Program-made: the position numbers and the translations under genes
Origin: Planctomycetes bacterium syqfu
GTDB taxonomy: Bacteria > Planctomycetota > Phycisphaerae > Phycisphaerales > Phycisphaeraceae
Direction of reading: 5' to 3'
Assembly: GCA_020974905.1 (NCBI GenBank)
Contig: CP087563.1
Location: forward strand, 1,922,001-1,986,000
Length of the DNA: 64,000 nucleotides
Shown: in pieces, positions 1 to 64,000 of the stretch
Layout of the letters: each line of letters opens with the position of its first letter
Numbering within the stretch: the stretch's first letter is position 1
Notes under the pieces: model-generated
The model's database searches: none
Told to the model about the DNA's origin: nothing
What the model saw: the letters and a program-made list of their open reading frames with translations, nothing else

Positions 1-1561
1 CTTGAAGTTTCTGACTATCAAGCAACGTACTGGACAGAACTTTGGTAGCAATATCAAGCGATCCCACCACCTGCCACGTCGTGGTTTCAAACAATCCGAT
101 CTGCCCGAGCACGCGATTGAAGGTCTGCGCGACCGGTGAGTCGTAGGTTTCACCTTGAGCCTGCGGCGTGTCATATTCATCACGATAGCCATCTCCCGAG
201 TCATCATATTCCTGTTCCATGTAACCGGATTCTTCATCCCAATACTGTCCGGAACCAAAGAGTTGATGGTCAGTGATATGCCCCTGATAGATGATCAGAT
301 CAGCAGCGGCGGCATCGATATTCGCCTGCTGCATGTCAGGCCGGATACCAAAATGCGTAATGGTTGGTACTTTGAGATTGACATACTCGCGTTCAGTGAA
401 ACGTGCGACCGTTTCTGCGAGGGGTAATGCACCGTAGTCCGTATTGGGATTGGCAATCATCAACAGTCCGCCAGGCCGCGAGAACTGCAACTGTTCACGT
501 ATCAACCCCCAGGCAATAAGCAGGGACGCATTGCCTGCATCGGCATAAGGAATCCGTCCTACACCATAGTCTGCTGCGCCACCGGCACCGGCCATCGAGC
601 AAGGCTCCACAGCAATCTCTAATGTTTCATCGCCAACTGGGATCACGACCTCGTTCTCAACCACGCCATCGTAATCAGCAAGCAGGGTAACGGTACACGG
701 CTTTAACTGGTAGTCTGACACAACGGTCTGCACCATTCGTTCTGTAATTTCGACTTCCTGTGACGTCGGCAGGACGATGACGGACTTGCGTGCGACACTC
801 AGGTATGCTGCCAGCCAGCCGGACTGCAGTGGCTGTTCATCGAGATCCGGTGCGCGAGCAACAATCACATTGCGAATCGCTTGTGGCCCCAATGTCTTGA
901 TCACCGCAGCCTGAGCCTGATCGCCCTGTAACAACTCCGCAGGACATGGCAATGAAGCAGCCCATTGGGGGAACGGTACTCCCGATGGTGCAACGACACT
1001 CACACGTTTGACCCCCAGTTGAGTCAATGCTGTATTGAGCGAATGAGTACTGACCTGATCATCGACAACCAACAAGGGGTGGCGACGATGCCCCGCCAAT
1101 GCAGAGGCATACACCAACGTGGCTGGATCGTTATTGGTCACCAGCACCGTAGCCTGAGGTTTTGTCCAGAACTTCTGAGCCAGGAAAACACCGACTTGCA
1201 GAGAGTCACGGGGTAATGTCAGTCGTGATGTCCCTTTGGGCAATACCGAATCCGCGTCATGGGTCATGTCATCTGAGCACACCAACAGAACCCGATCCGG
1301 ACCGACCTGATCAATCAAGCGATTGGTGGCTGCTTGATTTTCAGGCGTTGACACACTCAACAGAACCGGCGAATCGCGTTTACCCAACTGTGCAGAAACC
1401 GGCGTGAGCATGGCCAGCGTCTGGGCATCCACATCCTGTACAACAATGCCCAACGGCTGGATAACTGGCAGTTGTTCTGCTCGAACCGACCGTGTGATCG
1501 CCAGTGAAAAAACAGCCAGCAATGAGATCTCAAAAACCTTGCGGCAGGTAGACAAAGCCAT
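1..1561 (-). CDS. Exported protein, possible gingipain/caspase-like (C25-type) fold; C-terminus outside the window
   Basis: The frame is open for 520 codons from the ATG at 1561 and runs off the left edge, so the C-terminus is missing. The N-terminus MALSTCRKVFEISLLAVFSL followed by VRA-EQ is a plausible Sec signal peptide. The middle contains ADYGVGRIPYADAG and, about 80 residues later, DLIIYQGHITDH. Together these resemble the VGRIP and GH (catalytic His) signatures of gingipain-type C25 peptidases. The catalytic Cys would be expected roughly 30-100 residues after the His, at or beyond the edge of the window. This family call is inference from two short motifs. An unrelated exported protein of unknown function is a fair alternative. 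The gene diverges from the response regulator at 1833. Confidence 0.5.
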   Translation of the reverse strand, partial: MALSTCRKVFEISLLAVFSLAITRSVRAEQLPVIQPLGIVVQDVDAQTLAMLTPVSAQLGKRDSPVLLSVSTPENQAATNRLIDQVGPDRVLLVCSDDMTHDADSVLPKGTSRLTLPRDSLQVGVFLAQKFWTKPQATVLVTNNDPATLVYASALAGHRRHPLLVVDDQVSTHSLNTALTQLGVKRVSVVAPSGVPFPQWAASLPCPAELLQGDQAQAAVIKTLGPQAIRNVIVARAPDLDEQPLQSGWLAAYLSVARKSVIVLPTSQEVEITERMVQTVVSDYQLKPCTVTLLADYDGVVENEVVIPVGDETLEIAVEPCSMAGAGGAADYGVGRIPYADAGNASLLIAWGLIREQLQFSRPGGLLMIANPNTDYGALPLAETVARFTEREYVNLKVPTITHFGIRPDMQQANIDAAAADLIIYQGHITDHQLFGSGQYWDEESGYMEQEYDDSGDGYRDEYDTPQAQGETYDSPVAQTFNRVLGQIGLFETTTWQVVGSLDIATKVLSSTLLDSQKLQ

Positions 1562-1586
1562 GTACCTATCCTTGAATCAGGGGCAT

Positions 1587-1631
1587 TTAAATATCGCATC
1601 AGGTGCTTGATGCGCAATCTGCGATATTTAA
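1587..1631. promoter_or_regulatory. Nested inverted repeat in the divergent promoter region
   Basis: A perfect 12-bp inverted repeat, TTAAATATCGCA (1587-1598) and TGCGATATTTAA (1620-1631), encloses a second hairpin, GCATCA-ggtgc-TTGATGC (1596-1613), which shares part of the left arm. The two folds are therefore mutually exclusive. The element starts 26 nt upstream of the minus-strand start codon at 1561. It could be a regulator site or an alternative 5'UTR structure. The rest of the 1562-1832 gap shows no gene. Confidence 0.4.
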
Positions 1632-1832
1632 TCGGCTCAATGAGATGTCTGCTATCAGGTCTTGACCGTAGTTTTGAAATTCAATGTTCAAATCACCCCT
1701 TGCCAGCGACCGGTCTGCCCTGCCTGCGGTATAATTTCATCGTCAGTGAATTTTGTCTGTTCTCACATCCCCGGAGCCTCTCATCATCGTGTTACCAGCC
1801 AGCCCATCCAACATCTTGCAAAGGTTTGACAC

Positions 1833-2492
1833 ATGTCAGTCATTCGCGTGATGTTAGTCGATGACCATGCAGCGACGCGCGATGGACTGCGTGCATTTCT
1901 GGCCAACGATCCAAACATGCAAATTGTCGGTGAAGCGGAAAATGGACACCAGGCGATCAAACGTGTCGTAGATTTACTCCCGGACATTGTGATCATGGAC
2001 ATTGGCATGCCCGAACTCAACGGTATTGAAGCAACCCACCAACTCCGGAAGATCGACCCGAAACTCAAAGTCATCGCCTTAACCCGCCATGCCGACGTCC
2101 AATCAGTCAAAGCCATGTTCGATGCGGGTGCCAAAGGCTATGTACTGAAAACTGCATCACTCAAAGATGTACGATCCGCCATTCTGACGGTGAAGCAAGG
2201 GCAGACTTTTTTCACGCCACCGATCACGAAATTGTTGTCCGAATGCGATACCATACCGCAGCAAGCCAGTGAAGAATCCGGTGCACCATCCCCGCAGATT
2301 CTTACCAGCAAGGAACGTCAGATCTTACAACTCCTGGCAGAAGGATTGGCCAACAAACAAATTGCGACCGTGTTGAGTATGTCCGTCAAAACAGTTGAAA
2401 CCCACCGCGGGCACCTGATGAACAAACTGGGCTTGCATAATGTTGCCAACCTCACACGCTATGCCATCCGACATGGTCTCACCGAACTGTAG
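1833..2492 (+). CDS. NarL/FixJ-family response regulator
   Basis: This is a 219-residue two-domain response regulator. The receiver domain (about residues 4-120) has the acidic pair D10/D11, phospho-acceptor D56 in VIMDIGMP, T84 and K106, so phosphorylation should work. The LuxR-type HTH (about 155-215) contains LTSKERQILQLLAEG and the recognition helix SVKTVETHRGHLMNKLGL. An AAAGG box 8 nt before the ATG supports the start. No histidine kinase lies in the window, so its partner is unknown. It converges tail-to-tail with the giant adhesin (8 bp gap) and diverges from the gene at 1561. It is a DNA-binding, phosphorylation-controlled transcription factor; targets cannot be read from the sequence. 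Confidence 0.93.
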   Translation: MSVIRVMLVDDHAATRDGLRAFLANDPNMQIVGEAENGHQAIKRVVDLLPDIVIMDIGMPELNGIEATHQLRKIDPKLKVIALTRHADVQSVKAMFDAGAKGYVLKTASLKDVRSAILTVKQGQTFFTPPITKLLSECDTIPQQASEESGAPSPQILTSKERQILQLLAEGLANKQIATVLSMSVKTVETHRGHLMNKLGLHNVANLTRYAIRHGLTEL

Positions 2493-2500
2493 TGCATTGC

Positions 2501-5500
2501 TTAGAGATAGTCTGCCAGCGAAACTTCGGACAACACAAAACGGTCATCATCACTATGTACCAACTGCGTCTGGAAACGACCCTGATTTTGACTTAAAGCA
2601 AACGCCAGTTGACTTGCAGTCTGCGGTGGCGTGGAAGCGAGTTGTGCGACCTGTGTTTGATTCTCTGTGGGTTGGATCATTTCAAGCCAGACACCGGTGG
2701 CAGAGGTTCGATTTGACCACGCATCAAAGATATCAACAATGTCCACCCAGCCATCACGGTTTACATCGTAGAGGTTGTCAATCTCAGCCGGTAAACCCGA
2801 ACTTTGCGTCAAGCGATTGTTCCAGATATTAAAGATGTCAGCAATGCTGACCTGGCGATCCACGTTGACATCCCCCGCCATGTTGCCAAAGTAAAACACG
2901 TGATCCTCTGCCAAAGCAGTATTATTGTTGGCAAGGAGTCGGACAGAAAGCCACGTATTGGTGATTGCCTGATCTTCCCATGTCAGCAGAAATAGATCGG
3001 GGTGATCGACGTTGTCTTTTTCCAACAAGGTTAACGTCGGTTGCGGCGCCTCTTCCCATTGCTCCGTGACGGACGTGTTACCGAGGGTGAACTGGAAATC
3101 ATCCACGGTCAGCTGAGTAGGATCGGTTAAACCGAGCACCTTCACGATGACACCGTTAATCCCTTGAATGTTGGTACTGATGTTGACAGATGACCCCGTC
3201 TGCCCGGGTTCCAATGCCTGCTTGTCGGTTGCGATAGCATTAAGGTCATTCGCATCTGCCGTGGAAGTATTGCCGTCATAATAGCTATTGTTGTAGAACA
3301 AAGACTGATCGGAAACATATGGACGTTTGACGAGAATGGCATGCATCGATTGCGTGAAACCGCCATCATCGTCAGTGACTGTCAAGGTCACAGTGGTACT
3401 GCCATATTGTGTGAAAGTATGACTCACTTCGGTCAGATCCGATCCTGTTTGCGGATCGCTGCCATCGCCAAAATCCCATGTGTATGTCAACGGGTCATGA
3501 ACACCTGCAGGATCACTGGCTAAAGCGGAGAAGGATGCTTCAAATCCACCAAATACTTCGCTGTCACCAGCAAGTTGGTCAATGCTCGGGTCGGTGTTAT
3601 TCACGGTGACAAGCATGGTGTCCGTCGCCTGGGCACCATCGTTATCGACGACGGTCAGTGTCACGGTGTATTGTCCGTCATCGGCATAGGCATACTCGAC
3701 CACGTTACCAACCAAAGGCTCCGAGCCGTCACCCATATCCCACGTACAGGTATGCGTATCGCGATCATCAGCATCGTCGACGGTAGCTTGCAACGTGACA
3801 GTCAGGGTTTCCGAGGTCACCTGATCTTCGCCAGCATCCACCACAGGAGCAAGATTGTTGATTGTCAAGGTTGATGACGCAACTCTGAAGAATGTCCCGT
3901 CGGCAACACTCACGGAAATGGTCGTTGCGGTGCCGTCACTACTAAAGCCCATCGCAACGAGTTGCTCCCAAGTCAAATAAGGTGTAACACCAACCGCGTC
4001 GGACCCAATGTGATTTTCGTTCAGATCCCAGTGGTAACTCAATGTGTCATTCCCTGGATCGAAACTGGCTGAGGCATCAAGCATCACGCCCTGCCCTTCA
4101 TTGATCACATAGGCCCCACCGGCATCGGCAATCGGTAGCACGTTATCAATGGTGATGGTTGAAAAGCGTATCACTGAGTCCACATCATCTGTCACACGCA
4201 ATCGGATGCTATAAGGCCTATTATCAGCAGTAAATCCCAAATCCAAAAGCGTCTGCCAGTTGATCAAAGGTGTTACGCCGGTGGCATCGTCAAACTGACC
4301 ATCAGAATCCAGGTCCCACTCATAGGTCAAGACGTCGTACCCCACATCAAACGTGTCTGAGGCATCAAGCAACAGATTCTCGCCTTCGTTCACCCTGTAA
4401 GTCCCGTAACCAAAGCCATCATTCCCGACAAGAATCACCGCAGGCAGGAGATTGTTGATTGTCAGCGTGGTATACGCAATCGTCGAACCGGCATCGTCGG
4501 AGACTTTCACAGCAATGGTGTTGGCACTGCCGTCGGATTTCACGCCCAATGCATTGAGGGTTTGCACGGACAATTCCGCAGTTGAGCCGATGACATCGTC
4601 AAAAACACCATCGTTATTCAGGTCCCAGGTATAGGTCAGCGAATCCCCCATCACATCCGAACTGGCAGAAGCGTCGAGAAACAAAGGCCAACCTTCGGTG
4701 ATCTCGTATGCCCCTCCGGCGTCGGCTGTGGGGAGAACATTATTGATAACCAACGTGCTTTGGGATGTGGAAGAACCACAGTCATCCGTAACTTGCAAGG
4801 CAATGGGATTGGCACTGCCATCGGATTGAAGGTTCAATGCAACCAGCGTCTGCCATGGAATCACGGGAGACACACCGACAGCATCATCAAAGACACCGTC
4901 GTTATCCAAATCCCAGCCATAACTCAGTTGATCACCGCCAACATCAAAACTGCCTGAAGCATCGAGCGTCAGTGTCTGGCCTTCAGTGATTTGATAACTG
5001 TCCCCGGCATCGGCAACAGGCAGCACGTTGTTAATGGTCAACGTGGTGGTATCGCCCCCCATCGCTGAACTGTTGTCAAAGACCAACATGCGAATGGTGT
5101 GTGGTGTGCCTTCGGTCGTGAGTCCCAAAGCTTGCAACGTTGCCCAGGAAATCGTTGGGCTGACACCCACTGCGTCGTCGAATTGCATATCACCATCAAG
5201 GTCCCAACCATAGACCATCGAATCACCACCCGGGTCGGTTGAACCACTAGCATCGAGTGTGACAGACGAGCCTTCGTCAATCACATAGCTGCCACCTGCA
5301 TCGCCAATGGGCGGTAGGTTATTGATGGTGATGGTTGTGGACATCACCGCGCTATCGTGATCATCAGTAACTTGTAAGCGAACGGTATTGGGCTGGCCCT
5401 TACTGGTCAGACCAAGTGCGTGAATCAAATCCCATGTCAATGTTGGCGATACGCCTGTTGCATCATCAAATACACCGTCATTGTCCAAATCCCAAGCATA

Positions 5501-8500
5501 GGTCAGTGCATCTCCGCCATCGTCCGTCGTTCCGCTGGCATCAAGCATCATGCCCTGTCCCTCATCCAGAACGTAGTGACCGCCGGGCTGCACATTGGGT
5601 GCAATATTGTTGATCATCAGTGTCGTCGTTGTAGTACTCGAACCGGTGTCATCGGTGACCTGTAAACAGAGCGTGTATTGAGTGCCATCGGTGGCATAAC
5701 CCATCGCGACCAACTCGGACCAACTCAATGTCACGGTCACGCCGGATGCATCATCGTATTGACCGTCGTTGTCCAGGTCCCAGGCATATTGCAAAATGTC
5801 CGTACCGGGGTCGGTGGTACTCGAAGCATCAAGCATAACCGACTCACCTTCATTGATGATATATGCATCACCGGCATCGGCTGTGGGTAAAACGTTCTGT
5901 ACCGAAACGGTCGCTTGCTGATGATCCTGCTGGTTGTTGGCGTCGGTAACAGTGACGGTGATATCGTAATCTCCGTCGTTGGCATAGGTGTGAAGTTGCT
6001 GCGTTGTCAGGACACCCGTAGCAAGATTGACGGACTGTGTATGACCATCCCCCCAATCAATGTCCACGGTATTGGTTTGCGTACTATCCAAATGCGTGAT
6101 CCCGACAGACAGATTCATCTGTGCCCCTTCAAGCACAGGATCCGTCGCTACCACAACATTTTCGATCACAGGCACGCCAATCAAGCCGGCATTGATGTTG
6201 TGAATCTGGCCGTTACCCGTCAGTGTCAAAACAGAAGTCCGGCCCGTCGTCGCATCGGCATCACTGTCGACCGTATCGTCGGAACCAACATTCTGCGTTG
6301 TGAACAAACTGTCATCCGGGTTAACGAACTCGATGATGTAATCACCATCAATCACATGATCAAACAGGTAGTCACCATTGACATCAGTGGTGGTGGTTTG
6401 GCAAAGATCACCATCATCATAAAGCAGGTTCACCGTCACGCCTGCGACGCCCGGCTCGGTTTCGTCTTCAATGCCATCGGCATTTTGATCCAGCCAGACA
6501 CGATCACCGATCTGCCCCGTACCGAGAATGCCAACACCAATGTACGGATTGAATTGGCCTTCAATGATGGACAAAATGCTTGTTAATGTCGCAGGATCGA
6601 TATCACTGTCATAATACCGATCATCACCCTGCAGCAATGCGGTCAACTCATAACCATCATCAAGTAACACATTCACTTGATATTCACCAGTATTGACAAC
6701 CTTGATGAAATATCTGTTATTGGGAGAGATTTTATTCTTGGTGTAGTAGTCACCATCGACCTGAGAAATCTCAACTTCGACGATCCCTGCGGCATCACCT
6801 TCTCCAATTTCATAGGTTCCGTTGGCATTCTCATCCAACCAGACCCAGAAACGCATAATGCCGTTGGGCATGTAACCCGCATCGACATGATCTACCTGAT
6901 CCAGTAGACCGACATCATAGGTTTGAGTCCAGCCGTTTGCATCATCCGCATCACTGTCCAAAACGTCAGAATTGAAGTCATTGATCACGAAGTATTGGAA
7001 ATCACGACGCATATCCTGGAATTTCACTGCATATTGACCGGGATAAAGTGAATCGAATACATAGGCACCGTTCTCGTCGGTGACCGTGCTTTGCAACCAA
7101 TTGTTTTGATTGTCATACAGTTGTACTTCAACATCAGCTAAGGTCGTATCAGCCTCGGATTGGTAATGATTCAAATCACGATCCACCCAGGCAATGCCCG
7201 AAATGGATGACGCTGCAGGAACTGGCAAAACAGTGATGTCCGAGGTTTGAACGACAGAACCCGTATCATCAGTAACACGCAATGCAATGGCATATGTCGC
7301 ATCCAACGTTGTGATGCCTAACAAACCAGCCGCTTCCCATGAGAGAGTTGGCGTTACACCCAGCGCATCATCAAAGACGCCGTCGTTATCCAAATCCCAT
7401 TCGTAGGTCAATGGATCACTGCCGGGATCGGACGTACCTGATGCATCAAGTGTTATGCCATAACCTTGATAAACAATGTACGGACCACCAATGGCAACGA
7501 TCGGCAAAGCATTATTGATCGTCAATGTTGATGCCTGTGTTACGCTGCCATGATCATCCGTTACCTGAAGGCCGATGACATGCGATGCCCCATCAGTCGA
7601 CAAGCCCAGCGATTCAAGTGTCTGCCATGTGATGGTGGGACTGATGCCGGTTGCATCATCATATTGCCCATCATTATCAAGATCCCATGCGTATGTGAGT
7701 GTCTCTGTCCCCGGATCGCTTGTTCCTGCTGCAGTAAGCTGCACACTCAAACCTTCGGTGACAATGAAGCTGTCAGCAAGATTGATGGTAGGCAAGACGT
7801 TGGCAACTGTCACTGAAAACGTCTGTTCATCTTCGTGATCAGATGCGTCGGACATCTGCACGGTGATGGTGTATTGGCCATCATTGGCATAGGAGTGTGT
7901 CTGGGTAAAATTCAGATCACCTGCATCATAATTCAGGATATCCTGCGAGCCATCGCCCCACTGGATCGTCACCTGATGGGCTTGGTTGGGACTGAATAAC
8001 TGATTAAACACACCCTGGACTGACAGAGACGAACCTTCATCGACGAGTTGCGGTGTGATGTTGATCTGCGCCAATGCCGGGGTGATGTATAAGCCAGCAT
8101 TCAAATCAGTGAGTTGTTGATTTAGAGCCAGCGAAAATAACGCAGTCTTGCCGGTCAGTGGGTTTACATCGCTATCAATCTGGTCATCACTGCCTTGATC
8201 CTGTGACGTGAAAGTATAGGCTTCTGGTGAGACAAACTGAACGGTGTAATCCCCTTCAATCACATGATCAAACAGGTAATCGCCATTGGCATCGGTGGTG
8301 GTGGTCAGATAAAGACTTTCATCGGTGTTCAAGAGATTGACGGTCACCCCCGCCAAACCGGACTCCCCGTCGTCTTCGATGCCGTTGTAGTTTTCGTCCA
8401 GCCAGACATGATCACCGATTTGACCATTGGCCAGGACGCCAGCCCCGACAGCAGGATGGGTTTGACCTTCAATTAATGTGAATGTGAACGTCAAAGTATC

Positions 8501-11500
8501 TGGATCAATATCACTGTCGACTGAATCGTCTGCACCTTGATCAGGGGTTGTTATGGAATACCCCTCGGGCAATATCACCGTGACAACATATTCACCGGGT
8601 GCTAGGTTCGTCGCACCTACGGTCGTGCTGTTAAAAGTCCATTGGTTATTATAGGTGCCATCGGTTTTGTCCAAAGACATTTGTGTTCCGGCAACAGCCC
8701 CTTCGCCGTTATCAAAGATGCCATTGTCATTGGCGTCGAGCCAAACATTTAACGTCACGCGCTCAACGGGTTTGTATCCGACATCGACATGGTCAACTGT
8801 TTCTGACATCCCCAGCGAAATCGAATGAGAATACCCCGTTGAAAATGCCGCATCACTGTCCAGATCATCATTCGCATTGCCATTCACATCGGGAAAGACA
8901 AAATAACGGGAAGACTCGTAATATTTGATGAATTTGACCTTGTAATCACCAGCAGCCAAGTCCGTAAAATGATACGCACCATTCTCATCAGTCGTAGTGG
9001 AATCAATCAAATTGTATTGATCGTCGTATAGTTCCACAGGGACATTGGCCAGCAGGACATCGCCTTCATCTCGGAGTCTGTTGTCGTTTCGATCTTCCCA
9101 TGCAACCCCATTGATTGAAGCATCGGTCGCAATCGGGTTGATGGTCAAGGTCGTATAACCCGTCTGAAAACCATCATCATCACTCACGCGAACACCGATG
9201 GTATACACGGCACCATCAGCGGTGAGTCCCAAGGCAGAGAGGGTCGACCAGACAATCGTTGGTGAGACACCTGTGGCATCATCGAATTGCCCATCGTTAT
9301 CCAAATCCCAAGCGTAGCTCAAAGTGTCACTACCCGGATCGGTCGTACCTGATGCATCAAGATACAATGTGTCACCTTCGTAGATACTGTAGCTGCCACC
9401 TGCATCTACCGTCGGCAAGACGTTGAGAATTTCGATCGTGAATGTTTCCTGCGTGGATAAACCCGTGTCGTCAGTTAGTGTGACACTGACCTGGTAATTG
9501 CCATCATTGGTATAGGTGTGATACCGAGTGGTGTTTGTGGGATTACCATACAGATTAAAATTATCCGTCGTGTCATTCCCCCAGTCGATGATCACAGCAT
9601 GGCTACCAAGGCCAGCATCATCAATATTCATGTGGACATAAACCTGGCTGCCTTCCGTCTCGACCTCAGAATGATATATCTGAAAAAAGTAAGGCGGTGT
9701 GAGTAGTCCCGCGTCAATATGATCAATAGTTTGATTCTGATTCAGTGTAAAGATGTCTGTGCTGCTGGTATGAATATTGACATCGCTATCCGTCGAATCA
9801 TCACCGACATTGGTCTCGGTATATACATAGGAAGGTTCTGCCGATGTAAACCTGACATAGTATTGACCGGAACTTAAGTTATCGAAGCGATATGCCCCAT
9901 TACTATCAGTACTCGTGGTGGCTATCTGATTGCCATCGACAGTATGCAGGTATGCCCTCCAGTTCGACATAAATGACTCACCGACATCCCGAACGCCATC
10001 ATGATCCTCATCAAGCCAGACGACACCACTGATACTGGTACTGGCTGAGGGTAGATACATCCCGGCATCAACATCGGTGATATCATCGCCACCTGCCACG
10101 GTGATCAAACTGGTTCGGCCTGTCGTGGTGTCTGCATCGCTGTCGAGTGTGTCATCATTGCCTGCATTTCGTGGGACAAATGCATAACCACCACTGGTAA
10201 CAAACTCGACGATGTAGCTGCCAGCATCCAGATCATCAAACAGATAGGAACCGTCAGCATCCGTCGTCGTGGATTGAAGCTGCGTGCCTAAACTGTTTAG
10301 CAGATTAACAGTCATACCGGACAAACCGGACTCACTATCATCCTGGATACCGTTCTGATTGACATCATCCCACACCCGATCCCCAATGCTTGCATAGGTC
10401 ACAACATTGTTTGTATATACACCAACATCGTAGGTTTCATCTTGAATTGCACCGTTGACGGTAAAAATATCCGATCGCCCCGTGATGGGATTAGCATTGC
10501 TATCTGTCAGGCTGCTACCAATATATTGTGGAGAGAATTCATAACCATCCGTCAAATAATATTCAATGTAGTAATCACCTTTGAGATAGATACTAAACGA
10601 GTATTCCCCCAGCGAATTGATACCAGAGCTCAAGCCTGTTGATTGACCGTCAGCTTGATAGAGTGTTGCATAGCCACTGGTAAATATCTGCTCCCCGAAA
10701 TCCTGGACGCCATCATGATCCGTATCATTCCAGAAATCACCGCCGACAATCGCAGAATCAAGCGTAATCTTTGTCACGCCGACACCCCAGATATTGGTGG
10801 ATTTCACATACTCCTGAAATGTCCAGAACACATTGTCATATGTCGTATCCAGTAATGTCGCAGAATAATCGCCCCAGCGGTTACGACCACTGGTATCGAG
10901 TCTCTCGTAAGTCGAAGCTCCCGATGTGATGAGCTGGGGTTCAGAAAATACCATTGAACCGTCATAATCTCGCGTTCCGATGACATAGTAACTGCTGATG
11001 TAAGTCGAAGGACTACCACCACTGAATCCGATGACAACATTACCTTTATTGTTAACCGCAATGGAGGGATAATTGTAGGACATGGTATCGTCTGCAATGA
11101 CACCAGAATCAACCACATTACTATTGTTGATGTCGATTTTGTACCATTCCAACGATGGCCTGTCATTGATATTGACACCATGTACAGCCCACAGGTAACC
11201 GTTGTCGTAGACTACGTTACTGCAGAAGCGGGTATCACCTGCATCAATATCGACTTTGTCACCGGGTTGATCGATATCCCCTTGCGTTGAGCGAGGTGTC
11301 ACATCAATAAAATCACCCGTTGTCACACCTGATAAATCCACACTGCTAAGACGTAGGTATCCTGATGGTTTGTTGTATGCCGAAAGGATTGCCAAAGCAC
11401 CGTGCCCGTTGTCATAATCGACGACAGGTTGGGGCGTGAATCCCGTTGTGTCCAAAGAATAGTCCGTGTGATACGCATAGGTTGGCGATTCTTCCTGATT

Positions 11501-12289
11501 CAACAGGTCTGTCTTGTCCAGCACCAGAAAACTGGTCAAAGTGTTTCCGCTATAGAGGCTGAACATATTGGCTGAAACCACAACGTAATCCCCATTGAAA
11601 CCGAGCATGGGAAAGTCGGCCCAATGCGAATCATCGTTGTCCGAATCAAACTTGTAAGCTTTCCATCCCTGCGTTGGATCGGCAGAATCGGAAACGGCTA
11701 CAAAAATGCTGTTGCCAACCTTCTTGTTGTCAACAGAAGTTGCATACCACCTGTTCTGGCCTCGGTCATAGACAACTCGTGGGTCAAAGGTAAAGTCAGA
11801 ATATGTAACGCCCGCATTAATCCAGAACGAATTAAGTGATCTGGACTGAACACGATTACCACTGGCTTTGTCATAAACGGTGTACTGCCCGTTGAGCATG
11901 ACGACAACATGGGAATCCCCAACAGCCCCCATGGTGTCTGCCGGGTAGTAGTAGCCTTCATCGCCGTAGTAGGCGCCTTGATAGTTTTGCGTCACTTCGG
12001 GAGAGATGATGTCTGAGGCAGTCGCCGCAGCCATCTGAGGTTCATATAGATCAAGTGTCGTCGCAGACTCCGATGCAACCGTCACCGGGGTCGTCATCGG
12101 CAGCTCAACAGGCAACTGAACTGAACTGAGCAGGATGCGTGGCTCAAGATTTTCCAGTGTACATTTCCAGTGATCGTGACGACATCTACTAGCGGTAAAC
12201 AATTGGTGTGTATTGGCTTGGCGCATTTGAACCAAAAGATTGCGATATAAGCGGGTCAGTCGCTTACGAGCGCGAGATGCAAAATGCAT
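2501..12289 (-). CDS. Giant LEPR-motif surface protein with SdrD_B-like and PKD repeats and C-terminal dockerin
   Basis: About 3262 residues. I place the start at the ATG at 12289 because GGGGGA sits 5 nt upstream; an in-frame ATG at 12310 has no clear ribosome site. The N-terminus carries the planctomycete motif LEPRILLSS (about residue 50). A region rich in beta-propeller-like strands follows (about 80-520). About nine SdrD_B/Cna_B-like modules (IGDRVWLDQNADGIED type) alternate with PKD-like modules. Ten of these contain WDLDNDGxFDDA-type acidic loops, two have the classical WDFGDGS form, and three more have an IDWGDG form. The C-terminus has two dockerin type I calcium loops (GDVNVDRQVSIADI and YDVNRDGWVDIVDI). 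It is probably a calcium-stiffened cell-surface adhesin or scaffold. No cohesin partner is visible. Its domain repetition also creates DNA repeats with a period near 255 bp. Confidence 0.9.
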   Translation of the reverse strand: MHFASRARKRLTRLYRNLLVQMRQANTHQLFTASRCRHDHWKCTLENLEPRILLSSVQLPVELPMTTPVTVASESATTLDLYEPQMAAATASDIISPEVTQNYQGAYYGDEGYYYPADTMGAVGDSHVVVMLNGQYTVYDKASGNRVQSRSLNSFWINAGVTYSDFTFDPRVVYDRGQNRWYATSVDNKKVGNSIFVAVSDSADPTQGWKAYKFDSDNDDSHWADFPMLGFNGDYVVVSANMFSLYSGNTLTSFLVLDKTDLLNQEESPTYAYHTDYSLDTTGFTPQPVVDYDNGHGALAILSAYNKPSGYLRLSSVDLSGVTTGDFIDVTPRSTQGDIDQPGDKVDIDAGDTRFCSNVVYDNGYLWAVHGVNINDRPSLEWYKIDINNSNVVDSGVIADDTMSYNYPSIAVNNKGNVVIGFSGGSPSTYISSYYVIGTRDYDGSMVFSEPQLITSGASTYERLDTSGRNRWGDYSATLLDTTYDNVFWTFQEYVKSTNIWGVGVTKITLDSAIVGGDFWNDTDHDGVQDFGEQIFTSGYATLYQADGQSTGLSSGINSLGEYSFSIYLKGDYYIEYYLTDGYEFSPQYIGSSLTDSNANPITGRSDIFTVNGAIQDETYDVGVYTNNVVTYASIGDRVWDDVNQNGIQDDSESGLSGMTVNLLNSLGTQLQSTTTDADGSYLFDDLDAGSYIVEFVTSGGYAFVPRNAGNDDTLDSDADTTTGRTSLITVAGGDDITDVDAGMYLPSASTSISGVVWLDEDHDGVRDVGESFMSNWRAYLHTVDGNQIATTSTDSNGAYRFDNLSSGQYYVRFTSAEPSYVYTETNVGDDSTDSDVNIHTSSTDIFTLNQNQTIDHIDAGLLTPPYFFQIYHSEVETEGSQVYVHMNIDDAGLGSHAVIIDWGNDTTDNFNLYGNPTNTTRYHTYTNDGNYQVSVTLTDDTGLSTQETFTIEILNVLPTVDAGGSYSIYEGDTLYLDASGTTDPGSDTLSYAWDLDNDGQFDDATGVSPTIVWSTLSALGLTADGAVYTIGVRVSDDDGFQTGYTTLTINPIATDASINGVAWEDRNDNRLRDEGDVLLANVPVELYDDQYNLIDSTTTDENGAYHFTDLAAGDYKVKFIKYYESSRYFVFPDVNGNANDDLDSDAAFSTGYSHSISLGMSETVDHVDVGYKPVERVTLNVWLDANDNGIFDNGEGAVAGTQMSLDKTDGTYNNQWTFNSTTVGATNLAPGEYVVTVILPEGYSITTPDQGADDSVDSDIDPDTLTFTFTLIEGQTHPAVGAGVLANGQIGDHVWLDENYNGIEDDGESGLAGVTVNLLNTDESLYLTTTTDANGDYLFDHVIEGDYTVQFVSPEAYTFTSQDQGSDDQIDSDVNPLTGKTALFSLALNQQLTDLNAGLYITPALAQINITPQLVDEGSSLSVQGVFNQLFSPNQAHQVTIQWGDGSQDILNYDAGDLNFTQTHSYANDGQYTITVQMSDASDHEDEQTFSVTVANVLPTINLADSFIVTEGLSVQLTAAGTSDPGTETLTYAWDLDNDGQYDDATGISPTITWQTLESLGLSTDGASHVIGLQVTDDHGSVTQASTLTINNALPIVAIGGPYIVYQGYGITLDASGTSDPGSDPLTYEWDLDNDGVFDDALGVTPTLSWEAAGLLGITTLDATYAIALRVTDDTGSVVQTSDITVLPVPAASSISGIAWVDRDLNHYQSEADTTLADVEVQLYDNQNNWLQSTVTDENGAYVFDSLYPGQYAVKFQDMRRDFQYFVINDFNSDVLDSDADDANGWTQTYDVGLLDQVDHVDAGYMPNGIMRFWVWLDENANGTYEIGEGDAAGIVEVEISQVDGDYYTKNKISPNNRYFIKVVNTGEYQVNVLLDDGYELTALLQGDDRYYDSDIDPATLTSILSIIEGQFNPYIGVGILGTGQIGDRVWLDQNADGIEDETEPGVAGVTVNLLYDDGDLCQTTTTDVNGDYLFDHVIDGDYIIEFVNPDDSLFTTQNVGSDDTVDSDADATTGRTSVLTLTGNGQIHNINAGLIGVPVIENVVVATDPVLEGAQMNLSVGITHLDSTQTNTVDIDWGDGHTQSVNLATGVLTTQQLHTYANDGDYDITVTVTDANNQQDHQQATVSVQNVLPTADAGDAYIINEGESVMLDASSTTDPGTDILQYAWDLDNDGQYDDASGVTVTLSWSELVAMGYATDGTQYTLCLQVTDDTGSSTTTTTLMINNIAPNVQPGGHYVLDEGQGMMLDASGTTDDGGDALTYAWDLDNDGVFDDATGVSPTLTWDLIHALGLTSKGQPNTVRLQVTDDHDSAVMSTTITINNLPPIGDAGGSYVIDEGSSVTLDASGSTDPGGDSMVYGWDLDGDMQFDDAVGVSPTISWATLQALGLTTEGTPHTIRMLVFDNSSAMGGDTTTLTINNVLPVADAGDSYQITEGQTLTLDASGSFDVGGDQLSYGWDLDNDGVFDDAVGVSPVIPWQTLVALNLQSDGSANPIALQVTDDCGSSTSQSTLVINNVLPTADAGGAYEITEGWPLFLDASASSDVMGDSLTYTWDLNNDGVFDDVIGSTAELSVQTLNALGVKSDGSANTIAVKVSDDAGSTIAYTTLTINNLLPAVILVGNDGFGYGTYRVNEGENLLLDASDTFDVGYDVLTYEWDLDSDGQFDDATGVTPLINWQTLLDLGFTADNRPYSIRLRVTDDVDSVIRFSTITIDNVLPIADAGGAYVINEGQGVMLDASASFDPGNDTLSYHWDLNENHIGSDAVGVTPYLTWEQLVAMGFSSDGTATTISVSVADGTFFRVASSTLTINNLAPVVDAGEDQVTSETLTVTLQATVDDADDRDTHTCTWDMGDGSEPLVGNVVEYAYADDGQYTVTLTVVDNDGAQATDTMLVTVNNTDPSIDQLAGDSEVFGGFEASFSALASDPAGVHDPLTYTWDFGDGSDPQTGSDLTEVSHTFTQYGSTTVTLTVTDDDGGFTQSMHAILVKRPYVSDQSLFYNNSYYDGNTSTADANDLNAIATDKQALEPGQTGSSVNISTNIQGINGVIVKVLGLTDPTQLTVDDFQFTLGNTSVTEQWEEAPQPTLTLLEKDNVDHPDLFLLTWEDQAITNTWLSVRLLANNNTALAEDHVFYFGNMAGDVNVDRQVSIADIFNIWNNRLTQSSGLPAEIDNLYDVNRDGWVDIVDIFDAWSNRTSATGVWLEMIQPTENQTQVAQLASTPPQTASQLAFALSQNQGRFQTQLVHSDDDRFVLSEVSLADYL

Positions 12290-12434
12290 AGATCCCCCAA
12301 AGTCAGGCATGCCTGGTACAACGAATCAAGATCAATCAAGAAGCAGATGGTTTTATGTCATTCAAGGTGATGTGAATTAACACTTTAAACTATAAACACA
12401 TTAATCCTTTTATAGCACACAAAGTAGGTGATGC

Positions 12435-12447
12435 CAATTTGAAATTG
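12435..12447. promoter_or_regulatory. 13-bp perfect palindrome between divergent genes
   Basis: CAATTT-g-AAATTG lies between the giant adhesin (start 12289) and the lyase (start 12530). It is AT-rich and may be a regulator site; chance occurrence cannot be excluded. No gene is visible in the rest of 12290-12529. Confidence 0.25.
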
Positions 12448-12497
12448 CCCAATTCAGTCATCCAAACGCAGGTTGGGGGGTTTACTTTTTGCACATT

Positions 12498-12507
12498 TTG
12501 TATACAA
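12498..12507. promoter_or_regulatory. Palindrome TTGTATACAA, candidate GntR/FadR-type operator
   Basis: TTGTATACAA is a perfect 10-bp palindrome 22 bp before the start codon of the N-acetylneuraminate lyase. GntR regulators of the FadR/FCD group commonly bind T-N-GT...AC-N-A palindromes, and this fits that shape. Its place just upstream of the ribosome site suggests repression of the lyase. No FCD-type regulator is encoded in the window, so the partner is unknown. Confidence 0.35.
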
Positions 12508-12529
12508 TTTACACAAAGGATCACAAAAA

Positions 12530-13450
12530 ATGATATCCACACTGATTGCAGCTCCGTACACCGCCATGCTCACCAACAATGATTTGATGTTGGATCAGGT
12601 TAGTCACCAGGCAAAAGCACTACATGACAGTGGGGTAAGCGGCGCGTTTGTCTGCGGGACGACTGGGGAAGGCGCATCATTGACGCTTGATGAGCGCAAG
12701 GCAGTTGCAGAACGCTGGTGTCAGGATCGCCCATCGGGATTAAGCGTCATTGTCCATGTTGGTGGAACCTGTCTGCGTGACTGCCAGACACTGGCTGAAC
12801 ATGCCCAGCAATTCGGTGCGGACGGGATTGCTGCCATCGCCCCCTACTTTTTCAAACCGGCTAACATCGAAGATTTGGGACAGTGGTGTCATGCAATTGC
12901 CAGTAGCGCGCCGGAATTACCGTTCTACTACTATCACATGCCTGCAATGACAGGCGTGAATCTGCCCATGGAGCAGTTGCTCACGCAATGCGCTCCATCC
13001 ATCCCCAACTTTGCGGGTATCAAGTTCACCCATGAAAACCTTTACGATTTTGGACGCTGTGTGAATGTGAGTCAGGGACGTTACAAAATGCTCTTTGGTC
13101 GAGATGAAATCCTGCTCTCTGCCCTCCCCCTTGGAGCAGACGGTGCGGTTGGCAGTACCTACAACTATGCAGCTCCAATCTACCTGAAAATGATTGAGGC
13201 CTACAAACAGGGTGATCTGGAACAGGCAGCAACCTGGCAACAACGATCACGCGAATTGGTGGACCTGCTCAACAAGTATGGTGGATTGGCAACAGGCAAA
13301 GCCATCATGCAAATCATCGGTATTGACTGCGGTCCGACACGCATGCCACTCAAACCGTTGAGCCTTGAGCAAACCCAGGCATTGGAAGCCGATCTGCATG
13401 CCATCCATTTCTTTGACGCCATCAGCAGCCCAATCACGTCACTGGTTTAA
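12530..13450 (+). CDS. nanA: N-acetylneuraminate lyase (DHDPS/NAL aldolase family)
   Basis: 306 residues from the ATG at 12530, chosen because AAAGGA stands 9 nt upstream and the family sequence begins there; an upstream in-frame start at 12473 adds 19 unrelated residues. The class I aldolase features are present: the GTTGEG loop (43-48), the YYYHMPAMTGV segment with the catalytic Tyr near 135, and Schiff-base K165 in GIKFTHEN. The later block FGRDEILLSALPLGADGAVGSTYNY is characteristic of the N-acetylneuraminate lyase branch rather than dihydrodipicolinate synthase. The enzyme should cleave sialic acid to N-acetylmannosamine and pyruvate in the cytoplasm. No other sialate genes are present, so a related 2-keto-3-deoxy sugar acid substrate is possible. 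Its 3' end overlaps the convergent gene by 12 bp. Confidence 0.8.
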   Translation: MISTLIAAPYTAMLTNNDLMLDQVSHQAKALHDSGVSGAFVCGTTGEGASLTLDERKAVAERWCQDRPSGLSVIVHVGGTCLRDCQTLAEHAQQFGADGIAAIAPYFFKPANIEDLGQWCHAIASSAPELPFYYYHMPAMTGVNLPMEQLLTQCAPSIPNFAGIKFTHENLYDFGRCVNVSQGRYKMLFGRDEILLSALPLGADGAVGSTYNYAAPIYLKMIEAYKQGDLEQAATWQQRSRELVDLLNKYGGLATGKAIMQIIGIDCGPTRMPLKPLSLEQTQALEADLHAIHFFDAISSPITSLV

Positions 13451-16400
13451 CGCACCGCATACCCCATCCTGAGTCTGCATCCGACGACCTGCAAAGTCCC
13501 GGAGAAATGGACCATCGAACTGCCACTTGCTTAACTCATCAATACTGGTCAGTGAATCGGTCAATGTGGTCCGCGCGATTCTCAGGTAATCCAACGCACC
13601 TTTGAAATAACTGGCTTGTCCATCACATCCAACCCAGAAATCTCCTTCGTTGGCAAGTGTCGCATCAATCGGCAAAGTATCCAGATGACCAACCAACGCA
13701 ACCGGGACTGAATCCACATACATCCGAACCCGATTGCGATTTCCCCGCTCCACCTCAATTAACACATGCATCCAGGTCGACTGGGGTAATGGCTCAGCCG
13801 TATTCACATGATATATTTGGTATTGAGCTTTTAACGTCAATCGCAGCTCCCCCGACGGATCTACTGCCAATTGATAACCAGCCGTTTGATTCTGTTTGCT
13901 CAGCAACACGCCCCCCTGCTCATCGATCCTACAGACCAGTTCGATCAGAAAACTGTTGTCGGTCATATCCAGCGTCTGCCGATTTTTACCAGCATATTGC
14001 TTGGCTATTTCCTTGCCACCGACTTTGTAATCATAGGTCCCATCAACTGTCATCTGTTGATGGGACAACTGGCATGCCACATCCAGACCATTGAAAGACA
14101 AAGCACCATTGACCCAATTCTCCAACGTCCCTTGAGAAAAATCTGACCAACTGGCGTTGCGTACCTGCAGGTCATTGGTTGGGACAAGCCGGTACATCGT
14201 TCTGTGCATCCACTCACCCGTGAAATTCATGTTCTCACCGAAGACCACCATAGGACCATCAACTGCAGGTTGATAAAAATGCCATTCACCGACCACACGT
14301 TGAAGTGCCCATGGGACAAAGTGCTTGATGCGTTTGGGGAGTTTGGCATCGGCAGCAGGTCTGAAATCATGCCCAGGCGCATCACGTAACACGGGAATTG
14401 TGGAGACGGTCCCGATTTGCGGTGCAAAACTTTTTCGCTTGACCAATGCCTGGGACATGGATGGCAAATCAGGATAGGTTTCATGGCCATATTCCAATGT
14501 CCCAAAATCACCTGCAATCTGACTGAAGACATTCTGCTTATAGGCCATGGTGGTGTAGTCAATGGGTTCGTTGATCACATCGCGTTTGTCAGGCAGCCAT
14601 GCATCATGATGCAGGACGGTGTCGGAGATATCCTGCCAGATATTACCGAGAAAAAAGTTTCGCCCTGGTAACCGACCACTGACGGTGAACTGCGTAAAGA
14701 CACCAGATTGTTTGCGTGATCCACTGCCGAACCTGAAAAACGTGTTATTGAAGTAAGCATTGTTAAAACCGAGAATCGCCTGAAGGGCTGCGCTATTGCA
14801 CAATTCACTGGACAGATCATTGTTCTTGCCCCACGCGATATTGTTAAACACATAGTTCTTAAACGCGCCATCGAGATAGTATGCAAAGCCAAAACGGTTT
14901 TCGTGATAGCGTCCCGTATGAACCTGTTCGTCAAGTTTTCTGCGGTATCCAATAGGATTGCCTGAGATGTTGTTGTAGAGATAAACAGGCCCAAGTTGCC
15001 ATGTTTCAATCCCGCCGTAGTCGCAGATGGTTTGTAGCGTGTTGGTGACCTTGTTGTGATGTACGAGCAGTCGAACCATGGGAATCGTGCGCATATCATC
15101 ACTTGTTGAACCGTTCTTGCCTGCCCGGATATTGATACCCTGGGCGCCGGTCTGATCGATGACATTGCCTGCCACTTCACCAAGATGGGCATAACGGATA
15201 TCAATGCCGGTACCGTGGTTATTCAAGGGACGTAAACCCAGTCCCACATATCGCAGACGGTTTCGCAGAACATGAATACGATAGAGTGTTGCATCGGGGT
15301 TAGTACGTGAGGTATTGCCATCGGATAACGTGATACCACCTTGAGAAGCATGAAAAATATCGTTGTCGGTAATGCGAATCTGATCGATCATCATGCCTTC
15401 CTGATCCATCTTGGCAGTGACGGCTTTACGAACATATTCAAAGCGACAGTTACTGATGGTCACATCCAAGGCATTATTACCCAATTCGATACACCCCTGA
15501 GAGCGATAGTTCTTACTCCAGCTGGCGATGAACGGGTTCTGTGAAGCGTTATGACGAAAAGTCAAACCGCTGATCCGAATGTGTTTCTGATGCTGGATGT
15601 GGATCATGTTGTAACGTTGTGCAATCTCAATCGTCGCGGTATTGGGATCACGATCATTTTCCAAGCGCACATAAAGCTTGTGTTGTTTGGCATCAAAGAA
15701 AAATTCACCAGGCGCATCCAGAAACGCCAAGGCATTTTCCAGGAAAAAGCGACAGTCATTCGTTGGACCGCGGCGGAACGCAGGAAACAAAAACGTTAAC
15801 TGACGACTGAATGCATCGTAAGACTTGATGCGACATGGCATGGGATTGCCGATCATGTTCGGGAAGTCCGACCAGACAATCGTCTGTGGTGAGACATCAT
15901 TTGAGATCGATGGCATATCACCGGGGAACGTCCCCACCATCGTACGTCCAAGATGCGAATGATCGATCTGCTGCATCTTCTCCCACGTCCACCATCCCGC
16001 ACGCAAATCATCCGGATGATCAAACTTCCAATTGGGTGTCCGTGCGACGACCAAGGGGCGAGTGATGTCATTGGTGACATCCCAAAGATCGTATGGCCTA
16101 TCTTGACCGCGATAGGTTGTCACCCAAACACCGTTGTCCAGCTTCTCCCATTTTCCTTGATAAATCTCAGATGCATACAGACATGCGTCGCCTGTTCCCC
16201 AGTTGGGATCGGAGGTTAGTTTAATGGGATGTGCCGACGTACCCGACTGCTTGGCTTCGAGATAACCGCGGTATACCACACCACATTTGAACACATAGGT
16301 ATCCACGTTCTGAGCCTGTTTTGAATTGGCAGTCGCCTGGTGATCCCAGGGATGATGCTTCCATGCTTTAGCCGGCGTTTTACCATCGTATTGGTCATCA

Positions 16401-16627
16401 CCGTTTTGAAAGTCGATATAACGGATCTGCTGACCGGGCGTGTAGACATACGGTTTAGGCGCCCACTGCAGGTCTCCGGTGGGGAGCACTTTGGCATGTG
16501 GTTGTCCCCATGAATATTGAGCCCAAACTTGTGATGAAGCAAGTGAAAAGACAATGAAAGGCATCAGCAAGAACGTTTTGATCACAACAGTCTTCCAGTA
16601 AAAACAATCGAGGTTAATCAAATACAC
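13439..16627 (-). CDS. Exported parallel beta-helix protein with C-terminal LamG-like domain
   Basis: Up to 1062 residues. The longest frame starts at a GTG (16627). A second in-frame GTG at 16585 has GGAAG 6 nt upstream and would give a cleaner signal peptide (IKTFLLMPFIVFSLASSQVWA), so it may be the true start. The mature N-terminus has the YIDFQNGDDQYDGKTP block often seen at the start of planctomycete beta-helix proteins. Repeated N-rich strands such as RITDNDIFHASQGGITLSDG, VLRNRLRYVG and VAGNVIDQTGAQGINI (about 340-620) indicate a right-handed beta-helix of the polysaccharide lyase/hydrolase type. Residues about 870-1040 resemble a concanavalin/LamG domain. It is likely an extracellular polysaccharide-degrading or -binding protein. 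It is last in an apparent operon, starting 6 nt after the prepilin-like gene. Confidence 0.75.
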   Translation of the reverse strand: MYLINLDCFYWKTVVIKTFLLMPFIVFSLASSQVWAQYSWGQPHAKVLPTGDLQWAPKPYVYTPGQQIRYIDFQNGDDQYDGKTPAKAWKHHPWDHQATANSKQAQNVDTYVFKCGVVYRGYLEAKQSGTSAHPIKLTSDPNWGTGDACLYASEIYQGKWEKLDNGVWVTTYRGQDRPYDLWDVTNDITRPLVVARTPNWKFDHPDDLRAGWWTWEKMQQIDHSHLGRTMVGTFPGDMPSISNDVSPQTIVWSDFPNMIGNPMPCRIKSYDAFSRQLTFLFPAFRRGPTNDCRFFLENALAFLDAPGEFFFDAKQHKLYVRLENDRDPNTATIEIAQRYNMIHIQHQKHIRISGLTFRHNASQNPFIASWSKNYRSQGCIELGNNALDVTISNCRFEYVRKAVTAKMDQEGMMIDQIRITDNDIFHASQGGITLSDGNTSRTNPDATLYRIHVLRNRLRYVGLGLRPLNNHGTGIDIRYAHLGEVAGNVIDQTGAQGINIRAGKNGSTSDDMRTIPMVRLLVHHNKVTNTLQTICDYGGIETWQLGPVYLYNNISGNPIGYRRKLDEQVHTGRYHENRFGFAYYLDGAFKNYVFNNIAWGKNNDLSSELCNSAALQAILGFNNAYFNNTFFRFGSGSRKQSGVFTQFTVSGRLPGRNFFLGNIWQDISDTVLHHDAWLPDKRDVINEPIDYTTMAYKQNVFSQIAGDFGTLEYGHETYPDLPSMSQALVKRKSFAPQIGTVSTIPVLRDAPGHDFRPAADAKLPKRIKHFVPWALQRVVGEWHFYQPAVDGPMVVFGENMNFTGEWMHRTMYRLVPTNDLQVRNASWSDFSQGTLENWVNGALSFNGLDVACQLSHQQMTVDGTYDYKVGGKEIAKQYAGKNRQTLDMTDNSFLIELVCRIDEQGGVLLSKQNQTAGYQLAVDPSGELRLTLKAQYQIYHVNTAEPLPQSTWMHVLIEVERGNRNRVRMYVDSVPVALVGHLDTLPIDATLANEGDFWVGCDGQASYFKGALDYLRIARTTLTDSLTSIDELSKWQFDGPFLRDFAGRRMQTQDGVCGALNQ

Positions 16628-16633
16628 GGACGG

Positions 16634-17230
16634 TTAGTTCACCAGGTCATAGTTGAAATGCTTACCTGTCCAATCTTCAAAACGACGGTGTTCAATGTGG
16701 ATATCCTGAAACAGACCCATCTGCCCACCAGCATGTCGATCCACATTCCAATCGTATTGCGAGTTAATGCCTGTGACGGTGTTGATCTTTTCGGTGACGA
16801 GTAAAGCCCTGATGGGATATTGCGCATCGGTCAAACGATATTTGCCAGCACCTGCTTTCCAGTTCATGCCGTACACATCGTTGGGATAAGTCTGGCTGCT
16901 GAGTGTGGGGCAATAAAAGATGGGGTGAACAATTTTGCCGGTGTGTCGGTTTTTAACGGACATGTATTGAACATAACCCGTCATCCAGTTAACGATGGGA
17001 GCTGCCCCGGAAGTCAGTGTCTTGGGAATGTATTGATCGTATTCATCCGCATACATCGTTGCAGACAGTCCGATCTGCTTGAGCTGATTCATGCAAAGTA
17101 CCTGTCTGGCTGCCATGCGTGCTTTACCCAATGCTGGCAGAAGTATGCTGATAAGCAGTGAGACGATGGATATCACAACCAGCAGTTCAATGAGCGTGAA
17201 GGCTGAAAGTCGACATGGCCGATGAATCAT
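16634..17230 (-). CDS. Prepilin-like protein (type IV N-terminal methylation motif), H-X9-DG type variant
   Basis: 198 residues. The N-terminus is a short basic leader, then [29 protein letters not shown], a class III signal peptide and hydrophobic helix; the residue before the cleavage site is Ala instead of the usual Gly. Residues about 35-60 ([28 protein letters not shown]) match the conserved block of planctomycete pseudopilins. The C-terminal [17 protein letters not shown] is a divergent form of the F-x-DGH motif. It probably inserts in the inner membrane and is processed by a prepilin peptidase; its role is unknown. Its ATG overlaps the stop of the GntR gene (ATGA), and the beta-helix gene follows, so the three are probably one transcript. 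Confidence 0.85.
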
Positions 17231-18477
17231 GATTCGGACTCCTGAAGTCGGATGTGAAAGTTGCCACGGTTATCGCGGTTGATTTGGTTGATGGTCTGTT
17301 CAAGGCGACTGCCCAGTATCAATTGCCCACCACAGGATTGGCGGACAGTAAGACGAGGGATGGCAATCTCAGGCAAATGTGAAGGATGTCCATTGCGGAC
17401 CCAGGTACTGATGTAATGCAGGATCGCACGGGCGACAAAATCAAACGGGAATTTGACGGACGTTAAGGGTGGGTCGGTGTATTGGCTGATTTCCGTGTCA
17501 TTATGTCCAATGACGCCGACCTGTTCAGGGATACGTACCCCATGTTTGTGCAGTGAAGTCATTAAACGCTGGGCAGCCTGATCGTCATAGCAGTATATCA
17601 CGGTGTGTTTCTCAAAAGGCAACCACTGACGCACAATCTCATCAGCCGTTTCAACACGTGAACCAATCAAGCCCACCTGGCAGGCAAGGTTATGCTGAGC
17701 GCAAATCTGAACAAACCGAACCATCGCATTAAACGCATGATCAGGCATGTCTCTAAGCCCCCAGAACCCCACGCGTTCACAACCCATTGCCATAATGTAC
17801 TGCACCACCATCTCACAGATACGTCGACTGAACGTCGGCTTATCGATGAGCTTGCCAAACTCGGTCCCCCAGTAGTGAATGGGATCGGTGCGGGGAATGT
17901 GATGCGTAAAGACCAATGGGATCGACGAGCGATCAAAATATTGTTCCCATAGCGATTGGGAATCATGCAATGTCTCAAACAAACCATGAATCAGAATCGC
18001 ATCACAGTTCTGCTGACTGATATCCAGAACCTGTCCAAAAAGTTGCTGCGGATCACAGTTGACATCAACCGTGCGTATGAGCAAATCCAAATGCGATGTT
18101 GCAGCAACTTGTTGTAACTGACGCAGCATTTCCTGACGATGCAGATCTGCCTGAGCATCGGTGAGAACCCCCACCGTGATTTGCTGCACGGCTCGACGTT
18201 GTGGCCGGGCAAGCAGATGATGCGCAGCACGTCCGATCCGACTGGTATCCAGATTGTTGACGTACACGCCCGAACCAATGCGACGCTCAAGCAAACCGCG
18301 ATCCGACAATTCGTCGATCCCGCGCATGACGGTCCGCTGACTGACCCCAAAACGACTGGAGAGCTCACGCTGACTGGGCAAGCGGTCACCTTCCCCCAGC
18401 GACTGGTCAACGATCAGTTGCAAAATCCCATCGCGAACGCGTTCGTAAGCAAGACTGTTATGTGAGGTCATGGTCAT
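17227..18477 (-). CDS. GntR-type HTH regulator with LacI-like sugar-binding domain
   Basis: About 416 residues from the ATG at 18477, which has AGGGA 5 nt upstream; the longer frame to 18558 adds a non-homologous stretch. The winged HTH (about residues 6-75) contains [20 protein letters not shown] and [14 protein letters not shown]. The rest (about 95-400) resembles the periplasmic-binding-protein-like effector domain of LacI regulators ([22 protein letters not shown]), the layout of arabinose-type repressor AraR. It likely controls the two genes that follow it in response to a sugar or oligosaccharide. It overlaps the prepilin-like gene by 4 nt, which suggests translational coupling. Confidence 0.88.
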
Positions 18478-18778
18478 GGCAATCCCTGGTATGGGCTGGT
18501 TGATGAATTCTTGAATTGCTGCAATACAAAGGCAAATCCGAGTCAAAAAGCACACCAATTAATGTTTAGATTCGCCATAAATATCAATAATAAAATATTT
18601 TATAATTAACAATCATACATGCTTAGAAACACATCAATTAGTCATCAATTCTTGATTAAATCAGATAACAACTGCCGTCATGATCAAATTGATGATGCTC
18701 TAAACGCAGCAAAAGCGTACCGCCTTCAGATTTCGATGTGCGGTGAGTTAAAGGAGTAAGTCGCCTTTCTGGTGCCAA
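18478..18778. other. Intergenic region with AT-rich palindrome
   Basis: No gene is visible in this 300-bp gap between the GntR-hybrid start (18477) and the rhamnosidase stop (18779). It contains a perfect 14-bp palindrome, ATAAAATATTTTAT (18590-18603), inside a strongly AT-rich stretch that may hold the promoter or operator of the GntR operon. I could not identify a convincing -35/-10 pair. Confidence 0.3.
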
Positions 18779-21178
18779 TCAGCAAACTGATCGGTCGTCA
18801 AGATGGAGCGTCATGCCAGCAGGCGTCTGGAAAGACAATCTGCCTTGCGTGTATTCCAACTGGATACTTCCCATGGGAGTCGGAATGGTGGCGCTAAAAT
18901 CAAAATCCACATCGGGAGTCTGTAATGCAACTTCACGGCAACCGGGCTGGAGAATCTCAAAACGGACCAGATCACAGATGAAAAACTCCGACGGATACGC
19001 CGACCAGGCATGAGATTGGGAACGGCGCATGCCATGCATCTTTCCACTCCGCCATGTACCGATGGCATGCCACTCTTCAAGCGTACTCTTGAAGCCATGA
19101 TCAATCATCTGTTTGCCCCAGCGTGATTCGATCAACTCGATGGCAAGATCCCATCGTCTCATTTTTCCAAACGCTCGCAAGACCACACTGCAGAAAAACG
19201 GTTGAGCCAAAACGGGATGAAGTCGATCCGATTCAAAGACATTGGCAATGATTTGCTGAGCCTGTTTGTCATCCACCAGATCCCAGAGAATGGCTGCAGC
19301 ATTGGCATGCTCCGTGATCCGGTCACTGGGGGTTCCGTCTTCATGAATCGCATCAATCAGACATTGATACTGATCATCCCAGAACGTGGCTGCGAAATGC
19401 TCTTTGAGTTGCTGCAGATGTGCATTAACCGTTTGAGACTCCGCAGCGTTGCCCAGTGCTTGGTGAATTTGAACCAATGCCTGCAGAGCACCTGCAAAGA
19501 TGGTGTTGAGTGTTGCCATGGTCCCCTGTTTATCGACATTCGCCCAGTCGATGAAGATCCAGTTGGGCATTGGACCAATCAAGCCGGTTGCCGGATCACA
19601 GAAACCTTTGCAATGTTCAAAAATACCGTGGGCAATGGCATGCATGTCTTGCAGGATCGCAATATCACCTGTGAATTGGTAATGCTCCCAGAGCGCCTGT
19701 ATCCACCACAGCGAATAATCCGTGATGGGGTTGCCGATACCAGCCTTCTTGTCGTACGGTGTCGCATTACCAAGATTCGCCAGCAGGGATTGTTTACCGG
19801 TCTGAGTTAATGCAGCCTGACGCAAAAACTTCTCAGGCATTTGCACATCACCATAACATGCATAAATCCCACCCAGGATCACAGCAGAGACATCCCCCAA
19901 CCATTGGCCTTGCTCGCGCCAAGGGGTATCGACCAGTGATTCATGCGTGCACAAATCCAGCGTGTTCTGGCAAATCTCATGAACCTGATTATGCAATGGG
20001 CGGCTACTGTGAAACGCGCCTATCGGGGCAAATGGGTACTGCTCACGTCGTAGTGCAATCCGATGAAATGTCAGCGGTATGTCTGCATGCTGGACACGGA
20101 TTTTCACATACCGCATCGCACGCCATGAAAACATCATCCATCGCTGACGTCCCGCCCCAAGCGTGTAGCGACAACAGGACTGAACTTCAATACTATTATT
20201 AAAATGACCATCGAGTAAATCCTCGGTAAAGCCGATGGTCACAACGGTCCCCGGTTCACCTTTGAGATCAAGCTCAAGACAACCGTTGACCACCTGCCCG
20301 AAATCCAGCACAAATGCCGGTTCGTGGATCGCATGTGCCCAGTAATTCTCGATGTGATCCGTACTGCCCTGCACGACACAGGCTTGATCACCTTGACAGA
20401 GATTATCAACATCATCAATTCGGACATTCGTGATCTCACGCCGTCCTGGAGCCGAGAGTGCGATGCTCAAGTCTTCCTGTCGGTTGCGATTCTGTGCAGC
20501 GGTGCATTGTTCGACATAGGCAACACTTTGAGGTAAAAGCTGGGTGTGCTTCATGAACGGGATCGGGCGTTTGAGCAGTAACCGCCAGGGCGTTCTCGAG
20601 TCCTCTTTTCTGACATCAGGTCCATGAGTCAATGCAACCGGCTCATGCCACGTCGCATCCGTTTGAAAGTCCGGCAATACCCAATCAGCATCAAGCTTAC
20701 GTGCATCAAACATTTCCTGATAACAGTCAAACCAGTTCATGATCATGACATACGTTTTGGCATACCACGCATCACTGATCATGCACTGCCAGGATGTATC
20801 ATCCTGAGTAGCCAATAGCGTCCGACCTTGCGCATCAGTGATCTGCGCCAGAAGTCCGCCGCGTTCACCGCCCTGCCGTCCCACCATATGGACGATCACC
20901 GCAAGGAGATTATGCCCCTGTTTTAGATAACCTGTCAGATCATGTTCATCGACATACTGCATATCACTGGTCGATGGAGGTGGACCATCGGGGAGTAACT
21001 GGCCGTTAATATAGACACGATGCCGACTGCTGCCGGAGATGAGTAGCGTTATTTTCTGATCGGGAGTCTTCACATTGAAGCTGCCACGAAACAGTGCATA
21101 GGTATTGGGTTGAGCGTTATCCGACGTTGGCCATATCCAGGAAGCTGGTTTTAGTGATTGTGCAATTAGCTGTGTCAT
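18779..21178 (-). CDS. Alpha-L-rhamnosidase (GH78), no signal peptide
   Basis: About 799 residues from the ATG at 21178, selected because GGGGAGA stands 4 nt upstream. The N-terminal beta-sandwich region (ASWIWPTSD, HRVYINGQLLPDGPPP, YLKQGHNLLAVIVHMVGRQGG) and the catalytic (alpha/alpha)6 region with ESLVDTPWREQGQWLGD are characteristic of GH78. Glu in this PWREQ block is the expected general acid. The C-terminal beta domain is present (about 700-799). No export signal is seen, so it should act in the cytoplasm on imported rhamnose-capped oligosaccharides. The sulfatase gene lies 124 bp upstream on the same strand and the frameshifted prepilin before it. A sulfated rhamnose-containing polysaccharide is a reasonable but unproven substrate. 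Confidence 0.88.
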   Translation of the reverse strand: MTQLIAQSLKPASWIWPTSDNAQPNTYALFRGSFNVKTPDQKITLLISGSSRHRVYINGQLLPDGPPPSTSDMQYVDEHDLTGYLKQGHNLLAVIVHMVGRQGGERGGLLAQITDAQGRTLLATQDDTSWQCMISDAWYAKTYVMIMNWFDCYQEMFDARKLDADWVLPDFQTDATWHEPVALTHGPDVRKEDSRTPWRLLLKRPIPFMKHTQLLPQSVAYVEQCTAAQNRNRQEDLSIALSAPGRREITNVRIDDVDNLCQGDQACVVQGSTDHIENYWAHAIHEPAFVLDFGQVVNGCLELDLKGEPGTVVTIGFTEDLLDGHFNNSIEVQSCCRYTLGAGRQRWMMFSWRAMRYVKIRVQHADIPLTFHRIALRREQYPFAPIGAFHSSRPLHNQVHEICQNTLDLCTHESLVDTPWREQGQWLGDVSAVILGGIYACYGDVQMPEKFLRQAALTQTGKQSLLANLGNATPYDKKAGIGNPITDYSLWWIQALWEHYQFTGDIAILQDMHAIAHGIFEHCKGFCDPATGLIGPMPNWIFIDWANVDKQGTMATLNTIFAGALQALVQIHQALGNAAESQTVNAHLQQLKEHFAATFWDDQYQCLIDAIHEDGTPSDRITEHANAAAILWDLVDDKQAQQIIANVFESDRLHPVLAQPFFCSVVLRAFGKMRRWDLAIELIESRWGKQMIDHGFKSTLEEWHAIGTWRSGKMHGMRRSQSHAWSAYPSEFFICDLVRFEILQPGCREVALQTPDVDFDFSATIPTPMGSIQLEYTQGRLSFQTPAGMTLHLDDRSVC

Positions 21179-21302
21179 GAAGTCTCCCCATGATGACTGT
21201 TTGGAGACGTGCCATCCTAAGCATGCGCTTCGCATGCCACAATTGCATAAACACTACCATTTGAGATCCAGTGCTTAAGAATCATCGAATGACACGTACA
21301 TC

Positions 21303-22658
21303 TTAAAACCGCTGGGCATCAATCCATTGCTGAACCTCGGCCATGCGTTTGGGTTCGGATACAGCGAGATTATTGAGTTGATAGGGATCATCAAGCCGGT
21401 CATAGAGATGTTGCTGGTGACCATCATCCTGGGTGATGACGGCAGTATATTGTTGATCAAAGAGACCGGCGAGTTGGCCATACGGATCGAAATAAGCCTG
21501 AAATTCCGGGCGCTGCATACTCGCTGGATCACACAGTGCTGGAGCATAATCGATCCCCTGCCATTGATCCGGAACAGCATCATGTAAATCAAGCAACCCC
21601 AGTAAGGTTGCGGGTATATCCGGCGTGCTGATGAACAGATCGTCCTGCCCTCCTGCTTTAAGCCGTCCGGGCATGCGCATGATCATCGGCACTCGGACGG
21701 ACTCTTCATGCCATGTGTTCTTACTCATGCGTTGATGCGAACCCATCATCTCCCCATGATCCGCAGTGAAAACCAACAAGGTATTCTCTGCCAATCCCAT
21801 TGATGCGATCGCCTGCATTAACCGACCAAACTGCTCATCCACACCGGTGACCGCAGCAAAGTAATTGGTCACAGATTTTGCAGCCTGAGCATAGATTGGA
21901 TCATCTGAATCATGACACACATTCTCCCGAGTCAACAACTCCCGGGGCGTCGCATCACGATACCAATCACGGTACTTTTCAGGCACCTGGTCAAACGGCG
22001 GATGTGGCGGGTTATATGAAACAAACAACGCAAATGGCTGATCCGAAGTCGACTGCTGATGTCGTCTCATAAAGTCGATGGCTTTGTCGGTTTCGTGTTC
22101 CGTGGACCATTGATCAACAAAATGATAGCCATCACGCGGTGCGTCATTGTCCCAATATAATGGCTTGAGATGACGGTCATACGTGTTATAGCCGTACCAT
22201 TCGTGGATACCATGTCGACGATGGGGTGGCGTCCATTCATTCCAGGCCCATTGTCCCGACTCATTGGCCTGAACCAGATACGGCTCAACCGGTCGCGTTA
22301 AATGCCACTTGCCAATGTATCCGACGTGATAATGACTTGCTGCCAAAACATCAGTCAGACAGATTTGATCATCGCGTAAATCAAAGGGTCTATCCGGCCG
22401 GGAATTGATGTTACTGATCACCGTATTGGCACGTGGGTATCGACCACTCATGAGCATCGCACGATATGGACTACACACCGGGAAATTACTCCGACATTGC
22501 GTCAGTGATAAACCTTCAACTGCAAAGCAATCGAGATTGGGCGTGATCACCGGATCAGCATGCGATGCATGTGCGACTGCAGAAGCACGCATTTGATCTG
22601 CAAAAACATAAACGAGATTGGGACACGATGTAGATACTTGGGATGCTTCAGAATTCAT
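21303..22658 (-). CDS. Sulfatase (S1 family), no signal peptide
   Basis: About 451 residues from the ATG at 22658; the frame extends to a TTG at 22685 without a better start. The formylglycine signature C-S-P-Y-R has the modified Cys at about residue 62 (FPVCSPYRAMLMSGR). Metal-binding D21/Q22 sit in YVFADQMRA, and a second metal site in FTADHGEMMGSH. The fold is the alkaline-phosphatase-like type I sulfatase, which removes sulfate esters from sugars after Cys maturation by a formylglycine-generating enzyme, not encoded here. It has no signal peptide, unlike most polysaccharide sulfatases, so desulfation would occur in the cytoplasm. It lies directly upstream of the GH78 gene on the same strand. 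Confidence 0.88.
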   Translation of the reverse strand: MNSEASQVSTSCPNLVYVFADQMRASAVAHASHADPVITPNLDCFAVEGLSLTQCRSNFPVCSPYRAMLMSGRYPRANTVISNINSRPDRPFDLRDDQICLTDVLAASHYHVGYIGKWHLTRPVEPYLVQANESGQWAWNEWTPPHRRHGIHEWYGYNTYDRHLKPLYWDNDAPRDGYHFVDQWSTEHETDKAIDFMRRHQQSTSDQPFALFVSYNPPHPPFDQVPEKYRDWYRDATPRELLTRENVCHDSDDPIYAQAAKSVTNYFAAVTGVDEQFGRLMQAIASMGLAENTLLVFTADHGEMMGSHQRMSKNTWHEESVRVPMIMRMPGRLKAGGQDDLFISTPDIPATLLGLLDLHDAVPDQWQGIDYAPALCDPASMQRPEFQAYFDPYGQLAGLFDQQYTAVITQDDGHQQHLYDRLDDPYQLNNLAVSEPKRMAEVQQWIDAQRF

Positions 22659-22761
22659 GACAGAACATTTTAGCAATGTCTGCAAACAACATTACCAATC
22701 CACATACCAAAGATCATCATTCAATCGCGTTTCTTCCTGTGGCACGGTGGCAGCATGTCCA

Positions 22762-23436
22762 TCAAAAAAGCCCATTGGTCGCTTGAGTGTGACGATATGC
22801 GGTAATGCCACTCTGCTTGGCTTCGCCATAGGCGTTGTAGCCCGTCACCGGATCGGAACCTGAACGGACAATCTGAATGCTCAAGGCATCAGCAAGCTGG
22901 AGTTTCTTGCTGGGGCGGTTGACCTCAAGGGCATGAAACGCACGATAATCCCAGGTCGATGGCGGATAGTATTCGCCACCTGAAGAGTTGGACGGGCAGG
23001 TGATGTTGGCACCAATGCTCACGCCGATGGAGGCGTAATCCTTGTTGCCTTTGGTCTGCGATAAGGCATAGCTGGCATCCGGGCAGATCAAATGTCGCGG
23101 CCAATAGGTCAAACCACTGGAATCAAAGACCGTGGACACATCAAACGAAAGGAAGTCACAGACAAATCGGTTGTTCGTCCACCAGGTTCGACTGCTTGCA
23201 GGGCTCATGTAAACCGGCCATTGCCAATCATCAAAGGCGTTGGCATACATCGTGTTGGCCAAACCAAATTGACGCGTGAGATTCATGCATTGAATCGTCG
23301 GGGCACTCTCACGCGCACTTTGCAATGCAGGAAGAAGTATCCCAAGCAGCAACGCAATGATCGAGATCACAACCAACAACTCAATGAGTGTGAAGCCACG
23401 AGATGGATGATCCTGCTGATGTCGATTGCTATTCAT
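22762..23436 (-). CDS. Prepilin-like protein with a C-terminal frameshift at an A6/T6 run
   Basis: Start at the ATG at 23436, with GGAG 6 nt upstream, in preference to the ATG at 23454. The N-terminus [20 protein letters not shown] is a canonical prepilin signal. The frame stops at 22762-22764 after QATNGLF. If one T of the six-T run (22764-22769) is skipped, reading continues as [16 protein letters not shown]... to a stop at 22692, restoring the family's F-DGH C-terminal motif. The intact protein would then end 33 bp before the sulfatase start. This means a sequencing or assembly indel, a recent mutation, or slippage at the homopolymer. It heads a probable operon with the sulfatase and GH78 genes. 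Confidence 0.8.
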
Positions 23437-24254
23437 ATCAGACTCCGTTGGCATTATTCTGCCACTCCCCTGGATACATCAACCATAAAGATTATTTTCT
23501 GAAAATCACCTTTGACACGCTCAACTTCTCATTCATTCTTGCAGGGACGGGCAAGTTCTACTGGCAAGGTCGATTTATCACGATCCATGCCCCCTGTGTG
23601 ACGGTCCAACCGCCTGACATCCAACTGCAGTTCGGCCCGATGCCAGGCAAGACATGGACGGCGGTTCATTTTGTCCTGCCTGCCCAGACGCTTGACTACA
23701 TCAAGGAGAAAAAACTCTGGGATGGTGAGCATCCACTGTGGGACATTCAGAACATTCACCCGGTTTTGGAACTGGCTGATCAACTCAAAAAAATCATCCG
23801 AATGCCTTTACAGTTGATCAATCTGGATCGTATGGACTACCTTTGCGAACAAATGCTCATTGAAAGTGCATTGCCTGCGGATGAAGCGGACGAATCATTG
23901 AACATCAACGCCAGGCAGCAGATCAGCCCGTACTATGATGCCATCCATGAGATGCATCAGGACATGCTCGCCAGGCAGGACACGTTGGACCTGCAACACT
24001 ATGCCAGGAAATACAACCTTTCTGTGCCAACGCTTCGCCGACATTGGCTTAAAGTTTTTGGCATCTCCCCCTAGCAGTTTCAGATTGATCTGGTGATCCG
24101 TGAAACCTGTCGCCTACTCACCCAGACGCATCAGGATATTCAGGCCATCGCCGAGTCGTTGAATTACTCCGAACAGTTTTACTTCTCCAAGCAATTTAAA
24201 AAAGTCACCGGCTATTCTCCTTCACAATACCGACGTTTGTTCAGCAGTTTATAG
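23403..24254 (+). pseudogene. AraC-family regulator interrupted by an in-frame TAG
   Basis: The frame reads an AraC-type N-terminal arm ([16 protein letters not shown], about residue 20 onward) and the first HTH (LDLQHYARKYNLSVPTLRRHWLKVFGISP). It then meets TAG at 24072-24074. The same frame continues without shift as QFQIDLVIRETCRLL and the second HTH, AIAESLNYSEQFYFSKQFKKVTGYSPSQYRRLF, ending at TAG 24252. A single codon change would restore a roughly 284-residue regulator. The true start is uncertain: the ATG at 23403 lies inside the divergent prepilin gene, and an in-frame TTG at 23448 is the next option. Either a nonsense mutation, a sequencing error or stop readthrough is possible. It would have been the regulator of the rhamnosidase/sulfatase locus. 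Confidence 0.75.
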
Positions 24255-24330
24255 CGATGGCCAGCGACACGAAGACAGCGACTTGCTAGACTGGTTTGCT
24301 TCATGTCAATCGATTAAAAAGTGCCCAACC

Positions 24331-25449
24331 ATGTCACCCCACGCCCATACCATCCCACTGACTGATGAACAATACCAATGTGCTGTGACTGATTCATCGC
24401 AACATATCCGACTAGCGAGGTTCCTTGGTAAAGTCCAAAACAAAGAATCGATCACCTATGGTTCGATCGGTGGTTCGATCACAGCCGGGGCTCACGCGCT
24501 GCCGGATCAATCCTACGCCCCACTGCTTGGCCAATGGCTCAACGGACAAACACCAACGCAATTCATTAATGCAGGGATCGGTGCCAGTAACAGTTTGTTT
24601 GGAACGTTCCGCGTTGCCAAGGATTTGCTGTGTCATCAACCGGATTTGATCACCATTGAGTTTGCGGTCAATGATGCCAACAATCCGAATATTGAACCGG
24701 CATTCGAAGCTTTGATCCGACAGTGCCTCGATAGCCCCGCCATGCCGCTGGTCATTCTCATTTTCACTATGCGGCGTGACGGACACAATGTCCAACACAT
24801 CCACATGCCTATCGGCAAGCACTACGACGTCCCCATGCTCTCCTACCGCGATGCGCTTTACCCATTGATCACTGAAGGTAAACTCACTTGGGAGGACCTT
24901 TCCCCCGACGAAGTGCATCCCAATGATGCTGGACATGCCTACATTTTCCAACTGCTTCAGCGTTACCTGCAGACAACGGTTGATCCAGAGACTGCATCGC
25001 TGAACATCCCTGATTTGCCTGCATTTCTCGATGCACACGCATCACAGCACGTCGGCCAGGTTCTCGACGCAACACAACTCAAATGCATCAGGAACACCGG
25101 TTGGCAGCAAGGTCCGCACAAAGGTGGGTACACCGGCTGGCAAACCGACAAAGTCGGCGCGAAAATCACCCTCCAGTTCACCGGCAAGTTGGCTTACATC
25201 GGATACAAAAAATATGCTGGCGACTTCGGGCAGGTGCAGGTCACACTTGACGACAACCCCGTGAGCATCCTCGACGGTTTCTACGAAAAACCCATCATTC
25301 AAGAATGGGCAGGCGGGCACACCGTCATCGAACCGTTGGCTGCTGACATGCCCAATCAAACGCATACTCTGACGCTTGAACTCCTGAGACAAACACACCC
25401 CGACAGTCGCGGCCATGCCTTTGATTTGGGATATCTCTTGGTGAGTTAA
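24331..25449 (+). CDS. SGNH/GDSL-type hydrolase (carbohydrate esterase-like)
   Basis: 372 residues from the ATG at 24331. A frame extension to a TTG at 24283 has no family support. The SGNH blocks are clear: nucleophile S49 in GSIGGSIT, block II Gly in NAGIGASNS, block III Asn in IEFAVND, and D193/H196 in PDEVHPND. The C-terminal part (about 250-372) is a separate beta-rich domain with TGWQTDKVGAKITLQFTGK and a final DLGYLLVS. No signal peptide is seen, so the enzyme is probably cytoplasmic. It most likely removes acetyl or similar esters from sugars. It follows the interrupted AraC gene by 76 bp on the same strand and may belong to that locus. Confidence 0.8.
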   Translation: MSPHAHTIPLTDEQYQCAVTDSSQHIRLARFLGKVQNKESITYGSIGGSITAGAHALPDQSYAPLLGQWLNGQTPTQFINAGIGASNSLFGTFRVAKDLLCHQPDLITIEFAVNDANNPNIEPAFEALIRQCLDSPAMPLVILIFTMRRDGHNVQHIHMPIGKHYDVPMLSYRDALYPLITEGKLTWEDLSPDEVHPNDAGHAYIFQLLQRYLQTTVDPETASLNIPDLPAFLDAHASQHVGQVLDATQLKCIRNTGWQQGPHKGGYTGWQTDKVGAKITLQFTGKLAYIGYKKYAGDFGQVQVTLDDNPVSILDGFYEKPIIQEWAGGHTVIEPLAADMPNQTHTLTLELLRQTHPDSRGHAFDLGYLLVS

Positions 25450-25475
25450 CTTCATTTTTCAACCCGCAACACCGA

Positions 25476-26384
25476 TCAGCCATTGCGATAACTGCCGGGG
25501 GTCTGACCGGTGTAGCGTTTAAACAGACGTGAGAAGTAGATTGCATCACGATAGCCCACAGTCTGCGCAATCACCGTGAGTTTATCATCAGTGTGTCTGA
25601 GCAGTTGCCGGGCACGTTCTATTCGAATCGACTGCACATAATCGATCGGCGTCAGTCCGTATTGCTGCCGAAAGATTCTCGCCAGATGTTCATAGCTATG
25701 CCCCAGTGTCGCAAGCAAGGGACGGATGGCAATGTCTGCTGCCTGTTGAGTTCCCACTTCATCAAGCAGGTTGCGCACCTGGTATGCCAGAGATTCTTTA
25801 CGGTGTTGTGCAACGGGTAAATGCTGCTGTGAATCGAGCAAGCGAACCAGAAGCTCAAGCAACACCCCACGTGCCGAAAGATGTTCGTGCGATTGATCCG
25901 ACGAAAGCATCAATCGCAACCGTGACATCAATTCAAAGCTGACCAATGGTGATCGTACTTTCCCAGTCAACACACCAGCAGGTACAAAGTCCGGCGCGGT
26001 GCGGTATCGGCGGTGTTTGGGTCTTGCAGGCGAGAATGTCATCACCGGCGTATCCGAATGCGGGTTGGCAAATTGCCAGTCAAAGTGCGCGTAATGTCGG
26101 ACGCCTGCTTCAAGACAGGTACTGGTATGCCAATGCCCCGGCGGGATGATGATGTAACTGTTGGGTTGGCAGTCATAGCTCTCCCCATCAACTTCCAATT
26201 GATATTGCCCTGCTTCAAAGAGCACTAGTTCGTGATCATAAATCACACGATTGGGCTCCACCCATCCAGCAGGCGTCTCAAGCAAGCCACAGAGACTTTT
26301 TATCGGTGATCCATCCGGCGCCATGCTCGGACAAGGTGAGATCATTGAAAGCCAGGATGTTCGCTTTACTGCCATGAATATCAT
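25476..26384 (-). CDS. AraC-family transcriptional regulator (cupin + HTH_18)
   Basis: 302 residues. The N-terminal half has a cupin-like sugar-sensing domain (ELVLFEAGQYQLEVDGESY, IIIPPGHWHTS). The C-terminal 100 residues carry the two AraC helix-turn-helices, ending in VIAQTVGYRDAIYFSRLFKRYTGQTPGSYR. No strong ribosome site is present, so the start could be the ATG at 26384 or the one three codons later. It is divergent from the dehydrogenase gene at 26480 with 95 bp between them, the usual layout of an activator and its target operon. Confidence 0.88.
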   Translation of the reverse strand: MIFMAVKRTSWLSMISPCPSMAPDGSPIKSLCGLLETPAGWVEPNRVIYDHELVLFEAGQYQLEVDGESYDCQPNSYIIIPPGHWHTSTCLEAGVRHYAHFDWQFANPHSDTPVMTFSPARPKHRRYRTAPDFVPAGVLTGKVRSPLVSFELMSRLRLMLSSDQSHEHLSARGVLLELLVRLLDSQQHLPVAQHRKESLAYQVRNLLDEVGTQQAADIAIRPLLATLGHSYEHLARIFRQQYGLTPIDYVQSIRIERARQLLRHTDDKLTVIAQTVGYRDAIYFSRLFKRYTGQTPGSYRNG

Positions 26385-26479
26385 TTTAGACTAACAAATG
26401 ATCAAATTCATCTCATTTTAATCTCAAATATCAAGAATAGAATATCACCAACGACTCAAACACCCATTGGAGACAAACC

Positions 26480-27481
26480 ATGAAAGCCACGGCACTGGTA
26501 TGCGACGCTCAACAGGCGTTTTCGCTTCAAACCGTCATCCTCCCCGAACTGGCGTCGGATCAGATCATGCTCAAAACGTCCTACTCAGGCGTGAGTATCG
26601 GGACGGAGTTTGCCCTGATTCGTAACAAAATTTCCTGGGGCCCCTACCCACTGGTCACCGGCTACATGGCAACCGGTATCGTCGAAGAAGTTGGCAGCGA
26701 TGTCACTGATGTGAAAGTCGGTGACAAGGTTTTTGTCCGTGGCAATGCACCCATGAAACTGGAAGACGGTACTGATGTCTCACCCGTGGCTGGCAATCAC
26801 TGCTCACATATCATCACCACCGTCGGTGGCACGCACGGTGCAGGTCTACTTCCTGATGATGCTCCCATGGAAGAAGCCAGCATGTTCGTCATGCCGTCCG
26901 TCGGATACTTCGGCGTGGATATGGCGATGCCCAAACTCACCGACACCATTGTCGTCTACGGCTGTGGACTCATTGGCCAGGGGGTTGTCGCAGCATGCTC
27001 ACTGCGTGGATGCAAGGTCATTGCCATCGATGTGCAGGACCGTCAATTGGAACTTGCCAAGATCATGGGAGCGGATATCACCATTAATGCTGCCAAGTCC
27101 GATGCACTGGCTGAAGTTCAAAAGATCACCGGCGAGGGTGCGGACGTCGTGTTCGAGTGCACCGGCATCCCCGCGTTGGTGGACACTGCCATTGAATTAG
27201 CCAAACGCGACGGCAAATTTGTCTGGCAAGGCAACTACGGCGAAGCGCCCATCAACTTCAAGTTCCTCGTCCCGCATATGAAACGACTCCAAACCTTTTT
27301 CCCATGTGACGATGGTTACCTGCCCTTCCGGGGGGCTGTCATCAAGCACATGACTCAAGGCGTTCTGCCCTGGGACAAAATGATCACGCATCGCATCACG
27401 GCTGACAAAGCACCTGCAATGTATGATCGCATCAACAAGGGCGATCAAGATATCGTCGGCGTCACCATCAACTGGTCGTAA
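26480..27481 (+). CDS. Medium-chain dehydrogenase/reductase lacking the usual catalytic zinc ligands
   Basis: 333 residues; GGAG about 9 nt before the ATG. The GroES-like N-terminal half and Rossmann half (VVYGCGLIGQGVVAACSLRG) are those of zinc alcohol dehydrogenase-like proteins. The position where classical enzymes have the zinc-binding Cys (CGICGTD) reads SGVSIGTEF, resembling BchC-type relatives, and no structural four-Cys lobe is visible. It probably oxidises a hydroxyl on a sugar or sugar acid with NAD(P). It is first in a three-gene set with the epimerase (33 bp downstream) and the exported DUF2264-like protein, and is divergent from an AraC gene, which suggests sugar-induced expression. 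Confidence 0.85.
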   Translation: MKATALVCDAQQAFSLQTVILPELASDQIMLKTSYSGVSIGTEFALIRNKISWGPYPLVTGYMATGIVEEVGSDVTDVKVGDKVFVRGNAPMKLEDGTDVSPVAGNHCSHIITTVGGTHGAGLLPDDAPMEEASMFVMPSVGYFGVDMAMPKLTDTIVVYGCGLIGQGVVAACSLRGCKVIAIDVQDRQLELAKIMGADITINAAKSDALAEVQKITGEGADVVFECTGIPALVDTAIELAKRDGKFVWQGNYGEAPINFKFLVPHMKRLQTFFPCDDGYLPFRGAVIKHMTQGVLPWDKMITHRITADKAPAMYDRINKGDQDIVGVTINWS

Positions 27482-27514
27482 TCAAAAATGCCTTCAAAAA
27501 CAGGATTAAATATC

Positions 27515-28342
27515 ATGTCCACCATTCTCATCACCGGCGGCAGCGGATTTCTGGCAACGGCGCTTCGAGCCGAACTGGCGCAGCGTCACCATGTTGTCAC
27601 CATCGGTCGCCGAGCTCTGGAACCCGCTGAAAATCAGACCCATTACGTTGGCAACTTCGCTGAGTTTGAAGACCTTCGCCAACTCGATTCCCATGACATC
27701 GATGCAGTGGTCCATCTTGCAGCTGTCACCGGCGGATGCCTGGAACGCGAAGGCGTGTTGGTCAACTGCGAAGGCACGCGTGTGCTGATGCGGTATCTGA
27801 TCGACCGGGGTTGTACCAAGTTCGTCAATGCCAGTTCCATTGCGTTAGTCGGGATTCAGTCACTGGATTTCAGACCATTGGCTTTGCCGATTGATGACGA
27901 ACATCCCTGCCTGGATCGCGATGGTTATGGCGTCTCCAAGTATCTGATGGAAGAAATCACCAAATACCTTCACTTGCAGAATCCGCAGATTGACGTGATC
28001 AACCTGCGTTTGTCAGCCATCTATCCCGATGAAAATCCGCCTGCCAAAGTCCAGCCGGGTGAACTCTATAACTGGGCGCCAGCCAGCATTACGTTGCTAT
28101 CGCGCTCTCAGGCGGTCAAGGCGTTTACCCTTGCAGTCGAGTCCGAACATAAACCGGGTGTGCGAATGCTCAACACGGTGAGTAAGTCTGCATGGGTCGA
28201 ACCGGATACCGCGTCGGTCCTTAAAAGCTGGTGGGATGACGATGTTGATCTGAGTTACTTTTCACAGGACGGCAAGGCCATGGCCAATCTTTACAGCAGT
28301 GATGCCATTGAACGTGAGCTTGGCTTCAGTGAAGAAAACTGA
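27515..28342 (+). CDS. NAD-dependent epimerase/dehydratase (extended SDR)
   Basis: 275 residues from the ATG at 27515, which has AGGA 9 nt upstream; the ATG at 27488 lacks a ribosome site. The GG-SGFLA cofactor loop (ITGGSGFLATAL), the DAVVHLAA strand, the NASS serine and the YGVSK catalytic Tyr/Lys motif identify an extended short-chain dehydrogenase. It may oxidise, epimerise or dehydrate a sugar nucleotide or free sugar acid. The gene lies between the MDR dehydrogenase and the exported DUF2264-like protein, so the three probably serve one carbohydrate pathway. Confidence 0.85.
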   Translation: MSTILITGGSGFLATALRAELAQRHHVVTIGRRALEPAENQTHYVGNFAEFEDLRQLDSHDIDAVVHLAAVTGGCLEREGVLVNCEGTRVLMRYLIDRGCTKFVNASSIALVGIQSLDFRPLALPIDDEHPCLDRDGYGVSKYLMEEITKYLHLQNPQIDVINLRLSAIYPDENPPAKVQPGELYNWAPASITLLSRSQAVKAFTLAVESEHKPGVRMLNTVSKSAWVEPDTASVLKSWWDDDVDLSYFSQDGKAMANLYSSDAIERELGFSEEN

Positions 28343-28418
28343 CATTCTTTTGTAAATTCCAATCATTTGTTTGGTAGCTACCCACAAGACAAAAAAATCC
28401 GCTAAACTTGCCGAGCGT

Positions 28419-30407
28419 ATGTTGACGCATTCCCTATCCAAGATTTTGCATGTTGCGGTTTTTGTGATCGCCTGTCTGTTGTTATGTTCAATCAGCCGGG
28501 CTCAGGTATCTGCCATGAATATCAAGCCGTTCTCACCGACTCCTGTTGATCTTTCCCAACAAGGCTTTGGGCCGTTCCCACTGGAAGGACGAGTTGAAGA
28601 GCTTATCGCTCAGACTCCTGCCGCTGATTGGAAGCCAACGGGGATGACGCGGGAATTGTACCTTGATCTCTCAGAACGTATTGTCCGACTGGCTGTTAAA
28701 TGGGTGGACGAAAAAGGCGCGGTGATCGACCCGGTGACCGGCGAAGAGTGGAACCAGACCACACCCCGCTTTGTTTCCTCAGCAGCCGTCCTGATTCACT
28801 TTGGTCGCTGCAAGGAGTATCTGGATATCGTCTGCAAGTCGATGGCATACTGTGCTCGTCGACTGGCTGACGGCAGTGCACGTACCATGGCGCCGGACTT
28901 CTGGATGCGTGAACTGATGACCGCAGACATGTGCCTGGATGGTATCGCCCCTGCTGATCTCCAAAAAGCCTGGCGGGAAGACCTGTCGAAAACCAACTGC
29001 GAAAAGGTCTACTACGGCGTTGACCCGACCCATGGCCAAAAGCTCCACCACCTGCACAACTGGACCATCTACGCAGCAGGCGGTGAAGCCTTGCGCGAAA
29101 TGGCAAACCTCGGCCCCAAGGACCGCCCCTGGGTCTGGGGACGTGAGTTCTTCGACATTTACATGGGACCGCAACTGGATCACATGACCGACTTTGGCAT
29201 GTATCGCGATCCGGGTGATCCGATCACCTATGACGTAACCACCCGCCTGCAATTCACCACCCCCCTGGCGTATGGCTTTGAAAGCAAACACCGTCAGACT
29301 TACGTGGAACTGCAACGGCGTGGCAGTCTGACCGCCCTGCTGTTTACCGATCCCGATGGCTTTATCCCCTACGGCGGACGCTCCAGTGGTTTCCAGTTTC
29401 AGGAAATGATGCTTGCCTGCATTTTCGAACTTGAAGCGCGTCGGTACAAGGAAAGTAACCCGCAACTTGCTGGTGCCTTCAAACGACAGGCACACCTTGG
29501 AGCCATGGCAACACGCCGTTGGCTCTGGGACATGAAGCCCTGGCGGCATATCAAAAACGGCTTTGATCCCAATGACCATCACGGTATTGATGGCTATGGG
29601 CAATACTCGGTCTACAGTCTGCTGACCTCATCGTTCATGGGACTTGCAGCGTTGTTTGCTGATGACACCATCACCGAAGCCCCGGACCCTGCTGAACTCG
29701 GTGGTTATGCGATCGAATTACCCAACGCGTTTAACAAGGTCTTTGCCGTCTCGCATGGCTGCTATGTTGAGATCGATACGGTTGCGGACTTTAACCATGA
29801 TGCAACGGGAATCGGGCGAATTCACTTTACGGGTACGCCGTTTGAGATGGTGCTGAGTATGCCGTTCACGCATCATCCCAAGTACAAATTCGCACCGGGC
29901 ATCGAGCATGCCAAGCAGCCCATCGCCATCGCCCCGACATGGCTTGTCGGAGACGAGCGTGTGTCACTGGCCTCATTTGCAGAAGGCCAGGTCACCAACA
30001 CGACCACGGTACATGAACAATCTACGGATAGCGTCAAGCTGACGATTGACTATCAACACACCCAATCACCAAGCAGGATCGCTGAGACGTTAAACGTGAC
30101 ACCGAATAAAGTGACCATCCAATCGCAGATCACCGTTGATGGTAAAGCTGCTCAAGGCGTGGTGTATCACATCCCTGTGCTGGTGACCGACGGCTACTCA
30201 AAGAGCAACGTGATGTTGGAAGCTGGCAAAATGATTGGTGAATACCGTGGCTACCGTTGGCAGGTGACATGGGATGCCGACGCCGCCGAAGCCGAGTTGG
30301 GCGACGACGAGTTTGCCAACCGTCACGCGGTTTGCCGATTGCTCCAATTGGACTTCGGTTCCTCACCTGTGCAAGTCAGCATTGAGAATCTTGGGCCGGT
30401 GAAGTGA
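28419..30407 (+). CDS. Large exported DUF2264-like protein, probable (alpha/alpha)-toroid carbohydrate enzyme
   Basis: 662 residues from the ATG at 28419, where MLTHSLSKILHVAVFVIACLLLCSISRA-Q gives a good Sec signal peptide; the frame extends to a TTG at 28371. The N-terminal two-thirds is helical with aromatic-rich segments (TRELYLDLSERIVRLAVKW, HLHNWTIYAAGGEALREMANL, NDHHGIDGYGQYSVYS). The last third is beta-rich, as in toroid plus beta-sandwich glycosidases and lyases. The resemblance to DUF2264, a family that has been linked to glucuronidases, is my inference and weak. No catalytic residues can be assigned with confidence. It is the last gene of the MDR-epimerase set, 76 bp after the epimerase. 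Confidence 0.7.
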   Translation: MLTHSLSKILHVAVFVIACLLLCSISRAQVSAMNIKPFSPTPVDLSQQGFGPFPLEGRVEELIAQTPAADWKPTGMTRELYLDLSERIVRLAVKWVDEKGAVIDPVTGEEWNQTTPRFVSSAAVLIHFGRCKEYLDIVCKSMAYCARRLADGSARTMAPDFWMRELMTADMCLDGIAPADLQKAWREDLSKTNCEKVYYGVDPTHGQKLHHLHNWTIYAAGGEALREMANLGPKDRPWVWGREFFDIYMGPQLDHMTDFGMYRDPGDPITYDVTTRLQFTTPLAYGFESKHRQTYVELQRRGSLTALLFTDPDGFIPYGGRSSGFQFQEMMLACIFELEARRYKESNPQLAGAFKRQAHLGAMATRRWLWDMKPWRHIKNGFDPNDHHGIDGYGQYSVYSLLTSSFMGLAALFADDTITEAPDPAELGGYAIELPNAFNKVFAVSHGCYVEIDTVADFNHDATGIGRIHFTGTPFEMVLSMPFTHHPKYKFAPGIEHAKQPIAIAPTWLVGDERVSLASFAEGQVTNTTTVHEQSTDSVKLTIDYQHTQSPSRIAETLNVTPNKVTIQSQITVDGKAAQGVVYHIPVLVTDGYSKSNVMLEAGKMIGEYRGYRWQVTWDADAAEAELGDDEFANRHAVCRLLQLDFGSSPVQVSIENLGPVK

Positions 30408-30435
30408 TCGACACAAAAAAACCGTGACCTATTCC

Positions 30436-30708
30436 GTCATTCCCGCACAGAATATTGTGCACATTGTTTTGAAAGTTGAGCACCGGGTGTAAACCCGGTG
30501 CCCGTTTTGCATACGTTTATCCAAGGGGGCACAGGGTTAAAACCCGGTGCTCAACTTATCGAGAGCTGTGTCGTGTTTGTTCGTTATTGGTTTGACCTAC
30601 GATGTCACAATGCATTGATTGCATCGTCACTCCCGCGCAGGCGGGAGTCCAGTGAGACCTGCAAGCGTCTACGCAATGCCACTGGATTCCCGCCTGCGCG
30701 GGAATGAC
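30436..30708. repeat. MITE-like composite palindromic element, copy 1
   Basis: This 273-bp element lies between two convergent genes and is bounded by inverted ends GTCATTCCCGC and GCGGGAATGAC. Inside are two palindromic units. Unit A (30473-30557) has 16-bp perfect arms, AAGTTGAGCACCGGGT and its complement. Unit B (30625-30708) has arms of about 29 bp with two mismatches around CCCGCGCAGGCGGGA. A second copy with the same order and spacing is at 38270-38547. The remainder of the 30408-30834 gap holds no gene that I can support. The paired hairpins may also end transcription from both sides. Confidence 0.75.
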
Positions 30709-30834
30709 AGACATCATGAAAACAAGCACTCCCAGAAAAAATAATGGGTTGTATCATGGGTCACAGGTGAGTGCCATGATTTGGCGCAAGTCAACCCGTG
30801 CCGCAGGAGCGACACGGCTTTGGTTTGATGCGTA

Positions 30835-33800
30835 TCACTGTTTTTCGATCACCGTCAGGTATCGGTAGCTGATGCGACCGTTGCTCACGATCCGTAAATA
30901 GCCCTGGTCTGCTTTGATGGTGGTGTTGATCGGTTCGTTTGTGTTGACTTTGAATTCCTGTTGATTCGAACCGGTGTCGAAGGTGATCGATTGGCTGCTT
31001 GAACCACGGGCTTTGAAACTCACGGCATAGGTTCCGGGGGTCACATCGACGCGGAAGTTGGTGTTGTTGGTATCCACGCCATGTTTTTCAACCGGATCTT
31101 TGAGCCAATGGGTGAATTCGTTTTTCTGTCCCGGCTTGTCTTCAAAACCGTAAGCAACATCCTTCGTGTAAACGGTGTCCGCTGGGACTTTGGTGTAGGC
31201 GCGCATCTTGCCGATGTTGATGCTTTGAGATTCGAGGTTCTTGCCGAAGTCAAAGAGATAGGCATTGGCCTGGGCCATTTTTTCGAGCCTGGCTTTGCGA
31301 TCCTGCCTTGCTTGACGGTTTTGTTCACGCAGTGCGTTGAGTTTGCTGCTGGGTTTAAAATCACTGATATACAGGGGGAATTCGGTAAGTTTGAGTTCCG
31401 CGGTGCTGGTGACTTGCTGCGACATGCCAAAGGCATCGGTGACGGTGGCATTGCCCAATTCCAGACCGAGTTTACCTTCACCGGTGACGCACCAGGCGGT
31501 GAGCAGAAGCTTGCCCTCACAGTTCCATGTGTAAGCCCAGGTGTTATCGCCATCGAGTTTGATCTGCTGATCAGGTGTTGCTTGATCGAGTTGGCGAATG
31601 AGGGTTGCATAGCTGTACCAACTGGGGCGGCGGGTCATGTCATTGCGGAGCACGCCGGCAGCAGCATGTTGCGTTGGCGTAGAGCCGGCTTCGCGATAGA
31701 CGATGACTTTATCAAAACCGTTATGCAGTGAGATCATGACCACGCGCGGGAGTCGGGCTGACTGCGTGCGTTCATTGGTGCCGATGGGACCGCCGGTGTC
31801 ATAACCGGTTTCGGTGAGCCAGATGGGAATACCCGGTCGGTTGCGGTCACGCCATTCGCAGGTTCGCCGAACCTGTTCATCAAACGCGACACTGAGGTCC
31901 GAGGCATTGTTGCTGTCATAGGTGGCAATCTCCGGCGGGGTTCTGCCTGAGTAAAAATGGACACTGAGCATGTCGGTGTAATCGATGGGATGCGTGCCGT
32001 CAGCATAGGTGTAGGTTCGCATGCCATCGACGGTTTCACAGGTCATGCCTGCAAAGCCGGGGCTCGCAACTTTGGCATCGGGGTCCGCCTCTTTGACGGA
32101 CTGGGCTCCTGCTTTGAAAATCTCCCAGAACTGATCCATGGTGCCCGACCAGGCGCCCCATGTTGGCAGGTCCTTGCCACGGAACGGATTGAGATTCGGC
32201 TCGTTGCCCAGTTCAAAAAACTTGATTTGATCTTTGCCTGTGACTTTGTCAGCAGTCAGCAGTTTACTTGATTCGATTTTCTTGCTGCCGTACCGGGCGA
32301 CGGTTTGATAGGCAAATTGGCCATACAAGTCCGGCGAACGTGGGACACGCGTCAGTTTCATTTTATCCTTAAGTCCATCAACCGGGTCCGACGCCCATTG
32401 CGGTGTCAGGAACATCATCGGCAGGATACTGAGCCCTGCATCGGTGTAGGTCTGCATCGCGTCATCAATGTCCAGATTCCACGGTGCCGGACCGGGACTG
32501 AAGCTGTAGGTGTTGGCCTTGGGACTGACCATCGGCCATTTGAAATTCTCAAAGCGGACCCAGCCGATCCCGAGGTTGGCATGTTCGCTTGCAAGAGACC
32601 ATCGCGACGCATTGAGTCCAAATTGTGATTCAGGCTTGGGCGCCAGGGGTGTGGGTTCGCAGAAAATTTCCTGTCCTGCAAGTGTCACATGTTTGCCGTC
32701 AACGACACGGGCAACGAGCACATACGAGCCGGTCACCAATGGCTTATCCATTGGGATAGTCAAAACCTGATAGCCCAACGCAGGAACCTGGACTGATTTT
32801 TCGACGGTTGCGATGCGTTGACCGGTGATGGGGATGTCGGTGTTTTCATCTGCCATGCCATCGTAAATCATCAAGGACGAAGGCATGCGGATGGCATTGG
32901 CTTTCTGACCATTGTCGTGATAGTGGAGCTTGAGATAGCGTGCTTTAAACGGTGTCTGAATGGGGAAAGTATGGGTCCCCCACTTCTTGTAAAAGTCCAG
33001 ATTCTGCAACTCAGCAACAGGCTTGTAATTCTTGCCATCCAGTGATGCGAGCACATTGACTTTGGCGACCCAGTTGGCATCACCACTGTCCCACTTCATG
33101 GCTGTGATGGTGCGGGTTTTGTCGAGTGTGATGATCTGATCCGCGGTGTCCCATTTTTTCTGCCCGCTGTATCCGGTGCCGGCGGAGGTGTTGCCGTTGG
33201 CATCGGTGAGGGTGTTGGTGCCGATCTGTTCGCCGTCAACAAGAGTGATGCTGCTGGCAAGTATCGCGTGATCACGACCAAGATCGCCTTTGGGTAAATC
33301 CAGATCCGTCATGTGTGGGTTGGATTGAAGCGCGACCTGCAATTGCAACTCCGCGGACTTGCTGTTGGGATTGGTGAGAATGAGCGTTGCAGCAGCGGAT
33401 TGGCCCAGTGGGACATCGGCATTGCTCGACAGTTCAATAGCCACCGGCGCGTTGTTCACAACAGCGTCGATGGGATACTGCGCTTCGAGTCCATCAATGA
33501 TGACGCTGGTTGGTCCGGCTTGAGTGACAAAGAAGGAAATGTGCAGGGATTTAAGTGGTAAATCGAGTTTACCATCGTGATTGTTCTGCGTGTAGGTCTG
33601 TTTGAAGTTGGCGTTGTCAATGTCGATGGTGATGCGTTTCCAACCCTGCCAATTGGCATCGACGAGACTGATGAGCGATTCGCCCTTGGCATCACTGACT
33701 TGAAAGCCGACATTCTTGAGCGTGTGACCTTCAGGTAAAAAGGCCCAGCAGGAGATGGATTGGGCATGACCGGGATAGACACCGTTGATGGTGAAATCGC

Positions 33801-34038
33801 CTTTACCCCCAGGCCCATTGGCGGTGAGATTCAATGCCAACGCATTGGGGCCGACCTTGGTGTCAAGGTCACGGGCAAGTGTCACCGACGCATCGGAGGC
33901 ATGGTACTTGCCAGCGGAGACGGCTGCCGGATTCTCCAGCGCGCTGAGCAGTCGGGTTTGCATGGTTTGTGCTGAAGCGCTGGGAGCAAGCAGCAACAGG
34001 TTCAGTAACAGCAGCGTCAAGATATAACGGATGGACAT
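30835..34038 (-). CDS. Exported clan-A glycoside hydrolase (GH39-like) with discoidin-type domain
   Basis: About 1067 residues from the ATG at 34038 (AGG 6 nt upstream); MSIRYILTLLLLNLLLLAPSASA is a signal peptide. Residues about 40-200 are a beta-sandwich. About 275-395 resemble an F5/8 type C (discoidin) domain (WDTADQIITLDKTRTITAMKWD, FKARYLKLHYHDNGQ). A TIM-barrel (about 465-840) follows, with acid/base E613 in FFELGNEPN and nucleophile E743 in WLTETGYD, 130 residues apart. The C-terminus is another beta-sandwich (YLFDFGKN, GYGF-like AYGFED). It probably cleaves an extracellular polysaccharide; the linkage is unknown. The prepilin-like gene is upstream, separated by a terminator-like hairpin. 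Confidence 0.75.
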   Translation of the reverse strand: MSIRYILTLLLLNLLLLAPSASAQTMQTRLLSALENPAAVSAGKYHASDASVTLARDLDTKVGPNALALNLTANGPGGKGDFTINGVYPGHAQSISCWAFLPEGHTLKNVGFQVSDAKGESLISLVDANWQGWKRITIDIDNANFKQTYTQNNHDGKLDLPLKSLHISFFVTQAGPTSVIIDGLEAQYPIDAVVNNAPVAIELSSNADVPLGQSAAATLILTNPNSKSAELQLQVALQSNPHMTDLDLPKGDLGRDHAILASSITLVDGEQIGTNTLTDANGNTSAGTGYSGQKKWDTADQIITLDKTRTITAMKWDSGDANWVAKVNVLASLDGKNYKPVAELQNLDFYKKWGTHTFPIQTPFKARYLKLHYHDNGQKANAIRMPSSLMIYDGMADENTDIPITGQRIATVEKSVQVPALGYQVLTIPMDKPLVTGSYVLVARVVDGKHVTLAGQEIFCEPTPLAPKPESQFGLNASRWSLASEHANLGIGWVRFENFKWPMVSPKANTYSFSPGPAPWNLDIDDAMQTYTDAGLSILPMMFLTPQWASDPVDGLKDKMKLTRVPRSPDLYGQFAYQTVARYGSKKIESSKLLTADKVTGKDQIKFFELGNEPNLNPFRGKDLPTWGAWSGTMDQFWEIFKAGAQSVKEADPDAKVASPGFAGMTCETVDGMRTYTYADGTHPIDYTDMLSVHFYSGRTPPEIATYDSNNASDLSVAFDEQVRRTCEWRDRNRPGIPIWLTETGYDTGGPIGTNERTQSARLPRVVMISLHNGFDKVIVYREAGSTPTQHAAAGVLRNDMTRRPSWYSYATLIRQLDQATPDQQIKLDGDNTWAYTWNCEGKLLLTAWCVTGEGKLGLELGNATVTDAFGMSQQVTSTAELKLTEFPLYISDFKPSSKLNALREQNRQARQDRKARLEKMAQANAYLFDFGKNLESQSINIGKMRAYTKVPADTVYTKDVAYGFEDKPGQKNEFTHWLKDPVEKHGVDTNNTNFRVDVTPGTYAVSFKARGSSSQSITFDTGSNQQEFKVNTNEPINTTIKADQGYLRIVSNGRISYRYLTVIEKQ

Positions 34039-34103
34039 GCATAACCTTTCAAACACAGTGTGCGGGTTGATATGGAATCAAATAGCAGGTGGCGGGACAA
34101 TGC

Positions 34104-34137
34104 AAAAGGCCGAACACCTGTTTTGTGCGTTCGACCT
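34104..34137 (-). terminator. Terminator-like hairpin between prepilin-like gene and glycosidase
   Basis: Read on the minus strand, AGGTCGAAC (34137-34129) pairs with GTTCGGCCT (34115-34107), with one G-U pair and a 13-nt loop, and is followed by four T residues. It lies 22 nt after the prepilin-like stop codon and 66 nt before the glycosidase start. It may terminate part of the transcripts and so make more pseudopilin than enzyme. Confidence 0.5.
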
Positions 34138-34158
34138 GATGGTTGATCGGCGTTGAAC

Positions 34159-35025
34159 TTAAAATTCGCCAAGGGCAAAATCACCTTCGCTTGCCAGATA
34201 GGTCGTACCGTCAAGAAACTTACCAATTTTACGGTAGCTGTGAGGCTTGATGCCGTTGTAGGTACCATTTGCAGCAGAGATGCAACCACTTGAAGTTGTA
34301 TAGGCATCACCGCCGACCGCTTTGGCGTGCCCGTCAAGGAAAACAACGGGGCGGGGACCGTTTTTATGCCAGGTCGCACCACCATTGGTGGTACTTCCAC
34401 CATTGATACGCGCTGTGGAACAATATTGGATCGGTGCCCCCGAAGGACGTGAAAAAAAGTTTATCACATAAGTTGGCAACGAGGTCGAATTGTTATGTTG
34501 GCGTCTCCAGTGGTAGTACAGTCCGGTGTAGGTATTGACGGTATCCAGCGAATGTGAATCGGGATTTTCGCGGTGAGCATAACGTGACCCATTAGTACCG
34601 GCATCCGCATCAGTCTTGAACATAGGTGATGTCGGGCAGAGAAAGATACCGCCGGTAACTGTCCGACCGTTGGCCCCACCCCAACTTTCGGGGCGTGTGG
34701 TCTTGGCCATGATTCCCGCGCGGGTGAGTACGCGTTCCAACCCGGTGTTCTCCATCGCACGGGTGCCGGGACTCTCAGCATCGTAAGGCAGGTAGTCCTT
34801 GTTGTTACCCGCCCACATAATCATGCCGATACCGATTTGCCGGACATTGGTCGAACACTGCGCAAGCCTGGCAGCTTCACGTGCCTTACTCAATGCCGGT
34901 AACAAAATGGCAATGAGCAATGCCACAATGCTGATGACTACCAACAACTCGATCAACGTAAAACCTCTACCTCGGCAGGCAGAATGGTGGGAGGAACAAG
35001 ATGATGTGAATTGCGGTGTGGACAT
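34159..35025 (-). CDS. Prepilin-like protein, H-X9-DG type
   Basis: 288 residues, with AGGA 8 nt before the ATG. The leader is long and ends [30 protein letters not shown]. The conserved follow-on block is [29 protein letters not shown]. The C-terminal motif is [20 protein letters not shown], which fits the H-X9-DG pattern of planctomycete pseudopilins. It is followed on the same strand by the GH39-like enzyme and diverges from the XylR-like regulator at 35160. It is probably a membrane-anchored pseudopilin-like protein, processed by prepilin peptidase; function unknown. Confidence 0.88.
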
Positions 35026-35062
35026 GGCAATGTTCCTGAAAATAATTTAGATTAAATTTCTG

Positions 35063-35127
35063 AGCAACAGTTGCTTTATGTCTAACTTTAGGCACAATTA
35101 TTGCGACGTCAACAACAAAATTGCGTC
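35063..35127. promoter_or_regulatory. Candidate regulator sites in the XylR-like/prepilin divergent promoter
   Basis: The 134-bp divergent gap contains a perfect palindrome AGCAAC-a-GTTGCT (35063-35075). It also contains a direct repeat of ATTGCG at 35100-35105 and 35120-35125, each followed by a CGTC or TC extension. The direct repeats are 20 bp apart, two helical turns, which is the usual spacing for AraC-type dimers such as XylR. Confidence 0.4.
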
Positions 35128-35159
35128 AAGCTTGTTTGAAAATACGACAGGATACCGTC

Positions 35160-36299
35160 ATGAAACGCCCCCTGATTCACGTGCAACTCCAATTTGACAC
35201 CCGATGCGGACGCGACATCGCTCGTGGCATTATCAACTATGCCCGACAGAACACGCAATGGCAATTGTCGCATGTGGACATGCATATCCCGCTGATCCTT
35301 AATCCACAATCAAGCGGAGTTATCGGACAACTCTATACGCCACAAGACTATAAACACATCCTTGATGCTCATATTCCCATCGTCAAAGTCGGACAGCAAA
35401 CGCCTTATTTCCGGGGTCCGCTGGTAGCATCCAATGATCGGGCAATCGGTATGATGGCCGGGAACTATCTCATGAGTCTGGGACTGGAGCATTTTGCCTA
35501 CTGCAGCTCCGGACGCTGGCCGTTTGCTGAAGATCGCCTGGAAGGATTCATGCAGGCATTGTGCAGCAAACATCCCGGCCCCGTTGCACACCATTTCGGG
35601 ACCGATCACACACTCAGTCAAAGTTTGGACTTCGAGCAGCAGATCACCCAGTTGATCAAAAATTTACCCAAACCTTGTGGCATTTTTTGTTCCAATGATG
35701 CAACGGGTATTGACGTCATCCGCATCGCGCGCATGGCAGGCATTCACGTTCCCGGTGACGTGGCGGTGCTCGGGGTGGATGACGATGAGATTTATTGCGA
35801 GTTCTCCGAGGTGCCTCTTTCAAGCATTGCCCAACCACTGCAGACCATCGGGTACGAAGCCGCCCGACTCATGGATTTGCATTTGCAGGACCCCGACCGC
35901 AAGGCGCAGACCATTCGCCTGCCACCGGTGAAAGTGGTCCGGCGTGCGTCATCGGACATGCTCGCCATTGACGACCCGGATGTGAGTAAAGCGCTGCGTC
36001 TGATTCGCGATCATGCCACGCAGGACATCAACGTGACCTGGATCGTCAAGCAATGGTCGGTGAATCGTCGATCTCTCGAACGCCGGTTTACCAAACATGT
36101 CGGTCACAGTTTGCTTGACGAGATTCACCGTGTGCGTTTTGAGCATGCCAAGCATTTACTCGCCGACTCCAGCCAGAGTCTCAAACAGGTTGCTGCCAGC
36201 AGTGGGTTTAATGACGCACGATACATGGCCACGTGCTTCCGACAAAAGCTGGGCATCAGTCCGTCGGAGTATCGCAAGCAATTTCACCAAGGTGCTTAG
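35160..36299 (+). CDS. XylR-like regulator: LacI-type sensor fused to AraC HTH
   Basis: 379 residues from the ATG at 35160, with AGGA 7 nt upstream; the TTG at 35121 is a frame extension only. The N-terminal 260 residues form a sugar-binding periplasmic-type domain (GIFCSNDATGIDVIRIARMAGI, VAVLGVDDDEIYCEFSEVPLSSI). The C-terminal 100 residues have two AraC helix-turn-helices (QVAASSGFNDARYMATCFRQKLGISPSEYR). This layout is that of E. coli XylR. It diverges from the prepilin/GH39-like pair, which it probably activates in response to a released sugar. It converges with the MlaE-type gene, 18 bp away. Confidence 0.9.
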   Translation: MKRPLIHVQLQFDTRCGRDIARGIINYARQNTQWQLSHVDMHIPLILNPQSSGVIGQLYTPQDYKHILDAHIPIVKVGQQTPYFRGPLVASNDRAIGMMAGNYLMSLGLEHFAYCSSGRWPFAEDRLEGFMQALCSKHPGPVAHHFGTDHTLSQSLDFEQQITQLIKNLPKPCGIFCSNDATGIDVIRIARMAGIHVPGDVAVLGVDDDEIYCEFSEVPLSSIAQPLQTIGYEAARLMDLHLQDPDRKAQTIRLPPVKVVRRASSDMLAIDDPDVSKALRLIRDHATQDINVTWIVKQWSVNRRSLERRFTKHVGHSLLDEIHRVRFEHAKHLLADSSQSLKQVAASSGFNDARYMATCFRQKLGISPSEYRKQFHQGA

Positions 36300-36317
36300 C
36301 GCCTGTTATGCACCGAC

Positions 36318-37145
36318 TCAGAATGCGGTGATGAATTCGTGGCCGAATAGAATGGGATACATGTCTTTGAGAAACTTGGCCATGAAGAAGTTGATGATGA
36401 TGATGGCAATGAAGCTGCTGACAAACGAGTCCGTCGCCGCCTTACCAACACCAGCAGCCCCACCTTTGCAATGAAAGCCTTTGTAGCAACTGATCAAACC
36501 AATCGCCAGACCGAAGCAGATACTCTTGATCAGCCCCACGGACAAATCCCATGATCCGACGAAGTCTGCTGAGCGTTGCCAGTAACTCGGTGCATTGACA
36601 CCAAAGCCCTGCACGGTGACAAGGTATCCGCCGAAGATGCCCATGATGTCGCTGAAAACCGTCATCACCGGGATCATCACCACGCAGGCAATCACGCGCG
36701 GGACCACCAGGTACGCAATGGGGTCGGCCCCCATCACCCGCAGCGCATCGAGTTGCTCGGTGACATGCATGGTGCCCAGTTCCGCACTCACTGCCCCACC
36801 GACGCGGCCTGCAAGCATCACTGCTGCGAGCACCGGGCCGATCTGCTTGACCACGGAGATATTGATGATCGCGCCCAGACTGTCTGCAATGCCAAACGCA
36901 TCGAACTGTTCAAACGTCTCAATCGCCAGCACCATCCCAATGAACAAGCCCAGCAGCATGATCACGGGGATACTGCGCGTCCCGATGGAAAATAGCTGTG
37001 GCGAAAGCAGACTCATCCGCCCCCACCGACCGACGCCACGGAACAGCCACTTCAACGCAGCCGTGCTGAATTGGGCAAACCGACCGAAACCGGCAATCTG
37101 GTCCAGGAGTACATTTCCAAGGTTGGCAATACGTGTCAATACCAT
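36318..37145 (-). CDS. MlaE/YrbE-type ABC transporter permease
   Basis: 275 residues with about five to six hydrophobic segments. The family signature is present: GQ/GP..LAAVMLAGRVGGAVSAELGTMHVTEQLDALRVMGADPI, then YLVVPRVIACVVMIPVMTVF. MlaE permeases move phospholipids or similar lipids between the inner and outer membrane with an ATPase (MlaF) and a substrate-binding MCE protein (MlaD). Neither partner is next to this gene in the window, so it is an orphan here. No clear ribosome site decides the start. It diverges from the DUF4886 gene. Confidence 0.88.
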   Translation of the reverse strand: MVLTRIANLGNVLLDQIAGFGRFAQFSTAALKWLFRGVGRWGRMSLLSPQLFSIGTRSIPVIMLLGLFIGMVLAIETFEQFDAFGIADSLGAIINISVVKQIGPVLAAVMLAGRVGGAVSAELGTMHVTEQLDALRVMGADPIAYLVVPRVIACVVMIPVMTVFSDIMGIFGGYLVTVQGFGVNAPSYWQRSADFVGSWDLSVGLIKSICFGLAIGLISCYKGFHCKGGAAGVGKAATDSFVSSFIAIIIINFFMAKFLKDMYPILFGHEFITAF

Positions 37146-37280
37146 GGTGACATGATATCAGGTTGCCTGCTCCATGCAGTCAGCCAATTCCTTGCGTCGG
37201 AGAAATTGAGAAAAAGCTCACTTGTTCTTAATATGGACGTTCCTCACACCATTTGTCCCTTATTCACGGAGATCTGTTCC

Positions 37281-38222
37281 ATGCGGATTCGAATGACACT
37301 GATTGTTCTGTTGCTTTGCTCGATTCAGGCTGTCACCTGGGGCCAGGAAAAGACCGTCAAGCTCCTGACCGTCGGCAACAGCTTTGCTGATAATGCACTC
37401 AGACATCTGCCCAAGATCGTCGAAGCCTCTGGCAACAAGCTCATCGTCGGCCGTGCCAATCTCGGTGGCTGCACCATGGAGCGTCACTGGAAACATGTCG
37501 AAAACTTCGAAGCAGGCAAAACCGACAAGTCCGGCAAACCCTACTCCGGCGGCAAATACAGCCTCAAGGATCTGCTGGTCAAAGAAAAATGGGATGCGGT
37601 CACCATTCAACAGGTCAGTTGGAAAAGCCACGATCTGACAACCTACTATCCCTATGTCACCAATCTCGTTCAATACATCCGCAAACACAGCCCCGACGCT
37701 CAGATTTACTGTCAGCAAATCTGGGCTTACCGCGTGGACGATCCGCGATTCTCCCCGTCCAACACCAAGCCCGGTGAGCCGCTCTCTCACAAAGAGATGT
37801 ACGAAATGATCCGCAAGAACTACCTGCACATTGCCAAGGAGTTTGCGCTGACGATCCTGCCCAGCGGTGATGCGATGTACCTGGCGGACACCGATCCCAA
37901 GTGGGGTTACAAGCCCGTTGAAGGTTTCGACAAGTCCAAGGCCCAACACCCCGATCTGCCTGATCAAACGCATTCGCTGCACGTCGGTTACCGTTGGCGC
38001 AAGAACAAGGAAGGCAAGCAATACCTTGCCATGGACGGACATCACGCCAACCGGGCCGGCGAGTATCTGATCGGTTGTGTCTGGTTTGAAGTGCTCTACG
38101 GTCAAAGCGTGGTGGATAACAGCTATGTCCCCAAAGACATGGACGCTGAGTATGCAGCCTTTTTGCGTCAGACCGCCCACAAAGCCGTGGCCGATCTCCA
38201 GGCCGAGTTGGCAGGCAAGTAA
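37281..38222 (+). CDS. Exported DUF4886/SGNH-like hydrolase
   Basis: 313 residues from the ATG at 37281, with GGAG 9 nt upstream; the frame is open from 37071 but the earlier part overlaps the divergent MlaE gene and has no family support. MRIRMTLIVLLLCSIQAVTWG-Q is a signal peptide. LLTVGNSFADNALRHLPKIV is the DUF4886 nucleophile block, and DGHHANRAGEYLIG carries the C-terminal His. The protein probably hydrolyses an ester on a polysaccharide in the periplasm or outside. It stands alone between MlaE and a repeat-rich region. Confidence 0.85.
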   Translation: MRIRMTLIVLLLCSIQAVTWGQEKTVKLLTVGNSFADNALRHLPKIVEASGNKLIVGRANLGGCTMERHWKHVENFEAGKTDKSGKPYSGGKYSLKDLLVKEKWDAVTIQQVSWKSHDLTTYYPYVTNLVQYIRKHSPDAQIYCQQIWAYRVDDPRFSPSNTKPGEPLSHKEMYEMIRKNYLHIAKEFALTILPSGDAMYLADTDPKWGYKPVEGFDKSKAQHPDLPDQTHSLHVGYRWRKNKEGKQYLAMDGHHANRAGEYLIGCVWFEVLYGQSVVDNSYVPKDMDAEYAAFLRQTAHKAVADLQAELAGK

Positions 38223-38269
38223 AAACCAAGGCAACTCGAATAATTCATCTCGATGTCGTCTTTGAGTCC

Positions 38270-38547
38270 GTCATTCCTGCGAAGTGAAATGATCCACGTC
38301 TCTTGACCAAGTTGAGCACAGGATGTTAATCCGGTGCCCGTGATGCATACGTTCATCCAGGGGGCACTGGGTTAACACGCGGTGCTCAATTTTCGCATGT
38401 TTGATCGTGCGTCAGTTCAAGCTTTACAACAAATCACATAAACAATCGCCCACTTCCGTCACTCCCGCGCCCCCGGAAGACGAAAGTCCAGTGGAACTTG
38501 CATGTGTACACAGAATGCCACTGGATTCCCGCCTTCGCGGGAATGAC
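38270..38547. repeat. MITE-like composite palindromic element, copy 2
   Basis: This 278-bp element has the same plan as the copy at 30436-30708. The left end is GTCATTCCTGC and the right end GCGGGAATGAC. Unit A (about 38309-38390) has TTGAGCAC/GTGCTCAA arms, and degraded unit B is at 38458-38547. The A-to-B spacing is 67 bp in both copies. It again sits between convergent gene ends (DUF4886 and GGDEF). It is more diverged than copy 1. Confidence 0.7.
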
Positions 38548-38590
38548 GAGATCAACGAAGGCTTGGAGTTAATGATTTGAAATGCTCTAA

Positions 38591-38691
38591 CCGGTGCCCG
38601 TGATGCATACGTTCATCCAGGGGCACTGGGTTGACACGCGGTGCTCAATTTTCGCATGTTTGATCGTGCGTCAGTTCAAGCTTTACAACAA
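38591..38691. repeat. 101-bp direct duplication of unit A and its flank
   Basis: This stretch repeats 38331-38432, beginning CCGGTGCCCGTGATGCATAC, with one base deleted and one A/G change. The repeats are 260 bp apart in the same orientation, so the duplication is recent. The left arm of unit A is missing in this copy. No gene is seen in the rest of the 38223-38728 gap. Confidence 0.85.
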
Positions 38692-38728
38692 CGCGAATGA
38701 GAAGTCGCCATCGATTGATACACATCCC

Positions 38729-40342
38729 TCAGGATGCTGCACGCGAGAGATTCAGTTTTTCTTTGTGAATCCGCTTATTGCCGTACATCTGCCGATCGGC
38801 ATACTCCAGCAAGGCATCCGGTGTTGTGCCGTTTTCCGGGAAGAGGGCAACACCAATCGAGGCCCCCACCGTGACGTCACCTTTGCTTGTGGACACCGGC
38901 TCGTAAACGCGGGACATGACCTTCTCACCAATGAGCATCGCATCGGTCTTGTCCTTGATCTCCGAAAGCAGAATCGCAAATTCATCGCCACCAATACGGG
39001 CAACCGTATCCGTCTTGCGCACCGCAGAAAGCATCCGGGCAGCAACGGCTTGAAGCAGTTCATCACCAATATGATGACCATATTGATCGTTGATCGGTTT
39101 AAAACCATCCAGATCGATATACAACACCGCACACAGGCGATCATGGCGAGCAGACAGCGAAACGGCGTGATCCATACGTTCAGTCAACAGAACACGATTG
39201 GCTAACCCCGTGACATTGTCATGATGAGCGTTATGCGACAACTGGCGATGTTCGTCGGTGTAATTGACCATCGTCCGGGCCAATCCCCAACAGGGTACCA
39301 GGGAAAGAACAATCCAGACCAGCGTGATCATCAGGCATTGATTGATGATCTGCTTGCGATACCCCTGAATCACACTTGCGGGTAAAAGTGCGACCTGCTT
39401 GATCAACGTATCTTCCACGACAAAGTCTTTCTCTGAGTCCCCCAGTGTCTGTCGGGTACTGACAATACTGGAAGTATCCTGTAAATCATATGTATCAAAG
39501 TCATAGACCTGATCGCTCAGAACAAACTCACCATCCTTCTGATTCTTGATTCGATCCCATGCATCGGGATACATCATGGCAAAGTTCACCCCCTTGCCTT
39601 TGGGCTTGAACTGTCCCCACTCAAACGCCTTGTCCGGATGCATGATCCAATAACCATCATGTGTCAGGAGCATGAAGTCCGCCTGCTCATGGGTCGACGA
39701 TTCGCGAACGGTATTCAAATAGTCCGACACATTGAAGTTGATGACCAGTGTGCCAGCGCGCTGTTGCTTGCTGTCATACACACCGACACCGAATCGGATG
39801 GTGGGTTTGAACGGCAACTCCGGCACGCCGTTTTCATGATTGACATCAATGGGCGAAATATAAATCCGCCCCTTGCGCAGCTTGGCCGATTCCTTGTAGT
39901 AATATCGCTCAGACTTATTACTCAATTCGTCCTTGGGTATATCCACAGCCACACGATCATTGTATTCAAGACGAACGGCCTCCATCCCACCTGGACACAA
40001 AAAACGGATTTGATCATATTCCGGATGCTCCATCATCATACGTCGCCAAAAGGCAACCAACGATTCACGATTCTCCGGACTCTTCTGGTCAGCAAAGTCA
40101 TTGATAATCTGATTATCCGCCAGCAGACGGATATCGCTGATCACGCTGGTCAATGCGGTATGAAAGATTTTCTGGTGCATCTGAATTTCAGACAGCGAAG
40201 ACGCATCGGCACGAGAGAAAAATCCGCTGATCTGAATGCGGTAGTAATAGACATTGACCAAAGCGCACAAGGACATGGATATGCCAAAGACAAGGGCATA
40301 ACACAGTATCGTAAAATTTTTTGGCTTTGCGAAATATCTCAT
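38729..40342 (-). CDS. Membrane-bound diguanylate cyclase with large extracytoplasmic sensor
   Basis: About 537 residues from the ATG at 40342 (AGGA 8 nt upstream; the frame extends to a TTG). A first membrane helix lies at about 11-33 and a second at about 335-358. Between them are about 300 residues of Cache-like sensor (EYDQIRFLCPGGMEAVRLEYND, YYYKESAKLRKGRIYISPIDV, DGYWIMHPDK). The GGDEF domain (about 380-530) is intact, with GGDEF at 451-455 and the inhibitory I-site RKTD at 442-445. It should make c-di-GMP in response to an external ligand and be feedback-inhibited. c-di-GMP usually governs attachment and exopolysaccharide. Confidence 0.92.
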   Translation of the reverse strand: MRYFAKPKNFTILCYALVFGISMSLCALVNVYYYRIQISGFFSRADASSLSEIQMHQKIFHTALTSVISDIRLLADNQIINDFADQKSPENRESLVAFWRRMMMEHPEYDQIRFLCPGGMEAVRLEYNDRVAVDIPKDELSNKSERYYYKESAKLRKGRIYISPIDVNHENGVPELPFKPTIRFGVGVYDSKQQRAGTLVINFNVSDYLNTVRESSTHEQADFMLLTHDGYWIMHPDKAFEWGQFKPKGKGVNFAMMYPDAWDRIKNQKDGEFVLSDQVYDFDTYDLQDTSSIVSTRQTLGDSEKDFVVEDTLIKQVALLPASVIQGYRKQIINQCLMITLVWIVLSLVPCWGLARTMVNYTDEHRQLSHNAHHDNVTGLANRVLLTERMDHAVSLSARHDRLCAVLYIDLDGFKPINDQYGHHIGDELLQAVAARMLSAVRKTDTVARIGGDEFAILLSEIKDKTDAMLIGEKVMSRVYEPVSTSKGDVTVGASIGVALFPENGTTPDALLEYADRQMYGNKRIHKEKLNLSRAAS

Positions 40343-40719
40343 CAGCAATGTCCTTGTTCACGCTGGAACATCTTTTCTCAAAGTCATCTATTAAGCCACT
40401 ATCGAAAATATACGTCACATACTCAATCGTGGAAGTCACATTTCGAGTATGAAAATGGCCTGATCGTGCCTATTCATACAGATATCGGACATCCAGGATC
40501 AACTTTAGTCGTAATAAACGATGTACCCATTGGGAACTCAGATAAAAAGATCGGACAGATATGCAGTCAAGCACGCGGTTGTCGTTTCAATTGATACAAA
40601 CAATTCGAATGGTATATGTCCAGAGAAAGCACACTTGTGATCAAAGCAATCAACAAGGCTATCCAATGTATTTTAAATCGATTCGGGCATTTAGAGTATT
40701 TAATCCTCCTTTTGCACAT

Positions 40720-40775
40720 TAAAGCCCGGGGGTTTTAACTCCCGGGTTCCTGGGGTCTAAAGCCCCCAGGCTTTA
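40720..40775. repeat. Three-hairpin palindromic repeat
   Basis: Outer 13-bp arms TAAAGCCCGGGGG and CCCCCAGGCTTTA pair with one mismatch. Inside are CCCGGG...CCCGGG and CCTGGGG...CCCCAGG hairpins, so the element can fold in more than one way. It lies in the 484-bp gap between the GGDEF gene and the FAD oxidoreductase, where no gene can be supported, and may act as a terminator. Confidence 0.6.
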
Positions 40776-40826
40776 TAGGATCAATTCGGAAGATAGAGAT
40801 TCATTCGTTGAACTGCGCTAAATCGA

Positions 40827-42236
40827 TTAAAGACGAATCAGCGGGACGTTCTGCGCGATGAGTTCTGAACGTAACTTGTGTGTGTCCACACTGGCGGTGC
40901 TGTTGGTCTGAGCCATGGCCGCAGCGGTTCCCGCGGATTGGCCGAGTTGCATGGCATTGACCATCACGCGAATCGCCCCCGCCGAGTCATGCTCCGCTCC
41001 GATACACCGCCCCGCTGCCAATACATTGGATAAGCCTTTGGGGATTTGCGATCGGAACGGGACCGACCAGCAAAGCGTGTCGCGTTTGGGGGCATCCATG
41101 GGTTGGTCATCCCAACGCGAGAGCGTACTTCGACGTTTGCCATCAACGACGTTGGTCATGCCATCCAGATGTTCAAAGGTAATGCCCGGGCCACTGGGAT
41201 TGTGGATGTCAATCGGATACGTGCCTTGAATGACCGTATCAGCAAATTGGTGTCCGGTGAGAATCTCCTGGCGCGAAACCTGATATTCGGCAAGAATCCG
41301 GTGACTTTCACGAATACCAATCTGGGCTGGAATCTCAACCAATCGCGCTTTGCCCCACCCCGGCATGCCCCGGAGTTTATTCATCAGCCATTGCAATTGC
41401 ATGCGTCCTTCCACTTCGCTGCGTGAAAAGTCCATCGCATCAGACGCATTGATATTCAGTACACGCACTCCCGCGAGCATCCGTTCATCATCCGTCTGAG
41501 GCATGACCGTTCCCCATAGAAAACAGGGGTAATACTCGCCGTTGTAATCCATCGGCTCAGCAAACAATTCGTCCTGAACTTCATGTAGCGGCTTGGCATC
41601 CTTATCCACATTGTCCACGCGGAAACACAACGACGGCGGCTGACATTGATGCTGGGCATTGCCCAACTGGGTCTGCAAACCCGCACGACAGATCAAGTCC
41701 GCATCGCCGGTGCAGTCGATAAATTGATCGGCTTCAATGGCCAATCGACCGGACTTGGTTTCAATCAACACCGTCGTCATGCGATCACCATCACAAATGA
41801 CATCCGACACCCAGGTATGCAGCAGCAGCTTCACACCTGCATCCAGAACAAGGTTGTCAAAGACCAGCTTGCTGACATGCGGATCAATCACCCATTGGCC
41901 GGTGCCGTCTTCTTTCTGGTTGTAAGCAGCGGCTTGATCCACGAGCGTGGAGATGATCTCATCCACCAAACCGCCGATGACTTTGGTCTGCTTGTCCATC
42001 CCGAGCATGGTATGCCAGATGTTGACGATGGCAGCCGTCGCCATCCCGCCGAGGAAACCGTGGCGTTCAACGAGAATGACCTTGCGTCCCATCCGAGCCG
42101 CAGCGGTGGCAGCACAGACCCCCGCGGGTCCGCCTCCCAGCACGGCGACATCAAAACGTTCAAGCACTTTGACCTGCTTGGCAGGCTGGGTAATCGTGCG
42201 ACCGGAAACGAGCTGTGGGGTGAAGTTGTTTTGCAT
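40827..42236 (-). CDS. FAD-dependent oxidoreductase (FAD_oxidored family)
   Basis: About 469 residues from the ATG at 42236; a TTG at 42263 is the other possible start and neither has a strong ribosome site. The dinucleotide fold VAVLGGGPAGVCAATAAARMGRKVILVERHGFLGG is at about residues 30-65, and IDCTGDADLICRAG marks the second FAD block. A C-terminal NVLAAGRCIGAEHDSAGAIRVM completes the site. Members are common in planctomycete carbohydrate loci, but the substrate is not known. It follows the AraC gene by 53 bp on the same strand and may be controlled by it. Confidence 0.85.
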   Translation of the reverse strand: MQNNFTPQLVSGRTITQPAKQVKVLERFDVAVLGGGPAGVCAATAAARMGRKVILVERHGFLGGMATAAIVNIWHTMLGMDKQTKVIGGLVDEIISTLVDQAAAYNQKEDGTGQWVIDPHVSKLVFDNLVLDAGVKLLLHTWVSDVICDGDRMTTVLIETKSGRLAIEADQFIDCTGDADLICRAGLQTQLGNAQHQCQPPSLCFRVDNVDKDAKPLHEVQDELFAEPMDYNGEYYPCFLWGTVMPQTDDERMLAGVRVLNINASDAMDFSRSEVEGRMQLQWLMNKLRGMPGWGKARLVEIPAQIGIRESHRILAEYQVSRQEILTGHQFADTVIQGTYPIDIHNPSGPGITFEHLDGMTNVVDGKRRSTLSRWDDQPMDAPKRDTLCWSVPFRSQIPKGLSNVLAAGRCIGAEHDSAGAIRVMVNAMQLGQSAGTAAAMAQTNSTASVDTHKLRSELIAQNVPLIRL

Positions 42237-42289
42237 GTGAGAATTTTGACATGTCAACGCCAATCCGGCTATAGCGTCAATGCATCAAC

Positions 42290-43081
42290 TCATTGCGCCG
42301 ATGCACGATCCTGCTTCGGCGAGATGCCCCAGCATTGGCGATATTGACGTGAAAAATGCATTGGATCAGCGTACCCCACCGCAAATCCGACTTCCTGGAC
42401 ACTCTTGTCGGTGGTCAACAGTAAAAACCGGGCTTTGCGCAGACGCAACATCTGGACATACTGCGTCGGACTCATATCGGTCGCCTGTTTAAAGACCTTG
42501 CGGAAGTGATTGGCACTGAGTCTTGCCTGCTCATGCAGTTGCTCAATAGCGTCGGTTTTCTCGAAGTTGGCTGACAGCCATTTGAGCACTTTGCCTATGG
42601 ATGGATGACGCACCGACTCTGTTTCAGTCGCATCCGAATCCACCGCCAAGGCATAACGCACCAGCAGCGTCTGCAGTAGACTGTTGATCTCAAGCAAACG
42701 TGTCGAATCGTTGGTTGACCAGCAGTCAATCACGCGGTCAAAGAGCGCATGATCCAAATCATTCGCACGAACAGCTTGGGTAGAAATGTGATCATTCACC
42801 GGTAAAAGATGCACAAACTCCACCCAGACCATCTGCACCGATTGACTGACCACCTGCCAATGCCGCCGTGTGAGTTGCGGCACCAGCCAGAGATCACCTT
42901 TGCGATATGACACCTCACCGGTCGGATAGTGATAAGCCAACTTGCCTTTGGTCAACAGCAGCAACCTGGCAGAGGGTGTCACCGTCTCACGCAGCACATG
43001 CCCCCGCTTGTATGTCGCATCACCGACATAACAGACGGCACGCGGGCAGGACAACAGTGACTGGGCAAGGTTCAGCGACAT
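42290..43081 (-). CDS. AraC-family transcriptional regulator
   Basis: 264 residues from the ATG at 43081; a GTG two codons upstream is also possible. The N-terminal part is an AraC_binding-like cupin (LLLLTKGKLAYHYPTGEVSYRKGDLWLVPQ). The C-terminal two helix-turn-helices are clear (LHEQARLSANHFRKVFKQATDMSPTQYV and VQEVGFAVGYADPMHFSRQYRQCWGISP). It lies between the LamG/beta-helix gene (38 bp upstream) and the FAD oxidoreductase, all on the minus strand. Confidence 0.9.
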   Translation of the reverse strand: MSLNLAQSLLSCPRAVCYVGDATYKRGHVLRETVTPSARLLLLTKGKLAYHYPTGEVSYRKGDLWLVPQLTRRHWQVVSQSVQMVWVEFVHLLPVNDHISTQAVRANDLDHALFDRVIDCWSTNDSTRLLEINSLLQTLLVRYALAVDSDATETESVRHPSIGKVLKWLSANFEKTDAIEQLHEQARLSANHFRKVFKQATDMSPTQYVQMLRLRKARFLLLTTDKSVQEVGFAVGYADPMHFSRQYRQCWGISPKQDRASAQ

Positions 43082-43118
43082 GCCCACAGTTTACCAATGC
43101 CTGTGCATTTGCGTCACA

Positions 43119-46100
43119 TTACGGGTAGACACCCAGATCACTGATATCGCTCTGGTAATAAGGTCCGGGATTGGTCACGACATTCCCGCCGGTGATGATA
43201 CCAGTGGAATTCATGATCGTGATGGCAAAGGGCGCGGTCAGATTCTTGTTCATGCCGGCATCAGCGCCGTGCTTGATATGTGATTGATTGATACTGTTGT
43301 TCTGAATCTGGCCATTGATCAGACCATTGACTGCGATACCTGCTGAATAGGTGTAGTCGATATCGTTATTAAATATCTGAACATTGGCATTGCCCTGCCC
43401 CCATGCATAACTGTTTGATCGGTGATAGGCACTATGCCCGACCTGAATCGCAGCGATGGCCTGGGAGTCGGGGCCGATGACACTGCTGATCATGGTGTTG
43501 GTCAACGTGTTGTTACTGACAATCATATTGCGGACAAAATCCCCATAGCCAAAGGGATATTCGCCACCCATGAGAATACCGGGCAGGTATGTGTAGTCGA
43601 TCACGTTGTTGTCAACGACACCATCAGGTGCCATCAGAAGCAAGCCACGCGCACGGGTGTTGTGAAACGTGCTGTCTTTGATGGTGTAGGTATCAGGATA
43701 ACCCCGACGCAAAGCGATCGCGTCCCCGACCTGGATGGTATCGACGGTTGGCTGTGAGAATGTCAACGTTGCCTGATACCACGTGGTGGGTGCCGTCTTA
43801 CCGACCTCTGAGTAATGCGTGCTGATGATGGTTGGGAGTATGCCTGTGAATGTACCGTCATAGGTAATCGATGCCAGTTGTAGTTCGTTTTGCGGCGAAA
43901 AATCGCCAAAGGTCATGGGACGAAGCACGTCGCCGAGTTCAGACATCTGAACCATGCGCTGCAAATCGGTAGCATCAAAATAGATCACGCGGACTTGTGT
44001 ATCGCTGATAACTTCAGAGACTGTCACGACCGGCGCGGAGATGTTCACGCCATCATCCCCCATGTATCCAAAGTTACATTGATCCAGCGTCAACGTGCCG
44101 GAACTGAGGATGTAATTCAAACCATCCGCATTGGTGGAGAACAAGGGATCTTCTGTTGCACCAGAAGGTTTGGGTGCCCGTTTGATGGTTGCGCGAAGAT
44201 AGTTATCGCCCGAACAATACCGAAATGAAACCGCAAGCGATGAGGAGGAGAGAAACGCGATATCTTCCAGCCGCGTTGTCGAACTTTGCTTGACACTTAA
44301 TGGGAAACCGTATCCGCGAATGGGTAAGGCCAGCTTGTCGCCGACGGTAGCCGTCGCACTGGATAGAAGCTGACCATGCGTATCATCAATCCGCAGCACA
44401 TTACTCCCACCAACCGCGCCAAACCAACCATGGTCCGGCAAAAGTTTGCCATCAACACCGGAAAAGAAACACGAGCACCCATGAAAATTCGCCATGTTCT
44501 GGGTGGTGAGTTTCGGATAACCCGCGTGCGTCGTGAAGTCATAAATCCACTGCGAACCGTTTGGAGTTATGTTGGTGATGGTGGCCTGAACGATGGGGAT
44601 GGGATGGACAGCAATGGAAAAATCTTTGAGGGTGATCTGGTCTGAACCGTTGATTGTCAACGCAGGACCATCGATGTGATCCAGAATCAAGGTGGTGTCA
44701 TCCATGCCCGCTCCCTGAAGCGTAAATGCCTGGATGTTGTTCAGCCCCACCCCTGGCGTATCCAGATAAAACTCACCAGCGGGTAAGATCAATTCATTGC
44801 CTTGAGCATAAGCCAGGTAAAGCGCATCGCGTAACGCGATCTTCTGCTTGCCGGCGTCCGTGTAGATGTAGTCATTGATATCAAGTGTATCACCGGGTGA
44901 ACCTGCCAAGGTGTAAATAGCCATCGGACTCAGGGCCGTGTCGTAGATGCGCAGGTCATCCATCGCGCCACTGAATGCCTGTCCGTTGGAACTGAAGTTG
45001 GCACCAATCACGACATCGGTACTTGCTTGAGCAATGATGTCATCCATCTGCCCAAAGCTTTGAGACAAAGGTGACATGATCCCGTTGATATAGAACTGGA
45101 TACCGCCGCGCGTGGTGCCTTCAGTTGCCGCAGTATCGACGACAAGCGTGATGTGGGTCCATTGGTTGGCGGTTAACGTTGCCACGGTTTGTCGGGACCA
45201 TGTCGAATTGGTTGTCGTCCGGAGTGTGAAGACAAGTTGGCCATCGGGTTTAATCGCGTAAAACCAGCCAGCAGTCCCCGTCCATTTGCCAGCGATCCCG
45301 CGCGTAAAATTGCCAGTACCCGCTCCGTCCCATTTGATCCAGGCCGATAGCGTCATCGCGTCACCACTTTGAGATAAAGCAAAACGATTTGAACTGTCGG
45401 GCAAGATGAGCATGCTGCCGAGACTGGATGTGGGGTTAAGTGTCTCAAACGTCCCTGCCCATTGGCTGCTGTCCGGTGTATTGCTGACAAACTGGACATC
45501 AGGTGTGGTGCCTGCATAGGTGCTTGTGTCTTGAAGGACGGTCCCGGGAACACTGCCTGTGGATTGGAAATTTGCCGATGACTGAGCGTCTTCAAAGTTA
45601 ATGTGATATCGAAGTGATTGAGCTTGATGTAACAAGTGAATCTGATTTTCGGCCAAAGCAACATCATGAATCTGCACAGCATCCAGGCTGCCATTAAGTG
45701 CCCGAGCGTTCCCGGAAAAACCACAGCCAATGACAACTGCGGTATCAACGGGCGCAATGACATCACCGATAGCGCCCATTCCCTGAGACAACGGAGCGAC
45801 CTTGCCATCGATGTAGAATCGAATCCCGCCATCTGTCTTGCTGTAGCTTGGTGCATCATTATCAATCACCAAAGCGACATGCGTCCATTGACCTTGTGTC
45901 AATGTTGCTTCGGATTTGCGGGACCATGTTGCAGCAGTATTGGTACGCAACATGAAATAGAGATTGCCTTGCGGTGTGATGGAGAATGACCAACCGAGAT
46001 TACTCGCCCATTTCCCTGCCAGGCCGCGATCCAGATTCCCGGTCCCCGGCCCATTCCACTTGACCCACATGGCAAGGGTCATTTCATCTGAGCTTGAAGA

Positions 46101-46424
46101 AAGTTGCAAACGGGTATTGCTATCCGGCAAAACGAGCATCGGGCCAACATTGTCGTTGCTTGGCATGGTTGTCAAGACGGCTGCAAAGGCACTTTGATCC
46201 GGTGTTTGATTGTCATACGCAATATCAGGCGTTTGCGTGGATAAATAATCGGTATCAAGCACCACCGAACCGCCAACGGTCCCGGTGGATTGATACGTTG
46301 CATTGCCTTGCGAATCGTTAAAACGCAACTCGTAAAGCATGGCTGCATCCAGCCGACTCACGAGCCCCAACAAACATAAACCCAGTACAAAAACAACGCA
46401 TTGATCCCAATGTTTACCGTGCAT
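43119..46424 (-). CDS. Exported protein with two LamG-like domains and a beta-helix
   Basis: About 1101 residues from the ATG at 46424, with AGGAGA 6 nt upstream. A signal peptide (CVVFVLGLCLLGLVSRLDAA) is followed by two tandem concanavalin/LamG-like domains (about 30-215 and 225-415), each with a WVKWNGPGTGN or WIKWDGAGTGN block. From about 440 onward there is a pectate-lyase-like right-handed beta-helix (ALYLAYAQGNELILPAGEFYL, FTLQGAGMDDTTLILDHIDG, later NNDIDYTYSAGIAVNG and NNSINQSH). It probably binds and perhaps cleaves an extracellular polysaccharide. It lies downstream of the GH71-like gene on the same strand, 182 bp away. Confidence 0.78.
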   Translation of the reverse strand: MHGKHWDQCVVFVLGLCLLGLVSRLDAAMLYELRFNDSQGNATYQSTGTVGGSVVLDTDYLSTQTPDIAYDNQTPDQSAFAAVLTTMPSNDNVGPMLVLPDSNTRLQLSSSSDEMTLAMWVKWNGPGTGNLDRGLAGKWASNLGWSFSITPQGNLYFMLRTNTAATWSRKSEATLTQGQWTHVALVIDNDAPSYSKTDGGIRFYIDGKVAPLSQGMGAIGDVIAPVDTAVVIGCGFSGNARALNGSLDAVQIHDVALAENQIHLLHQAQSLRYHINFEDAQSSANFQSTGSVPGTVLQDTSTYAGTTPDVQFVSNTPDSSQWAGTFETLNPTSSLGSMLILPDSSNRFALSQSGDAMTLSAWIKWDGAGTGNFTRGIAGKWTGTAGWFYAIKPDGQLVFTLRTTTNSTWSRQTVATLTANQWTHITLVVDTAATEGTTRGGIQFYINGIMSPLSQSFGQMDDIIAQASTDVVIGANFSSNGQAFSGAMDDLRIYDTALSPMAIYTLAGSPGDTLDINDYIYTDAGKQKIALRDALYLAYAQGNELILPAGEFYLDTPGVGLNNIQAFTLQGAGMDDTTLILDHIDGPALTINGSDQITLKDFSIAVHPIPIVQATITNITPNGSQWIYDFTTHAGYPKLTTQNMANFHGCSCFFSGVDGKLLPDHGWFGAVGGSNVLRIDDTHGQLLSSATATVGDKLALPIRGYGFPLSVKQSSTTRLEDIAFLSSSSLAVSFRYCSGDNYLRATIKRAPKPSGATEDPLFSTNADGLNYILSSGTLTLDQCNFGYMGDDGVNISAPVVTVSEVISDTQVRVIYFDATDLQRMVQMSELGDVLRPMTFGDFSPQNELQLASITYDGTFTGILPTIISTHYSEVGKTAPTTWYQATLTFSQPTVDTIQVGDAIALRRGYPDTYTIKDSTFHNTRARGLLLMAPDGVVDNNVIDYTYLPGILMGGEYPFGYGDFVRNMIVSNNTLTNTMISSVIGPDSQAIAAIQVGHSAYHRSNSYAWGQGNANVQIFNNDIDYTYSAGIAVNGLINGQIQNNSINQSHIKHGADAGMNKNLTAPFAITIMNSTGIITGGNVVTNPGPYYQSDISDLGVYP

Positions 46425-46568
46425 TTTTCGTCTCCTGTGTGAAATGCATGCGATGTGGACGTGCAATCAAAATCAATCCAATGGATAAGCTGCAGCAGAC
46501 CTGCTGGTGTTAACAGCAGATCGCTGGATGCATTGCATTGAATCAATCAGTTCAGATTGTCTATCTCA

Positions 46569-46597
46569 AATACATTCAGGCATCAGGCCTGTGTATT
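46569..46597 (-). terminator. Hairpin after the GH71-like gene
   Basis: AATACA-c-AGGC-ctgat-GCCT-gaa-TGTATT forms an interrupted stem about 10 nt after the stop at 46607. There is no T-run behind it, so it may be a weak or Rho-type terminator, or a processing site. The rest of the 46425-46606 gap holds no gene. Confidence 0.3.
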
Positions 46598-46606
46598 GAA
46601 TTCGCA

Positions 46607-48955
46607 TTAATCAGCCAGGGATTCGAGTTTGATTTGAAGTGACTTGAGCATCACAGGCATATAGTCAGGGTGATAGGAACCGATGATGTAAATCCGATCA
46701 CCCGGCTTGACGGTAATGTCAGAAAGATTCACATCCACCGATTCATTCTCCGGCACGCGCGTTTCCGTCAACGTCTCAAAGGGAGCGGTACGCTGGATGG
46801 TCAAGGTGCCTTTCCGGTCACTGCCATCGGGTTTGGCGTACGTGCTGATATCAAGTGAGACTTTGCCTGTCACCGGCGATTGCCATGCGAGCATTGCCGA
46901 GCAATGGGTGTTGGGGCGAAGCTGAATCATCCACGAATCATCAGCCGGATTTTGATGACGGGCAACCCAGCCATAGACATGTTTGTAGTGGTCATCATGG
47001 TATGGCGTGTGCTGCACCATGTCGCCTGCATATCCGACTTTACCACTGGAAATTGGGCAAGGCAGATACGCACCATCCAGTGGCACGGGACGGTCACCGA
47101 GCTTGTAAAGATAATGCCAAACCTTGCGACCGGTCGCATCGACATCAGGATTAAATGTCGCGCCGGATTGATGGACTGTCTCCAAATCCCAGACATGGCC
47201 GACCTGGTAGCTTTGGGTTTTGTTGCGTGGGTCAGACTGCTGGAGATATTCCTGCAAGTTGGTTAAACCATCACCATCTGGATCATCACTCGGATTGGTA
47301 CTGGTGGCTGTGCTGTAATCACCAAACTTGCCAAAGTAGAGCATCTCAAACCAATTGGGCAGTCCGTCGTCATCGGCATCACCATATTCAGCATAAGTCT
47401 GAACCGGCGTGTCGGGAAAATCAATCTGCCAATGGCGGTCAAACTCGCTGGAGTAACAGACCATGGCATTGGCTTCACGCCAGGGCTTATCGGAGATGGG
47501 ATCGGGAGATGTGACGCGCAATTGGACCTTACCACCGCGAACGACTTGAGCAACGACGGGGCCTGCTGTCAGCGGGAATTGCTTGACATAGAGTCCTGCT
47601 GGTGCGTCATAGTTGGCAGAGCGTCCGGGCAGTTGAATCTTGCCGGGCTTGGTGAGAATGGTGGCAACTTCAAGCACACCCGCCGTACTCCGGCGACTGT
47701 TGAGCGGGTAGATGGTGGCACCGGATGGATAGCGACGGTAGGTCAGATACACCTTGTCATGATCGTAAGTCGGTTCCTTGCCGGTCTTCCACCATTCGAT
47801 TTGATGTGCTGTCAGATCGTAGATGGTGTATCGCGTCGCAGTCCCCGGCGCGAGGTTGGTGTCTTCACCGTAGTCGTTCCAGGTGACGTATTGAATAAGC
47901 GTGCAGTCGGAGGATCGTGCGAGATTCCATAGATGTCGCGACAGATCGGTACCGGGTCGAACATGCAGCGAACCCATGATGTTGTTGTACTGATGCCACA
48001 TCGGGATTGCCCATGTTTTACCGGTCTTTTTGACGGATTGGCCGACACGTTCGAACTCGTTGAGCCAATTGACACCCAGGAAACCGCCGATGGCATCCTG
48101 TCCTTGAAGCTTGCCATCCCCGTTGGCCAAATAGGCTGCATAGTCCGCCATGATTGGGCCGGGCGTGTGGGGCAGCGTGGAACCTTCAATGTTGCGAAGG
48201 TCGATGCCCAGGAAGGCGTTGTCGATGTCGTGATGAATAAATATTTCAGTGTTGAATTCCTTGCGGACCATTTGGCGAAGATCGTTAAAGACGATGAGCT
48301 TTTGTTTCCAACGCTTGGCTTCGTCTTTGCCGCCCCCCATTTTTTGGACATCACGTGGGAGAAAACCCTGTGTGCTGTAGGTAAAAATCAGCGGTTTACC
48401 ATCACGGCGAGCGAGTTTGGGATGATCACCATAGTTTGAAAGCAGGTATCGCACCGTGTCATGCATGCCAGTAATGTGCCCCCCTGCCGAGTCGTCATAG
48501 CGCTCGGTTTTGACTTTGTGACAGGATGGGTCCAGGCAAAGGGTGACACTGAAATCAAGATTTTTTTCTTTGCAGATATCCAGAAACATGGCTAGTAACG
48601 GCTTGGCCAACTCCTCACTGGCCCATGCGTCGATGGCAAAACCGTCGAGGCCGATACGCATCGCGCGTTTAATCTCAAGTTCTGCAGCCTGCTTTAATTC
48701 GACCTGACTGTAAAACCATTCCTGGGGCACAAGTGACCAGTTGGTAACACGCCCGCCTACCTGGCTGAGCATGGACTTGTTCTCAGGGGAAATATCTTTG
48801 GGCTGCTGTCGATAGTGATGAGCGGTGGCTTTGGTACCTGCTGGCCAACTGCCCATGTAATGTGCGTAGATCTGTTTTTCAGACTTGGGTGCAGCCTGCG
48901 CGACTGAAAGACCTGCAAACAAAAAGACTATGATTACAGTACAAAAACGCGTCAC
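46607..48955 (-). CDS. GH71-like exported glycoside hydrolase with calcium-repeat linker
   Basis: 782 residues, with a GTG start at 48955 and a GGAG site about 8 nt upstream, inside the end of the preceding gene. MTRFCTVIIVFLFAGLSVAQA is a signal peptide. The catalytic part (about 28-420) begins with KQIYAHYMGSWP and contains RAMRIGLDGFAIDAW and WNDYGE, features of GH71 alpha-1,3-glucanase-like proteins. Residues about 520-580 contain thrombospondin-3-type calcium loops (DADDDGLPNWFE, DPDGDGLTNLQEYL). A beta-sandwich follows to the end. It probably acts on an extracellular glucan or related polymer; GH99-like activity is an alternative. It is 4 nt downstream of the GH42-like gene, so the two are co-transcribed. 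Confidence 0.78.
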   Translation of the reverse strand: MTRFCTVIIVFLFAGLSVAQAAPKSEKQIYAHYMGSWPAGTKATAHHYRQQPKDISPENKSMLSQVGGRVTNWSLVPQEWFYSQVELKQAAELEIKRAMRIGLDGFAIDAWASEELAKPLLAMFLDICKEKNLDFSVTLCLDPSCHKVKTERYDDSAGGHITGMHDTVRYLLSNYGDHPKLARRDGKPLIFTYSTQGFLPRDVQKMGGGKDEAKRWKQKLIVFNDLRQMVRKEFNTEIFIHHDIDNAFLGIDLRNIEGSTLPHTPGPIMADYAAYLANGDGKLQGQDAIGGFLGVNWLNEFERVGQSVKKTGKTWAIPMWHQYNNIMGSLHVRPGTDLSRHLWNLARSSDCTLIQYVTWNDYGEDTNLAPGTATRYTIYDLTAHQIEWWKTGKEPTYDHDKVYLTYRRYPSGATIYPLNSRRSTAGVLEVATILTKPGKIQLPGRSANYDAPAGLYVKQFPLTAGPVVAQVVRGGKVQLRVTSPDPISDKPWREANAMVCYSSEFDRHWQIDFPDTPVQTYAEYGDADDDGLPNWFEMLYFGKFGDYSTATSTNPSDDPDGDGLTNLQEYLQQSDPRNKTQSYQVGHVWDLETVHQSGATFNPDVDATGRKVWHYLYKLGDRPVPLDGAYLPCPISSGKVGYAGDMVQHTPYHDDHYKHVYGWVARHQNPADDSWMIQLRPNTHCSAMLAWQSPVTGKVSLDISTYAKPDGSDRKGTLTIQRTAPFETLTETRVPENESVDVNLSDITVKPGDRIYIIGSYHPDYMPVMLKSLQIKLESLAD

Positions 48956-48959
48956 AGGA

Positions 48960-51900
48960 TCACTCCGTTTCCAATTTCAGGACGAATGCCTGACCGGGGG
49001 TAAGATTCAATTCAATGCCGGTGTCCATCAAGACTTTGCCGGACTGGTTGGGCAAGGTTGTGTTATCCAGCAGGTTGGTGATGGTGTAGGTTGCGTTGGG
49101 ATCAAGCTTCTGCAATTGTGCTCGTGTGGTGACAGCAGTTTGATCCACCTTTTCAGGATGACCGCTCTTGAGGTAGTCGATATCGTTTTGCGAGATGAAA
49201 CGACGACCGACGTAAAAGTGTGTCTTACCATCCACGAGTTGACGGTCAATGAGTTGGACATCGCTGTCAGTTTGCTGTGCATTGGAATGCCCGGTAATGG
49301 ACTGCTCCAGGCAGGCTAAAAGTCCGGGACTGTTAAGCCAATCGACCACGCCACAGAAAGCGATCACCTGACCGCTGCCGAGTTTTTGTTGCGTGACCAG
49401 TTGCTCTGCCTTGCCGTTTGCCCAATGCCCCAGTTGCAGGTAACCACCAGCGACATTGTGAATCCACGGGGTCGGTTGATCATTGATCGGCGGGTTCCAT
49501 GGCTTGGTTCGGAAGTTGATGGTGCATTGATTCCAATGTGCGGTCACTGAATCCTTTTCGACCTTGCGTGACTGCCACTTCCCAAGTCCCAGTCGTGTGC
49601 TCAAGACATCCGTTTCCTGCGACTGCAAGGACCATTTGCCTGAACCAGCTTCCATGATCAACGTGCCGCCCTGTTGGACATATTGCTTTAACGCATCAAC
49701 GACATCCGTTGCCAACAAGTCCGAGGAATAGGGAACATACACCCACGGACGCCCCTTGAGCATCGCCAGATTCACGTCCTTGGCATGAAGTGCTTCAGCC
49801 CGCATATCCGACGCGGAGACGTGATGCCCAAACGGCTTGAGATAGTCGTGAATGCGATCATAAAACAGGTTGCCATGTTCATACAGCAGTGTTTCATCAC
49901 ACATCAGATAGCCGCCATGCATCACATCATGTGACTGAATCGGCTTGGCTTTGGTGATCTGATCCATAAAGCCGAACCAGACCTTTAAACGGTTCTCCGC
50001 TTCCTTGACCGGTGCGGGTTGATCTGCCACACGCCACTCGGGTTTCCAATAGTTGAATAAACCATGCATCCCCGGTTGATCGATCATGAGCATGTTGGTC
50101 AAACCGACATCCACAAGCATGGCCGTGCGTGCGATCTTGGCATGGGGTTCAAATCGACCGGGTTGGCCGGGTCGCGTTTCACGTGGGTACTGCGCTTCCA
50201 TCGAACCGTAGGTGATCACACCATCCAGTGCCTTGACGGTGTCCAGATAAAACTCGGTGGTGCCCGTGTTGTATATACCAAGAAACGCTGCAGGGTCAGC
50301 TTTGCGTGCTGCCTTGAGCCAACCGGTACGCAGTTGTGTGATCGCAAGAATCTTGTAATCCAACCAATCCTTGATTGCAGGCGTGTTATGCGGCATGGGT
50401 CGACCATCGCCATCCAATGCAACGCGGACATCGGGAAGTTGAATCTGTTCCCAGTGAACAAAGCTGCTATCATAGACTTCATTGAGCTTGGTGATACTGC
50501 CGTACTTGTCGGTAAGCCATACGATAAACCCACGACGCATGGTCTGTGAATAGTCGACGGATTGCCCAAGCCAGGGCATGTCGATCATGTCATGATCAAA
50601 GAACAGACTCTCGATGGTATAGCCAAGCACCGTCGGATTGTTGCGGTAATGTGCAGCGACGGTTGAGATATATTCATTGCTGAGTTTGCGGTAAGTCTGC
50701 GATGCCGGGCTGAACAGTTGATTGTCTGATCCACCCCATAAACCATGGGTAAAACCAGCCTGATCCGTCATGAGTTCACGCGGGACATAACCGGGAACCT
50801 GTCGGATCATGGGATGAATGCGCAGCGTGACTTTCAGTCCGCGCTGCTCTGCCAGACTGATGAGTTTATCGAGGTATTGGAACTGGTAAACACCGGGCAA
50901 TGGGCTCAGGTCATACCACGGAGCCGAGAGTTCAACGATGTTGTAACCCACTTCCACTGCGTCATCGAGCCAACCCTTAAAGTCCTTGAGTACCTGTTCT
51001 GAATTGGAAGTCACTGGCGTGGAGCCTTCATTCCAATCACCTTTGACGCGCCTGAGTTTGCCATCAAATTGCTTGACCTTAGGTGTCACCGTGACATTCT
51101 CAGCGGGCATGATCGGTGCTGGCGTCATCAAGCCCAACACACGATCAAGCACGTCAATAACCTTGCCATCATTCACAAGCTGCGCCTCAAGCCAGAGCAC
51201 CGAATCCTGCTTGAGATAGGATTCAAGTTGAATCTGTGATGTCTGACCGTCTGCAACTTTCGTGCCATCGGATCGGGAGAGTGTCCATTGGATCTGACCG
51301 GGCATGCCTGCTGTCAGTGAGATGGCAGCATTGGTTGCAGATGTAAAGACATTGGAAGCAACAGATGAGATCACCTGCAAGGGTTTACCCATCGGCAGAG
51401 ACGGTTGACTGCCGCGACTGTTGCGGTGAATCACATACTGCTGATAGCGTTGAATGATCTGACCATTGGGATAAACAGCATTGATGCGAACACGGTATGT
51501 CCCCGCATCAAGTAATGGCAACTGGATCACGTCATCGGCCTTCAGGTTCATTTCCTGCATCTGCGATGCGAGAACCGTCCAATCACCCGTTGCAAGAATC
51601 TCCCATGAAACAAGGGCTTTGCCGCTTCTCAGACGCAGGTCCGATGCTTTGAGATATGGGCCCGGTTCATCTGGGCCCCAACCATAACGGCCAAACCGGT
51701 CATAGGGTTTACGAATGTGTTGAATCCACTGCTGATCTGAATCAAGCTGCCAATAGGGATCCGCTTTTTCATCAGCGGTCAACGGCGTGATATCCTTGAT
51801 CTGTACCTGGCATGGCTTCTCACCCTGCCCACGCAACACCAGTCGGAAGCCCACCAGACGTACCGGAGATTGTGGTTGATCGTAGTAGTCAGGCGTTGCA

Positions 51901-52388
51901 GGTTTGACGCGCATCATCACCCACGGATCAATGCGCCCCATCTCGTTAATGTTCCAATCGAAACTCTGCAGTGTTCGCCAGTGATCGGTTAGCGGGATGT
52001 TACTGAGCTTGGCACCAAGACGTGTCCCCACTGCATAGACATGGCCGCGCTTATCAGCAATCAACACACGCAGCATCGGATCGTATGCTTTGTTGGAAGA
52101 CTCGGGATTGATAAACGACAAGCCAACGCGATTCACATCATCAGCAAGTGACATCGGCTTATCGAAATAGTAATCCACTGCCGTGCCGGGAAAATCCCAG
52201 TTCTCTGAATAGTCCCCCAATTCACTGACCGTTGCGGTGAGGGTGTATCCGTCATCCGTAAACTGCAACTGACCTGCAGCCTTACCGACGGGAACTTTGA
52301 TTGCATCCGATTCGGCAGCTGTGATTGTTTGTGACATGAACATCATCCCAAGAAACATCAAGACGTATACCATGCAACGCTGTCTCAC
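48960..52388 (-). CDS. Exported GH42-like clan-A glycosidase
   Basis: 1142 residues, with a GTG start at 52388 (GGAG 4 nt upstream; the ATG at 52373 is an alternative). The signal peptide is VYVLMFLGMMFMSQTITA. Long N-terminal beta domains precede a TIM-barrel (about 480-830) that starts with WLDDAVEVGYNIVELSAPWYDLSP. Candidate acid/base E593 lies in LGYTIESLFF, where GH42 would have Asn-Glu, and candidate nucleophile E731 lies in TYGSMEAQY. A GATase-like trimerisation domain follows (ALKQYVQQGGTLIMEAGSG, about 900-960). The family link is by layout; the substrate is unknown. It starts 45 bp after a prepilin-like gene and runs straight into the GH71-like gene. Confidence 0.72.
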   Translation of the reverse strand: MRQRCMVYVLMFLGMMFMSQTITAAESDAIKVPVGKAAGQLQFTDDGYTLTATVSELGDYSENWDFPGTAVDYYFDKPMSLADDVNRVGLSFINPESSNKAYDPMLRVLIADKRGHVYAVGTRLGAKLSNIPLTDHWRTLQSFDWNINEMGRIDPWVMMRVKPATPDYYDQPQSPVRLVGFRLVLRGQGEKPCQVQIKDITPLTADEKADPYWQLDSDQQWIQHIRKPYDRFGRYGWGPDEPGPYLKASDLRLRSGKALVSWEILATGDWTVLASQMQEMNLKADDVIQLPLLDAGTYRVRINAVYPNGQIIQRYQQYVIHRNSRGSQPSLPMGKPLQVISSVASNVFTSATNAAISLTAGMPGQIQWTLSRSDGTKVADGQTSQIQLESYLKQDSVLWLEAQLVNDGKVIDVLDRVLGLMTPAPIMPAENVTVTPKVKQFDGKLRRVKGDWNEGSTPVTSNSEQVLKDFKGWLDDAVEVGYNIVELSAPWYDLSPLPGVYQFQYLDKLISLAEQRGLKVTLRIHPMIRQVPGYVPRELMTDQAGFTHGLWGGSDNQLFSPASQTYRKLSNEYISTVAAHYRNNPTVLGYTIESLFFDHDMIDMPWLGQSVDYSQTMRRGFIVWLTDKYGSITKLNEVYDSSFVHWEQIQLPDVRVALDGDGRPMPHNTPAIKDWLDYKILAITQLRTGWLKAARKADPAAFLGIYNTGTTEFYLDTVKALDGVITYGSMEAQYPRETRPGQPGRFEPHAKIARTAMLVDVGLTNMLMIDQPGMHGLFNYWKPEWRVADQPAPVKEAENRLKVWFGFMDQITKAKPIQSHDVMHGGYLMCDETLLYEHGNLFYDRIHDYLKPFGHHVSASDMRAEALHAKDVNLAMLKGRPWVYVPYSSDLLATDVVDALKQYVQQGGTLIMEAGSGKWSLQSQETDVLSTRLGLGKWQSRKVEKDSVTAHWNQCTINFRTKPWNPPINDQPTPWIHNVAGGYLQLGHWANGKAEQLVTQQKLGSGQVIAFCGVVDWLNSPGLLACLEQSITGHSNAQQTDSDVQLIDRQLVDGKTHFYVGRRFISQNDIDYLKSGHPEKVDQTAVTTRAQLQKLDPNATYTITNLLDNTTLPNQSGKVLMDTGIELNLTPGQAFVLKLETE

Positions 52389-52433
52389 ACGTTACTCCAT
52401 TCTCAAAGAAATTGATTAAATTTTAAAACTGAT

Positions 52434-53186
52434 TCAAGGCTTGTTTTCCGGGGAAAACGCGTCATAGCCACTGACAGATGTCCAGAATGTTTTGTTGGCA
52501 TAAGCCGACTGCCATTGCTTGTTGACACCTTCAGCCAATGCAGATGAAGGCAGTTCGCTGGAGGGTTTCCAACTCACATGCCCATCAAGAAACGCGACGT
52601 TAAAACCAAGGCGTTGATGATTGACGATGTTGTCGGAGTATGTCGGGTATTGCAGGTTCAGATTATCTGCAAACAAGGCAGGATTGACATTCCATTTACC
52701 AACCTGAAAAACATCGCCAACGTAGCTGCTGTCCGTATTTTCATAGACACCATTCATGATCGGGATAATACCCATCGCATAGCTGGACCAGGCACTACGA
52801 TTGGCTTCCTTGTCCTTGACATATTGGCGATTGGCAGCTTCACCACCGAAACGTGACCAGGCACTGTCCGGGCAGTAGAAGACATCCACCACGTTGTTCA
52901 GGTAACGCACCAGGTGCCCGCCAGCCGTGTAGTTGCCACTCCAGCCGTCCCATATCTGGTCCGTACAGTTGTTGCCGGTCATCGGGGTTGGGTTAAAGGC
53001 TTCACGAAAATCGTTGAGATACACCCGAAATACCAATGCCAACTGCTTCTCCTGCGTGGCACATTGAACTTTGCGTGCCGCGGCGCGGGCCTTGGCCAAC
53101 GACGGGAGCAGAATCGAAATCAACATCGCGATGATGCTGATCACCACCAATAACTCAATCAAGGTAAAACCTGTGCGTTTGGACAT
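52434..53186 (-). CDS. Prepilin-like protein, H-X9-DG type
   Basis: 250 residues, with GGAG 7 nt before the [31 protein letters not shown] is a short, canonical prepilin signal. The conserved ARKVQCATQEKQLALVFRVYLNDF block follows, and HQRLGFNVAFLDGHVSWKPS is the H-X9-DG C-terminal motif. It sits between the GntR/LacI hybrid (72 bp upstream) and the GH42-like gene (45 bp downstream), all on the minus strand. It is expected to be a membrane-anchored pseudopilin-like protein of unknown role. Confidence 0.9.
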   Translation of the reverse strand: MSKRTGFTLIELLVVISIIAMLISILLPSLAKARAAARKVQCATQEKQLALVFRVYLNDFREAFNPTPMTGNNCTDQIWDGWSGNYTAGGHLVRYLNNVVDVFYCPDSAWSRFGGEAANRQYVKDKEANRSAWSSYAMGIIPIMNGVYENTDSSYVGDVFQVGKWNVNPALFADNLNLQYPTYSDNIVNHQRLGFNVAFLDGHVSWKPSSELPSSALAEGVNKQWQSAYANKTFWTSVSGYDAFSPENKP

Positions 53187-53258
53187 GGCAGGTCTCCAAT
53201 CTGAAAAGTATTCCGAGATGTATCTATCAGTGCGTTGACATACTGCACTCGCACCGTC

Positions 53259-54374
53259 TCAATCTGCCACAATCATGGCAGGTGTTTGCATATCTCTAGC
53301 ACGTTCGTGGGCCATATGCGGGATGAGCCACTGACGCGATGCGAGTATCTCAGGCGAAAGCCAACTGTGTTTGAGTAATTGCACCACCTGTTTGGCCAGG
53401 CGATACACATCCACATCGAACCGAATCACCGGCAAGCCGAAAATCAACGTACCGGGCACATTGGCCTGTACCGCAATCTCAGGCTGATACGCCTTCTGAT
53501 CACGGAGCACATCCGTTAATCCGGAGGCGAGCACATCGTTAATCACCACCATGCCATCCGGTCGCTGACGCACGGGCATTTTCAGGATCCGACGCGCCAG
53601 TTGTCGCCCTGCTTCAAGGCTGATATCACCAGCTTCAAGGATCGGGGCCGTCTGAAAACTGTGCATCTCCGATGCCTGGATGAAGGCATTCCAGTAACGG
53701 TTGTGATGCCGGGCGCGTGCGTCTTTGGTGACAACAGCCAGACGTTTACAACCCCGTGAAACAAGCATTTCACAGGCTTGAAGCATCATCGGCTGCTGAT
53801 CAATCACGACCCCTGCGTTGGTCTTTTCCCATGAACTGACATGCAGCCAGGGAACGCCGAGTTTGGTCAGCGGTGCAGTATCATCGGACGCTACGGCAAT
53901 CGGGCAGATCACCGCATCAATGTCGCCCTGCAAGACCATCTCTTCCAAACCCGGGAACGTATTCAACGGCCACTCGGCATTGCCGTGCTTGTCAATGACA
54001 TGCGCCATGATGCGAACCTGCGCCCCAAGAATCTCACGGATGTAACCTTCCAAGGCACGAAGCAGGTGACCGTAAAACGGTTCGTCGGGCAAGGTGTTAT
54101 GCGGGACCATCGCCAGCATCACGGTGTGATCATCCAGACGTGCTTTGGACATGTCCAGCACCATCGTGCCGGCACGTTGCTTGCGTTCCAGGACACCGTC
54201 TTCGACCAGCCACTTCATGGCGCGGGTGAGGGTGTCATTGCTGAAATTCAGTTCCTGGCGTAACTCGGCCTGCGTTGGGAGCAACTGCCCCACGGTAACT
54301 TTCTGACTGCGCAGGTAACGCAGAATCATGCGATAGGCTTTGAGAGCCTGAGGATGATTGCGTACTTCTGTCAT
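53259..54374 (-). CDS. GntR-type HTH regulator with LacI-like sensor domain
   Basis: 371 residues, with AAGGA 6 nt before the ATG. The winged HTH (about residues 10-75) has LLPTQAELRQELNFSNDTLTRAMKWL and DGVLERKQRAGTMVL. The rest is a periplasmic-binding-type sensor (LAVVTKDARARHHNRYW, DGMVVINDVLASGLTDVL). A near-palindrome lies 16 bp before its start codon, and a perfect version of the same sequence lies before the TIM-barrel glycosidase at 56395. The protein probably represses itself and that enzyme and releases DNA on binding a sugar. Confidence 0.9.
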   Translation of the reverse strand: MTEVRNHPQALKAYRMILRYLRSQKVTVGQLLPTQAELRQELNFSNDTLTRAMKWLVEDGVLERKQRAGTMVLDMSKARLDDHTVMLAMVPHNTLPDEPFYGHLLRALEGYIREILGAQVRIMAHVIDKHGNAEWPLNTFPGLEEMVLQGDIDAVICPIAVASDDTAPLTKLGVPWLHVSSWEKTNAGVVIDQQPMMLQACEMLVSRGCKRLAVVTKDARARHHNRYWNAFIQASEMHSFQTAPILEAGDISLEAGRQLARRILKMPVRQRPDGMVVINDVLASGLTDVLRDQKAYQPEIAVQANVPGTLIFGLPVIRFDVDVYRLAKQVVQLLKHSWLSPEILASRQWLIPHMAHERARDMQTPAMIVAD

Positions 54375-54389
54375 GCTGATTCCTTTTTA

Positions 54390-54408
54390 AATACCGACTA
54401 TCAGTATT
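54390..54408. promoter_or_regulatory. Operator-like site upstream of the GntR/LacI hybrid gene
   Basis: AATACCGAC-t-ATCAGTATT is an imperfect 19-bp palindrome (two mismatches) 16 bp before the ATG at 54374. Its left half and spacing are identical to the perfect palindrome at 56408-56426, which suggests that both are bound by the same regulator, most simply the GntR/LacI hybrid encoded here. Confidence 0.65.
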
Positions 54409-54469
54409 TTTCTCAACTACCTGCGTCAAGTCAATGTTGATCGCCAATCAATTTGGCGAGACTGGTTAT

Positions 54470-56395
54470 TCAGGAAACGGTGACCTTGCCCGAAGCAAAG
54501 TCGGTTTGAACCACTTTGCCGTCGGCATACGTCGTGTGCCAGAGTTCATCAGACACCTGCTCAATCGCCTCAATGTCCACCGACACACGGTCAGCCAACT
54601 GTTTGCAGCAGAGTTCCTGCGAGGCCAATACGTACTCGCGGACATCGTCATACGTTGGCATGCCATGAGCCCCGGGAACATGTTCATACGCAATCTCAAC
54701 AAACGGCATGGCGCCCCAGAGACAATCCATCAATGCACCGCGACGTCCCTGCAATGCCAGTGAGTGCGCCAGGTGATAACGGATACCGTTGTGTAGCGTC
54801 ACCGCCAATGCCGGGACATGCTCATCGACAAATTGTTCGACAAAGTCGGTGAACTTGCCAGCTGACTCCACGCCATGTGTCATGTACACACCGTCCATCA
54901 AATGCAGGTAGGGACCGAAGGCAATCTCCGTACTGACGGTGTCAAAATGCTGCTGTGCAAGGGTAAAAATGGCTTTGAACCCATCCATGATCGCACGACG
55001 ATCTGCAGGATGTTCATCACTGTGACAGGTCGACAGGGCGCCGATGGCATCCATGTAATAATTGGCTTTGACGCCCAACTGAGCAATGCGTGGCATGTCG
55101 CGATGGGCATGCTTGATGCTCTGCAACGGGCAAAGTCGCCAGTTGAAACCGCCCGCCCAGGGAACGTTGCGCCAATGCTTGCCATCACGTCCGACGATGA
55201 CGTTGGCCATGTCAAAATCGTCACCGCATTGATAGCTGTCTGAAAAATTATCATGTACACCGATGTGAATGTTTTGTGATGCACCCCATTGAATCAATTC
55301 GCGCATCGCAGACTCACCGCCTGCCTGTTCATTGACCGGGAAGCGTTGCGGATAACGTCCGTCATGCCCCTGTGCATTCCAGCCAACCATCTGTGTGGTG
55401 ATGTGATCAATGCCATCGTCCCGCATGCGTTGGAGAATTGCTTTGGTTTGAGCAAAGGTGGTGTTGGATTGATAAGCCCCCTGCCCGTTAAGGTCCGACT
55501 TTTTGTAACCCATCATAATTTTCAGCAGATAGGTCTGAGCAAAATCGCGAACCGCTGGGCGCGTCTGCGCTTTTTGTTCAAGCGTCTGAAGACCACGCTC
55601 ATCGCGAAGCCACTGCCGATAGATCCGGGCAAACTGGTTGTAGGCTTTCCCATCGGATGATGTTGGGCAAAGCGTCAACTGACGATCACCATCAATCATT
55701 GCATCACTGTGATCCCAACGATACACCCATGACGCGTGAACACTGTAAGTTTTTTCCGGGCCGAAGTGCGAACGCACCACCAGTTCCGCATCATGATCAC
55801 CCTTTGTCACCATGCCGCAGAAACGATGGCCAAGCGTTTGAATACCAAAGAGATTAAAGTGACATTTCATGGCCCACTGGGGTTGGGCTGCATAAATTGT
55901 CAATCGGAGTTCGCGAGCAATGTCATGATCAAATCGATGCAAAACCCCTGAAAAACAAGGCAAAAACAGATACCCGTCCTGTCCTGCCGACGCAGCCCCC
56001 ATCTCAGGGAGAATATCAATGGACATCAACGTCGCCGCGTCAGGCAGCAATTCCACCAACTCCGACTGGGGTAAAGTCAACTGCAAATGTCCATTTGCGG
56101 GATCAACCGTAACATGCAGTTGGAAGCTGATCACACGACCGACAAATGGAATCGACACGGCACATTCGAGCACCTGCCCATTTTCAATCGACCGCACCTT
56201 GACCACTTGAACCGGATGCTCCTCATGGCGAATCTCCATGTGATTCCATATCCGACAAGTGGCAACCCTGTTAACAGAAATGGCCTCAGACCAGAGTTCC
56301 GAAGTAACAATAAAGCACGATGCGTTCTCATCGTAACGCCCATGCGTCTGTGAGATTTCATTGTGATGCGTTGCGGTGGGACTGAATGTAATCAT
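54470..56395 (-). CDS. TIM-barrel glycoside hydrolase-like protein (DUF5696/GH101-like), no signal peptide
   Basis: About 641 residues from the ATG at 56395 (AAAGG 8 nt upstream); the frame is open to 56479 but the extra part would cross the operator. The N-terminal half is beta-rich, with MVTKGDHDAELVVRSHFGP resembling a block of DUF5696 proteins. The C-terminal half is a barrel (MMGYKKSDLNGQGAYQSN, GIDHITTQMVGWN). Its candidate catalytic acids are D449 in NYYMDAIGA and E490 in VSTEIAFG, placed as in GH101/GH36-type retaining enzymes. The family call is inference. No signal peptide is seen, so it likely acts in the cytoplasm on imported oligosaccharides. It lies just upstream of the GntR/LacI hybrid gene. 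Confidence 0.65.
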   Translation of the reverse strand: MITFSPTATHHNEISQTHGRYDENASCFIVTSELWSEAISVNRVATCRIWNHMEIRHEEHPVQVVKVRSIENGQVLECAVSIPFVGRVISFQLHVTVDPANGHLQLTLPQSELVELLPDAATLMSIDILPEMGAASAGQDGYLFLPCFSGVLHRFDHDIARELRLTIYAAQPQWAMKCHFNLFGIQTLGHRFCGMVTKGDHDAELVVRSHFGPEKTYSVHASWVYRWDHSDAMIDGDRQLTLCPTSSDGKAYNQFARIYRQWLRDERGLQTLEQKAQTRPAVRDFAQTYLLKIMMGYKKSDLNGQGAYQSNTTFAQTKAILQRMRDDGIDHITTQMVGWNAQGHDGRYPQRFPVNEQAGGESAMRELIQWGASQNIHIGVHDNFSDSYQCGDDFDMANVIVGRDGKHWRNVPWAGGFNWRLCPLQSIKHAHRDMPRIAQLGVKANYYMDAIGALSTCHSDEHPADRRAIMDGFKAIFTLAQQHFDTVSTEIAFGPYLHLMDGVYMTHGVESAGKFTDFVEQFVDEHVPALAVTLHNGIRYHLAHSLALQGRRGALMDCLWGAMPFVEIAYEHVPGAHGMPTYDDVREYVLASQELCCKQLADRVSVDIEAIEQVSDELWHTTYADGKVVQTDFASGKVTVS

Positions 56396-56407
56396 GCAAA
56401 AAACCTT

Positions 56408-56426
56408 TAATACCGACTGTCGGTAT
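56408..56426. promoter_or_regulatory. Perfect 19-bp palindromic operator
   Basis: AATACCGAC-t-GTCGGTATT is a perfect inverted repeat 13 bp upstream of the glycosidase start codon at 56395. It matches the site at 54390-54408 with two differences. The position suggests that a bound regulator would block transcription of the glycosidase gene. Confidence 0.75.
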
Positions 56427-56486
56427 TTATAGGCTCGCACTGTATTCAGATCAAGTATCCAGTCGATTTTTTTTACCAATCAATAG

Positions 56487-56516
56487 AAAAAGCCTGTTGC
56501 TTTAAAAACGACAGGC
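56487..56516 (-). terminator. Intrinsic terminator after the prepilin-like gene
   Basis: On the minus strand, GCCTGT (56516-56511) pairs with ACAGGC (56497-56492) across a loop of about 13 nt, and is followed by TTTTTC. It lies about 50 nt after the stop at 56568 and would end the LacI-glycosidase-prepilin transcript before the next gene's operator. Confidence 0.6.
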
Positions 56517-56567
56517 CATCAGAAACTCATGCTTAAACGACATTTAACGAAAACCATCAGTCAAAGA

Positions 56568-57323
56568 TCATTTGTCTTGCCAAAGGTTATTAAATGTCAC
56601 ACCGTTGGGGATTGTCTTCACCGAGCTATCGGCTTTGAGCACATTGGAAGCATTATTGTGATGGTTGGATGGGTAGTGATCCGGCTTGGAGGGGTCGGAT
56701 GCGTAGGTCCACCAGTTGCTGTGCGACGCTTCATCGACACTGCCGGACTCCATGTTTTTTTCATAGAGCAGGACCGTGTTGGTATAGAGATTTTCGATGC
56801 GTGTCGGCCGGTCATCCGTTCCACTGGTGGCAAAGCGAGTGCGGAATCCGACACGTTCATCGGTACTGATCCCGCCCATGGAGGTGCCGTAGTTCATGCC
56901 CTTGTCAGCTGCACTCTTGAACTGCCCCACCCCTGTGCCACTGATCTGATAGGACGGACAAAGATACGGTCCACCAACCCCCATGAGGTAATTTCGGTAT
57001 TGCCACTCAAAGGTCAGCGTACCGGGATGACGTACACCCAGGTAATCACTGATGGGAACGATCCAGCTACTGTGCGAACTGCCGTAGGTACTGATCACCA
57101 CAGGTGGCAGAAAGCCGTTGCTGCGTTCCCCCGCATACATGTTCAACGCCAGACCGATTTGCTTGAGTTGGTTCATACACTGGACATTGCGTGCTGACTC
57201 CCGGGCTTTTGACAGCGCGGGGAGCAGGATGGCAATGAGTAAAGCAATAATCGAGATCACCACCAACAACTCTATCAAGGTGAACGCATTGTTATGTCTG
57301 AAAAGTTTGCTCTGAGTTGACAT
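56568..57323 (-). CDS. Prepilin-like protein, divergent H-X9-DG type
   Basis: 251 residues from the ATG at 57323 (GAGGA 7 nt upstream; the frame extends to 57338). The signal is [28 protein letters not shown], with Ala at the position before cleavage. The next block is [23 protein letters not shown]. The C-terminal [15 protein letters not shown] is a degenerate form of the DG motif (DS instead of DG). It lies 49 bp after the large glycosidase gene on the same strand, so here the pseudopilin follows the enzyme rather than preceding it. Confidence 0.87.
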
Positions 57324-57372
57324 GGGTAAATTCCTCATGGGTTTAATCTGTCATACCTGGTGAAACAAACAA

Positions 57373-60300
57373 TTACTCCAACACCAGCACCGGCCAGAAC
57401 TCCGGCAAGGCGTGAGGTTGATGCGGCAGTGGTGTGGTGACCAATGCCTGACGGCGTTTGTGATCGGCGTCAGCATCATTGACCGCCAGGGCAAAACCAA
57501 ACGCCGTGCCGGACTTGAACTGTAATGGGAAGAGTTGCCTGGGTGGCAAATAAAACTCATAAACCGTCTGCCCCTGAGTATGCGTGATGGCGCATTGGCC
57601 ATCGGTGATCGGGCCGACATCCACAAAACCAATCTGCCATTCGGGAGGCAAAGTCCGGAACATCTGGTCTTTGCCTTGTGATTTGGCGATGGCAATGACC
57701 TGGTCGTTACTGTCATAGCGGGTGCCCAGTTGGTCCGAACCATCTGCCATCAAGTCGACATAGAGTTGCAAACTGTCTCCCCGCCAACTGTTGGGCATGT
57801 CATGTTGCTGACTGAAAAAATCATCCTGCACCACGACACACATGTACAGCCCATCGGACTTGTAGCCCATGTATAGCTTGGCATCAAGATCCTGCCTGCC
57901 ATGCCAGGTCTGTTCCTTAAGCCACGTCCAGATTTGGCTTGAGCCGTCAATGTGTAACGGTTTGATGCCCGCCCAATCAGTCAACTCACCATCGATCTGA
58001 ATGGGACGCTTGATGTGTGGCACGGTCAATGCCTGCTGTTGCCAATGCCGGGTCACAGGCGAAGCACCATCATCCGGCATAAACACCGCATCAATCACGG
58101 CGTCTGCATATACGCCAGGTTGTGTCGAGGGCAAAGTGATATCAACCTTCTGCTGCATCTTCGGAGCAATGCTCAATGACTGTTTGGCCAACGGCGTGTT
58201 GTTGAGCTTGATCGCCAGCTTGCCAGTATTGGTTTGTGGCAGACGATTGACGACTTGAATCACGCCCGTTGTCGCAGAAGTCCGATGTAACTGCAAGGCA
58301 ACGGATTGAGCGCCAAGTCCGCCAATCTGTGTTTGCTTGAGATGCCTAAGGACATTGTCCACCGAGTTTGCGGAGGTCACCAGAAAGACCGGGTGACTTG
58401 CCAACATCATTGACAGGCGACCTTGTTCCTGAGTGACCGAGACGGGATTGCCCTGAAAATCAAGGAGTTTCCAGCCCGCGGGGAGTTTGGGCATGGTCAA
58501 TTCCTTACCCTCGGATTCACCACGATCGACTTTCAAATCGTAAAGCCACATGGCGGTGACCGCCGAGCCATCGACACCAGCAAAGACATAGGTCCGACTG
58601 TCATCACCAATCAACTCTTCAGAATGCAGATGACGATTGCCCACCAGGTTCAGCAGGTTGTTGATGGCTGCCATGGTTGTATCCGGATGCCCAGGCATGG
58701 GGGCAAGCTGCGGGGCTTCTTCCTGATACCAGTTCAGGTAATAACGGACATGTTCACGATTGGCCAGACAGGCAAGAAGCGTGCGACACATCATCGCGGC
58801 TGCCAGGCGTTCGGCATGACCGACATCCTGACTGACAGGCCCCAACCGCCAGGGATAAAAACCACGCAACGGTGTCGCGTTCATCTCCGGCACGTTGTAC
58901 GGGCAAGTCCCCTCCCCTTCTGTGAAATAGATCGGTGCATCCGACAAACCGTGACGGGCTTTGAGATCGATAAGCCGACTGATGTCCGTTGCCAGATCGG
59001 GATCTTCCGGTCGGGCGCGATAGGTGTGAATCGACACCGCATCAACTGCTTGATTGCCACCGGCCTTGAAAAATTGATCCAACCAACTCTGGCCACTGCG
59101 TGAGGCGTTGTACGGATCAGGCGTCAGAATAACGGTATCAGGATTCACTGCCTTGGCTTTGCGGGCAAACAGCGTCACCGCTTTGGCGCAGTCTTCGGGC
59201 GTGCTCATGTAGCCACTGGTGTTGGGCTCGTTGATTGTTTTCCAAACCGGTTGAGCAGCATACGTCGGAAGTCTTTGTTCCAAGGCCTTTTCAAGTTTCT
59301 CCCAATCCGCATCGGTGTAACGGGCATCATGAAAATGGGGCACATCCAGATCGCGTTTGTTGAGCATGGTCACGATGTGCAGAAAATCCATCGTGTTAAA
59401 TTGCTCAATCACCGACGGGTCCTGGGGCAAAAAGAAACTCAATGTCCCACGCACGCCCAACTGCTTGAGAAACGGCACGTCTCGGGGCAACACCCAATCA
59501 CGACGCTGAGCATAGCGAAACGCACCGAGATCCGATTGGGATAAATCAACCAATCTTGCAACACGACCATAGGCAATCACCGGTGTTTTCTGCCCTGCCA
59601 ACTCAGCGTGCATGTTCAACCGAAGCATGCCCTTGAGCTTGATCGACTCAAGTGGGAGTTCAAAGGTTTGGCGTTGATTGGCAGCGATGTCACTTGTGAA
59701 AGTCTGCGTGTGATGCGTATTGCCCCAGACATCCTGTACGTCGACTTTGAGAGTAACCTGCTGTGACTGTGATGTTGTGTTGGCTGCGTGGATATTGACA
59801 ATCGGATTGGCTTGCGTGGTGAAAAGATATTGTTCGCGTGTCTGTGTGTCGGACCAAATCTGCAATGGCTCCTGCGTGAAGTCCAATGCCGTATCACCTT
59901 CATGAAGTTGAACATCATCAAACCAGATACTGCCAGTCTGTTGGTCTTTGCGATGGATCACCGCCCAGGGGTCGCCCAGTCCGATGCGGACCATGGTATT
60001 GATGGCTTTGAAGGTGCAGGTGCAACGCTGCCAACCGTCTTTGAGTGTGACACGTTTGCCCTGGAACTTGGGCCATGTGTCGGTTTGCACGAAGACGGAG
60101 GTGCGCATGCCAGCGTGTTGCGGTTTGGCGTAGAAGCTGATGGTGTAGGTCTTACCGGGTTGTGTCGCAAACGGCATGGTACATGCCATCGGCGGAACCT
60201 GTCCGGGGGTGACGTCATACCGCAGGGACTGTCGACCGGTGTGTTTGACCTGTGAATCCAAATGCCATGATTGCAGATCGCGATCGGGCATGGTGTAAGA

Positions 60301-61143
60301 CGTAATGCCCCATGTCCAACTGGAAAGGTCCGCTTCAAAGCCGGGATTGGGCAGCAGGTTTGCAGGGATCGTTGATGTCGCCAACGACAGTGCATCACGC
60401 TTGGCCCAGGTCGGTTCATACACCCGCAATTTGCTGGTATCAATTTGTGCTTGTTTTGCAGGTGTTGCGGGCTTCTTGGCTTGGGGTTCGTTGGCTGCTT
60501 TGTCCTCGGGTTGTGATGGTGATTCCTCTGCCACCGGTCCCAGTTTGATTTTCAAATGGGCGACACTGTTTTTTCGTGTGTGCACGTAGACCTGTAAATC
60601 TGTGCGGTTGGGTTGATCGCGATAGTCACGCAGATTGGCAAAATGCACGCCATCAATCTCAACGGCCAATTGTTTCTGAGGCGTATCTGAAAAAAAGACC
60701 ATCTTTTTGGCATGGGGAAATTCATGCTTCTCAAATCGCATGGGGACGGTGATCGTGCGTTTATCCAGCTTGACTGTTTTGCCCTGCAGCAACTCGCCGG
60801 AGAATGAAAGCAGAATGGCCTTGCTCCTCTCGGGCTTGAACTTGACCTTCACTTCAAGCACGTTGTCAGCAAACTGGTAAACCACCTGCTCAACAGGCTG
60901 CTGATCCGCTGGCAATGTGTTGAGCGTGATGGTGTCATCGTCTTGTTGAATGTCGACCGTGTTGTAACGCACCGCAGGGTACAGCGACATCATGACATTG
61001 CCATCATGGTAAATCTTGGCCGTGCCATCGGTGATGACGACCTGCCAAAGGCCGGACTCCCAGTTGCGATTCCCATCGGCGAAGACAACAGGAGTCGACA
61101 GTAAAACGACACAGATTAATCCTATCAGCGCACGCAATATCAT
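57373..61143 (-). CDS. Multidomain exported clan-A glycosidase with CBM-like domains
   Basis: 1256 residues. ILRALIGLICVVLLSTPVVFA is a signal peptide; GAGGG is very close to the ATG, so a TTG two codons on may be used instead. An N-terminal beta domain is followed by a Pro/Ala/Lys-rich linker (about 205-235). A CBM4/9-like module comes next (about 262-415, NLLPNPGFEADLSSWTWG). The TIM-barrel (about 560-850) has acid/base E639 in KTINEPNTSGY and nucleophile E742 in IYFTEGEGT. The C-terminal part (about 1030-1256, IQIDGELTDWAG) resembles the CBM9 domain. It probably degrades an extracellular polysaccharide. It lies between its LacI regulator (49 bp upstream) and a prepilin-like gene. Confidence 0.78.
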   Translation of the reverse strand: MILRALIGLICVVLLSTPVVFADGNRNWESGLWQVVITDGTAKIYHDGNVMMSLYPAVRYNTVDIQQDDDTITLNTLPADQQPVEQVVYQFADNVLEVKVKFKPERSKAILLSFSGELLQGKTVKLDKRTITVPMRFEKHEFPHAKKMVFFSDTPQKQLAVEIDGVHFANLRDYRDQPNRTDLQVYVHTRKNSVAHLKIKLGPVAEESPSQPEDKAANEPQAKKPATPAKQAQIDTSKLRVYEPTWAKRDALSLATSTIPANLLPNPGFEADLSSWTWGITSYTMPDRDLQSWHLDSQVKHTGRQSLRYDVTPGQVPPMACTMPFATQPGKTYTISFYAKPQHAGMRTSVFVQTDTWPKFQGKRVTLKDGWQRCTCTFKAINTMVRIGLGDPWAVIHRKDQQTGSIWFDDVQLHEGDTALDFTQEPLQIWSDTQTREQYLFTTQANPIVNIHAANTTSQSQQVTLKVDVQDVWGNTHHTQTFTSDIAANQRQTFELPLESIKLKGMLRLNMHAELAGQKTPVIAYGRVARLVDLSQSDLGAFRYAQRRDWVLPRDVPFLKQLGVRGTLSFFLPQDPSVIEQFNTMDFLHIVTMLNKRDLDVPHFHDARYTDADWEKLEKALEQRLPTYAAQPVWKTINEPNTSGYMSTPEDCAKAVTLFARKAKAVNPDTVILTPDPYNASRSGQSWLDQFFKAGGNQAVDAVSIHTYRARPEDPDLATDISRLIDLKARHGLSDAPIYFTEGEGTCPYNVPEMNATPLRGFYPWRLGPVSQDVGHAERLAAAMMCRTLLACLANREHVRYYLNWYQEEAPQLAPMPGHPDTTMAAINNLLNLVGNRHLHSEELIGDDSRTYVFAGVDGSAVTAMWLYDLKVDRGESEGKELTMPKLPAGWKLLDFQGNPVSVTQEQGRLSMMLASHPVFLVTSANSVDNVLRHLKQTQIGGLGAQSVALQLHRTSATTGVIQVVNRLPQTNTGKLAIKLNNTPLAKQSLSIAPKMQQKVDITLPSTQPGVYADAVIDAVFMPDDGASPVTRHWQQQALTVPHIKRPIQIDGELTDWAGIKPLHIDGSSQIWTWLKEQTWHGRQDLDAKLYMGYKSDGLYMCVVVQDDFFSQQHDMPNSWRGDSLQLYVDLMADGSDQLGTRYDSNDQVIAIAKSQGKDQMFRTLPPEWQIGFVDVGPITDGQCAITHTQGQTVYEFYLPPRQLFPLQFKSGTAFGFALAVNDADADHKRRQALVTTPLPHQPHALPEFWPVLVLE

Positions 61144-61192
61144 ATCCCTCGAATTGAACGAAAAACACTGTTAAACAAGCGTGATTTACGAA

Positions 61193-62224
61193 TCAGACAC
61201 GCTTACACGTTGAACCCAGATGCAGATATTCAGGCACGAGTACATTCTCGAAATTTGCCTGTTGATGCTTGATCATGTCGATGCACAAGTCCGCAGCCAC
61301 ACGCCCCATTTGATCAAACGGCAGTATCATCTGGGTGATGTGATCATGCTCCTTTTGAGCAGGCAATCCTGCCAAACTCAGGATGTTGATTTCATCGGGC
61401 ACCGCGATGCCCATGTCCGACAAGCAGGCAATGGCTTTCATTGCCATGGTGTTGTTGTAGCAGACGACGGTGTCGACTTTGGACCGCTTGAGTAATCTTG
61501 CCAGGGGCTGCTTGGAAAAGTTGGTGTGATCAAATTCACCGGCCAACGCAATGTCCATGGCATGCAGTTGGTCAAGCAGGACATCTCGGCGGAGTTTGCC
61601 GCTGTAGTGATTCGTCTTGGCGGTAACATACAACACACGTTTGGAACCGATGAGCGAAAGCAATTTACACGCCTGCTTCACACCATTGGCATCATCAGGC
61701 AACACGCCGTTATGCTTGGGAATCTTGTACGGATTGAAGATCACCACCGGTAACCCGGCTTCCTGAATACTCACCAGTGAATCGTCTTCGGGGCCCATCG
61801 CAAACGTCACCGCTGCAGCCAAACCATGTCGCCGCATCCGTTCACGCAAACGTGAAACATGAAACTGATCGTTGGCATAGATCATCTGCTGCGTCATGTC
61901 GAAGCGTTCGAGTTGACGACTAAGCTGTTCGACAAAAATCGACTCCATGCTGTCAAAGCCGTTGCGGTATGGATGAATGATCAAACCAACCGGCAAATGG
62001 GTCGGCAAGTTACCCACCCCACGGCGCGGCTCAAGCTGCTGAACACGACGCCGCGTTCGGTAACCAAGCTTCCGCGCACTCTCACGGACACGATCAGCCA
62101 ACTCCTCGGAGTAACGGACGTTGTTGTTGTTCCGACCGTTGAGAATGGTTGAAGCTGCTGCCAGGGAGCAGCCTGCCAACTCGGTCACATCTTTGAGTGT
62201 GGGTTTGGTTTCCGAACACTTCAT
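61193..62224 (-). CDS. LacI-family transcriptional regulator
   Basis: 343 residues from the ATG at 62224; the frame is open to a TTG at 62260 but the LacI domain begins at PTLKDVTELAGCSLAAASTILNG. The HTH (about residues 8-30) and hinge (YSEELADRVRESARKLGYR) are standard. The effector domain includes VVIFNPYKIPKHNGVLPDDANGVKQACKLL and the C-terminal region that closes on the sugar. It leads the glycosidase-prepilin set and probably represses it until a released sugar binds. Confidence 0.92.
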   Translation of the reverse strand: MKCSETKPTLKDVTELAGCSLAAASTILNGRNNNNVRYSEELADRVRESARKLGYRTRRRVQQLEPRRGVGNLPTHLPVGLIIHPYRNGFDSMESIFVEQLSRQLERFDMTQQMIYANDQFHVSRLRERMRRHGLAAAVTFAMGPEDDSLVSIQEAGLPVVIFNPYKIPKHNGVLPDDANGVKQACKLLSLIGSKRVLYVTAKTNHYSGKLRRDVLLDQLHAMDIALAGEFDHTNFSKQPLARLLKRSKVDTVVCYNNTMAMKAIACLSDMGIAVPDEINILSLAGLPAQKEHDHITQMILPFDQMGRVAADLCIDMIKHQQANFENVLVPEYLHLGSTCKRV

Positions 62225-62246
62225 GCCTGATTCTATCCCAGCTTTG

Positions 62247-62268
62247 AAAACCACAAACAAGCGGTTTT
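62247..62268. promoter_or_regulatory. Possible inverted repeat upstream of the LacI gene
   Basis: AAAACCAC (62247-62254) and GCGGTTTT (62261-62268) form arms with one mismatch and a 6-bp spacer. LacI operators normally have no spacer and a central CG, so this is a weak candidate for autoregulation. Confidence 0.25.
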
Positions 62269-62382
62269 TGATTAAAAATGATAAAACTCCAAATATTAAT
62301 CATAGCAAGCAATGCGGTTTTCATCTTGTTACACAAGCATCCCAAATGTTCGCTGGAACTTGTATTTTCAGGGTTTATCCTA

Positions 62383-62422
62383 ATAAAAAACAACACTCGG
62401 CACCTGATGATGCCGAGTGTTG
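62383..62422 (-). terminator. Strong intrinsic terminator after the Gfo/Idh gene
   Basis: A perfect 12-bp stem, CAACACTCGGCA (62391-62402) and TGCCGAGTGTTG (62411-62422), has an 8-nt loop. On the minus strand it is followed by TTTTTT. It lies 36 nt after the stop codon at 62459 and separates the dehydrogenase from the LacI operon. Confidence 0.9.
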
Positions 62423-62458
62423 AGAACGATTGGGTTTGGCGCGTTTAGAACTTTTTCA

Positions 62459-63808
62459 TCAAACGCAGGCTGCTTCGGGTTCGGGGAACTTGACCAGTGA
62501 TGGGATGTCCACAGGCTGACCGGTTTTAAAACAGATGTTGGCAGCAATGCCGGTGAGGATGGACATGGCGCCGTCGACATGGGAGGCAGCATGCTTGAGC
62601 GGGTCAGGCGTGCCGGGTTCAAAGACATCACGCAGCAACTTGGCGTCACCCCCACCATGACCGCCTGCATTGGATTGCGGAATGTCGATGAGGATGGGCT
62701 TTTGCCAATGATGTTGGAGCACCAATTGCGTCGGTTCCTTGACTTCGTAAGGCGAACCGCCGGAGACGTTGCGGGCGAAGTTGTGATCGTCATCACTGCC
62801 TGAGACGTAGGCCGATTCCTGGCAGAAGAGTTCAAGGCGCCCCTTCGTACCATTGAAGGCAACGCGGTAACCTTCCCAGGGTGAGTAGGCGGTGAGGTGA
62901 TAGCTCATGGTGGCACCGGATTGGTATCCGACCATGACTGCCATGTCGTCTTCAATATTGATGCCTTTGCCGAAGACAGATTGATCGCGGATGTAACCGT
63001 CTTCGTGTTCGGCGTCGAGGTAAAGTCCCTTGAGTTCCTTGTTGTTTTCCATGTTCAGGCCGAAGGGATCTTTGAGACCCACTTCACTGCCGTGGCAGCG
63101 TTCGTAGAACTCAGTCACGCCACGTGCCTTGGCATTTTCCTGGCCGTAGAACTTCAGGCCACCGAGTGCAAAAACCTTGGCAGGTTGCGAACCGATCCAC
63201 CAGTTGACCAGGTCAAAGTGGTGCGTGGCTTTGTGAACCATCAGGCCACCGGAGTTGGCTTTGTCACGGTGCCAGCGGCGGAAGTAGTCTGCACCGTGCT
63301 TGGTGTTGAGCAGCCACTCAAAGTGCACGGAGACGACGTCGCCGATTTCACCTGCCTGGATGAGTTCGCGGACTTTACTGTTACGCGGGGCATAGCGGTA
63401 ATTGAAGGTCACCGTCAGATGCTTGCCGGTCTTGACCTGCGTGTCGAGAATCTGCTGACATTTCTGGGCATCGGTGGTCATCGGCTTTTCGCTGATGGCA
63501 TCGCAGCCGGCTTCCATGGCACGACAGATGTATTCGTGATGCGTGCAGTCCTTTGAGGTGACGATCACGGTGTCCACCTTCAAATCCGCGATCATCTTTT
63601 CAAACTGGTCGGGCTTGTACGTCGGGACGGGCTTGTAGCCTTCGACTTCCTGGCTGTACTTGTTGTTGTAGTAATCCATGCGGGTCTGGTTCACATCGCA
63701 GAACGCGACCAGCTCGTTCTTTTCTGCATAGTCACCTAACAACGCTTTGGTGAACATGGCAGAACGGCTGCCAAGACCGACGACGGCATATCTTTTTCGA
63801 TCACTCAT
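62459..63808 (-). CDS. Gfo/Idh/MocA-family oxidoreductase
   Basis: 449 residues from the ATG at 63808, with AGGAG 8 nt upstream; the frame extends to 63829. The N-terminal Rossmann part has YAVVGLGSRSAMFTKALLGD and the SEKPMTTD motif with the family's catalytic Lys. The C-terminal substrate domain includes NYRYAPRNSKVRELIQAGEIGDVVSVHFEW and GGLMVHKATHHFDLVNWWIG, where the His and Lys usually contact substrate. It should oxidise or reduce a sugar, inositol or sugar acid with NAD(P). No signal peptide is present, so it is cytoplasmic. It diverges from a probable AraC gene at 63913 with about 104 bp between them. Confidence 0.9.
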   Translation of the reverse strand: MSDRKRYAVVGLGSRSAMFTKALLGDYAEKNELVAFCDVNQTRMDYYNNKYSQEVEGYKPVPTYKPDQFEKMIADLKVDTVIVTSKDCTHHEYICRAMEAGCDAISEKPMTTDAQKCQQILDTQVKTGKHLTVTFNYRYAPRNSKVRELIQAGEIGDVVSVHFEWLLNTKHGADYFRRWHRDKANSGGLMVHKATHHFDLVNWWIGSQPAKVFALGGLKFYGQENAKARGVTEFYERCHGSEVGLKDPFGLNMENNKELKGLYLDAEHEDGYIRDQSVFGKGINIEDDMAVMVGYQSGATMSYHLTAYSPWEGYRVAFNGTKGRLELFCQESAYVSGSDDDHNFARNVSGGSPYEVKEPTQLVLQHHWQKPILIDIPQSNAGGHGGGDAKLLRDVFEPGTPDPLKHAASHVDGAMSILTGIAANICFKTGQPVDIPSLVKFPEPEAACV

Positions 63809-63912
63809 GGTGAAAACTCCTGTGGGCAAAATTCATGACTTGTGCAGAATATATCTTAACCATTGTAACTTTACATTGACTTGATCAAACCTGGATATTA
63901 GCATTTTCGATC

Positions 63913-64000
63913 ATGCTCCATTATCTCTCATCAGGCAAACGCGACTACCACGCCAAACAGATCGGCATCAGTGTCCGCAGTGGCTGGGAATTTCAGGCGG
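63913..64000 (+). CDS. N-terminus of a probable AraC-family regulator (truncated by window)
   Basis: Open from the ATG at 63913 to the edge (29 codons: MLHYLSSGKRDYHAKQIGIS then VRSGWEFQA). The opening resembles the N-terminal arm of planctomycete AraC regulators, which often begin with a Y/F-x-x-G-x-R-x-Y and W-E-F pattern. The position divergent to a dehydrogenase fits. The rest lies beyond the window, so the call is tentative. Confidence 0.45.
   Translation, partial: MLHYLSSGKRDYHAKQIGISVRSGWEFQA

Follow-up and report, generated by a model that had tools for sequence, protein, structure and literature searches.

AraR of Bacillus subtilis, whose operator is ATTTGTACGTACAAAT, carries a LacI-type sugar domain, and to our knowledge no such domain is present in NagQ or NanR. 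One report on AraR, a member of the AraR subfamily of GntR, describes palindromic operators at the promoters of sugar genes and a repression that is relieved by arabinose (PMC4218819). For the GntR regulators at large, another report states that many but not all of their sites fit the pattern NyGTNxACNy, to which NagQ and NanR are among the exceptions, that an arginine of the recognition helix (HTH position 38) contacting G may be a conserved feature, and that the half-sites of NagQ and NanR, from the FadR/HutC subfamilies, are TGGTATT and TGGTATAW (PMC4494728). Within the titles and opening lines of abstracts covered by our literature searches, no operator was described for a GntR/LacI hybrid in planctomycetes; a search for the word DUF5696 found no paper.

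The locus described here lies in a 64,000-nucleotide stretch of the genome of Planctomycetes bacterium syqfu, which is referred to below as the window. The sites were observed directly, as were where they lie, how far they are conserved, that they co-occur with the regulator and that promoter-like elements overlap them; from this we infer that a GntR/LacI hybrid regulator binds two palindromes, that it represses rather than activates, how far its operon extends and that a sugar is the inducer. Based upon the sequence comparisons, we consider it likely, with a probability of roughly 0.83, that the two palindromes are operators through which this hybrid represses a DUF5696 glycosidase gene and its own operon until a sugar releases it.

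Genes, putative operators and promoter-like elements

The features of the locus are collected in Table 1. The start of the glycosidase gene was taken as the ATG at 56395, which is also found in the related genome G001, in preference to the TTG (56479) with which the mechanical ORF begins. Its product matches the family profiles PF18952 (135.1 bits, cutoff 25.6) and PF12905 (29.5 bits, cutoff 25), and in a PDB sequence search its residues 253-473 match the alpha-N-acetylgalactosaminidase 5wzn (E 4.1e-18), which we take to be a GH129 enzyme. The TIM-barrel glycosidase of the initial annotation is thus borne out as a DUF5696/GH101-like protein with a sequence match to a solved alpha-N-acetylgalactosaminidase. 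Since no signal peptide was evident in it by eye, the enzyme could act on imported sugars and could shape the inducer level.

Table 1. Position of the genes and sequence elements of the locus within the window.
Feature	Position	Strand	Basis or remark
Laminin_G/beta-helix protein	43119-46466	minus	140-base gap after GH71-like gene
GH71-like, probable operon member	46607-48955	minus	order kept in G001, G003, G019
GH42-like, probable operon member	48960-52388	minus	Pfam
Pilin-like (N_methyl), probable operon member	52434-53186	minus	Pfam
GntR/LacI hybrid regulator, 371 aa, likely binder	53259-54374	minus	PF00392 2.4e-12, PF13377 1.6e-7
Putative operator copy 2, AATACCGACTATCAGTATT, 2 mismatches to perfect 19-mer	54390-54408		ahead of regulator gene
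Regulator promoter-like element TTGACT-17-AAAAAT	54406-54434	minus	promoter scan; overlaps operator copy 2
DUF5696 glycosidase, 641 aa	54470-56395	minus	Pfam and structure-database sequence match
Putative operator copy 1, perfect 19-bp palindrome, AATACCGACTGTCGGTATT / AATACCGACtGTCGGTATT	56409-56427		ahead of DUF5696 glycosidase gene
Glycosidase promoter-like element TTGATC-17-TATAAA	TTGATC 56449-56454, TATAAA 56426-56431	minus	read from sequence
Terminator-like hairpin GCCTGTCG...CAACAGGC, then TTTTT	56487-56516	minus	read from sequence

Downstream of the regulator gene, the gaps to the pilin-like, GH42-like and GH71-like genes are in turn 72, 45 and 4 bases, and the switch proposed here probably covers more genes on this side than the glycosidase-regulator pair. 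The Laminin_G/beta-helix gene also comes next after the GH71-like gene in the related genome G003; for G001 and G019 the sequence covered stops short of this gene. Upstream of the DUF5696 gene there are another pilin-like gene, a large glycosidase-like gene and a LacI gene (61193-62260). To judge from the letters, this upstream unit ends in the terminator-like hairpin, whose paired part is at 56492-56516 with TTTTT after it, and, because the hairpin closes it, DUF5696 probably depends on a promoter of its own. Hairpins fold at the terminator-like place in the source genome, G001 and G003. A terminator scan, which takes loops of 3-8 only and whose output does not include the 56487-56516 hairpin, listed 19 terminator-like sites vs 18.8 in shuffles, i.e., the chance level, and one of these sites is operator copy 1. 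Elsewhere in the window there is a further hybrid regulator, of AraC type with a LacI-type sugar-binding domain (35121-36299), and a very large ORF of 3269 aa (2501-12310).

The palindrome ahead of the glycosidase gene is perfect, as the initial annotation had claimed, and its true place is one base off the 56408-56426 given there. The near copy ahead of the regulator gene was confirmed by mismatch search both in its position and in its two differences; it had been placed 16 bp upstream of the regulator start, which is about right, as 15 bases were counted between it and the ATG (start 54374, minus strand). Operator copy 1 overlaps the TATAAA of the -10 element, such that the palindrome begins inside it. 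G001 shares this layout ahead of DUF5696, as does G003 with TTGATT in place of TTGATC, which gives TTGATY-17-TATAAA in three genomes. Ahead of the regulator gene, ATTGAC is invariant in four genomes, the -10-like element is weak, and in G019 a TATAAG overlaps the first base of the site. The promoter scan of the region returned 6 matches vs 18.2 in shuffles, i.e., fewer than chance, and the regulator element listed by it is therefore weak by itself. The scan requires a T at the sixth -10 position, so that the TATAAA of the glycosidase is absent from its output.

With at most 3 mismatches, the 19-mer matches the window twice (mean in shuffles 0.07; two matches in 0 of 100). The whole-genome scan at this threshold that had been proposed for the 19-mer found these same two places only in the single-contig genome of 7,376,598 bases, and the reversed control gave 0. 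For uniform bases, the number of matches expected per genome is 2.5 at up to 3 mismatches and 0.15 at up to 2; with as few as 2.5 expected, the absence of other genome matches says little. For the gap upstream of the regulator gene, the number of matches with at most 2 mismatches expected from uniform bases is only 1.6e-6, and hence the second copy in this place says much. Additionally, the window has no perfect 19-bp odd palindrome besides operator copy 1, and 14 others in it have one broken pair. When palindromes ahead of the source regulator were scored, TCGCCAA-attga-TTGGCGA ranked above the operator (7 vs 6.5). It lies at about 54440-54460, in the stretch that separates the glycosidase gene from that of the regulator and at a distance of 85 bases from the regulator ATG, and it was not reported by the same scoring in the orthologous gaps of G001 or G003.

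Conservation of the sites and of their gene neighbourhood

The source genome (G000) was compared with G001 and G003, planctomycetes that belong to the same genus, and with G019 from another genus, where the regulator is 60% identical. The site is present ahead of the orthologous regulator in G001, G003 and G019 and at both promoters in G001 and G003, which supports the earlier suggestion that the regulator and the glycosidase would be under one self-tuned switch. The seven sites in these four genomes have 11 of 19 columns common to all. With G000 as the reference and gaps counted as differences, the glycosidase site is identical at 19/19 positions vs 115/153 in the rest of the gap in G001 and at 16/19 vs 65/153 in G003, and for the regulator site the corresponding values are 19/19 vs 37/76 in G003 and 14/19 vs 34/76 in G019. 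The regulator site of G001, a close relative, is no better kept than its surroundings (16/19 vs 64/76); of its 9 pairs, 3 are broken, and it departs from the perfect 19-mer at 5 positions. Three pairs are also broken in the glycosidase site of G003, and ATACCG-N5-CGGTAT is exact in the regulator site of G019.

The relaxed motif RATACYGNNNNNCGGTATT is present in 4 of 51 genomes of the family and in 0 of the other 47, with every match at this locus, and its reversed control has 1 match in 1 of the 51. The four genomes with the motif are also the four whose regulator is at least 60% identical. As the motif was drawn from these very sites and three of its four carriers are of one genus, the informative part of this result is that the other 47 are without it. 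One of these, G002, comes from the same genus but is 78% complete; it has neither the regulator nor the site. No further regulator orthologue was found at E 1e-30 in a draw of 397 genomes from the class. A search of six relatives for the 19-mer at up to 3 mismatches found the glycosidase site of G001, both sites of G003, two places elsewhere in G019 (control 3), whose true site with 4 differences was missed, one place elsewhere in G010 (control 1) and none in G005 or G020. A scan of genome contigs gave 3 loci, viz. those of G001 and G003 and one Spartobacteria homologue at 28%, and a plasmid search with 54375-56500 gave no match.

The order regulator, pilin, GH42, GH71 is the same in G001, G003 and G019. 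Of nine DUF5696 places found, 8 were inspected, and 6 of these have a GntR-type regulator close to the DUF5696 gene (the window, L042, L043, L050, L051, and L053, and not L052 or L054), three of the six being one locus in G000, G001, and G003. By Pfam, the regulators of L050, L051, and L053 all have a GntR domain, whereas the LacI-type domain passes its cutoff in L051, falls short of it in L050 and is not detected in L053. A second DUF5696 gene of the genome (L053, 4234-7554) is divergent from a GntR-type regulator and is accompanied by two pilin-like genes; the interval between the DUF5696 and regulator genes of this locus showed no strong palindrome. In G019, where no DUF5696 match was found, an ORF that looks by eye like a phage-type integrase adjoins the regulator promoter, where the other genomes have the glycosidase gene (L044, 489-1334). 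The LacI-large glycosidase-pilin-like module (56568-62260) is contiguous here and in G001, and its G003 counterpart is on another contig with 58-63% identity; to judge by this arrangement, it looks like a separately placed regulator-enzyme-pilin cassette. A Gfo/Idh-type gene lies directly upstream of DUF5696 in G003 and beyond the LacI gene in the window.

The DNA-reading residues of the hybrid and palindromes of its relatives

The assignment of the regulator as a GntR/LacI hybrid, with an architecture of the AraR type, holds, as both of its domains were found by Pfam. The N-terminal GntR winged helix (PF00392) scored 46.7 bits vs a cutoff of 27, and 36.2 bits in the G019 orthologue; the C-terminal LacI-type sugar domain (PF13377) scored 32 bits vs a cutoff of 26.5, and in the G019 orthologue 22.9 bits, which is below the cutoff. 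In the whole-protein PDB search, the sequence matches to 3c3k and to 3bbl, which is named as a LacI-family protein, fall in the C-terminal part. An AlphaFold model of it (pLDDT 63, TM about 0.16) is too poor to add weight.

In both sites AC pairs precede GT pairs and no GT stands before an AC, and neither site has the GT-N-AC box of the typical GntR operator NyGTNxACNy. The recognition-helix arginine at HTH position 38 was likewise not found; Asn46 takes its place in all four orthologues, which also have Gln35 and Thr50 in common. Judged from these residues and letters, binding by this protein is not predicted from the known GntR contacts. The change of the arginine is not unique to this locus, since 44 of 71 aligned relatives are also without it (27 of the 71 keep it, and 10 have Asn there). 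A more tentative idea, which we regard as somewhat more probably wrong than right, is that the regulator is part of one branch of the GntR/LacI hybrids, in which the key recognition Arg of the family and its partners, a Glu and a second Arg, have changed to Asn, Gln, and Thr, respectively, that this branch reads an everted AC-N9-GT palindrome (ATAC-N9-GTAT) and not GT-N-AC, and that the planctomycete hybrids are diversified reading heads, each with a local palindrome. If true, a specificity code could be worked out from these reading heads together with their palindromes.

At E 0.001, and with 48 out of 85 first-look candidates scored, the regulator matches 19 places in G000; this count includes the regulator itself, and not all of the places are confirmed as two-domain proteins. 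Like the window regulator, several of these relatives have a short palindrome of their own near the start, and they differ from it in the palindromes and, very strongly, in the recognition-helix residues. In the last 90 bases before the starts of relatives from G000, G001, G003, and G019 (46, less L117 and L126 for which no start was found), 24 of 44 had a palindrome scoring at least 6 vs 9.5 in shuffles. This enrichment is a loose indication, because orthologues are not independent and the best scorer of the window regulator is not the operator. Some of the relatives' own palindromes are kept between species, e.g., ATTTGATT-a-AATCAAAT (L120, L133) and AAATTGA-N5-TCAATTT (L112, L130). The full site was found in none of the distant homologues of the regulator (28-32% identity). 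ATAC-N9-GTAT is exact 74 bases ahead of the chosen start of one homologue, L016, an event seen in 0.0005 of 2000 single-base shuffles and at the same place in 0 of 64 other relatives. The fit of L028 has one mismatch, and L017 and L168 have no fit at that spacing. The L016 site, which was spotted after looking at the sequences and overlaps a TATAAT, is suggestive at most.

The initial annotation had also offered the 19-mer as a search string for the regulon; used in this way it returns this locus only, and its relaxed forms are no commoner than controls. ATACCGNNNNNCGGTAT occurs in the genome 12 times at up to 1 mismatch vs 9 for the reversed control and 202 vs 197 times at up to 2 mismatches. 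Eight of the 10 other matches at up to 1 mismatch are inside mechanical ORFs of at least 288 aa, and the remaining L065 and L071 are inside ORFs of 72 and 123 aa only. With counts this near to the reversed control, no further members of a wider regulon can be claimed, though weak ones may exist.

The proposed switch and its comparison with known regulators

In the proposed switch, a dimer of the regulator on either site would cover the -10 and probable start region and thereby block transcription. One site would throttle the DUF5696 glycosidase, the other the regulator itself together with the glycan-degradation genes that follow it (pilin-like, GH42-like and GH71-like), and a sugar bound in the LacI-type domain would release both.

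LacI-family proteins typically bind palindromes, and the foremost of the alternatives, improbable as it is, is that some other regulator binds these ones, e.g., the LacI-family protein encoded at 61193-62260, whose gene shares the strand of the locus and lies some 5 kb away from the glycosidase site. However, G003 keeps its palindromes at the GntR module and has the LacI-GH-pilin module on a different contig, C32, G019 has the site with no LacI match at E 1e-20, and in G000 the palindrome was not found at the promoter of the LacI gene itself with up to 3 mismatches. When the two regulators are compared across G003 and G019, it is thus the GntR/LacI hybrid alone that accompanies the site. That the palindromes arose by chance is scarcely credible: to meet one perfect 19-bp odd palindrome within 64 kb is no great rarity, but the second copy, at up to 2 mismatches, stands where 1.6e-6 are expected and the site is kept in four genomes.

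The palindrome might also act in the leader RNA, as a hairpin for attenuation, translation or stability control, and not as a protein site on the DNA, a reading to which we give a slim chance. Four of the five distinct site sequences do form a hairpin, with 7 or 8 pairs and a folding energy between -5.0 and -7.2 kcal/mol, several asymmetries in the sites are G-U compatible and the terminator scan lists operator copy 1. However, because TATAAA overlaps the first bases of copy 1, a transcript from it would presumably start inside the palindrome and be without most of the 5' arm; the glycosidase site of G003 forms no more than 3 pairs, copy 1 is followed by AAAGGTTTTT and not by a direct T run, and no Rfam match was found within 52000-58000. 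Regulators of this kind can work by activation or by repression, and a similarly slim chance attaches to the same protein binding as an activator, or mainly regulating itself with no control of the glycosidase. The position of the site over the -10 and start region is however the classical one of a repressor, and the perfect copy is the one at the glycosidase, where the site persists in both G001 and G003.

Repression by the GntR/LacI hybrid, the reading preferred here, would provide a testable regulator-operator pair in planctomycetes and a naturally occurring departure from the contacts usual among GntR regulators, and the local regulon points to a glycan as the inducer. In comparison with known regulators, the half-sites of NagQ and NanR resemble the CGGTATT half-site found here, but their sites are direct repeats, unlike the palindrome of this locus (PMC4494728). 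AraR has a GntR-type winged helix as in the window regulator, and its Glu30, Arg41, and Arg45 align with Gln35, Asn46, and Thr50 (PMC4218819). AraR was absent from the whole-protein search at E 0.001 and was matched by the N-terminal part alone at E 0.001, and the AraR operator bears no resemblance to the site described here. Judging from the sequence, this locus most likely encodes a local, self-regulated sugar repressor of an already known kind, whose DNA-reading part is somewhat unusual.
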